From positions 1 to 34,173 of the forward strand of contig CADBPF010000114.1 in the NCBI GenBank assembly GCA_902796545.1: a stretch of DNA of 34,173 nt, given 5' to 3'. Under the pieces are notes generated by a model. It saw only the letters and a list, made by a program, of their open reading frames with translations. It was not told where the DNA came from and did no database searches. The position numbers and the translations under genes are program-made. Of the stretch, positions 1 through 34,173 are shown in pieces. The DNA is from an uncultured Ruminococcus sp. Its GTDB lineage: Bacteria > Bacillota > Clostridia > Oscillospirales > SIG627. Every line of letters starts with the position of its first letter. Position 1 is the first letter of the stretch.

Positions 1-2
1 AC

Positions 3-401
3 TACGTGAAGACCACCGTGTACCTGAAGACCATCGGTACCAACGGCACCAACCTGGTCGCCACCATCAACACCACCTCGGGCGGCAGCGCGGATCTCGA
101 TCCCTCGCTGCGCGTGCTGCTCGTTGACAAGACCAACAACAAGACCTACATCTACAAGCCGATCACCGGCGCGAGCTATCTGAGCAGCAACACCGCTCTG
201 AGCGCGGCTGACGGCACCAACGACGCCGTCACCACCATCGCGACCAGCGGCACGCAGGTCCTGTTAGCCACCATGACGGCCAACACGGTCTATACCTTCG
301 ACGTCTACGTCTGGTACGAAGGCGAAGATCCGGAATGCAAGACCGTCAACGCTCAGACCCTCGCGGCGACCAACTTCTCGATCGACTTCGAGATCGCGTA
401 A
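3..401 (+). CDS. 3' part of a SipW-type exported surface/matrix protein (TasA/camelysin-like), 5' end outside window
   Basis: The reading frame is open from the first bases and ends with TAA at 399-401. The GTG at 6 is in frame, but the codon before it is also open and there is no ribosome binding site, so the true start lies to the left. The visible 133 residues are Thr/Asn-rich and β-strand-like. They end in a segment reading VYVWYEGEDPECKTVNA followed by a short strand, NFSIDFEIA. That W-x-E-G-x-D-P-x-C block before a final strand is characteristic of the C termini of SipW-dependent exported proteins of the TasA/camelysin kind. The signal sequence cannot be checked. Three SipW-like signal peptidases follow within 12 kb, which fits this role. 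Function is inferred; the exact family is uncertain. Confidence 0.6.
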   Translation, partial: YVKTTVYLKTIGTNGTNLVATINTTSGGSADLDPSLRVLLVDKTNNKTYIYKPITGASYLSSNTALSAADGTNDAVTTIATSGTQVLLATMTANTVYTFDVYVWYEGEDPECKTVNAQTLAATNFSIDFEIA

Positions 402-428
402 TTCGTCTGACAAAACACGTTTGTATTC

Positions 429-579
429 GACCGGAGGCGCCGTGCGGGAGATCCTCTTCCGCACGGCGTGCGGTCAAACACCCAAAAAGCCGGTTTTCCA
501 ACCGACTTTGCTTGGGTACTCTGCAGAGTAACTAAGTGATCGTATCCGGCGTTTGGAAAGACGCATTCCAAACGCCGGA
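429..579 (+). repeat. Two strong hairpins in the 3' leader after the exported-protein gene
   Basis: In the 397-base gap after the stop at 401 there are two long inverted repeats. The first pairs 438-447 with 459-468 (CGCCGTGCGG/CCGCACGGCG), with an outer arm pairing 429-433 and 471-475. The second is a perfect 14-bp stem, 545-558 with 566-579 (TCCGGCGTTTGGAA and its complement) with a 7-base loop. Neither has a T run behind it, so they are not classical terminators. They could stabilise the 3' end of an abundant exported-protein mRNA. That role is inference. Confidence 0.6.
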
Positions 580-691
580 ACGAACCAACAAGCCTTTTCC
601 CGTTTCCTTTTGCGTGAAAAAGGACGCCGGAAAACGCTTGATCGATAAGCTTCCTGCAAGCAAACACTCTTCGGGCTTCCCTGCCCGTTTC

Positions 692-720
692 CGCCGTATG
701 AAGCTTTGCGGCGTTTTTTT
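692..720 (+). terminator. Intrinsic terminator after the first exported-protein gene
   Basis: A 7-bp stem with one G-T wobble pairs CGCCGTA at 692-698 with TGCGGCG at 707-713 and is followed directly by seven T residues at 714-720. It lies upstream of the next gene and separates the first transcript from it. From 721 to 798 I see only the ribosome binding site of the next gene (GGGAAAGG, 788-795) and no convincing promoter. Confidence 0.65.
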
Positions 721-798
721 CATCCGGGGCACGTCACCGACAAATCCGGGCGCGATTTCCGATTTGCGTCCGACCAAAAGAATCGACGGGAAAGGTAG

Positions 799-1623
799 GT
801 GTACCGCTTGCCGACAAGCAAACAAAAGCATGCGCTCGTATTCTCGGCGATCGGTCTGTTCCTGCTTTTGGTCGTCCTGCTGTTGGCGCTTGCGATGTAT
901 TTTGCCTCCTCGTTCGGCTGGTTTGCTCAAAGCACCCGGGCTGACGCGCAGGATTTAGGCTCGCAGCTGACCGAGGATACCGGCGCGGAGATCCGGGAAT
1001 TCCACGTCTATAAGCGCGACGGGCTCACCCACGGCGCCGCGGAAGTCTCCAACAGCATCCCCGGCGATCCCTTATACTATCAGCAGGTCAGTCTGACCGA
1101 ATACGATACGGTCTTTACCGATCGCAACGTGGACACGCCGATGATCTTCAAGGTCATCATCGACCACGTCAATACGAATTTTGCCGGTCTGACCGTCACG
1201 GTCACCTGCCCCGAGAATACGACGAATTATCTCGACGAAGACAACAATCTCGGCAACTTTTTATCCAATATCTGCGCGATCCGCTGCGGCTACGGCACGG
1301 CGGAACTGAACGCCGAGACCGATCCCGACGAGATCTATTCCGGCGCGGTCGCGCTGTTGGAGAATTCCCAGCCCGGCTCGTTTGCTTCCGTGAACGCCCA
1401 GTATCAGAACACGGGCAAGGTCAACGAATTGACCTTTACGCTCGGGCAATATACCGCGCAAAACGATACGATCACCGTTTATCTCGAGCTCTCCTACAAC
1501 GCCGAGCTCGTGGACGCGTATATCACGCAAAACGGCATTGAGATTACCTCGCAATCCACCGCCGGCAATGATATCCAGGACTTCGTAAACGATCTTTCGG
1601 AGTTCAAGTTTACCTACCAATAA
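799..1623 (+). CDS. Exported protein with SipW-cognate-type signal sequence
   Basis: 274 residues. A basic N terminus (about residues 1-11) leads into a long hydrophobic segment (about 13-37). This ends in ASSFGWFAQSTRADA, which resembles the G-x-[FY]-A-[WY]-F cleavage-region motif of SipW-cognate signal peptides. The rest is a soluble, acidic, β-rich domain rich in Thr and Asn. It contains an acidic DPDE stretch and three cysteines and has no recognisable catalytic motif. Start choice: GTG at 799 is only 3 bases from GGGAAAGG (788-795), while the in-frame TTG at 808 is 12 bases away and equally plausible; either leaves the signal sequence intact. An intrinsic terminator follows at once. It is likely a minor or anchoring subunit of a fibre or matrix. 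I do not recognise a named family beyond the signal type. Confidence 0.7.
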   Translation: MYRLPTSKQKHALVFSAIGLFLLLVVLLLALAMYFASSFGWFAQSTRADAQDLGSQLTEDTGAEIREFHVYKRDGLTHGAAEVSNSIPGDPLYYQQVSLTEYDTVFTDRNVDTPMIFKVIIDHVNTNFAGLTVTVTCPENTTNYLDEDNNLGNFLSNICAIRCGYGTAELNAETDPDEIYSGAVALLENSQPGSFASVNAQYQNTGKVNELTFTLGQYTAQNDTITVYLELSYNAELVDAYITQNGIEITSQSTAGNDIQDFVNDLSEFKFTYQ

Positions 1624-1635
1624 ATCCGGAGAATC

Positions 1636-1657
1636 GCGCATTTTGCGCTTTTCTTTT
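1636..1657 (+). terminator. Intrinsic terminator after the small exported-protein gene
   Basis: GCGCA at 1636-1640 pairs with TGCGC at 1644-1648 around a three-base loop, followed by TTTTCTTTT at 1649-1657. It starts 13 bases after the stop codon of the preceding gene. Confidence 0.65.
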
Positions 1658-1713
1658 ACGCGCGCGCGTGTGCGCGTATAGGCGCGTAGCCGCGCGCGTA
1701 CGCATATGCGCAT
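1658..1713 (+). repeat. Two 23-bp perfect alternating purine-pyrimidine tracts (Z-DNA-prone)
   Basis: Positions 1658-1680 and 1691-1713 each alternate purine and pyrimidine without a break, mostly as CG/CA/TA steps, and are separated by 10 bases. They sit between a terminator (1636-1657) and the ribosome binding site of the giant exported-protein gene. A small hairpin, CCCACC 1735-1740 with GGTGGG 1746-1751, follows. I see no consensus promoter in this interval. Confidence 0.6.
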
Positions 1714-1776
1714 CCAAGTTGGAAGCCCATTTTCCCCACCCGTTCGGTGGGATTCTGTGAAAGGAACCACGTCGGC

Positions 1777-4700
1777 ATGAAAAAAACGCTGCGCATCTCC
1801 CTGATCGCGCTCCTGTGCGCCGCCGCGACGCTGTTCTGCGCCGCGACGGGTGCTTTCGCGTGGCTTGCCGGCATTCTCAATTCGATCCGTCCGACCGCGG
1901 ATAAAGGCTCCGTGATCCAGCAGTATTTCCATTGCGGAAGCGGAACCGAAAACGATCCCTTCGTGATCACCCGTCCGATCCACTACTATCACTTGGTCGA
2001 GCTGTATCAGAGAAGTTCGAGTTTTGCCTCCGGCGGCGATTCCGGGCTTCCCGGCTATTATTTCCAGCTCGGCTACGATCTGGCGGGCAACGGTACGCTG
2101 CAGGTCTATAATTACGACGAATTCGGTCAAACGGACGGCACCTTTACCGATGCGCTCAACATGGCGTATTATTCCGACGACTACGCGCTTTTGCCGATCG
2201 GCACCTCCGACGTGCCCTTCAACGGCACCTTTGACGGCAGCGATCTGACGATCGAAAACCTGAACGTGCGCGCCACCGAAACGATCAGCGGCACGACCTA
2301 CGGCACCTCCGACGTCGGCATTTTCGGTTATCTCGGAGAAGACGCCGACGTGCACAACGCCTATTTTGAAAACGTTTCGATCGACCTTTCCGGCACGAAC
2401 GCTTTGCGCACCGTAACGGGCCATAACACCACGGTCCACGATTCCGATAACGACAGCACGCCCGATCTGGTCTTTGCCGGCTATATCGCCGGCCACGTTT
2501 ACACCACGAGCCGCGTGCAGGACGTTTACGTGAACGATTGCACGCTGTTGGGCGGCGACGCGGCGACCTGCGGCTTCGGCTATTTCGGCTGCGTGGAAGA
2601 CGCCACGACCGGCACGGTCGTGACCCAGCTCGGCAGCGAGGTCGTGACCCTGCGCACCAAGGGAAGCGATGCCGGTTTCGGCGGCAGCGTCGAAATGGAC
2701 AAGCTCTATAACCGCGTACTTTCCGTGCTCCAGGACGCGCGCGCCAACTATACCCGCCTCGGCGCGAACAACTATTACCACTACACCACCGAAGAGCGCG
2801 TGGATATTTACGAGGCGACCGAAGATTCGGAGGAGCGCGTAGAGCGCAGTTATACCGACGCGGGCGCGCTGACCAATCAGCAGCGCGGCTACTTCTCCAC
2901 CAAGGGCGGCAACTACGTGCTGCACAACCGTACCGACACGAACTCGTACCTCTACGTTTCCAGTCTGACCCAAAGCCAGGGCATGACGGTTACCACCTAC
3001 CTGCACAAAAACGAGTTTCTCGACGCGTTTTATATCAAGAGCGGCACAAACTGCCTGTCTTTGACGGATGCGGGCGCGCTCACCAACCAGACCTCCGAGG
3101 ATCAGGCGACGCTGTGGGTCCTGGATGAAAACGACCACCTTTACACGATCCTGGACGGCACCGTAACCTATCTCAACCGCGCGGCAAACGGCACGCTTAC
3201 TACCTCGGCGACCGTTTCCACGACCTGGACGCGCGACGCGCAAAATCGCCTGTCCGTCAGCGTTTCCGGCACGCCGAACTATCTTTCCTACCGCGTGATC
3301 GATCCTCTCGCCGGCTGGACTTTGAGCCCGCACACCGCGACCTATACGATCTCGGACGGCGCCGGTCATTATCTCTCCGGCACGCAAAGCGGCGTATCGA
3401 ACGTGAATACCGCGTCCGCTTCCTCCAAGTGGCTCCAGACGAATCCCGGCGGAAACACCGCGTTTTACGTGACCGAAAACGGCGTCAACTACTATCTCGG
3501 CCTGAACGGCGGCGCGCTTGGGACCTCCACGACCTCCACGACCTGGACGCGCGACTCAAACGGTTATTACGCGACCGTAAACGGCGACAAACTCTATCTT
3601 ACCTACGACAACGGCTGGAAAGCCGTGCCGATCGACTGCTACAAGATCGCGTCCGGCACGCATTATCTGACCGCGACCACAAGCGCCGTTTCCGATTCCA
3701 CGCAGGCAAACAGCGTGGATTGGCTCCTGTCCAACCCGAGCGGCAACACGCAGTTCTACACCCTGATCGGCGGTCAGAAATATTATCTGACCGTGGACAG
3801 CGGCGCGCTCACGGTTTCCGCCACCCCCGCGACCTGGGTCCAAAACGGCGATTCGTATTACCTCTCGCAGAACGGCAAGGATTATTATCTCTGCTACGAG
3901 AACGGCTGGAAGGTCAAGACCCTGACCTACCAGCTCATCAGCGACGGCGCGGGCCACTATCTGAGCCTGACCAATACCGGCGCGATCGAAAACCAGACGC
4001 AAGCAAACGCCACGCATTGGTATTTCACCGCCTCCGGCGCGATCTACGCTTCCGTCGGCAATACGACCTATTATCTGCGCGAAAATAACGGTCTGATCAC
4101 CACGACGCAGGCGTCTTCCGCCACCGAATGGGAAACTTCCGGCGGCAGCTATTACGTCGAGGGCGACACGACGCGCATCTGCATCGGCTATGACAACGGC
4201 TGGAAAACGATCCGCGTCAACAACGGCACGCTGATCGGCGACGGGAACGGCAATTACCTGCGCGTGACCGGCACCGGCACGACCGCCTTTACCTCCACGA
4301 CCAATATCGATCTTGCCACCCGCTTTACCTTCTCGAACACCACCGGCAACCCGCGCGGCACGATCTCCACGACCATCAACACATCGACCGTTTATCTGCG
4401 CAACTACAACAACGGCACCCTGCAGCTCACCACGACCGCGGGCAACGCCACCACCTGGCAGAACGACGGCACGAGCATCTACGCCGCCGGCAACGGCAAC
4501 CGCAGCTATTATCTGATCTTCGACGGTACCTGGCAGCTCTCCACCTCCCGTTCGGACACGAAATACCGCATTTCAACCGGCGGCAACTACATGAGTGCGA
4601 ACGGGACGACCCTTTCCCACACGACCAACGCCTCCGATGCGCTCTTGTTCAACGCAACGAGCGGCACGATCAGCACCGTGATCGACGGCACGACCTATAA

Positions 4701-6459
4701 CCTTTACGCGCCGACGACCAACAACGGCGCCATGTCGCTGAGCGACTCAAATTCCCGTTCCTGGACCACCAACGGTTCACGTCGCTATTTCTCCTCCGGC
4801 GGTATCTTCGGTTGGGGTGCTACAAACTACTATATCCGCTACTATAATGACGCCTGGACCGTGAACACCACGCAGGGCAACGCTTCGGCTCTGACCTTTA
4901 CCGAAGTGGATCTCACCTTCTCCTCCGCGACGCAGACGATCAACGACGCCTACCCCACCCTGACCACTCCGACCGGCCAGGAGCCCGCGCCGGAGATCGA
5001 CGTGCAGGACGCAAGCAGCGCCGTGCCGGAGATCACGGTCGATACCGTGGCCGCGGATCACAGCCTGTCCTGGGTCCCCGAACGGCTGCAGGTCGTGGAA
5101 AAGAGCGTTTCGACCGATCGCACCGGCACCTATTTCCCGTTGCGCGTCGATCTCGACGAAAACGACGACTATCCCGAGGGTTACGCGGTCAGCCCGAAAA
5201 ACACGGGCTATATCGTCTCCGGCGCCTACAGTACCACCTCTTCCTACACTATGAACAATACCCGTTATTATCCGAACGCGGATATCCGTATTTCCGGGTA
5301 CGACATTGAGAATATCGACGCGTCCTACAACGCGAACACGAACAGCTTCACCTCGGTCTATACGGTCAACGCGAGCGGCAACCACGTGCTCACCGACGCG
5401 GAAAAGAACGCCTTTATCGCTTACAGCGTGGCGGAAGAGCAGTTCTTGGAGACTCTGGACGGCGCGGAAAACGTGTACGGCCTGCACTTCATGAACGCGA
5501 AGATCAGCACCCAGCATACGATCCGCGCGCGCGAAGCGACCGTGCTCGGCACGACCTATCAGAACTACGAGCTGCCCGAGGACAGTATCGACTTCAACGT
5601 CATCGAGCGCGGTACGATCAATTTCTTTGCAGGAAGCTATTTTCCCGGCAACAACGCGTTTTTCTCGCTCCATCGCATCTACCGCGATGAAAACGACGAT
5701 ATTTCCGCGATCAAAGAGATCGACCGGGTCTATCAGCACGCGACCCTGAAAGGCGCCAAGCCCTATATCTTCCGTTATACCGACGGCACCTACACCAACG
5801 CGGACGGAACCTACAGCGGTGCGACCTCGCTTGCCCCGGGCTACGATTCCACCGAGGTGTTCAACCGCTCCTGGATCACGAATCCCTCAGGCGTCAGCCA
5901 GGAACACAAGGTCTATTATTTCGAGATCCCCTGTAACAAGGGCGAATACGCGCTCGGCTCCGTCAGCGGCAAGACCGGCGCCTATCTCATGTACCTCGAT
6001 ATCGCTTCCAACGGCGGCGACGCGATCGAATCGATCGTCAGCAGCGAAGGCAACGACGTGACCCAAAGCTTCAACGTGGAATTCCGCAGTGCGCCGGATA
6101 CGGTGGATCACTCCATCTTCCAGTTCGCGATCGACGCGCCCGACGGCACGGATCCGAGCACCTTTTCCTGCAACGTGGTCTTCGACAAGAGCCAGACCGG
6201 GAACGGCAGTTATCCGTCGGGGCTTTATACGCTGACGATCGTGAACCATTCTAATGCGGATCTCACGCTTTATACCTTCCTCTGCGACAACGACAACGAT
6301 CCGCTGAACGATTTCCCCTACGCCTATCGGGTCGTTTACACCAACGCCACGCAGACGGCAACGATCATCCCCACCCTCTTTGAAAACGATTACTGGAAGT
6401 CGGTCGCGGGCTTCACGATCCCCGCAACGGGTACCGCCTACGAGGTCACCTATTCCTGA
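1777..6459 (+). CDS. Giant exported surface protein with six tandem ~100-residue modules
   Basis: 1560 residues starting at ATG 1777, after GAAAGG (1759-1764). This start gives a clean signal sequence: MKK, a hydrophobic core, then TGAFAWLAG, a SipW-cognate-like motif. An earlier in-frame start at 1747 would bury it. Residues ~54-270 resemble GLUG-motif/β-helix proteins (GSGTENDPFVI, then repeated F-G-Y-x-G and N-A-x-F-x-N-V blocks). Residues ~418-1028 hold six modules, each ending in a G-W or D-N-G-W-K motif with Trp at about 514, 614, 711, 809, 919 and 1027. A Pro/Glu linker (~1050-1100) leads to a unique β-rich C-terminal region with no LPxTG or membrane anchor. It overlaps the next signal-peptidase gene by one base. 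I infer a surface adhesin or matrix component; ligand unknown. Confidence 0.75.
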   Translation: MKKTLRISLIALLCAAATLFCAATGAFAWLAGILNSIRPTADKGSVIQQYFHCGSGTENDPFVITRPIHYYHLVELYQRSSSFASGGDSGLPGYYFQLGYDLAGNGTLQVYNYDEFGQTDGTFTDALNMAYYSDDYALLPIGTSDVPFNGTFDGSDLTIENLNVRATETISGTTYGTSDVGIFGYLGEDADVHNAYFENVSIDLSGTNALRTVTGHNTTVHDSDNDSTPDLVFAGYIAGHVYTTSRVQDVYVNDCTLLGGDAATCGFGYFGCVEDATTGTVVTQLGSEVVTLRTKGSDAGFGGSVEMDKLYNRVLSVLQDARANYTRLGANNYYHYTTEERVDIYEATEDSEERVERSYTDAGALTNQQRGYFSTKGGNYVLHNRTDTNSYLYVSSLTQSQGMTVTTYLHKNEFLDAFYIKSGTNCLSLTDAGALTNQTSEDQATLWVLDENDHLYTILDGTVTYLNRAANGTLTTSATVSTTWTRDAQNRLSVSVSGTPNYLSYRVIDPLAGWTLSPHTATYTISDGAGHYLSGTQSGVSNVNTASASSKWLQTNPGGNTAFYVTENGVNYYLGLNGGALGTSTTSTTWTRDSNGYYATVNGDKLYLTYDNGWKAVPIDCYKIASGTHYLTATTSAVSDSTQANSVDWLLSNPSGNTQFYTLIGGQKYYLTVDSGALTVSATPATWVQNGDSYYLSQNGKDYYLCYENGWKVKTLTYQLISDGAGHYLSLTNTGAIENQTQANATHWYFTASGAIYASVGNTTYYLRENNGLITTTQASSATEWETSGGSYYVEGDTTRICIGYDNGWKTIRVNNGTLIGDGNGNYLRVTGTGTTAFTSTTNIDLATRFTFSNTTGNPRGTISTTINTSTVYLRNYNNGTLQLTTTAGNATTWQNDGTSIYAAGNGNRSYYLIFDGTWQLSTSRSDTKYRISTGGNYMSANGTTLSHTTNASDALLFNATSGTISTVIDGTTYNLYAPTTNNGAMSLSDSNSRSWTTNGSRRYFSSGGIFGWGATNYYIRYYNDAWTVNTTQGNASALTFTEVDLTFSSATQTINDAYPTLTTPTGQEPAPEIDVQDASSAVPEITVDTVAADHSLSWVPERLQVVEKSVSTDRTGTYFPLRVDLDENDDYPEGYAVSPKNTGYIVSGAYSTTSSYTMNNTRYYPNADIRISGYDIENIDASYNANTNSFTSVYTVNASGNHVLTDAEKNAFIAYSVAEEQFLETLDGAENVYGLHFMNAKISTQHTIRAREATVLGTTYQNYELPEDSIDFNVIERGTINFFAGSYFPGNNAFFSLHRIYRDENDDISAIKEIDRVYQHATLKGAKPYIFRYTDGTYTNADGTYSGATSLAPGYDSTEVFNRSWITNPSGVSQEHKVYYFEIPCNKGEYALGSVSGKTGAYLMYLDIASNGGDAIESIVSSEGNDVTQSFNVEFRSAPDTVDHSIFQFAIDAPDGTDPSTFSCNVVFDKSQTGNGSYPSGLYTLTIVNHSNADLTLYTFLCDNDNDPLNDFPYAYRVVYTNATQTATIIPTLFENDYWKSVAGFTIPATGTAYEVTYS
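3028..4860 (+). repeat. Six tandem ~97-110-residue protein modules, each with an apparent three-part substructure
   Basis: Modules begin near residues 418, 522, 618, 716, 812 and 927 with a Y-x-I-[SA]-x-G-x-x-Y-L-[ST] type strand. Each continues through a W-L/W-x block and a Y-Y-L block, then closes with [YF]-[DE]-N-G-W-K or a variant. Spacing between the closing Trp residues is 100, 97, 98, 110 and 108. Three Y-L/W blocks per module suggest a β-trefoil-like carbohydrate-binding fold, but this is inference from spacing only. Module 6 is the most divergent. Confidence 0.65.
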
Positions 6460-7232
6460 TGCGAAAGACCGACATCATCAAACGCCCCGCCCACCGCGCC
6501 GCAAGCGTTTTGAACGCCGTCGTTTGTATCCTGTTCGGCGTTCTGATCCTTTGCGTTGTCGCCGTGGGCGTGTTCGTTTTACTCTTCTCGAAAAACGGAC
6601 AACCGTTTTTTCTCGCCGACAAAACGGTGTTGTGGATCCTGACCGACTCCATGGCGGACGAGATCCCCGAAAACACCTTTATCCTCGCGCAAAAGGTCGA
6701 TCCGGACGAGATCGAACCGGGCGACGTGATCACCTTTATTTCCGATGATCCGGACTTAAACGGCGCGCGCAACACGCACAGAGTCCTCAAGATCAGCGAG
6801 GACCGGAGCCTGTTTTATACGAAAGGCGATCACAACGCCGTTGCCGACCGGTATCCCGCCCGCGCCGAAAACGTGCTCTGCCGCTACGAAAGCAAGATCG
6901 ACTGGCTCACCACCGTCGGCAGACTGTTCGTAAATAAGACCGGACCGATCATCTATTTTGCCGCCGTAATGATCCTTTTGGATCTCTTCCTCTTCCCGCT
7001 CTTTTACGGGCTGATCCGCAGCAAAAAGGAAAAACTCGCCCGCGAAAAGCAATCGGCGCTGGAAGACGCGGTCAAAGCGGAGGTGGAGCGCCTGCAGCGC
7101 GAGGCGGCGCAGAGCGCTCAAACGGACGGCGACCAACAACTAAACGCCTCCGCTTCTACCGACTCCCCCGCCGGAAAAGAGCCGCTGCAAAGCGCGCCGG
7201 AAACCGTGCCCGATCCCGGCGAAAACGCCTGA
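6459..7232 (+). CDS. SipW-like (archaeal/ER-type) signal peptidase I, paralogue 1
   Basis: 257 residues. Cleaves signal peptides of exported proteins at the outer face of the membrane. One TM segment (about 20-43) precedes the catalytic domain: Ser64 in TDSM, His107 in NTHRV and Asp124 in TKGDH. The His in place of Lys is the mark of the SipW/ER class. A second hydrophobic segment (about 165-188) is followed by a charged cytoplasmic tail containing ALEDAVKAEVERLQ and an acidic, Pro-rich end. Its ATG overlaps the TGA of the giant exported protein by one base, so translation is probably coupled and that protein is its likely substrate. All catalytic residues are intact. A terminator-like hairpin follows. 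Confidence 0.9.
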   Translation: MRKTDIIKRPAHRAASVLNAVVCILFGVLILCVVAVGVFVLLFSKNGQPFFLADKTVLWILTDSMADEIPENTFILAQKVDPDEIEPGDVITFISDDPDLNGARNTHRVLKISEDRSLFYTKGDHNAVADRYPARAENVLCRYESKIDWLTTVGRLFVNKTGPIIYFAAVMILLDLFLFPLFYGLIRSKKEKLAREKQSALEDAVKAEVERLQREAAQSAQTDGDQQLNASASTDSPAGKEPLQSAPETVPDPGENA

Positions 7233-7250
7233 AAACCGATCGCCTGATCC

Positions 7251-7278
7251 CCGGTTTTTCCGGAAAACCGGTACTTTT
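7251..7278 (+). terminator. Hairpin terminator after signal peptidase 1
   Basis: CCGGTTTT at 7251-7258 pairs with AAAACCGG at 7264-7271, followed by TACTTTT. It lies 18 bases after the stop codon and before the next promoter. The T tract is short, so efficiency may be partial. Confidence 0.5.
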
Positions 7279-7342
7279 GATCCGGATTTGAGCGGAAAAC
7301 CCCGTTTTTTTACGATTTTTTGCTTTTTCTGCACGAAAAAGA

Positions 7343-7371
7343 TTGACAAATCTTTTCTAAATTATTATAAT
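7343..7371 (+). promoter_or_regulatory. Perfect σA-type promoter for signal peptidase 2
   Basis: TTGACA at 7343-7348 and TATAAT at 7366-7371 are both exact consensus hexamers with a 17-base spacer. The predicted start is near 7378, giving a leader of about 90 bases before the ATG at 7469. The surrounding 150 bases are AT-rich compared with the genes. Confidence 0.85.
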
Positions 7372-7468
7372 CTTACATATAGACTCGCATAGGTATGTGC
7401 GGATCTATTGGATTTTTGTTTGTATCAACCATGAAATTTCATTCATTCGCAGAAAGGATGTCTGTTTT

Positions 7469-8392
7469 ATGGACAATCTGGAAACCGTGAAAGAAGAACC
7501 GAAAAAGCCCTCCGGCGTAAAAAAAGTTTTGAACGTGATCCTGAATATTTTTATCTGGATCTTCGTCGTATTTGCCGTGGTGATGACGATTCTTTCCTTT
7601 GCCGCGCAATCCAACTCGGAAGGCGTTCCCTCCTTGTTCGGAAAATGCATTCTCACCGTGAACACCGACTCCATGTCCCCCACCTTCAACGCGGGTGATC
7701 TGTTGATCGCAAACCGCGTCGATCGTGATACCGCAATGAACCTTGAAGTCGGCGATATCATTTCGTTCCGTGCCGATATCAACCACGACGGTCTTGCCGA
7801 TATCAACACCCACCGCATCGTGGAAGTCGTTCCCAACCAGGAAAAAGGCGTTTCCTACAAGACCAAGGGCGACAACATGGAAACCAACCCCATTTCCGAC
7901 CAGGACGCTTCCGGCGGCATCGATCTGGTCCATTGGTCCAGCGTCGTTTGCCAGTATGACGAAGAAAACGGCACGCGTCTGGCCGGCGTCGGCAAGGCGC
8001 TGCAGTTCATCCAGCAGCCCACCGGCTTTTTGGTCTGCATCGTGCTCCCGCTCGTGCTCTTCTTCCTCTATGAATTGTTCAAATTCATCAAGGCGATCAT
8101 CTTCGTGAAGAGCAGCGGCAAGAAACAGATCACCGCCGCGGATGAAGAACTCATCAAGCAGCGCGCGATCCAGGAATTTTTAGCTTCTCAAAAGCAGGAA
8201 CAGACCCCTCCTCCTCCCGCAGCGACCGACGAGACCCCCGCGGACGAGACGCCCGCCGAGGAAACCCCTAAAACGGAGGAAGCGCCCGAGGAACCGGCTT
8301 CTGCAAAAGAGACTCCCGTGGAACAGACTGCCGTCGAAGAGACCGAAGCCGAGCAGGAGGCAAACGAAAAAGACGAGGCGACCGACGCCTGA
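7469..8392 (+). CDS. SipW-like signal peptidase I, paralogue 2, with long acidic cytoplasmic tail
   Basis: 307 residues from ATG 7469, preceded by AGAAAGGA (7451-7458). An upstream in-frame start at 7397 has no ribosome binding site and lies close to the predicted transcription start. One TM segment lies at about 23-45. Catalytic residues are Ser68 (NTDSM), His115 (NTHRIV) and Asp135 (TKGDN). A second TM (about 188-215) is followed by a cytoplasmic tail: a helix around EELIKQRAIQEFLASQ, then a ~75-residue low-complexity tail of Glu, Pro, Thr and Ala. Paralogues 1 and 3 have a comparable helix but shorter tails. It is transcribed from its own consensus promoter and followed by a strong terminator, so it can be expressed apart from the exported-protein genes. 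Confidence 0.9.
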   Translation: MDNLETVKEEPKKPSGVKKVLNVILNIFIWIFVVFAVVMTILSFAAQSNSEGVPSLFGKCILTVNTDSMSPTFNAGDLLIANRVDRDTAMNLEVGDIISFRADINHDGLADINTHRIVEVVPNQEKGVSYKTKGDNMETNPISDQDASGGIDLVHWSSVVCQYDEENGTRLAGVGKALQFIQQPTGFLVCIVLPLVLFFLYELFKFIKAIIFVKSSGKKQITAADEELIKQRAIQEFLASQKQEQTPPPPAATDETPADETPAEETPKTEEAPEEPASAKETPVEQTAVEETEAEQEANEKDEATDA

Positions 8393-8494
8393 CTTTTCAG
8401 TCAAAGCAAGGTTTCCCGATCTGCCGCAGGTGTGATGCATCGTCCATCTCATCCGGTCTGCGGTTGACGTACCAGGGTTCAACTTGTCAGTCGG

Positions 8495-8523
8495 ACCCCG
8501 CATCCGCGGATGCGGGGTCTTTT
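8495..8523 (+). terminator. 24-bp perfect palindrome with T run, terminator after signal peptidase 2
   Basis: Positions 8495-8518 are a perfect palindrome (ACCCCGCATCCG and its complement) followed by CTTTT. It lies 102 bases after the stop. It also sits 40 bases before the start of the next gene, whose RBS is GGAAAGG at 8542-8548. No clear promoter is visible between 8393 and 8557, so the AAA gene may depend on read-through or on an unrecognised promoter. Confidence 0.7.
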
Positions 8524-8557
8524 CAACGAGTAACTACCACCGGAAAGGTTTATACAC

Positions 8558-10144
8558 ATGGATGCATTTTTGAATTGGTTTTTCGCCTTCATGACCACGA
8601 TGTTCAAGGCGGTCTGGGAGAGTATCTCCGGGCTGTTCAGCGGTCTGATCCAGGTTTTCAATTTTCCCCTGTTTTACGATCAGCTGAACCAGTACAAGTC
8701 CGGCTTCAACGTACTCGGCTGGATCCTTTGCGTGCTCACCGTGATCTTCGCTTACGCGATCTGGGCGGCGATCATTGCCTTGATCGTGATCGCGATCCGC
8801 AAGTACGTGCGTTTCAGAAAAACGATCGTCGGCAACGAAGATCTCTTGGAAGAGATCGCGGATCTGCATCGCGACGTGGTCAAGCTGACCGCGGAAAAAG
8901 AGCGGATCCTTGCCATGAAATTGGAGCCGACCGGTCTTTCCTACGCCGATCTTCGTTCGATCTTTGAAGACGAATCCAAACAGCTCGAAGGCACGGTCGC
9001 TGCCGGAACCGCCGCCGCGGGCGGCACCGGCGAAGGCGGCGAAAACGCCGAGGTTCCGGGCGACGGAAAACGCTTCTTCCGTCTGTCCGCCGTGGACGAC
9101 AAGTACACCTACTACGTGCCGCCGGAATACGATCGCAGCATGACGCTTAAAGAGATCTGCGACGATATCCGCAATTTTGCCTGCTCGCGTTCCCGTTTGT
9201 TCTATGAGATCAAGATCATCCGCCTGATGATCGCGGGACTTGCCTCCACGAAGCTGATCCTCTTACAGGGGATTTCCGGCACCGGTAAGACCTCCCTGCC
9301 GTACATGATGGGCAAATACTTCATGAACGACGCCACAATCGCGTCCGTCCAGCCGTCCTGGCGCGACCGCACCGAATTGTTCGGCTATTTCAACGAGTTC
9401 ACCAAGAAGTTCAACGAGACCGAGGTCTTGAAGCGCATTTACGAATCCTCCTTCAACGACGATATCAATATCATCATCCTGGACGAAATGAACATCGCCC
9501 GCGTGGAGTATTACTTTGCGGAAATGCTTTCCATCCTGGAAATGCCGGACGTGAGCGAATGGAAGATCGAACTCGTTCCCTCCACCTGGGATACCGACCC
9601 GAAGCACCTGCAGGACGGCAAATTGCAGATCCCGCAGAACGTCTGGTACATCGGTACCGCCAACAACGACGACTCCACCTTCTCCGTTTCCGATAAGGTT
9701 TACGACCGCGCGCTCGTCATCAACCTGGACAGCAAGGGCGTGCCCTTCGACGCGCCGGACACCGAGCCGAAACACATTTCCTACTCCTACGTGGAATCGC
9801 TCTACTCGAAAGCGATCGAAGAGCATCCGATGAGCGAGGAGCTTTTGGATAAGATCGGCAAGCTCGATATCTACGTGATCGAGAAAATGCGCGTGGCGTT
9901 CGGGAACCGTATCATGAAGCAGCTGCGCATTTTCGTCCCGGTTTACATTGCCTGCGGCGGCGACGAGCTGGAAGCGGTGGACTACATCCTCGCCACCAAG
10001 GTGTTCCGCAAGTTCGAAAGCCTGAACCTCTCGCTGATCCGCGACGAGATCCGCGGTCTCATCGCCTTTTTGGACAACACCTTCGGCAAAGACACGATGA
10101 AAGAGTGCATCGCGTATCTTTTAAGACTGCAAAAAATGTATTAA
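8558..10144 (+). CDS. Membrane-anchored McrB-type AAA+ ATPase
   Basis: 528 residues. An amphipathic N terminus (1-40) leads to a TM region (about 52-80), then a coiled-coil-like segment (about 90-125), a Gly/Ala linker and an AAA+ domain. Walker A is GISGTGKT (from residue 238). The block PSWRDRTELFGYF follows, and Walker B is IIILDEMNIAR with Asp309-Glu310. Sensor 1 lies in IGTANND and an arginine-finger candidate in DRA. The W-x-D-R-x-x-L-x-G-[YF] block and DEMNxAR-x-E-Y-Y-F match the McrB branch of AAA+ proteins rather than classical MoxR. McrB normally drives a McrC nuclease and is soluble; this one is tied to the membrane and followed by a partner without a visible nuclease. It is likely an NTP-driven remodelling motor at the membrane; substrate unknown. 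Confidence 0.8.
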   Translation: MDAFLNWFFAFMTTMFKAVWESISGLFSGLIQVFNFPLFYDQLNQYKSGFNVLGWILCVLTVIFAYAIWAAIIALIVIAIRKYVRFRKTIVGNEDLLEEIADLHRDVVKLTAEKERILAMKLEPTGLSYADLRSIFEDESKQLEGTVAAGTAAAGGTGEGGENAEVPGDGKRFFRLSAVDDKYTYYVPPEYDRSMTLKEICDDIRNFACSRSRLFYEIKIIRLMIAGLASTKLILLQGISGTGKTSLPYMMGKYFMNDATIASVQPSWRDRTELFGYFNEFTKKFNETEVLKRIYESSFNDDINIIILDEMNIARVEYYFAEMLSILEMPDVSEWKIELVPSTWDTDPKHLQDGKLQIPQNVWYIGTANNDDSTFSVSDKVYDRALVINLDSKGVPFDAPDTEPKHISYSYVESLYSKAIEEHPMSEELLDKIGKLDIYVIEKMRVAFGNRIMKQLRIFVPVYIACGGDELEAVDYILATKVFRKFESLNLSLIRDEIRGLIAFLDNTFGKDTMKECIAYLLRLQKMY

Positions 10145-10186
10145 GCGCTTTGACGCTTGGAATCCTTCGGGAAAGGAGGGCACGGT

Positions 10187-11656
10187 ATGGCAGAAGAAAA
10201 GGCCCGCGCGGAAAACAAACCCGTCAGTACCTCGCAGCAGGTTTATGACGATACGGTCTTTTTCATCGACGGGTTGATCCAGAGCTATTCCGCATACAAA
10301 GATATTATCCAGATGATGCGGGACGGCAAGGCGACCATCGAACTGAAAAAACGCTATATGCTCCGCGCGATCGACGAGACCTGGGTCAATATCGTGGAAG
10401 ATACCTTGCCCGCGCTCGATACCCTGATCCGCAACCCCTCCAAGTTCATCGAGGAACGCGAAGAGATCCTGCCCGTGGAGCTTTCCCACAATATCACGAG
10501 CCGTTCCTTACAGCATCTGGCGCAGCACACCAACCTGATCGATAAGATCGAGGGCGATAAGATCACGCCGTCCAAGATCCTGAATATCTTTCGCGAGGAA
10601 ACGATCCAGACCTACGAAAACAAGTTCGTCAATACCCTGCTCAACCGCCTGGCGATCTTCGTGAACCGACGCTATGAGATCGCGCTCAAAGAGGGACAGG
10701 ACGAAAAGACCACCTCGCTCCATTTCAACGAGACCTTCACCCACGGCGACGTGCAGGGCAAAATGCATTTGAGTTTTGAGCTCGTGCAGTCCGCCGAGGG
10801 CGACGAAAAGGTCGAAAAGAATTACGTCAAAACCACCGACCTCTGGCGCCGCGTCGTGCGGCTCAACCAGATCTGCACCGCGTACGCGAGTTCCCCCTTC
10901 GTGCAGGAAATGGGCAAAAGCTATATCCGCCCGCCGGTGATGCGCACCAACGCGATCTTGAAAAACAAGAATCTGCGGCAATGCCTCGCGCTTTGGGAAT
11001 TTATCGAAAGCTACGACAACGCGGGCTACAGTATGCTCGTGGAAGAATCCTTAGAAAAGGTGGACGACAAATACGTGCGCGAACTGTATTCCACGCTCGC
11101 GCTGCAGTATCTGATCTTCCGTTATAACGTCCACAACGAATTCGATCCCGAACAACGGCTCGATTCCCGCATCACGGACGACGTGTTGAAGCCCCGGATC
11201 ATCGATCAGCTGTCCGAGGCAAGCGAGGATCAATACGATCTGACGCTGAATGAAGAGGTCCGCGGCCCGACCCTGCCCGCGCGCACGCGCTACGGTATGC
11301 TCACGCCGGACGACCGGCTGATGCTCTTTGCTTTGAACGTGGCGCTGGACGCCGCGGATATTTTAGAAGGCGAAACGCTCTCCCACGCCGAAATCCCGGA
11401 ACCGGAACCGGACGAGGCGATCCCGCCGGACGCGTACGACGATCGCGTGGAGCCCGAACCCGAACCCGAACCCGAGCCGGAGCCGGAGCCCGAGCCCGAG
11501 CCGCAAACGGAAGAACAAAGCGCGGCTGAAACGGTCTCATCCACTGCGCGGCCCCACAGCCACCGGAAATTTGCCTCTCAAAACGCGCCGCACGCGGCAT
11601 TTTCCATTTCCCGTCCGGTCTATCGGCCGCGGCGAGGCTCACAAAGGCGGTATTGA
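10187..11656 (+). CDS. DUF2357-like partner of the McrB-type ATPase, with Glu-Pro repeat tail
   Basis: 489 residues from ATG 10187 after AAAGGAGG; the open frame begins 30 bases earlier without a better site. It is a soluble α-rich protein. The segment ETIQTYENKFVNTLLNRL and the later NLRQCLALWEFIES resemble DUF2357, the domain found N-terminal to PD-(D/E)XK nucleases in McrC-like partners. I see no D-x-n-[DE]-x-K motif, so the nuclease part seems absent. The C terminus carries nine consecutive Glu-Pro pairs and then a basic, Arg/His-rich tail. It lies 42 bases after the ATPase gene, and signal peptidase 3 starts 2 bases after its stop, so all three are cotranscribed. Family assignment rests on motif resemblance and gene order. 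Confidence 0.6.
   Translation: MAEEKARAENKPVSTSQQVYDDTVFFIDGLIQSYSAYKDIIQMMRDGKATIELKKRYMLRAIDETWVNIVEDTLPALDTLIRNPSKFIEEREEILPVELSHNITSRSLQHLAQHTNLIDKIEGDKITPSKILNIFREETIQTYENKFVNTLLNRLAIFVNRRYEIALKEGQDEKTTSLHFNETFTHGDVQGKMHLSFELVQSAEGDEKVEKNYVKTTDLWRRVVRLNQICTAYASSPFVQEMGKSYIRPPVMRTNAILKNKNLRQCLALWEFIESYDNAGYSMLVEESLEKVDDKYVRELYSTLALQYLIFRYNVHNEFDPEQRLDSRITDDVLKPRIIDQLSEASEDQYDLTLNEEVRGPTLPARTRYGMLTPDDRLMLFALNVALDAADILEGETLSHAEIPEPEPDEAIPPDAYDDRVEPEPEPEPEPEPEPEPEPQTEEQSAAETVSSTARPHSHRKFASQNAPHAAFSISRPVYRPRRGSQRRY
11450..11503 (+). repeat. Nine-unit hexanucleotide repeat encoding (Glu-Pro)9
   Basis: In-frame GAR-CCN units repeat nine times with synonymous variation (GAACCC, GAGCCG, GAGCCC). 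Because the unit is six bases, copy-number changes would alter length without shifting the frame. The rigid, acidic rod links the conserved domain to the basic tail of the DUF2357-like protein. Confidence 0.85.
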
Positions 11657-11658
11657 CG

Positions 11659-12339
11659 ATGAAAAAAGCAAAAAAGACGCCTCTTGCCCGGGTCCTGAAC
11701 GTGATCAGCACGATCGTTCTCATCTTCGCGATCCTGATCTTCGTATTCATCCTGTTTTCCAATCTGCGCGGCGAAATGCTCTTTATCGGGGATCGCGCGC
11801 CCGTTTGGGTCCGCACCGACAGTATGGAGCCGACGATCCCGGCGCAGAGTTACGTGGTGATCCGCAAGGCGGATTCAAGCGAGGTCGCAGTCGGGGACGT
11901 GATCCTCTTTGCTTCCGACGATCCGCGATTGGAGGGCGCGAACAACCTGCACCGCGTCGTGGAGATCGTCGGCGATCACGAGGAATTCGTAACCAAGGGC
12001 GACAATCCGCAGACCAACCCGTTGGCGGACAAACAGACCGCCAAGGCGGAAAAGGTGATCGGGATCTATGAGCGCACCCTGCCCGTCTTGTCCGCGCTCG
12101 TGCGGTTTCTGACCACGCCGATCGGGATCGCGGTCACGCTGTTTGTCTTATTTGCACTCAACCTTCTCTCCTCCCTGCCGGATCTCAAACGCGCCTCTGC
12201 CGAACGCAAAGCCAAAGCTGCCCAAAAGAAACAGGACGAATTGGACGCGCTCGTACAAGCCGAGGTGCAGAAGCTGAAAACCGAGCAAGGCGCCGGAGAA
12301 AGTGAAGCTTCCGACCCGAATCCCGAATCCAAAAAATAG
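11659..12339 (+). CDS. SipW-like signal peptidase I, paralogue 3
   Basis: 226 residues from ATG 11659, after AAAGGCGG (11643-11650), two bases after the previous stop. A TM segment lies at about 13-36. Catalytic residues are Ser55 (RTDSM), His98 (NLHRVV) and Asp115 (TKGDN). A second TM lies at about 150-173. The cytoplasmic tail contains ELDALVQAEVQKLKTE, closely resembling the tail helix of paralogue 1. It is the shortest of the three. Being directly behind the AAA ATPase and DUF2357-like genes, it is the best candidate for a peptidase working physically with that pair. Confidence 0.9.
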   Translation: MKKAKKTPLARVLNVISTIVLIFAILIFVFILFSNLRGEMLFIGDRAPVWVRTDSMEPTIPAQSYVVIRKADSSEVAVGDVILFASDDPRLEGANNLHRVVEIVGDHEEFVTKGDNPQTNPLADKQTAKAEKVIGIYERTLPVLSALVRFLTTPIGIAVTLFVLFALNLLSSLPDLKRASAERKAKAAQKKQDELDALVQAEVQKLKTEQGAGESEASDPNPESKK

Positions 12340-12369
12340 ACGAACTTCCGTTTCAGAAAGGAATCCGCC

Positions 12370-12600
12370 ATGTTTCGTAAATCTAAACTGAAAAAAGAGA
12401 TCAACGCCTGCAAAAAGAAGATCGCTACCCTGGAGCAGAAGCGTTCCCGCTCGCAGGCGGCGCTGGTCAGCGCGATCCTGACGCATCAGGATCCGGACGA
12501 CAACGATCTGGAATTTTTCAATATGTTCACCGAGCAGATCAACAAAGAGCGCGACCGGATGCAGGGACTGACTAAAGAACTGGAAGAGCTGGAAAAATAA
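12370..12600 (+). CDS. Small coiled-coil protein
   Basis: 76 residues with a good ribosome binding site (AGAAAGGA before ATG 12370). Two predicted helices (about 4-40 and 50-76) with heptad spacing of Leu, Ile and Met flank a central DPDDNDLEFF turn. There is no signal sequence or TM segment. It sits 30 bases after signal peptidase 3 and 39 bases before the EAL protein, so it belongs to the same transcript. It is not a family I recognise; an adaptor or oligomerisation factor for the AAA/peptidase group is a guess. Confidence 0.7.
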   Translation: MFRKSKLKKEINACKKKIATLEQKRSRSQAALVSAILTHQDPDDNDLEFFNMFTEQINKERDRMQGLTKELEELEK

Positions 12601-12639
12601 GTACCCAACCGAATTTTTCGCCAAAGGAGCGGCAAACAC

Positions 12640-14946
12640 GTGAAAAAAGTGTGGAAAAACTGGTCGCGTGACGTTCTGATCGCCATGATCAGTCTGGTTT
12701 TTGTCGCCATGATCGTCTGCTGCGTCATCATGCTCACCGGCTATACCGACGAGCTGCACGAGCAGGCGGGCACCAAGGCGTTATTGTTCATCACGGATAC
12801 CTCCGGGTATCTGGACGATTCTCTCAATACTTATCTGTATAAAACGGGATTAGCGGCGGAAAAGCTGAATACTCTGGAAACGGAGAACTTTTTCGAGTTC
12901 TCCCAGGCCCTGCGGGACCTGACTCTGGAGGAGCGCTTTTCAAACGTTTGCTTTTCCCGCTTTTTCAAAGACGGCGTGGAATTCGACACCACCACGAACG
13001 TGGAATATCCGACCTCGGACGAATCCTCGACCGTGGTGCGTCTTTCCAACCGCGGTGAGATCGGCTTTGCCGGGATCCTGACCGACCGGAAGTACAACAT
13101 TACCGTCGCCGCATTCTGCGCGCCGATCAAGGATTGCGAATTTGCGGACAGCATCGTGCTTTACTACCCCGTGGGCGACGTGGTGACGCTTGCCGGCAAC
13201 CAGAAAACCGACTACACCGAAAGCGCACGCACCGTGCTTTTGTGCGCGGCGGACGGCGAGGTCGTGAACGTGGTCGGCGACAGCGACGATTTCGGCGTAC
13301 AGCTCCACGACAACGTGTATCAATTCCTCGCCCGCGAGATCAACGACAAGTCCGTGACGGACAATCTGCGCGACACGATCTTGAAAAACGAGCTCGCCAC
13401 CTATCCCGTGCTGATCGAAAACGAAACGCACATTCTTTCCGTCGGCAGCGCGGGCGGCAAGGACGCGCCGATCTTTCTGATCGGGATTTACCGCGCGATC
13501 GATCTTTACAACGCGGAATATTCTACGGTGAGCACCATTCTGGGCGCGCTGATCATCTTCGTGGTCCTGATGATCTTCTTTGTGATCTACTTCTTCGTGT
13601 CCAGGCGCCGCACGGCGAGGATGCTTTTAACGATCGGCGATATCGACAGCGATCTCGACTGCCCCACTCAAAAGCATTTCGAGCGCGAGAGCGCAACGCT
13701 GATCTCCCGCAACCGCGGATCCATTTTCTCGATCGTCGTGATCGAAATGAATCACTACGATTATATCCGCGAGCACTACGGCGACGAATTCACCAAGCGC
13801 ATCTTACTCTATCTCAAGCTCATCATCACCAATTCCCTGAAGCTAGACGAAACCTACGGCTATATGGGAAGCGGCAGATTCGTGCTGCTGCTGCACGACC
13901 GTGACCGGGACGCGCTCAAGGACCGCATCCAGATCCTTTGCGGTCTTGCCCACAACTACCGCGCCGATATGCCGCAGGGCTATCATATCGAGCTCGTCGG
14001 CGGCATCTACGAGGAGCGGCAGAACGTTACAAACGACGTCGGCAAGATGATCGATCTTGCGCTGGAAGCGAAAAACGCGCTCAATATGGAGACCGATTTC
14101 GGCTCCTTCCGCTTCTTCAGCGAGCACTTGAAGGAGCGCCGCAGTTTGAACGAATACATTGAAATGAACATGAACTCCGCTTTGGAGAACAAGCATTTCC
14201 GCGTATTCTACCAGCCGAAGTACAATATCCCCAACGACCGTCCGGACAGCTGCGAGGCGCTCGTGCGCTGGTATAACCCGGAATGGGACGAATATATGCG
14301 CCCCGGCGAATTCATGCCGCTGTTCGAGGCAAACGGCTTTATCGTGAAGCTCGATAAATACGTGTATGAACAGGTCTGCACCTATATCGAGGAATCCGTC
14401 CTGCACGGCGAGGTGCTCTACCCCGTGAGCGTCAACGTTTCAAGGATCACCGCGCTGCAAAAGGACTTTTTGGATTACTATATCTCCGTGAAGAAAAAGC
14501 ACAACATCGCCGACCGCTTTATCACGCTGGAGTTCACGGAAAGCGCCGCCTACGAGAATTACGAGGGCCTGCGCGATACCGTCAACGCCCTGCACCAGAA
14601 CGGCTTCAAGTGCTCGATCGACGACTTCGGAACCGGCTATTCCTCTTACAACATCCTAAAAGAGATCCCGATGGACGAGATCAAGCTGGATCGCTTCTTC
14701 ATGCTGCAGGGGCTTTCCGGCGAGCGCGATATGAAGATTTTGGAAAGCGTGATCAAGATTGCGCGCGAACTCAATATGAAGGTCGTGCAGGAGGGCGTGG
14801 AAACGCCGGAGCAGTTGGAGCTCCTGCGGCGGCTCGGCTGTCACGTGATCCAAGGTTACTATTATTCCAAACCGCTCGCGCAGTCCGACTACGTGACCTT
14901 TATCACCGAGCATTTCAAGAATTCCGATTTCGTAAACCGCCATTGA
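12640..14946 (+). CDS. Membrane-bound EAL cyclic-di-GMP phosphodiesterase with degenerate GGDEF domain
   Basis: 768 residues from GTG 12640, 10 bases after AAAGGAG. TM1 lies at about 9-31, then comes an extracytoplasmic sensor region (about 35-298) that may be Cache-like, TM2 at about 300-321, a GGDEF-type domain and an EAL domain. The GGDEF signature is GSGRF (410-414), so cyclase activity is unlikely. The EAL domain keeps EALVRW (Glu539), N in SVNVSR, E in EFTES, DDFGTGYSS (Asp661-Asp662), K in EIKLDR and QEGVE, the residues known to bind metal and substrate. It should therefore hydrolyse c-di-GMP. As last gene of the export locus it may tie fibre or matrix production to c-di-GMP. A strong terminator follows. 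Confidence 0.9.
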   Translation: MKKVWKNWSRDVLIAMISLVFVAMIVCCVIMLTGYTDELHEQAGTKALLFITDTSGYLDDSLNTYLYKTGLAAEKLNTLETENFFEFSQALRDLTLEERFSNVCFSRFFKDGVEFDTTTNVEYPTSDESSTVVRLSNRGEIGFAGILTDRKYNITVAAFCAPIKDCEFADSIVLYYPVGDVVTLAGNQKTDYTESARTVLLCAADGEVVNVVGDSDDFGVQLHDNVYQFLAREINDKSVTDNLRDTILKNELATYPVLIENETHILSVGSAGGKDAPIFLIGIYRAIDLYNAEYSTVSTILGALIIFVVLMIFFVIYFFVSRRRTARMLLTIGDIDSDLDCPTQKHFERESATLISRNRGSIFSIVVIEMNHYDYIREHYGDEFTKRILLYLKLIITNSLKLDETYGYMGSGRFVLLLHDRDRDALKDRIQILCGLAHNYRADMPQGYHIELVGGIYEERQNVTNDVGKMIDLALEAKNALNMETDFGSFRFFSEHLKERRSLNEYIEMNMNSALENKHFRVFYQPKYNIPNDRPDSCEALVRWYNPEWDEYMRPGEFMPLFEANGFIVKLDKYVYEQVCTYIEESVLHGEVLYPVSVNVSRITALQKDFLDYYISVKKKHNIADRFITLEFTESAAYENYEGLRDTVNALHQNGFKCSIDDFGTGYSSYNILKEIPMDEIKLDRFFMLQGLSGERDMKILESVIKIARELNMKVVQEGVETPEQLELLRRLGCHVIQGYYYSKPLAQSDYVTFITEHFKNSDFVNRH

Positions 14947-14960
14947 GCGATAAAAAGAAT

Positions 14961-14991
14961 AAAGATCCCCCGGCAAAGCCGGGGGATCTTT
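14961..14991. terminator. Bidirectional terminator between convergent operons
   Basis: A perfect 14-bp stem pairs 14961-14974 (AAAGATCCCCCGGC) with 14978-14991 around an AAA loop. A-rich sequence on the left and ATTTTACTT on the right supply T runs in both directions. It lies 15 bases after the EAL gene and 13 bases after the end of the desulfoferrodoxin gene. Confidence 0.9.
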
Positions 14992-15003
14992 ATTTTACTT
15001 ACT

Positions 15004-15384
15004 TTACAGATCGGTTTTCCAAAGTCCGTGGAGATTGCAATACGCAAAGACCGCCAAAGGCTTGTCGCCGCACAAAGTAAAACACGCTTCCGGGGCCTCC
15101 CCGGGCAAAAGCGCCTTGCGCTGGCCGCCGCGCTCGGTCGCAAGATAGATCCATTGGATCGAGTGCTCCTGCGCCATCGGATGCGCTACGGAGCCGACGC
15201 TTACCTTGATCAGATCGCCTTGCACCTGCACGACGGGCAGATGCTTTTCCGCGCTCGCTTCCACCACGCCGGGCTCCAGCTTTTTCATTTTTTCGCCGCA
15301 GCACATCAGCGGCGCGCCGCCGTCCTCGATCAACCCGACCAGATTGCCGCAATGCGTGCAAAGATAAAACCTGCTTTCCTTCAT
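15004..15384 (-). CDS. dfx: Desulfoferrodoxin (two-iron superoxide reductase)
   Basis: 126 residues. Reduces superoxide to hydrogen peroxide in anaerobes using electrons from rubredoxin-like donors. Centre I ligands are Cys9, Cys12, Cys28 and Cys29, the spacing of classical desulfoferrodoxin. Centre II ligands are His47, His67, His73, Cys115 and His118, with the Glu-Lys-His-x-P loop (EKHLP, 45-49) present. Length and ligands match the two-iron class, so it should be active. The start has AGGGAGG-like sequence just upstream. It lies 31 bases after sufB and is probably cotranscribed with it, placing superoxide defence beside iron-sulfur assembly. The transcript ends at the hairpin at 14961-14991. 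Confidence 0.95.
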   Translation of the reverse strand: MKESRFYLCTHCGNLVGLIEDGGAPLMCCGEKMKKLEPGVVEASAEKHLPVVQVQGDLIKVSVGSVAHPMAQEHSIQWIYLATERGGQRKALLPGEAPEACFTLCGDKPLAVFAYCNLHGLWKTDL

Positions 15385-15415
15385 GTTTTCCTCCCTGTTT
15401 TGATTCGTGACTCGG

Positions 15416-16336
15416 TTATTGTAAGAACCCGTTGATGATCTGTTCTTCCGCTTCCTGCTCGGTCAGCCCGAGGGTCATGAGCTTGACGATCTGCTCGCCC
15501 GCGATCTTGCCGATCGCCGCCTCGTGCACCAAAGCCGCGTCCACGTGATTCGCTTCCAGACCCGGAACGGCAAGGATCGTGCCGTGATCCATGATGATGG
15601 AATCGCACTCCGTGTGTCCCGAACAGGGCGCGTTGCCGATCAGTTTCGCGTCGAACTTCTGGTAGGACTCGTCGCGCGCGACCGAACGCGAAACCACGTC
15701 CGCGCCGGAGCCGGCGCCGTTCAATTCCACGTTGTAGGTGCTGGTCGCCTTTTGCTCGCCGTGGGTCATCAGGCGCTCACGCACCAGAAGTTTGGCGCCG
15801 GCATCAAGCTTTGCGATCGTGGAGCGGTGGGTATCGTCCACGCCCTTGATCTGCACCATTTCCATTTCGCAGAAACTGTTTTCCTTTTGATACACTTCCG
15901 TTACGGGGTTCAAAATGCGCTTTCCCGCGCCCGTTCCGGAGCCGTAATGCTTCTCCACGTAGCGCACCCTCGCGCCGCGTTCAAGAAAGAAGCGATGCAC
16001 GCCGTCGTGCCGGGAATCCTTGGGCCCGCAATTATCGATACCGCAGCCGGCCACGATCACCACGTCCGCGTCCGCGCCGATATAAAAGTCGTTATAGACC
16101 GTTTCCTCCAGCCCGCTTTCGGTCAGCACCACGGGGATATGCACGCTTTCGTTTTTCGTGCCGGGGCGGATCCGGATCACAAGACCGCTCACGTCGGTCT
16201 TGGAGGTGATTTCGATATTGGCGGTCGATCGGCGGCCCGCCGACGCGCTGTTGGAGCGAATATTATAGGCGCCCTCAGGGATCTCGTGCAGGTCGGCGAC
16301 TTCGCGCAAAAGGCGTTTTTGGATCTCGTCAAGCAT
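15416..16336 (-). CDS. sufB: SufB/SufD-family Fe-S cluster scaffold (SmsB-like)
   Basis: 306 residues, much shorter than classical SufB (~470) and lacking its N-terminal region. It contains the β-helix core and the family's C-terminal signature: VHEAAIGKIAGEQIVKL, then LGLTEQEAEEQIINGF. Cysteines occur in CGIDNC, SFCEM and NAPCSGHTEC. Together with the ATPase gene upstream, which overlaps it by 8 bases, this is the two-gene arrangement described as a minimal SUF-like (SMS) system in anaerobes, with no SufS, SufU or SufD in view. It should act as the cluster-building partner of SufC. Assignment to SmsB rather than a short SufD rests on size and pairing. Confidence 0.85.
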   Translation of the reverse strand: MLDEIQKRLLREVADLHEIPEGAYNIRSNSASAGRRSTANIEITSKTDVSGLVIRIRPGTKNESVHIPVVLTESGLEETVYNDFYIGADADVVIVAGCGIDNCGPKDSRHDGVHRFFLERGARVRYVEKHYGSGTGAGKRILNPVTEVYQKENSFCEMEMVQIKGVDDTHRSTIAKLDAGAKLLVRERLMTHGEQKATSTYNVELNGAGSGADVVSRSVARDESYQKFDAKLIGNAPCSGHTECDSIIMDHGTILAVPGLEANHVDAALVHEAAIGKIAGEQIVKLMTLGLTEQEAEEQIINGFLQ

Positions 16337-17084
16337 CTAAGCGTTCCTCCCTTCCGACCGCGCCTTTGCGGCAGCTTTCCACCGCGGACGCCGTACCGAT
16401 CAGCGAGGGCAGGACCTCGTCACGCGCGCCGAAGCGATCGACTGCGCCGTCCCGGATCACCACGATATGATCCGCGATCTCCAAAATGCGTTCCTGATGC
16501 GAGATCACGATGATCGAACTGTCGGCGATCTCGTCGCGCATTCTTGCAAAAGCTTCGATCAGATTCTGAAAACTCCAAAGGTCGATGCCCGCTTCCGGCT
16601 CGTCGAAAATGGACAAGGCGGCGCCGCGCGCGAGCACGCTTGCGATCTCGATGCGTTTGAGCTCGCCGCCGGAAAGGCTTGCGTTCACCTCGCGTTCCAG
16701 ATAATCGCGCGCGCAGAGCCCCACGCGCGAGAGATAGTCGCAGGCGTCCGAGGGCGCAAGCGGCTTTCCGGAGGCAAGACGCAATAGATCCTGCACGCGA
16801 ATACCCTTGAAGCGCACCGGCTGCTGGAACGCAAAGGCGATCCCCAGGCGTGCGCGTTCCGTGATCGAACGATCCGTGATATCTTCGCCGTGAAAGTAGA
16901 TTTTGCCGCCCGTCGGGCGCTCGACGCCGGCGATCAGCCGCGCAAGCGTGGATTTCCCGCCGCCGTTCGGGCCGGTGACGACCACCAGCTCGCGGTCGGG
17001 GATCACAAGATCCACGTGCTGCAGGATCTCCTTTTGACCGTCGCCCTCCGCGACCGAAAACGATAGATCTTTTAATTCCAACAT
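16329..17084 (-). CDS. sufC: SufC-type Fe-S assembly ATPase
   Basis: 251 residues, a soluble ABC ATPase. Walker A is GPNGGGKST, the signature is LSGGELKRIEIASVLARG, Walker B is LSIFDEPEAGID and the switch His is in ISHQERI. The E-L-K-R-x-E-I form of the signature and the DEPEAGID box are typical of SufC rather than of transporters. ATG 17084 has CAGGAGA about 11 bases upstream. Its end overlaps sufB by 8 bases. A near-consensus promoter lies at 17151-17179. Confidence 0.92.
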   Translation of the reverse strand: MLELKDLSFSVAEGDGQKEILQHVDLVIPDRELVVVTGPNGGGKSTLARLIAGVERPTGGKIYFHGEDITDRSITERARLGIAFAFQQPVRFKGIRVQDLLRLASGKPLAPSDACDYLSRVGLCARDYLEREVNASLSGGELKRIEIASVLARGAALSIFDEPEAGIDLWSFQNLIEAFARMRDEIADSSIIVISHQERILEIADHIVVIRDGAVDRFGARDEVLPSLIGTASAVESCRKGAVGREERLDA

Positions 17085-17124
17085 GGGGTAATGCTTCTCC
17101 TGAACTTTGCGATTTTACAAAATG

Positions 17125-17149
17125 ATCCCGTGCCGGATCGGCACGGGAT
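17125..17149 (-). terminator. Hairpin ending the acyltransferase operon
   Basis: ATCCCGTGCC at 17125-17134 pairs with GGCACGGGAT at 17140-17149. On the minus strand it is followed by CATTTTG. It lies 46 bases beyond the stop of the MBOAT gene. The T run is short, so it may be a moderate terminator. It overlaps the predicted sufC transcription start. Confidence 0.55.
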
Positions 17150-17150
17150 T

Positions 17151-17179
17151 ATTATACCATAAACTTTTCGATTTGTCAG
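17151..17179 (-). promoter_or_regulatory. σA-type promoter of the sufCB-dfx operon
   Basis: On the minus strand CTGACA (17179-17174, 5 of 6 to consensus) is followed by a 17-base spacer and an exact TATAAT (17156-17151). The predicted start near 17144 falls inside the hairpin at 17125-17149. Transcripts from this promoter would lack part of one arm, while read-through transcripts from the upstream operon would carry the whole hairpin. Confidence 0.75.
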
Positions 17180-17195
17180 CCGTTTGCCCGCCGAA

Positions 17196-18634
17196 TCAAT
17201 AATTTCCGTAGATAAAGGGACTGCCGCCGGTGTACGCAAGACAGAGGATCAGCCCGCAGAACACGAAAAACAGCAAAAGATGCCGGAATTTTTTCAGATC
17301 CAAAAGCGGATAGTAGCCGTCCACGAAGGAAAAGTTTTGCTTTTTCAGCGCGCTTTTTGCCGCTTTGGAGCGCAAAAGCGCCGCGATACTGCAGGCGATC
17401 AAAACGACAAGTCCGACGAAGAACCACAGATACGGCTGCTCCAGTCCGCCGCAAAAGGCGAAGATCCGCCCGAGGATCCGCAGGGCGTGCTCCAGAGAAT
17501 CCGCCCGGAAAAAGATCCAGCAGATCGTGGTAAACAAGAAAGTGATCGCGATGGATAGAAGGTTAGACAGCGTTTTGTGTTTCTTTTCGGCGCTATGCGT
17601 CAGCGTCATCCAGACCTTATGGACGGCAAGCGCAAGCCCGTGCAGGGCGCCCCAGATCAGATACGTCCAGTTTGCGCCGTGCCAAAGCCCGCCGATCACC
17701 ATGGTCAAAAACAAATTGAGATAGGTGCGCGCCTTGCCCTTCCGGTTGCCGCCGAAGGAAATATACAAATATTCCTGCAGCCACGCGGACAAGGTGATGT
17801 GCCAGCGCTTCCACAGCTCGGTCACGTTGTGCGCAAGATACGGCAGATTGAAGTTGCGCGGCAGATCGAAACCCAAAATCTTTGCCGTGCCGATCGCCAT
17901 ATCCGAATAGCCGGAAAAGTCGAAATAGATCTGCAGGGAATAAGCGAAAGCGGCAAGCGCGACGGTCAGACTGCCAAACACCGCCGGCGTTTGATAGACC
18001 GATAGACCTGCCCGACGAAGACCGACAGGTGATCCGCAAGCACGATCTTTTTGAAAAGCCCGAACGCGAAAATCTGAACGCCCTGTGACAAACGCTCAAA
18101 CCCGAGCGGGCGATAAGCGTCCAGCTGTTTGAAAAACTCGCCGCTTTTCTGGATCGGTCCGGAGGTCAGCTTCGGGAAAAAGGACAAATACAGCGCAAGG
18201 TCGATCAGCCCGCGCGCCTCTTGCTTTTGGCGTTTGACGTCCACAAGATAGCCGATCGCGGAAAAGGTGTAAAACGAGATCCCGAGCGGCAAAATCAGGC
18301 GCAAAACGATCGCGTCGGTCCCAAACAGGGCAGTAAAGGATGCGGCAAAGAAGTTAAAATACTTGAAAACGCCCAAAACCAGAACGGAAGCGACGATCCC
18401 GAGGCCGGTGAAGCGCTTATACTTTGCGCAAAGCCAGGTGGAAAGCGTCAAAAGCGCGAGCACCGCGGCAAAGCGCCAGTCCGCGTAAACGACGAAGAGA
18501 TAGCTTGCAAACAGCAAGATCCACTTGGATACGCGATGGGCAAGGGATCCGTTTTTGACGGTTTTTTGCAGGATCCAAAGCAGGAAAAACAGGATCGCAA
18601 CGAAAAGGAAAAACACCAGGCTGATCATTTGCAT
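17196..18634 (-). pseudogene. MBOAT (AlgI-like) O-acyltransferase, frameshifted by an 8-bp tandem duplication
   Basis: Membrane O-acyltransferases of this group move acyl groups across the membrane onto extracellular polymers with an SGNH partner. The N-terminal part (18634 to about 18000) has several TM segments and the FFPKLTSGPIQ motif. The C-terminal part (about 18000 to 17196) has ELWKRWHITLS, YISFGGNRKG and GLWHGANWTYLIWGALHG with the expected catalytic His. The frames are joined by GGTCTATC repeated twice (plus strand GATAGACC, 17993-18000 and 18001-18008). Removing one copy reads QVYQTPAVFGSL and gives a normal 476-residue protein. ATG 18634 overlaps the end of the SGNH gene by 10 bases. 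It is either inactivated, phase-variable or a sequence error. Confidence 0.85.
17993..18008. repeat. 8-bp perfect tandem duplication (GATAGACC x2) causing a frameshift
   Basis: The two units abut exactly. One unit would restore the MBOAT reading frame, two break it. Copy number modulo three decides the frame, so slipped-strand mispairing could switch the gene. Confidence 0.9.
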
Positions 18635-19655
18635 AGTCTGCCACCTGCTTCCAAGTCGCAAATCGTTTGATAGAACGCGTCCGCCATTACGGCGTGCCCC
18701 GCGGCGTTCAGATGCCCCGATCCGATCAGCCCGGTACAAAAGCCGTGCGGCACCTGTCGGGATTCCCGCCAAAGCCGCTCAAAGGGCCCGGTCAGATCCA
18801 CAAACGGGATCCCGGATCGCTCTGCCGATTCGGTAAAAGCCAAAAGACAGGCGTCTTTCGGATAGGAAACGCTGCCGTCCGGCAAAAAGGTTTCAGTCGG
18901 ATGATAGACAATGACGATCGGCACGCCGGAGGTTGCCTGTACTTGGGCAAGATAGGAAAAAAGCGCGTCGTACGCCGCCTGATCGACGGTCGGCTCCGGG
19001 GTCTGCGCCGCTTTTTCCGCCTGCGGCTCCGCGGAGGACGCCGAGGGCAAAAACAGCTTCAATAAGCCGCCGGTCGCCTGATGATACACCTGCCGGAAAA
19101 ACGGGACCTGCTGCAGGGCGCCGACAAGCCCTCCGTTATGGCTCTGCGTGCGCTCGACCGTGCCGGAAAGCACTTTCGAGACGTTTTCCATAGTTAAATC
19201 GACCGTACTCGTTTCGATGATCACCGCCTTGACGGAGGACCGGTACAGATCGAGATTCTTTTCAAGATACGCGCAGGTCTTGTAAAAATCGTGTCCGGAG
19301 ATCCCGAGGTTATAAACCGAATAGCGCCCGGAAAGCTTTTCGCCCAGAAGATACGCCGCGTTTTGCGTTTGCAAAACGTTGGTCGCCTCCATGTGGGAGG
19401 AACCGAGCACCAGGATATCGGGGTTTTCGATCACTTTCGGGTTATTGAAGCCCGCGGCGTCGTAACGCCCGAACGCCACGCCTCGGTCGCCTTGACCCAG
19501 ACGGAGTTGGCGCTCCACACGTAGTCGGTATTCCCGTTCGGGTTGTCCGCGTGGACCGGCGTCAGGCTATACAGGCACATCAGCCCCGAAAGGATCGCGA
19601 CTGCCGCAATCAGCGCGGCAATCGTTTTGAGCACACCTTTACAGAATCGGATCAT
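18625..19655 (-). pseudogene. SGNH/AlgJ-like acetyltransferase partner, frameshifted by one base
   Basis: The N-terminal part starts at ATG 19655 with AGGGAGA upstream. It has a signal anchor (about residues 8-32) followed by NTDYVWSANSVWVKATE. The frame then changes and continues GVAFGRYDAAGFNNP, with the SGNH nucleophile block LVLGSSHMEA and the late HLNAAGHAVMADAF block carrying the catalytic His. On the minus strand the junction reads GAGGCGTGG (around 19481); one more G restores the phase and gives 343 residues. Such proteins transfer acetyl groups to extracellular glycans together with an MBOAT protein, which here follows directly with overlapping ends. Both members of the pair are broken. 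Sequencing error cannot be excluded. Confidence 0.8.
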
Positions 19656-19676
19656 GGTCTCTCCCTGTTTCAAAAG

Positions 19677-20642
19677 TCAGTCGGTCTCGTACTCCACTTC
19701 GCCGTAATTGTCGATCACCAGAGCTTCAACGCGTTTGAGATAATAGATCGCGTCGTTGTCTTTTGCGTCGTTGGTCGGCGTGGAGGAATCGTAATCGATC
19801 TCGTAGTCCGTGCCGTTTTCGGTCAAAAAGACCAGACAGCCGTCGCCGACGGGCGTTTGATACGTATAGCGGCGCTCCAGATCCGTTTGCGCGTCCAACA
19901 CAAAGGTCGTGCTGCGGTATTCGCTTGCCGCGTGAAGATGCGCTTCGATCGGCTCGATCGCGTCCGCCTCCGGCAGTACTTCATTTTCGTCAAAAAGGAC
20001 CACGAAGCTTTCCAGAGTCCGGCGCGTATCGTCCTGAAATATGAGCACGGTCTGGATCGACTGCAACTCCAGGGTCTCGTAATCCACGGAAATAACGGTG
20101 CGCATCTGCGCTTCTTCGTCTATTTGCGCGTTTTGCCAGTAGTCGATCTCTTGGCTTGCGGAAAGGTAGGCGGTGATCTCAAGGCAGCGGCGATCGGTGT
20201 AATAGTCGTCCACCCGTTCGATCGTCTGCCCCAGGATGCCGTCGTCCAAAACCGCCCAGGGGTCCGGCAGAGGATCAAAGGAGATCAGCCGGGAAAAGGC
20301 GCCGTCGTCGCCCAAAACGTAACTATAATCCGCGCCGCTTACGAACACTCCGTCTCCGAAGACCGCCGGATCGCGGATGATCGTATGAGACGCGTCCGCG
20401 TAGGACAGACTCTCCTCATCACCGGAATCATAGCGGCGGCAAAGGACGCTTTCGTGTTTTTGCCGCAGGGTCTCCGCGTCGTTTGCAAGATAGATGCGCG
20501 TGAGCAGGTCGTTTCCGTATTTCGTTGCTTTCCCGGGAGTAAAAGCCCGCCGGAAAAGCCCCAGACAGCCGCTCAGATTTGCGCAAAGAACCGCGGCGCA
20601 CAAAAGCGTCAGCACGGTTTTGAAAACTAAGCGTTTTTTCAT
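19677..20642 (-). CDS. Predicted lipoprotein of unknown function
   Basis: 321 residues. Lys-Lys-Arg and a hydrophobic stretch end in a lipobox (LSGC, Cys about 26), so it should be lipid-anchored outside the membrane. The mature part is acidic, with a central β-rich region and no known motif. It contains a Glu/Asp-rich stretch around the middle and several aromatic-rich strands (YWQNAQ, RRYTYQTP). RBS: GGGGGA before ATG 20642. It lies 36 bases after the cyclophilin-domain lipoprotein and 21 bases before the SGNH gene, so it belongs to the same transcript and may work on the same cell-surface polymer. I do not recognise the family. Confidence 0.75.
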   Translation of the reverse strand: MKKRLVFKTVLTLLCAAVLCANLSGCLGLFRRAFTPGKATKYGNDLLTRIYLANDAETLRQKHESVLCRRYDSGDEESLSYADASHTIIRDPAVFGDGVFVSGADYSYVLGDDGAFSRLISFDPLPDPWAVLDDGILGQTIERVDDYYTDRRCLEITAYLSASQEIDYWQNAQIDEEAQMRTVISVDYETLELQSIQTVLIFQDDTRRTLESFVVLFDENEVLPEADAIEPIEAHLHAASEYRSTTFVLDAQTDLERRYTYQTPVGDGCLVFLTENGTDYEIDYDSSTPTNDAKDNDAIYYLKRVEALVIDNYGEVEYETD

Positions 20643-20678
20643 CTTTTTCCCCCGATCGTCGCGCTTGGCGCAGGCGCG

Positions 20679-21485
20679 CTATTCGCTCCACTCTACGCTT
20701 AAAGTGACCGTCGTATTTCCCTCGCCAAAGGCTTCGGCGTAGGCTTCCGGCGTCAGGTTTTCGATCTTGGCAAGACGGGCGTAAGACCAAAGGTTTTCCC
20801 CGCAGAAAAACGAGATCTGATCGCCCCCGTATAACAAAACGTCCCCGCAGACGGTGCGGATCTGCTCTTCCTCGCGTTCCAGGGTCCACGGCAGCGCGCC
20901 GATCTTCTCAAATCCGCCGTAATCGTGCAGATCCACGACGAGCGTTTCCATGCTCAAGCGGCGGATCAGATCCTCCGCCGCCGAGGTTTTGGCAAAATTC
21001 GCGTACAGGATCCGGTTCTCCGTATGGATCACAAGTACCGGATTCGGCGTGATCGCGTCGGGCTTCTCCGGGGACGGATCCGGATTTTCGTTTTCCCGCG
21101 AGCGGACCGTCACGCGAAGCGACTCGTCCACGCTCACGCGGTAAAGAAAGACCTCCTCTTCCCCGTCGATCGGCGAGTACGAGCGGACCGTCAGTCCGGT
21201 CTCTCCCGGGCGCTTTCCGGTCAGGGTGAAAACGACCGTATAAGGCGCGCCGTCGAGCGTTTCGTGATCCGGATCGGGATAAAAACGTTTCCCTGCAAGA
21301 TCCGCAATGCCGGGGTCGTCCAGGGCGGCGGTATATTCCGGCCCGCCGCCGTCAAATGATGAAAACTCCAGTTTCGCGGTATTCGGATCCACTTCGATCC
21401 CTCCTTTTTGCGGCGCACAAGCGACCGCGGCAAGCGCGATCAAACAAGCAAAAGCCAAAGCAAGAATACGCGAATCAAGCTTCAC
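20679..21485 (-). CDS. Lipoprotein with a C-terminal cyclophilin-like domain
   Basis: 268 residues from GTG 21485 with AAAGGAGGA just upstream. The signal sequence ends in a lipobox (LAAVAC, Cys about 23). A first domain (about 35-125) contains TVVFTLTGKRPGETGLTVR, resembling a protease-inhibitor-like or Ig-like β-sandwich. After a Pro/Glu linker, residues ~150-268 hold a block with NFAKTSAAEDLIRRL, YGGFEKIGALPW, CGDVLLYGGDQISFF and YARLAKIENL. This is the pattern of the cyclophilin-like fold family (Cyclophil_like). Members need not have isomerase activity. Gene order links it to the lipoprotein and acyltransferase genes downstream. Function is unknown. Confidence 0.75.
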   Translation of the reverse strand: MKLDSRILALAFACLIALAAVACAPQKGGIEVDPNTAKLEFSSFDGGGPEYTAALDDPGIADLAGKRFYPDPDHETLDGAPYTVVFTLTGKRPGETGLTVRSYSPIDGEEEVFLYRVSVDESLRVTVRSRENENPDPSPEKPDAITPNPVLVIHTENRILYANFAKTSAAEDLIRRLSMETLVVDLHDYGGFEKIGALPWTLEREEEQIRTVCGDVLLYGGDQISFFCGENLWSYARLAKIENLTPEAYAEAFGEGNTTVTLSVEWSE

Positions 21486-21530
21486 GGGATCCTCCTTTGT
21501 CGTTTCTTCGGACAGCGCGTCAGATCGCGA

Positions 21531-22754
21531 TCAGAACGCCCATTTCCCCTTGCGGAAGATCGCAACGGTCTTGCCGTCGTGCGTGACGGCGTCGATATCG
21601 AGCCCCTCGTAGCCGACCATGAAATCCACGTGGATCATGGAATCGTTGATGCCGAGCGCGCGGCATTCTTCCAGCGTTTTATGCTCGAAATCCTTGATCG
21701 TGTCGGCAAAGCCCATGCCGAGCGCCAGGTGGCAGGCGGCGTTTTCGTCGAACAGCGTTTCATAAAACAAGAGTCCGGATTCGGAGATCGGCGAATTCAC
21801 GGGCACGAGCGCGCACTCGCCGAGATAGGCGGCGCCCTCGTCCATGGAAATCATTTTTTCCAACAGCGCCTGGTTTTTCTTTGCCTTGACCTCGACCGCT
21901 TTGCCGTTTTGGAAGCGGACGGAGAAATCCTCGATCAGCTCGCCCTGATAAGACAAGGGCTTCGTCGCGTAAACGACGCCCTCCGCCTTGCCCTTCATCG
22001 GGGAGATGAAGCACTCCTCGGTGGGGATATTCGGATTGAAGAAGGTGCCGCTCAAGGTGCGGTCTCCGCCGCCCTTGAATTCGGCTTCGGGGATCATGCC
22101 GACTATAAGATCGGTGCCGTTTTTGCCCTTGTAGTGCAGCTCTGCAATGCCGAGGCCGTTGAGATAAGCGCAGCGCTCGTGCAGATCCTGATTATGCTCG
22201 TTCCACGCCGCCGTGGGGTCCTCCGTCACGCGGGACGCGGCCAAGATCTCCTCCCAGAGTTTTTCCATCGCCCGAGCCTTGGTGAGCTCCGGAAACAGCT
22301 TCTTTGCCCACGCCGCGCCGGGAACGGCGGCAATGCACCATTGATACTTGTTCTCCATCGCGTCGAAATAGGGCTTGAGGATCGGGTAGCTCTTCTGATC
22401 CGCTTTCGCGATTTTTGCCTGGTTGATGCCCTTCAGCCCGTCCGGATCGTCGGAAGTCAGATAGATGCTGCAGGGCAAAGTATCCACGTAATGCTGCAAT
22501 CTCGCCTCTTCCCACTTTTCGACCTTTGCCATGGTGGTCACGCTCTGGTGGCGGACGTGCAGTTTTTCCAGCGGTTGATAGCGGAATTCCACCCGGACCT
22601 TCCGCGCGCCCGCTTTATAGCATTCATCGACCAATAATTCAACGAATTTCGGCTGATCCAGACCGCAGCGGATCCGGACGTCCTGCCCCTTTTGAATATT
22701 CACGCCGACTCTTGCGATCAGTCGGGCGTATTTCCGAAGAAGAGTTTGTTTCAT
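21531..22754 (-). CDS. M29-family (AmpS/PepS-type) metallo-aminopeptidase
   Basis: 407 residues, the usual size for the family. A cytoplasmic enzyme that removes N-terminal residues from peptides with two metal ions. The N-terminal part has the family pattern ARLIARVGVNIQKGQDV. The C-terminal catalytic half has NIPTEECF (Glu), ISESGLLFYETLFDENAACHLALGMG (Glu and His) and DSMIHVDFMVG (His and Asp), the expected metal-ligand blocks. RBS GAAAGGAAA precedes ATG 22754. It lies 50 bases after lysS and 45 bases before the lipoprotein genes, with no terminator seen, so it may be part of a long transcript. Confidence 0.92.
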   Translation of the reverse strand: MKQTLLRKYARLIARVGVNIQKGQDVRIRCGLDQPKFVELLVDECYKAGARKVRVEFRYQPLEKLHVRHQSVTTMAKVEKWEEARLQHYVDTLPCSIYLTSDDPDGLKGINQAKIAKADQKSYPILKPYFDAMENKYQWCIAAVPGAAWAKKLFPELTKARAMEKLWEEILAASRVTEDPTAAWNEHNQDLHERCAYLNGLGIAELHYKGKNGTDLIVGMIPEAEFKGGGDRTLSGTFFNPNIPTEECFISPMKGKAEGVVYATKPLSYQGELIEDFSVRFQNGKAVEVKAKKNQALLEKMISMDEGAAYLGECALVPVNSPISESGLLFYETLFDENAACHLALGMGFADTIKDFEHKTLEECRALGINDSMIHVDFMVGYEGLDIDAVTHDGKTVAIFRKGKWAF

Positions 22755-22804
22755 GTTGTTTTCCTTTCAAACGTCAGCTTCCAATGAAAGATCCTGCGCC
22801 TTGC

Positions 22805-24727
22805 TCAATACAGTTTCGCGCCGGCGGGGATCTGGTCGTCGAGCTGTAAGAGGTGCAGTTTTTCCTCGCCGTTCTCCTTATGGATCGCGGATAAGAGCAT
22901 TCCGCAGGATTCCAGCCCCATCATGGCGCGCGGCGGGAGGTTTACGATCGCAATACAGGTCTTGCCGATCAGCTCTTCCGGCTCGTAATACGCGTGGATG
23001 CCGGACAGGATCGTGCGATCGACTCCGGTACCGTCGTCGAGGGTGAATTGTAAAAGCTTTTTCGACTTCGGCACGGCGACGCAGTCCTTGACCTTGACCG
23101 CGCGGAAATCGGACTTAGAGAAGGTCTCGAAATCGACGAGATCGGCAAAAAGCGGCTCGATCTCGACTTTGGAGAAGTCGATCGCATCTTCCGCCGCCGC
23201 AGCCGGCGCGCAAGGATCAACCGGCGCCTTTTTCGGCGCGTCCAGGGGCTTCATCGTCGGGAATAGCAAAACGTCGCGGATGCTGGAAGCGTTTGTGATC
23301 AGCATCACCAGTCTGTCCACGCCGACCCCGAGGCCGCCCGTGGGAGGCATCCCGTAGGAAAGCGCGTTCAAGAAGTCCTCGTCCACGTCGTTTGCCTCTT
23401 CGTCGCCCTGCGCTTTGGCGCGCGCCTGCGCTTCAAAACGCTCCCGCTGGTCGATCGGGTCGTTCAATTCGGAAAAGGCGTTGGCAAATTCGCCGCCGAG
23501 CAAGAACAGCTCAAAACGCTCCGTGTAGCGCGGATCCTTCGGATCCTTCTTGGCAAGCGGCGAAATATCCACCGGATGGCCGGTCAAAAACGTGGGCTGA
23601 ACGAGTTTCTTTTCCACGTATTCTTCAAAGAACAGATTGAGGATGTCCCCGATCTTGTGGCGCTCCTCATAGGCGATCTTGTGCGCTTTGGCAAGCTCTC
23701 TTGCCTCTTCCACGGTCCTGACGCCGTCAAAGTCCACGCCCGAATACTCTTTGACCGCCTCTGCCATGGAAATGCGCTTGAACGGCTTGGAGAGATCCAG
23801 CTCCACGTCGCCCGCCGTAAAGACAGTCGTGCCGAGCACTCTCGACGCGGTCTCGCGGAACAGATATTCGGTCAGTTCCATCATGCCCTCGAAATCCGTG
23901 AACGCCTGATAGCATTCGAGCATGGTGAACTCGGGGTTGTGGCGGGTATCCATCCCCTCGTTGCGGAACACGCGGCCAATCTCGAACACGCGCTCAAAGC
24001 CGCCCACGATCAGGCGCTTCAAGTGCAGTTCCAGCGCGATGCGCAGGTACATATCGAGATTAAGCGTGTTGTGATGCGTGATAAAGGGGCGCGCCGCCGC
24101 GCCGCCCGCCTGCGTGTGCAAAACCGGCGTTTCCACCTCGATAAAGCCGCGCTCGGACAAAAGATCGCGCAGGGTGCGGATGATCTTGGAACGCTTCAAA
24201 AAGGTGTCGCGCACCTCGGGGTTCACGATCATATCAAGATAACGCTGACGGTAGCGCAGATCCTGATCCTTCAGCCCGTGGAATTTTTCCGGCAGGGGGA
24301 TCAGGCACTTGGCAAGCAATACGACCTTTTCGGTATGGATCGAGATCTCGCCGCGGCGCGTGCGGAACACCTTGCCCTCGACCGCCAGAAAATCGCCGAG
24401 GTCGTAGCTTTTGAAGGCGGCAAAGCCGTCCTCGCCCACGTCGTCGGTGCGGATATAGCATTGCAGCTTGCCCGTGGAATCGCAAAGATCGTAAAAGCAC
24501 GCTTTGCCCATATCCCGGCAGGACAAGATCCTGCCCGCGACCTTGACATATTTTCCGTCAAACGCGTCGAAATCCGCGCGGATCGTTTCAAAATGCGTAT
24601 CCACGTCCGCCTTGGTGATCTGATAGGGGTCCTTGCCCCCGGATTGCAGATCCTTGAGCTTTTCGCGGCGGATCCGCTCCTGCTCGCTTAAGGATAGTTC
24701 GTTTAAGGGATTCGTTCTGTCTTCCAT
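22805..24727 (-). CDS. lysS: Lysyl-tRNA synthetase (class II) with C-terminal Trbp111-like tRNA-binding domain
   Basis: 640 residues; typical bacterial class II LysRS is about 490-500. The N-terminal OB anticodon-binding domain (~60-160) is followed by the catalytic core with motif 2 (FEIGRVFRNEGMDTRHNPEF) and motif 3 (GVGVDRLVMLITNASSIRDV). From about residue 518 an extra domain carries FRAVKVKDCVAVPKSKKL, SGIHAYYEPEELIGK and NLPPRAMMGLESCGMLLS. This is the EMAP II/Trbp111 tRNA-binding fold usually seen at the end of MetRS. It probably improves tRNA capture. There is no Shine-Dalgarno sequence in the usual window before ATG 24727; see the hairpin at 24741-24764. Confidence 0.95.
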   Translation of the reverse strand: MEDRTNPLNELSLSEQERIRREKLKDLQSGGKDPYQITKADVDTHFETIRADFDAFDGKYVKVAGRILSCRDMGKACFYDLCDSTGKLQCYIRTDDVGEDGFAAFKSYDLGDFLAVEGKVFRTRRGEISIHTEKVVLLAKCLIPLPEKFHGLKDQDLRYRQRYLDMIVNPEVRDTFLKRSKIIRTLRDLLSERGFIEVETPVLHTQAGGAAARPFITHHNTLNLDMYLRIALELHLKRLIVGGFERVFEIGRVFRNEGMDTRHNPEFTMLECYQAFTDFEGMMELTEYLFRETASRVLGTTVFTAGDVELDLSKPFKRISMAEAVKEYSGVDFDGVRTVEEARELAKAHKIAYEERHKIGDILNLFFEEYVEKKLVQPTFLTGHPVDISPLAKKDPKDPRYTERFELFLLGGEFANAFSELNDPIDQRERFEAQARAKAQGDEEANDVDEDFLNALSYGMPPTGGLGVGVDRLVMLITNASSIRDVLLFPTMKPLDAPKKAPVDPCAPAAAAEDAIDFSKVEIEPLFADLVDFETFSKSDFRAVKVKDCVAVPKSKKLLQFTLDDGTGVDRTILSGIHAYYEPEELIGKTCIAIVNLPPRAMMGLESCGMLLSAIHKENGEEKLHLLQLDDQIPAGAKLY

Positions 24728-24740
24728 GATTTTGATAAAC

Positions 24741-24773
24741 GTGCCCGCCGGATGCGGCGGGCACGGATCCTTT
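24741..24773 (-). promoter_or_regulatory. Hairpin between an SD-like sequence and the lysS start
   Basis: A perfect 9-bp GC-rich stem pairs 24741-24749 with 24756-24764. On the minus strand AAAGGA (24773-24768) lies just before it, 40 bases from the ATG. Folding the stem leaves about 16 unpaired bases between AAAGGA and ATG. The segment just before the ATG (GTTTATCAAAATC) has no purine-rich SD. There is no T run, so it is not a typical terminator. Confidence 0.45.
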
Positions 24774-24776
24774 CGT

Positions 24777-25244
24777 TTATTTGATCGATAAAATCTTGAT
24801 CTGTAAGGTGCCGCCGGGGGTCTCTACCTGGAGAGTTTCCCCGTTTTTCTTGCCGATCAGCGCTTTGCCGATCGGAGATTCGTCGCTGATCTTATTGTTG
24901 AAGGGATCGGCTTCCGCGCTGCCGACGATGGAATACTCGATGGTTTCTTTGCTGTCCGCTTCTTCGATCTTCACCACGCTGCCGACGTTCACACGGGATT
25001 TCGAGGTGCCGGAAACGATCAGTTCCACGTTGGCAAGCTGATCCTCCAATTCCGCGATGTGGCTCTCCACTTCCGCCTGCTCGTTTTTGGCTTCGGTATA
25101 TTCGCTGTTCTCGGACAAGTCGCCGAACGCTTTCGCGCGTTTTAAGGCGTCCGCCACCTCTTTGCGGCGAACGACCTTGTAGTATTCCAGTTCGTCCTGC
25201 AGTTTTTTCAATCCTTCTGCGGTCAAGTACGTCTGTTTTGCCAT
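24777..25244 (-). CDS. greA: Transcription elongation factor GreA
   Basis: 155 residues, normal length. Rescues backtracked RNA polymerase by stimulating transcript cleavage. The N-terminal coiled-coil hairpin (residues ~1-75) contains LTAEGLKKLQDELEYY, the acidic tip region DLSENSEYTEAKNEQ and VESHIAELEDQL. The C-terminal FKBP-like domain includes VKIEEADSKETIEYSIVG and SPIGKALIGKKNGETL. AAAGGAG lies before ATG 25244. It sits 47 bases downstream of the S41-type gene; a 16-bp perfect palindrome (25272-25287) without a T run lies in that gap. lysS follows after 49 bases. Confidence 0.97.
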   Translation of the reverse strand: MAKQTYLTAEGLKKLQDELEYYKVVRRKEVADALKRAKAFGDLSENSEYTEAKNEQAEVESHIAELEDQLANVELIVSGTSKSRVNVGSVVKIEEADSKETIEYSIVGSAEADPFNNKISDESPIGKALIGKKNGETLQVETPGGTLQIKILSIK

Positions 25245-25271
25245 AATGCTTCTCCTTTATTTCTCGTGTCA

Positions 25272-25287
25272 CGCGGAAATTTCCGCG
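25272..25287. repeat. 16-bp perfect palindrome upstream of greA
   Basis: CGCGGAAATTTCCGCG lies between the S41-type gene and greA. It has no following T run on either strand. It could be a protein-binding site; as a hairpin it would have a 5-bp stem and a 6-base loop. Confidence 0.5.
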
Positions 25288-25291
25288 GTAG

Positions 25292-26488
25292 TTACTCGGA
25301 TGCGCCCTGCGCCGCGCCTCTGCGCGGTTTGAGCAATTCATACGCCGCGTTGAGCGCCGTATCGTCCGCGTCTTTTGCCGCCCGGTATCCCGTGCGGATC
25401 ACGGTCAGATCCGGCTCGACGCCTTTTTGGTCGAAGCTGTCGGACTTCGGCGGCAGGTAGAGTTTCGTGGTCAATCGGATCGCCGTTTGATCGGATAATT
25501 CGATCAGCGCCTGCACGCTCGCGTTGCCAAAGCTGCGCGCGCCGACGATGAGCGCGCCGCGGGTATCTTTCAGGCCGGCGGCGAACAGTTCGCCCGCGCC
25601 CTGCGTGTTTTCGTCGATCAATACCGCGCACGGAAGCGGGATCGGGGTGGTATCGCCCGTGATCGTTTCGCTCGCGCCGCCGACCACGCGGCGCGCCAGT
25701 TCCACGTTTCCGGCAACGACGCCGATGCATTTCGCGGCTTCTTCAAAATCCGTGCCCGCCACTCCGCGCACGTCGAAGATCAAAACGTCCGCGCCCTGCT
25801 CGATCAGCGCGCTTGCGGTATCGCGAAGAGCGATCGAACAGTCTTTGGAAAACTCGTCGAATACAAAATATGCCGTTCGGTTCAGGCACATACGCCCGGA
25901 AACGCCGCGCAGAGGATCTCCGTAGTTCAGATCCACGGAAAACGGCGCCTCTTCCCCCTCGCGGGAAAGCAAAAGCGTGACTTTTTCGCCGACGGGACCG
26001 GTAAGCGCGCTCTCCAAGGCGGAAAACTCCGCGTTTTCGGGACTTTGAGAGCCGATCTGCAGCACCTCGTCGCCCGCGCTCACGCCCAAAGCGGCGGCCT
26101 GGTCCGACACGCGCAGGACATAGACGCGGTTTGCGCGCTCCTCGTAGCCGATCACGATCCCGCAGGAGCCGGTCTTTTGCGCGGCTTGCGCCTTATAGCT
26201 TTCGTATTCCTCGCGGTCGAAATACTCGCATCGCGGATCGCCGAGGGCGGCGAGATACCCCGCAATCGAGCCTTCCGAGGAAAGCGTTTCATCCACCTGC
26301 GCCACGTAATTCTCCCGCACGATGCGATCGACCGCGGCCAGCTTTTGAAAATCCGTGCGGCTCTGGTCGATCAGCTGAAGCTCGGCTTCAAACCGCTTCG
26401 TTACCGCGGAATCGGTCACAAGATAGGTCGTGAGGATCGCAAGAAGAAGCAGGGCGAGCGTGGTGGAAACGGATAGTTTTCGTTTCAT
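25292..26488 (-). CDS. S41 (CtpA-type) peptidase homologue lacking catalytic Ser and Lys, probable pseudoprotease
   Basis: 398 residues. A signal anchor (about 8-27) is followed by a helical region (~50-85), a PDZ domain (~105-195, with YVLRVSDQAAALGVSAGDEVL) and an S41 core. Active C-terminal processing peptidases have S-A-S-E with the Lys 25 residues later in F-G-K-G-S-V-Q. Here the aligned sequence is GAGE, with Gly297 for Ser, and FGNASVQ, with Asn322 for Lys; Gln326 is kept. The surrounding fold is preserved (VLIDENTQ, GLKDTRGALIVG). It is therefore likely a non-catalytic PDZ scaffold or sensor. It lies 12 bases after the M23 peptidase gene and in one operon with ftsEX, suggesting a role in controlling cell-wall hydrolysis. 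Confidence 0.88.
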   Translation of the reverse strand: MKRKLSVSTTLALLLLAILTTYLVTDSAVTKRFEAELQLIDQSRTDFQKLAAVDRIVRENYVAQVDETLSSEGSIAGYLAALGDPRCEYFDREEYESYKAQAAQKTGSCGIVIGYEERANRVYVLRVSDQAAALGVSAGDEVLQIGSQSPENAEFSALESALTGPVGEKVTLLLSREGEEAPFSVDLNYGDPLRGVSGRMCLNRTAYFVFDEFSKDCSIALRDTASALIEQGADVLIFDVRGVAGTDFEEAAKCIGVVAGNVELARRVVGGASETITGDTTPIPLPCAVLIDENTQGAGELFAAGLKDTRGALIVGARSFGNASVQALIELSDQTAIRLTTKLYLPPKSDSFDQKGVEPDLTVIRTGYRAAKDADDTALNAAYELLKPRRGAAQGASE

Positions 26489-26500
26489 AAAGCCCTTTTT

Positions 26501-27706
26501 TCAGAACACTTCCGGATTCACGCGCGTCCCGTTGACGTACACTTCAAAGTGCAGATGGATGCCGGAAGAATTCCCGGTCGAACCGGTATAGCCAATGATC
26601 TGTCCCGTAGAAACAGTATCGCCCTTATTGACCGTGGAATATGTCATATGCGCGTAGAGCGTGTTCACTCCGTTGCCGTGGTCGATCTTCACGTAGTTGC
26701 CCCAGGAATAGTGGCACTCCGCGTTGATGACCGTGCCGGATTCGACCGCGTAGATCGGCACGCTTCTCCGATAAGTCGCAAGATCCACGCCGTAATGCCC
26801 GTTGCCGTAGTGGCAGGAGACGTAATACGCGTCGCGGATCGGACAGGGGAAGCTGCCCTCGTATTTCGCGGTGCTGCCGCCGAGCGAGCCGACGGAAACG
26901 CCGCGCCGCAGGGCTTCTTCGTACAATTCGGTCTGCCGGTCGTATTCGGACTGCAGTTTTTCTTCCTGCGCCAGACTGTCCGCCGCCTCGGCACGGATCT
27001 GCGCCACGGCTTCCTCGTAGGTCGCGATCGTTTCGTTCAAAACCTCGATCTTCGCCTGCAGTTCCAGGGTGCGTTCCTGGCAGGTGACGAGCGTTTCTTC
27101 ACTCTCTTTTTTGAGCAGCTCGATCTCGTCGCGGGCGACCTGCAGAAGCTCATAGTCGGACTGCAGTTTTTGGATCAGATTGGAGTCGTAAGTAAAAAAG
27201 TCGTTCATGACTTCCGTGCGGGACAGAAAGTCGGTGAAGTTATCGCTCTGCAAGAGGAAATCCAGATAGTTCGGATCGCTCGATTCGTGCATGAAGATCA
27301 GGCGTTTGCGGAAGACCGAAAAACTCTGCCTCATGGAAACGACGGTCTTGTCGATCTCTTCCTGCTTTTCGCGGATCTGCTCGCCGTAGCTCGCGATCAG
27401 CTCGGTCAGATGCGCGATCTCCGCTTTTAAGGAAGCGATCTCTTCTTCCTGAATCGCTTTGAGCTCCTCCGCGTCCGCAAGCGCGGCGCGCTTGGCGGAA
27501 AGACGCGCCTGGATCTGTGCGGTCTTTTCTTCCTGTTTGTCGAGCTGCGCCTGGATCGCCTGACGGCGACCGTCGTAATAAGAGGCGCTGTTCAGCGCGC
27601 TCGTCTCCACGCCGACGCGCGTCACGGTAAACGGAACGATGAAAAATGCAAAACCGAGAAGCAATGCCGTGATCGTACGCATAAGGGGTCTGTTTTGGCG
27701 TTTCAT
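26501..27706 (-). CDS. EnvC-like coiled-coil M23 peptidoglycan endopeptidase
   Basis: 401 residues from ATG 27706 (a GTG at 27709 is in frame just before), with AAGGAAGG upstream. A signal sequence or anchor (about 10-35) is followed by a long coiled coil (~45-270) and a C-terminal LytM/M23 domain. The zinc site is intact: His304 and Asp308 in HYGVDLAT, and His384-x-His386 in HLHFEV, with the TLYAHM block between. It cleaves peptidoglycan cross-bridges. Its position directly after ftsX is the common arrangement in which FtsEX gates a coiled-coil hydrolase or activator, so it is probably the FtsEX-controlled enzyme. Unlike E. coli EnvC, which is a non-catalytic activator, this one should be active. 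Confidence 0.92.
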   Translation of the reverse strand: MKRQNRPLMRTITALLLGFAFFIVPFTVTRVGVETSALNSASYYDGRRQAIQAQLDKQEEKTAQIQARLSAKRAALADAEELKAIQEEEIASLKAEIAHLTELIASYGEQIREKQEEIDKTVVSMRQSFSVFRKRLIFMHESSDPNYLDFLLQSDNFTDFLSRTEVMNDFFTYDSNLIQKLQSDYELLQVARDEIELLKKESEETLVTCQERTLELQAKIEVLNETIATYEEAVAQIRAEAADSLAQEEKLQSEYDRQTELYEEALRRGVSVGSLGGSTAKYEGSFPCPIRDAYYVSCHYGNGHYGVDLATYRRSVPIYAVESGTVINAECHYSWGNYVKIDHGNGVNTLYAHMTYSTVNKGDTVSTGQIIGYTGSTGNSSGIHLHFEVYVNGTRVNPEVF

Positions 27707-27745
27707 CACACTTTGACCTTCCTTTAATTTTCGTAATTACGATTT

Positions 27746-28654
27746 TTATTTCTTCTTGTCGCCGCGCAGCGCCGCAAAGCCCGCGACAAGCCCGGTCGCC
27801 ACGCTGACCGCGGCAAAGATGATGGCGAGGATCCATTGGAATTTTTCAAAGGGCAGAACGGTCACAAATCCGTTTTCCCCGATGCCCAAAACCTCCGCGG
27901 ACAGGGCGCCGTACAGGAAATACTGCACGCCGTAGGCGATCGCCGCGGAAAAGAGCCCCAAAACCGTGCCCTCGATCAAAAACGGCAGCGCCACGAAAAA
28001 GCGCGTGGCTCCGACGTAGTGCATGATCGCGATCTCCTCCCTGCGGGAGAAAACGGACAGACGGATCGTGTTCATCACGACAAAGAAGGAAATGACAAAC
28101 AATAAGATCGTAAGCCAGGTCAGCACGATGGAGATCACGTTTTTCAGATCGTCCAGCTTCTTGGTGATGTCCTGACGGTTGTTGATCTTGACGATCCCGT
28201 CTTCCTCCAGGTTTTCCAGACTGTTGACGAGCGTGTTGATCTCTTTTAAGGAGATCCCCTCTTTGTAGGTGACTTCAAACGAGTCCTTTAAGGGGTTGTC
28301 TTCCTCGAACATATCGAAAAGATAGGAAAAATCGCCGTATTCTTCCTCGTAGCTTTTGAGCGCCTCGTCCTTCGTGATCAGGCGCACCTCGGAAACGTTT
28401 CCGATCTTCTCGATCTTTTCCTGCAAAGACGCAAGCTCGAATTCCGCCGCGTCCTCTTTGACAAAGCAGACGATCTTGTTGTAGCCGGAAAGCTGGTCGA
28501 TATTATAGGTGATGTTCTCGGTCAGAACGTAAGTCGAGCCCGTGACGACCAGACAGCAGATCAAGACCAGAATCGACGCAAAGCTCATAAAGCCGTTGCG
28601 GAAGATGCCCTGGAAGGCAAGACGGAACACGTAACCTAAGTTTCTAATCCTCAT
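27746..28654 (-). CDS. ftsX: Cell division ABC transporter-like permease FtsX
   Basis: 302 residues. The N-terminal MRIRNLGYVFRLAFQGIFRN is typical. TM1 (~21-43) is followed by an extracellular domain (~45-170) and three further TM segments (~175-200, ~225-250, ~270-295). SRREEIAIMHYVGATRFFV before TM3 is the conserved cytoplasmic loop. It passes conformational change driven by FtsE to extracellular peptidoglycan hydrolases. It overlaps ftsE by 11 bases and is followed 40 bases later by the M23 hydrolase it probably controls. Confidence 0.96.
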   Translation of the reverse strand: MRIRNLGYVFRLAFQGIFRNGFMSFASILVLICCLVVTGSTYVLTENITYNIDQLSGYNKIVCFVKEDAAEFELASLQEKIEKIGNVSEVRLITKDEALKSYEEEYGDFSYLFDMFEEDNPLKDSFEVTYKEGISLKEINTLVNSLENLEEDGIVKINNRQDITKKLDDLKNVISIVLTWLTILLFVISFFVVMNTIRLSVFSRREEIAIMHYVGATRFFVALPFLIEGTVLGLFSAAIAYGVQYFLYGALSAEVLGIGENGFVTVLPFEKFQWILAIIFAAVSVATGLVAGFAALRGDKKK

Positions 28655-29330
28655 CGAACATGCCTCCCGTCCGGTCGCTTACGATCTCGCCGTCTTTCAA
28701 GGTGACGACGCGTTTGCGGTAGTAGTCCACGAGTTCCTGCTCGTGGGTGATGACCACGACCGTTTTGCCGACCGACTCGTTGATGTCCACCAAAAGCTTC
28801 ATCAGTTCCCGGCTGAGGCGCGGGTCGATATTGCCCGTGGGCTCGTCCGCGATGATCGTGGAGGGATTGTTCACGAGCGCGCGCGCCAGAGCCACGCGCT
28901 GCTGTTCCCCGCCGGAAAGCTCGTCCGGAAAGTTGTTTTCCTTGCCGTCCAGATGCATCACGCCGAGCATGCTTTTCGCGGTCTTTTCGATATCCTTTTT
29001 CTTTTTGCCGACGGCGCGCATGGCGAACGCCACGTTTTCATAGACCGTCATGTGCGGCAAAAGGCGGAAGTTCTGGAACACCACGCCGAGCGTGCGGCGC
29101 AGCTTCGGCACGCGCCACTCGGGCATCCGTTTCAGATTGAAGCCGTTGACGAGGATCTGACCGGAGGTCGGTTTCTCCTCGCGCAGCAAAAGACGGGACA
29201 GCGTGGTCTTGCCCGCGCCGGAGGCGCCGACGATAAACACGAATTCGCCGTCGTCGATATGCAGATTGACGTTTTTCAAGGCCTTGGTCCCGTTGGGATA
29301 GGTCTTGGTCACGTTTTGCAGTTCGATCAT
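28644..29330 (-). CDS. ftsE: Cell division ATP-binding protein FtsE
   Basis: 228 residues, normal size. Walker A is GASGAGKTT, the Q-loop is in VVFQNFRLLP, the signature is LSGGEQQRVALARAL, Walker B is TIIADEPTGNID and the switch His is in VITHEQ. The opening MIELQNVTKTYPNGTKAL is typical of FtsE. It powers FtsX to activate septal or lateral wall hydrolysis. It starts 9 bases after the regulator gene and overlaps ftsX, indicating one operon. Confidence 0.97.
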   Translation of the reverse strand: MIELQNVTKTYPNGTKALKNVNLHIDDGEFVFIVGASGAGKTTLSRLLLREEKPTSGQILVNGFNLKRMPEWRVPKLRRTLGVVFQNFRLLPHMTVYENVAFAMRAVGKKKKDIEKTAKSMLGVMHLDGKENNFPDELSGGEQQRVALARALVNNPSTIIADEPTGNIDPRLSRELMKLLVDINESVGKTVVVITHEQELVDYYRKRVVTLKDGEIVSDRTGGMFDED

Positions 29331-29339
29331 AACGCTTCC

Positions 29340-30425
29340 TCAATATTTGTTCGGCTTGCTGGACAGGTACTTTTTGACCATGAGCGCGACCTTGAAGGTG
29401 ATCGCATGATCGAATTCCCTTAAATCCAGCCCCGTGATCTTTTTGATCTTTTCCAGACGGTAAACGAGCGTGTTGCGGTGAACGAAGAGCTTGCGGCTCG
29501 TTTCCGAAACGTTCAAGTTGTTCTCGAAAAACGCCTGGATCGTGATGAGCGTTTCGCGGTCCAGACTCTCCAACGCGCCTTTTTTGAACACCTCGTTTAA
29601 GAACATCTCGCAAAGCGTGGTCGGCAACTGATAGATGAGTCTGCCGATGCCCAGGTTCTCGTAATTGATGACGGATTTTTCGATATCGAATACTTTGCCG
29701 ACCTCGATGGCGACCTGCGCCTCCTTATAAGAACGCGCCAGATCCTTGACCGCCTCCACGACGGTGCCCATGCCGACGACGACCTTTACGAAAAATTCCG
29801 AGCCCGCGGTGTCCACGATGCCCTTTGCGACCTTTTCGTTTTCTTTCGCGTCAAACGGCGCTTTGAGCTCGCGCACCAGGACCACGTCGTTTTCGCCCAC
29901 GCTGATCACGTAGTCGCGGTTTTTGTCCGGGAACATATTCTGGATCACGTCGATCGGCACCACGTCCTGACGGTCGATGAACTTGACCAGATACAAGATG
30001 CGCGGCGTATCGCCGGAAAGACGCAACTCCTTTGCCTTCACGTAAATATCGCTCGGCAGGATATTATCTAAAATGATATTCTTGATAAAGCTCGCCTTGT
30101 CGTGGCGCTCGTCGTACATTTCCTTGATCTGTTCCAGACTGACCGAGAGCATCGCGGCAAGATTCGAGGCAAGCTCGTCCTCCCCGGCCGCATAGACCAG
30201 ATATTCGACCTTGCCGTGCAAAAGAATGGGCTGATAAGTATAACCGCTCAATCGAAAGCGCTCGTTGGTGAACGCAAGCTCGTCTTTGACGCCGAGGATC
30301 ACTTCCCCGATCCGGCTCATCTCGGTCGCCGCGATGATCGCGCCCGTATCGTCGGTCACGCCGAGCGGGCGATCCGAAACGTCGCGCATCTGGTGAAGCA
30401 CCGTTTGAAAGAGTTTATTAGACAT
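29340..30425 (-). CDS. CdaR/PucR-family transcriptional regulator
   Basis: 361 residues from ATG 30425 with GGGAGG upstream; a longer frame to 30497 would start upstream of the predicted transcription start. The N-terminal sensor region (~1-110) is followed by a GGDEF-like domain of the CdaR type (~125-260). The C-terminal PucR helix-turn-helix carries FFENNLNVSETSRKLF and VHRNTLVYRLEKIKKITGL. Such regulators usually control metabolite-use genes. Here it is the first gene of an operon with ftsEX and wall enzymes. Its promoter carries two 12-bp direct repeats, so autoregulation is likely. The ligand is unknown. Confidence 0.88.
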   Translation of the reverse strand: MSNKLFQTVLHQMRDVSDRPLGVTDDTGAIIAATEMSRIGEVILGVKDELAFTNERFRLSGYTYQPILLHGKVEYLVYAAGEDELASNLAAMLSVSLEQIKEMYDERHDKASFIKNIILDNILPSDIYVKAKELRLSGDTPRILYLVKFIDRQDVVPIDVIQNMFPDKNRDYVISVGENDVVLVRELKAPFDAKENEKVAKGIVDTAGSEFFVKVVVGMGTVVEAVKDLARSYKEAQVAIEVGKVFDIEKSVINYENLGIGRLIYQLPTTLCEMFLNEVFKKGALESLDRETLITIQAFFENNLNVSETSRKLFVHRNTLVYRLEKIKKITGLDLREFDHAITFKVALMVKKYLSSKPNKY

Positions 30426-30457
30426 AGCGTACACAGCCTCCCGGCTCAAGCCTCCAT

Positions 30458-30509
30458 GTGTTTTGTCTATTATACACAACCGGAAACCATTTTTCAAGTA
30501 TTTTGTCTA
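30458..30509 (-). promoter_or_regulatory. Promoter of the cdaR-ftsEX operon, bracketed by two direct repeats
   Basis: On the minus strand TTGAAA (30497-30492), a 17-base spacer and exact TATAAT (30474-30469) form a strong σA promoter. TAGACAAAATAC lies immediately upstream of the -35 (30509-30498). TAGACAAAACAC lies just downstream of the -10 over the predicted start (30469-30458). The copies differ at one position and are 40 bp apart, about four helical turns, on the same face. From 30510 to 30654 I see nothing else. Confidence 0.75.
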
Positions 30510-30654
30510 AAAAAGTGACCTCGTTTTGTTGCAATTTGACAATTTCATCGGTTTTTCCAACTCCGCTTTCCGAAACGAACCGGCAAGATCGGAACGCAAA
30601 GGATCCCCGAATACGCGATATACGGAAGCGTTTGCGGCAAAAGCCGCCCAAACG

Positions 30655-30697
30655 AAAAAGCGCCCCGAAGATTCAGCGGACGCGGAATTCTTCGGGG
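30655..30697 (-). terminator. Terminator overlapping the end of the first capA-like gene
   Basis: On the minus strand CCCCGAAGA (30697-30689) pairs with TCTTCGGGG (30671-30663), followed by CGCTTTTTCG with five T (30659-30655). The stop codon of the gene lies in the loop, so a terminating ribosome would sit on the stem. Confidence 0.75.
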
Positions 30698-31965
30698 ATG
30701 CGGGAGAGGTAATATTCGCTCAAACGATCGAGATCCGTGCGGCAATAGCGGTGGATATAATGCGTCGCGTATTCCGCGGCGGTGTAGCCTTGGGTCCCGG
30801 TATAGGCGTTTTCGTCGTAGAGATTGGCAAGATAGATCGTGCGGTAATCGGCGGAGGTATGCGAAACGACGGGCGAAAAGACCGGGTTTTCGATCGCGCG
30901 CGTGCCGTTTTCCTTCACGAACTCGCAGGAAAAGAGCCCGCCGATCATATTGCCCTCTCCCTCCATGAGATTGATGAGGTTTCCCATGGAATAGATCACG
31001 AGCGTCTTGCCGGAGGGGGTGGAGGACGGCTTCCATTCCATCGCCTGGATCACGTGCGGGTGGCTCCCGAGCACCAGATCCACGCCGAGCCCCGCGCAGA
31101 GATCCGCGAAATACCGCTGGGTCGCGGAGAGCACGTCGGTGTTTTCCTCGCCCCAATGCATACTCACGATCACAAAATCGGCAAGCGCCTGCGCCTGCGC
31201 GACCTGGCGGCGCAAAACGCCCTCGTTGAGCGCGGGCACGTAAAGCCCGAGCGAGGAATAGGGCTGATAATACGACAGCTCCACGCCGAGCCCCAGGGCG
31301 GAATTGTTCGGATCCTCCGCGTAAGCCAGGATCGCGATCTTCACGCCGTTTTTCTCCACGACGCGGATCGTTTCAAAGTCTTTTTGATCGAGATAGCCGC
31401 CGACGAGCGTGATCTGCTCTTTGGAATTCCAGTATTCGATCGAATTCTTCAGCCCGTTTGCGCCCATATCGAGCATGTGGTTATTGGCGATACAGACCAC
31501 GTCGAAGCCGAAATCGACCATCGTGTCGCCCAGAGCGCGCGGCGTGTTGAACGCGGGATAGTTCAAGGGCTCGCCCGACTCGTCCGCCGCAACGAGCGAT
31601 TCCTGATTCAAAAACGCGATATCCGCGCCCTCGATCTTATTGCGCAGATTTTCGTAAAAGGGCGCGAAATCGTATTCGGAATTCATCAAGCAGCCGTTGC
31701 CGCTGCCGCCCGCGTTGCGGTTGGCCTGCCGCCAGATCCCCGTGTGGATGATGTTATCCCCCGTGGCAAAAAAGCGAACGCGCGATGCCGGCGCTTCCAC
31801 GCCCTCCTGCGGCGGGTTTTCCGCCGGCGCTTCGGCGGAAAGCGCGGGGGACGCCGGTTCATCGGCCGGCAGAAGCTGCTCGGTTTTCGGCGCGCAGGAG
31901 GAAAAAAGCCCAAACACAAAACAGAACAGCAGGACGCAAAGAAAAACCGCGCTCCATCGTTTCAT
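30673..31965 (-). CDS. CapA-family lipoprotein, copy A (metallophosphatase-like)
   Basis: 430 residues. The signal sequence ends in a lipobox (FSSC, Cys about 24). A Pro/Glu/Ala linker (~30-60) is followed by the CapA domain: FFATGDNIIHTG, FLNQESL, CIANNHMLDMG, IVSMHWGEE and LGSHPHVIQ. These are the metal-site blocks of the calcineurin-like CapA fold known from poly-γ-glutamate synthesis. No capB or capC is nearby, so γ-PGA production is not supported. A role with an extracellular polymer is more general. The start ATG overlaps the end of copy B by 4 bases. A terminator overlaps its own stop. Confidence 0.88.
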   Translation of the reverse strand: MKRWSAVFLCVLLFCFVFGLFSSCAPKTEQLLPADEPASPALSAEAPAENPPQEGVEAPASRVRFFATGDNIIHTGIWRQANRNAGGSGNGCLMNSEYDFAPFYENLRNKIEGADIAFLNQESLVAADESGEPLNYPAFNTPRALGDTMVDFGFDVVCIANNHMLDMGANGLKNSIEYWNSKEQITLVGGYLDQKDFETIRVVEKNGVKIAILAYAEDPNNSALGLGVELSYYQPYSSLGLYVPALNEGVLRRQVAQAQALADFVIVSMHWGEENTDVLSATQRYFADLCAGLGVDLVLGSHPHVIQAMEWKPSSTPSGKTLVIYSMGNLINLMEGEGNMIGGLFSCEFVKENGTRAIENPVFSPVVSHTSADYRTIYLANLYDENAYTGTQGYTAAEYATHYIHRYCRTDLDRLSEYYLSRIPEEFRVR

Positions 31966-33197
31966 CGGTAGTCCTCCGCAAGAAATTCGGCGGGAATGTT
32001 GCTCGTTACGATCTTCCGGATCCCCGCCACGCCGAGAATCCCGGTCTCGGTATCGCCGAAGCGGGCGAAGAGCTCGTCCGTATAATCGTTAAGTTCATAG
32101 ATCACAAAGCCCGTATCCAACGGCTCGTTTTTATCGTAATGCGAAACGGTCGGGGTAAAGCGCACCTCCTCCAGGCGCACGCCAGAATCGTCTTTTACCA
32201 CGTCGAAGGTCACGTAGCCGCCCAAAAAGTTGCCGTACGCGTTGCGCCCGCCGGCAAGCTGGGTGTGAGAGAGAAAGTCCCCGAGCGAGTTGATCAGAAG
32301 CATCTTGCCGCCGTCCGGACGCTCCGCCCAGCGCATGGGCTGCAAGACGTGCGGATGCGTGCCGATCACGGCATCCACGCCGAGCGAAGCAAAAAGATCG
32401 GCAAAGGATCGCTGCTGATCGTTTAGCTGATACGTACCCTCGATCCCCCAATGCACGCAGACGATCACGCAGTCGGACAGCTCTTTTGCGCGGGTGATCT
32501 GCTCGCGCACAAGGCTTTCCTCCAACAGCGGCAGATACACGCGCTCGTCCCACGAATTCCCGTTGGTGCCGGGCGGGTCGCCGAGATAAGACAGAAAGGC
32601 GATCTTGATCCCGTTTTGTTCCTTGACGCAGATCTGATCTGACTGCGCTTTGGAATCGTAGGCGCCGAGGAGCGTGACCGGTTGAGCGCGCCAGTATTCC
32701 ATGGATCGGCGCAAGCCGGAGGTGCCCTTATCGAGCATGTGATTATTCAAGATATTGATCAGATCAAAGCCGAGCGCCGTCACGCAGTCGCCCGCCGCGG
32801 CGGGGCCGTTGAAGCCGGATTCGTAGCCCGTGGGCAGGCTTTGCGCGGAAATCAGCGTTTCCTGATTGACGATCGCAAGATCCGCAAGCGCGATCGCGCT
32901 CGCCACGCGGGCAAACATCGGGGCAAAATCGTATTTTGAGGATTCCGTCAGACTTCCCTTTTGCCCGCTCTCGCCCGCCAGACGGTTCGCGTCCAGAAAA
33001 ACGCTTTCGTGCAGGACGATATCCCCCGCGGCAAAGAGATGCACGCGCGAGGGCGCGGGCGCGGGCGCGGGCTCGACCGGCTCCGGACCCGGCGCGCTCA
33101 CTTCGGGGGGATCCTGCGCACTCTGCGTTTGCGGGGCGCAGGAAAAAAGCGCAAAGCAAAAAAGGACGGTAAGTATCAGGCAAAGGGCGCGCTTCAT
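31962..33197 (-). CDS. CapA-family lipoprotein, copy B
   Basis: 411 residues from ATG 33197 with GGAGG upstream. The lipobox FSCA has Cys at about 20, then an Ala/Pro/Glu linker (~25-50) and the CapA domain: LFAAGDIVLHESV, IVNQETL, ILNNHMLDKG, CVHWGIEG and GTHPHVLQ. The overall layout matches copy A, including LDxG-x-x-G-L-[KR]-x-S-x-E-Y-W after the NNHM block, so the two are tandem duplicates that have diverged considerably. It is first of the pair behind a strong promoter. All visible metal-site residues are kept, so both copies should be functional. Confidence 0.88.
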   Translation of the reverse strand: MKRALCLILTVLFCFALFSCAPQTQSAQDPPEVSAPGPEPVEPAPAPAPSRVHLFAAGDIVLHESVFLDANRLAGESGQKGSLTESSKYDFAPMFARVASAIALADLAIVNQETLISAQSLPTGYESGFNGPAAAGDCVTALGFDLINILNNHMLDKGTSGLRRSMEYWRAQPVTLLGAYDSKAQSDQICVKEQNGIKIAFLSYLGDPPGTNGNSWDERVYLPLLEESLVREQITRAKELSDCVIVCVHWGIEGTYQLNDQQRSFADLFASLGVDAVIGTHPHVLQPMRWAERPDGGKMLLINSLGDFLSHTQLAGGRNAYGNFLGGYVTFDVVKDDSGVRLEEVRFTPTVSHYDKNEPLDTGFVIYELNDYTDELFARFGDTETGILGVAGIRKIVTSNIPAEFLAEDYR

Positions 33198-33227
33198 CGG
33201 CTACCTCCGGGGATAAAATACGCCCTT

Positions 33228-33256
33228 ATTGTACCGCGTTTGAGCCGGTTTGTCAA
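33228..33256 (-). promoter_or_regulatory. σA-type promoter of the capA-like pair, overlapping the sigG 3' hairpin
   Basis: On the minus strand TTGACA (33256-33251), a 17-base spacer and TACAAT (33233-33228) form a near-consensus promoter 31 bases before the capA-B start. The -35 lies in an imperfect inverted repeat (33242-33263: GAGCGGTTTG and AACCGGCTC on the minus strand) that covers the sigG stop. No T run follows that repeat, so I do not call it a terminator. Confidence 0.75.
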
Positions 33257-33261
33257 ACCGC

Positions 33262-34065
33262 TCACAGCTGCCCGCGCACGCTGTTCAGCGCGCTTTTTTC
33301 CAGTCGGCTCACCTGCGCCTGGCTGATCCCGATCTCGCGGGCGACCTCGACCTGCGTCTTTTGTGCGAAATAGCGCAGATCGATGATCCTGCGTTCGCGC
33401 TCGGACAGCTTTTCCAGCGCGTTTTGCAGGCTTAAAGATTCGATCAGCGATTCCGTGGTGTTTTTCGTGTCTTTGATCTGATCGATCAGGCTCGCGGTAT
33501 CGTCCGCGTCGGAATAGATCGGATCAAAGAGGCTTACGGGCGCGACCACGGCGTCGAGCGCGTCGGAGACCTCGCGCAGGCTCACGGGGCGCGCGTCCGG
33601 ATCGTCGGCGGTGCGTTCGTTGAGCGCCTTTGTGATCTCCTCGATCGTCGCTTCCCTGCCGAGGCGCGCGGACAAGTCTTCTTTTTCGTGCAGGGCGCGG
33701 TACGCCAGATCGCGCACCGAGCGGCTCACGCGGATCAGGTTGTTGTCCCGCAGATAGCGCCGCACCTCGCCGAGAATCATGGGAACCGCGTACGTGGAAA
33801 ACAGCACGTTTTGCGATAAATCGAAGTGGTCGATCGCCTTGATAAGCCCGATGCAGCCGACCTGAAACAGATCGTCCGGGCTTTGGTTCTTGCGCGAAAA
33901 GCGCTGGATCACGCTCAACACGAGCCTTAAGTTCCCGCAGATGAGTTCTTCTCTGGCGCGCCCGTCGCCCGCCGCCGTCAAGCGCAGAAGCCGGTTCATC
34001 TCCTCTTGCGTCAATACCGGCAAAAGCGCCGTGTTCACGCCGCAGATCTCCACTTTCTGATACAT
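33262..34065 (-). CDS. sigG: RNA polymerase sporulation sigma factor SigG
   Basis: 267 residues from ATG 34065 with GGAGGG upstream. The N terminus MYQKVEICGVNTALLPVL has the K-V-E-I-C-G-V block that marks SigG and separates it from SigF. Region 2 contains GNLRLVLSVIQRF, DDLFQVGCIGLIKAIDHFDL and FSTYAVPMILGEVRRYLRDNN. Region 3 includes IRVSRSVRDLAYRAL and region 4 ends TQVEVAREIGISQAQVSRLEK. It drives late forespore gene expression. sigG usually follows spoIIGA-sigE; the hairpin at the window edge fits the end of such an upstream gene. Its leader has a σG-like motif. Confidence 0.97.
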   Translation of the reverse strand: MYQKVEICGVNTALLPVLTQEEMNRLLRLTAAGDGRAREELICGNLRLVLSVIQRFSRKNQSPDDLFQVGCIGLIKAIDHFDLSQNVLFSTYAVPMILGEVRRYLRDNNLIRVSRSVRDLAYRALHEKEDLSARLGREATIEEITKALNERTADDPDARPVSLREVSDALDAVVAPVSLFDPIYSDADDTASLIDQIKDTKNTTESLIESLSLQNALEKLSERERRIIDLRYFAQKTQVEVAREIGISQAQVSRLEKSALNSVRGQL

Positions 34066-34086
34066 GCCGATCCCTCCGTACGTGGA

Positions 34087-34116
34087 AAGTATCGGCAAGT
34101 ACAAAAACTCTCATAC
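34087..34116 (-). promoter_or_regulatory. Possible σG/σF-type promoter of sigG
   Basis: On the minus strand GTATG (34116-34112), an 18-base spacer and GATACTT (34093-34087) resemble the forespore consensus GHATR-N18-CATHHTA. The first element matches fully and the second at 5 of 7 positions. It lies 22 bases before the sigG start codon and beyond the upstream terminator. No σA promoter is seen here. Confidence 0.45.
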
Positions 34117-34130
34117 GAGGAAAAAAGTGT

Positions 34131-34166
34131 AAAAAAACGCCCTGCAGCGATCAGCTGCAGAGCGTT
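34131..34166 (-). terminator. Terminator of an upstream gene outside the window
   Basis: On the minus strand AACGC-TCTGCAG pairs with CTGCAG-GGCGTT around a short loop with one mismatch, followed by seven T (34137-34131). It separates the unseen upstream gene from sigG. Confidence 0.8.
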
Positions 34167-34173
34167 ATTCCGG

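Follow-up and report, generated by a model that had tools for sequence, protein, structure and literature searches.

The plus-strand block in the window, by which we mean the whole 34,173-nucleotide stretch analyzed here, is best read as the 3′ part of a chromosomal surface-protein island of the CoCoPALM kind, with products that are probably fibres. Our best explanation, to which we assign slightly better than even odds as a whole (roughly 55%), is a c-di-GMP-activated island for surface-fibre export, in which a membrane AAA/DUF2357 complex derived from McrBC engages the tails of signal peptidases. The identity of the island is well supported. The association of AAA, McrC and signal peptidases was proposed as new in a preliminary description of this DNA, but it had already been named CoCoPALM by Bell et al. 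(2024, eLife; PMC11090510), who gave it two sentences with no substrates, regulation, experiments or function. That paper, on CoCoNuT systems, was the only relevant one found in literature searches on SipW with AAA, McrB with pilus and SipW-like peptidases in Clostridia.

Layout and borders of the island

The block comprises three S26B/SipW-type peptidases, two exported proteins, an AAA, a DUF2357 protein, a coiled-coil protein and a GGDEF/EAL protein (Table 1). The ORF positions given in the preliminary description are correct, and the composition it reported is real, with the same arrangement recurring in >100 loci, far beyond chance. It erred in describing the peptidases as interleaved with the exported proteins: the exported genes come before the peptidases. 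The island begins upstream of the window, whose position 1 is a contig edge within exA; another contig of this genome, C106, carries the N-terminus of exA (MKKLIPAICLLLVSAVLLGASTFAWFSANTKV...) at its end, and we infer the join of C106 to the window's contig, C114, from gene order in relatives. A perfect promoter such as that before Sip2 was expected 0 times by chance in shuffles. The island's neighbours in the window are housekeeping genes (suf, lysS as judged from its translation, M29 and S41).

Table 1 Features of the island within the window.
Feature	Position	Strand	Remarks
exA, SipW-type exported protein, C-terminal part	1..401	+	C-terminal WYEGEDPEC motif of the substrate class
exB, exported protein	799..1623	+	signal ends SSFGWFAQS; homologues in loci L026, L043, L048, L053
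exC, large exported repeat protein	1777..6459	+	likely start ATG 1777; signal ATGAFAWLAG; ~97-aa beta-type repeats
Sip1, S26B/SipW-type signal peptidase	6459..7232	+	cytoplasmic tail helix; start overlaps exC stop
Promoter, sigma-A-type	7343..7371	+	perfect TTGACA-17-TATAAT; before Sip2
Sip2, S26B/SipW-type peptidase, class U (directly upstream of AAA)	7469..8392	+	likely start ATG 7469; tail helix ITAADEELIKQRAIQEFLASQ
NxD McrB-like AAA+ (GTPase/ATPase), membrane-anchored	8558..10144	+	
DUF2357/McrC N-domain protein without nuclease	10187..11656	+	likely start ATG 10187; acidic EP-repeat C-terminal extension
Sip3, S26B/SipW-type peptidase, class D (downstream of DUF2357)	11659..12339	+	likely start ATG 11659; tail helix ELDALVQAEVQKLK
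CC, 76-aa coiled-coil protein	12370..12600	+	family in 17 loci by clustering
Membrane protein, degenerate GGDEF (GSGRF) and intact EAL, predicted c-di-GMP phosphodiesterase	12640..14946	+	EAL 1.5e-61
Terminator, strong, bidirectional, intrinsic	14956..14996	.	closes island

The AAA/DUF2357 pair and its linkage to signal peptidases

The AAA keeps its Walker A (GISGTGKT), Walker B (ILDEMN) and sensor-1 (TANNDDSTF) motifs intact and has an N-terminal transmembrane (TM) segment, which bears out the earlier assignment of an McrB-type membrane AAA. The sensor-1 sequence has the NxD of CoCoPALM GTPases, though NNDD by itself also fits NxxD; outgroup AAAs carry TANRDEST or TVNMDETT, that is, NxD then E/D, as Bell et al. 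describe. The N-terminal TM segment was found in 59/59 sampled group I AAAs, followed by a EEIADLHRDVVKLTAEKER-type helix, so that the GTPase has the TM and coiled-coil region typical of CoCoPALM, a domain that Bell et al. (PMC11090510) likened to FtsB. The DUF2357 call also held, with a PF09823 match over the Pfam cut-off (7.6e-10), as expected for a CoCoPALM McrC homologue. Partner length is very variable (360–1736 aa), with 24 of 110 partners shorter than 440 aa and essentially core only; Ruminococcus-type partners have long C-terminal coiled coils (Rod_CreS match), whereas the window partner has its EP-rich tail, and Bell et al. (PMC11090510) describe a coiled coil on this protein as usual but not universal. 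A structure model of the DUF2357 protein was weak (pLDDT 64) and its fold comparison against the PDB gave no significant match, nor did its profile find anything meaningful among PDB sequences.

Where the locus extended ≥3 kb to each side of it, the full-length AAA had SipW-type peptidases nearby in 78/78 cases, contrary to the outcome that the preliminary description had named as telling against its proposal, a pair found mostly without such peptidases. DUF2357 followed the AAA in 110/110 loci, and a peptidase stood ≤2 kb upstream of it in 90/98. Selection of the 80 best matches was considered as a source of this linkage and rejected, since it held in 33/33 loci from order- and class-wide genome samples and SipW-type peptidases accompanied 0/12 and 0/35 of the more distant McrB relatives. 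The peptidase-linked AAAs form a single clade (SH-aLRT 98), and the >100 linked loci, counts of which are slightly redundant because two locus sets have five AAA cores in common, span Clostridia, Ruminococcus, Bacilli and Acholeplasmatales records.

This pattern bears on whether the pair serves restriction. The pair resembles McrBC Type IV restriction (E. coli McrB, PDB 6hz4/6ut6) in its McrB-like AAA core and DUF2357 activator, but differs in its membrane anchor, in NxD rather than NxxD, and in its domains: Pfam identified no modified-DNA-binding domain on the AAA, whose N-terminal part is the membrane segment, and Pfam and NCBIfam no PD-(D/E)xK nuclease in the partner. CoCoNuTs (PMC11090510) share the NxD GTPase and McrC-like partner but have predicted RNA-binding or nuclease parts, and the sampled distant AAA relatives (group III) lack SipW peptidases. 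A defensive role, as an NxD Type IV restriction-like relative of CoCoNuT with the surface proteins acting as phage sensor or barrier, would fit the common descent with McrB (2.6e-6 to PDB 6hz4), a match to the PADLOC candidate PDC-M26A (9.5e-36) and the placement of CoCoPALM among restriction systems by its namers (PMC11090510). We nevertheless consider it very unlikely, given that the pair has neither a nuclease domain nor one for binding nucleic acids, that peptidases and exported substrates are obligate, that a c-di-GMP riboswitch and its enzymes are present, that the neighbours are housekeeping genes, and that plasmids and phages yielded no full-length homologue. An origin as a mobile or defence island was likewise rejected on the basis of those neighbours. 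The earlier view that the pair belongs with export rather than restriction thus gains from a SipW-type linkage that is total within the clade and nil outside it, and from the missing nuclease. Moreover, TM-anchored AAA-DUF2357-AAA relatives without SipW adjoin transglutaminase surface proteins, which suggests that the pair probably handles surface proteins more generally rather than only loading peptidases.

Substrates, peptidases and c-di-GMP control

The exported proteins of the islands form a class of their own, marked by (S/T)xAWF...WxEGxDxxC and counting 173 island genes, which is new in this analysis and unlike TasA/BsaA (FTAGT). WxEGxDxxC occurred in 122 genes versus 0, FxAGT in only 1/173, and SipW-cognate-like ORFs reached 11.2 per 100 kb versus 2.7 and 0.49. 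The SipW-cognate signal model TIGR04088 did not match exB or exC and gave weak matches in 3/44 island proteins; the signal class therefore rests on the AWF/GWF/AWL motif, which agrees, as does gene adjacency, with the SipW-cognate type. Pfam and NCBIfam found no family for the substrates (exC had a weak Fascin match, below the Pfam cut-off), a substrate profile recovered nothing meaningful among PDB sequences, and a weak structure model (pLDDT 51) had no significant fold match in the PDB. The substrates carry long basic cytoplasmic N-tails.

All three peptidases exceed the TIGR02228 (S26B archaeal/SipW-type) cut-off of 51.85 (60–73 bits), as no other protein of the 1.4 Mb genome does, and fall below the cut-off of 190 for the SipW equivalog NF046067 (52–84 bits); by these scores they are SipW-like, not SipW orthologues. 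Inspection by eye confirmed the Ser (TDSM), His (THR/LHR) and Asp (KGD) residues reported earlier as intact in all three. The peptidase upstream of the AAA has a conserved cytoplasmic tail helix, a feature new in this analysis; 22 control SipW loci that have no AAA lack it. Its strict motif occurs in 65/99 such peptidases, against an expectation of 0.16 when all tails were shuffled, and is missing in about one-third of class-U peptidases and in type C. Shuffles and controls led us to reject random charged tails as an explanation for class U. These helices make a role for the AAA in export, peptidase loading or assembly control plausible.

The matrix-fibre operons SipW-TapA-TasA of B. subtilis and sipW-bsaABCRSD of C. 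perfringens (PMC7395162) likewise place an S26B peptidase beside its own exported substrates, with an AWF/AAF-type cleavage region, but have a single peptidase and no AAA/DUF2357, where the island has three peptidases and the pair; control SipW substrates have an FTAGT-type start and no WxEGxDxxC. Since SipW-type peptidases act without AAA in these species and many other genomes, the AAA is dispensable for SipW cleavage as such, and the island could on that ground be an ordinary matrix operon with the McrB-like pair adjacent by accident. We regard this as the least probable of the readings, highly improbable in view of total linkage in >100 loci, a substrate class unlike TasA/BsaA and peptidase tails that differ from controls.

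At the island start, on another contig, we found a diguanylate cyclase with intact GGDEF, a c-di-GMP-I riboswitch and a catalytically dead EAL protein, all new in this analysis. Riboswitch, cyclase and the phosphodiesterase at the island end confirm the c-di-GMP input proposed in the preliminary description, and more strongly than the window by itself could show. The riboswitch (RF01051; L213:6717-6794) scored 57.8 bits against an Rfam cut-off of 35; riboswitches passed this threshold in 6/7 loci, this genome's included, and matches numbered 33 in 95 sources versus 1 in 47 outgroup loci. As in other RF01051 regulons, the aptamer precedes a surface-protein operon, but here it governs an McrBC-like/SipW island. 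The terminator's 5′ arm starts within the aptamer in 25/28 cases, and because the terminator re-uses the aptamer's 3′ strand, the riboswitch is predicted to be ON with c-di-GMP. BsaA, by comparison, is under two-component control (PMC7395162). Riboswitch and EAL parts were confined to architecture A, with none in Ruminococcus- or Bacilli-type islands; c-di-GMP control is therefore not universal. The CoCoPALM account (PMC11090510) includes neither these parts nor the tail helices, and the window's DUF2357 extension is of the acidic EP-repeat type where that account describes a coiled coil as usual.

A possible assembly role for the pair

We propose that the membrane cyclase encoded beside the island makes c-di-GMP, which at high levels would bind the riboswitch before the first gene, prevent terminator formation and allow the operon to be read. 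Signal-anchored substrates of the (S/T)xAWF/WxEGxDxxC class and the large repeat proteins would pass through Sec and be cut by the island's peptidases. On the cytoplasmic side, the anchored NxD AAA would assemble into a hexamer, with the McrC-like DUF2357 protein as its activator, and grip the peptidase tail helices, the N-terminal tails of signal-anchor substrates not yet cleaved, or both; NTP hydrolysis would then control or power the transfer of substrates and the assembly of fibres. Encoded last in the island, the EAL protein would degrade c-di-GMP, closing the loop. We offer only tentatively the more specific notion that a restriction-type McrB/McrC machine has become a motor, anchored in the membrane and driven by NTP, which assembles the surface fibres of Gram-positive cells, docks on the helical tails of the peptidases and is switched ON by c-di-GMP through the riboswitch.

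Considerably less probable than our best explanation is that the pair serves as a membrane scaffold or positional switch rather than a motor, an NTP-dependent polymer of AAA, DUF2357 coiled coils and CC marking the site for peptidases and fibres with a logic like that of FtsB or crescentin. The variable partner lengths, the Rod_CreS-like coiled coils of Ruminococcus-type partners, the separate CC protein and the FtsB comparison (PMC11090510) agree with this, but all AAA catalytic motifs are strictly conserved, as expected for a hydrolyzing machine, and the extensions are missing in Bacilli-type DUF2357 proteins of ~370 aa.

The pair might also be a quality-control extractor that, instead of aiding assembly, clears the membrane of signal-anchor proteins left unprocessed or of spent signal peptides, which would suit a cytoplasmic AAA beside the membrane, the basic substrate tails and the relatives next to large single-TM surface proteins. 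This seems unlikely: the islands lack a protease partner, and McrB-type AAAs are not known to act as unfoldases.

If the assembly-motor proposal is correct, the island represents a secretion or assembly system without a known mechanistic counterpart. Annotation pipelines would be misled in labelling such proteins as McrBC-like or as part of anti-phage defence. CoCoPALM, named but uncharacterized, gains a testable role, with substrates, peptidases, a regulator and likely docking signals, and c-di-GMP signalling is connected to a surface apparatus in gut and rumen Clostridia. The descent of the membrane AAA/DUF2357 pair from a restriction enzyme suggests that gut and rumen Clostridia, Ruminococcus and Bacilli have re-used a restriction machine for building the cell surface.

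Linkage of the AAA/DUF2357 pair to SipW-type peptidases

The preliminary description held that the membrane McrB-like AAA+ ATPase (AAA) and its DUF2357 partner serve export rather than restriction, a view that would fail if their homologues mostly lacked nearby SipW-like peptidases. Scanning 84,980 species genomes gave 464 relatives, of which the best 80 were retained; to counter best-hit bias, we added samples by phylum (398 genomes), order (345) and class (292) and retrieved 80 regions, none longer than 20 kb. Every full-length, TM-anchored AAA (group I) had SipW-type peptidases nearby, both in the added samples (33/33 loci) and among all loci flanked by 3 kb or more of sequence on each side (78/78), and the view survived. 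DUF2357 lay directly 3' of the AAA in 110/110 loci and a peptidase within 2 kb upstream in 90 of 98. SipW-type peptidases accompanied none of 12 group II AAAs (AAA-DUF2357-AAA tandems and similar, also TM-anchored) and none of 35 group III AAAs (distant, without TM). A quick AAA-core tree recovered group I as a single clade (SH-aLRT 98), with a branch (100) that separates group III from the rest and group II placed in between, though long outgroup branches leave the deeper joins unsure. Searches of plasmids and phages yielded no full-length homologue.

A sister system lacking SipW, with a DUF2357 gene between two genes for TM-anchored AAAs, was seen in six regions (L155, L157, L158, L160, L161, L165); DUF2357 was not detected in region L159. 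Next to these SipW-free genes are genes for exported, single-TM proteins of very large size, several of which contain a transglutaminase core. The system may represent another apparatus for surface proteins that arose from the same source.

Island content, substrates and peptidase tails

The window is one entire contig, C114, from a genome of 1.4 Mb that is 97% complete. Its three peptidases (Sip1-Sip3), and no others in this genome, exceed the TIGR02228 cut-off; two further S26 matches, located elsewhere, were rejected as ordinary leader peptidases, PF10502 scoring much stronger. All catalytic motifs are retained in the AAA, which resembles McrB (PDB 6hz4), and the DUF2357 protein matches PF09823 and contains no nuclease domain. 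Exported protein exC has a sub-threshold Fascin/beta-trefoil-like match.

Features of the window and of related loci (L213 is from the same genome)
Feature	Position	Strand	Remarks
Island 3' part	1-14946	+	exA tail, exB, exC, Sip1, Sip2, AAA, DUF2357 protein, Sip3, 76-aa coiled-coil protein (CC), GGDEF/EAL protein
exC	1747-6459		~1560 aa; ~97-aa repeats (YLxYxNGWK ... TTW)
Sigma-A promoter	7343-7371		perfect; ahead of Sip2
AAA	8558-10144
DUF2357 protein	10187-11656
Terminator	14956-14996		strong; closes island
MBOAT O-acyltransferase	17196-18772	-	split between frames 17196-17981 and 17966-18772, which overlap (a frameshift, a pseudogene or an assembly error); then SGNH/GDSL-like protein
Two adjacent CapA-like (PGA_cap) genes	30673-33197	-	poly-gamma-glutamate-type lipoproteins; Pfam run on first only
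Sigma-70-family factor	33262-34104		follows CapA-like genes; SigF/SigG-like (sporulation) by eye
c-di-GMP-I riboswitch	L213:6717-6794		57.8 bits (Rfam, cut-off 35)
Three c-di-GMP-I riboswitches	L048:6346-6420, 9037-9110, 19906-19980		in a single island, before separate units (dead EAL, Sip2, exB)
Tandem aptamers	L019:4930-5135, L032:5416-5613
DUF2357 protein	L048:11578-16788		1736 aa

Another contig of the genome, C106, closes with genes that encode in turn a membrane protein with a GGDEF domain, a dead-EAL protein and a signal-anchor protein, after which it breaks off in the opening codons of an AWF gene (protein start MKKLIPAICLLLVSAVLLGASTFAWFSANTKV). Since the window starts inside a gene of that same family, the island appears to be split within exA; the contig ends share no sequence overlap, so the proposed join of C106 to C114 follows conserved gene order. 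Three layouts recur: A, window-like (cyclase, dead EAL, signal-anchor protein, AWF protein, (exB, exC), Sip, AAA, DUF2357, Sip, CC, GGDEF/EAL); B, Ruminococcus-type (Sip, AAA and a coiled-coil DUF2357 protein, preceded by three exported proteins and followed by large exported proteins and then a Sip); and C, in records of Bacilli, Erysipelotrichaceae and Acholeplasmatales (AAA-DUF2357-Sip surrounded by several Sips and by exported proteins of small size). C-terminal extensions in the DUF2357 family range from 0 to >1300 aa.

ORFs in which a (S/T)x(A/S)W(F/L/I) cleavage-type motif comes after a hydrophobic segment occur at 11.2 per 100 kb in island loci, versus 2.7 in group II and 0.49 in group III, and a WxEGxDxxC-type C-terminal motif is carried by 122 island genes versus 0 in outgroup loci. 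By these motifs the substrates look like SipW-processed proteins, yet distinct from plain TasA/BsaA: the FxAGT continuation, present in most substrates adjoining control SipW peptidases (e.g., MAWFTAEADVTAAEFTAGT), was found in 1/173 island genes. TIGR04088 matches few island substrates, and the substrate fold model is too weak for naming a fold. A second substrate type carries a long basic cytoplasmic N-tail ahead of the TM.

Beyond their second TM, the peptidases extend into long cytoplasmic tails. In peptidases immediately 5' of the AAA, the tails share a helix (consensus ~I-T-x-E-D-E-E-x-I-K-x-R-A-I-E-E-Y-L; Glu 88%, Tyr 73%), whose strict motif occurs in 65/99 peptidases versus 0.16 expected from shuffles over all tails; peptidases after DUF2357 share a different helix (~D-E-L-V-K-E-E-I-E-R-L-K). 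Neither motif occurred in 22 control loci (SipW-type peptidases, genomes without the AAA), where tails are mostly short. The positive-inside pattern (TM-RKYVRFRK in the AAA, K/R at the start of peptidase tails) places both in the cytoplasm. These features suggest a concrete hypothesis, that the AAA docks on the peptidase tails.

Probable cyclic di-GMP control

In the window's own genome a c-di-GMP-I riboswitch directly precedes the dead-EAL gene, as at the equivalent place in 5/6 other type-A loci. A model built from those aptamers detected 33 copies among 95 island-bearing sources versus 1 in 47 outgroup loci, and 15/16 loci with a dead-EAL gene have the riboswitch. Tandem aptamers, most with their own terminator, precede the first island gene in four regions (L019, L032, L123, L126). 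An intrinsic terminator follows 25/28 aptamers checked, its 5' arm starting 5-18 nt inside the aptamer (typically AGCCAGTTGCA...TGCAACTGGCT-TTTTT, with a supporting fold). Ligand-bound aptamer and terminator would therefore be mutually exclusive, which predicts what is probably an ON switch. GGDEF is intact in the cyclase and degenerate in the terminal GGDEF/EAL protein, whose EAL is intact; the dead-EAL protein lacks both EAL motifs. Regulation of the island by c-di-GMP is very likely.

Relation to a known class

The AAA-McrC-signal-peptidase class was named CoCoPALM by Bell et al. 2024 (PMC11090510); our literature search did not find the term in other relevant papers. The window shows most of the CoCoPALM features tested here; where a coiled coil is usually fused to the McrC homologue, as in Ruminococcus-type partners, its DUF2357 protein has an EP-rich tail. 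PADLOC lists a related model, PDC-M26A, as a defence candidate. The island is real, conserved and functionally coherent, and we put the probability that it is a surface-export island at about 0.9; that the AAA acts on peptidase or substrate as a motor is a tentative suggestion, somewhat short of even odds. To CoCoPALM our data add a substrate class, a c-di-GMP circuit with riboswitch, tail helices, a clade boundary, three layouts, and SipW-free TM-anchored relatives adjoining transglutaminase surface proteins.
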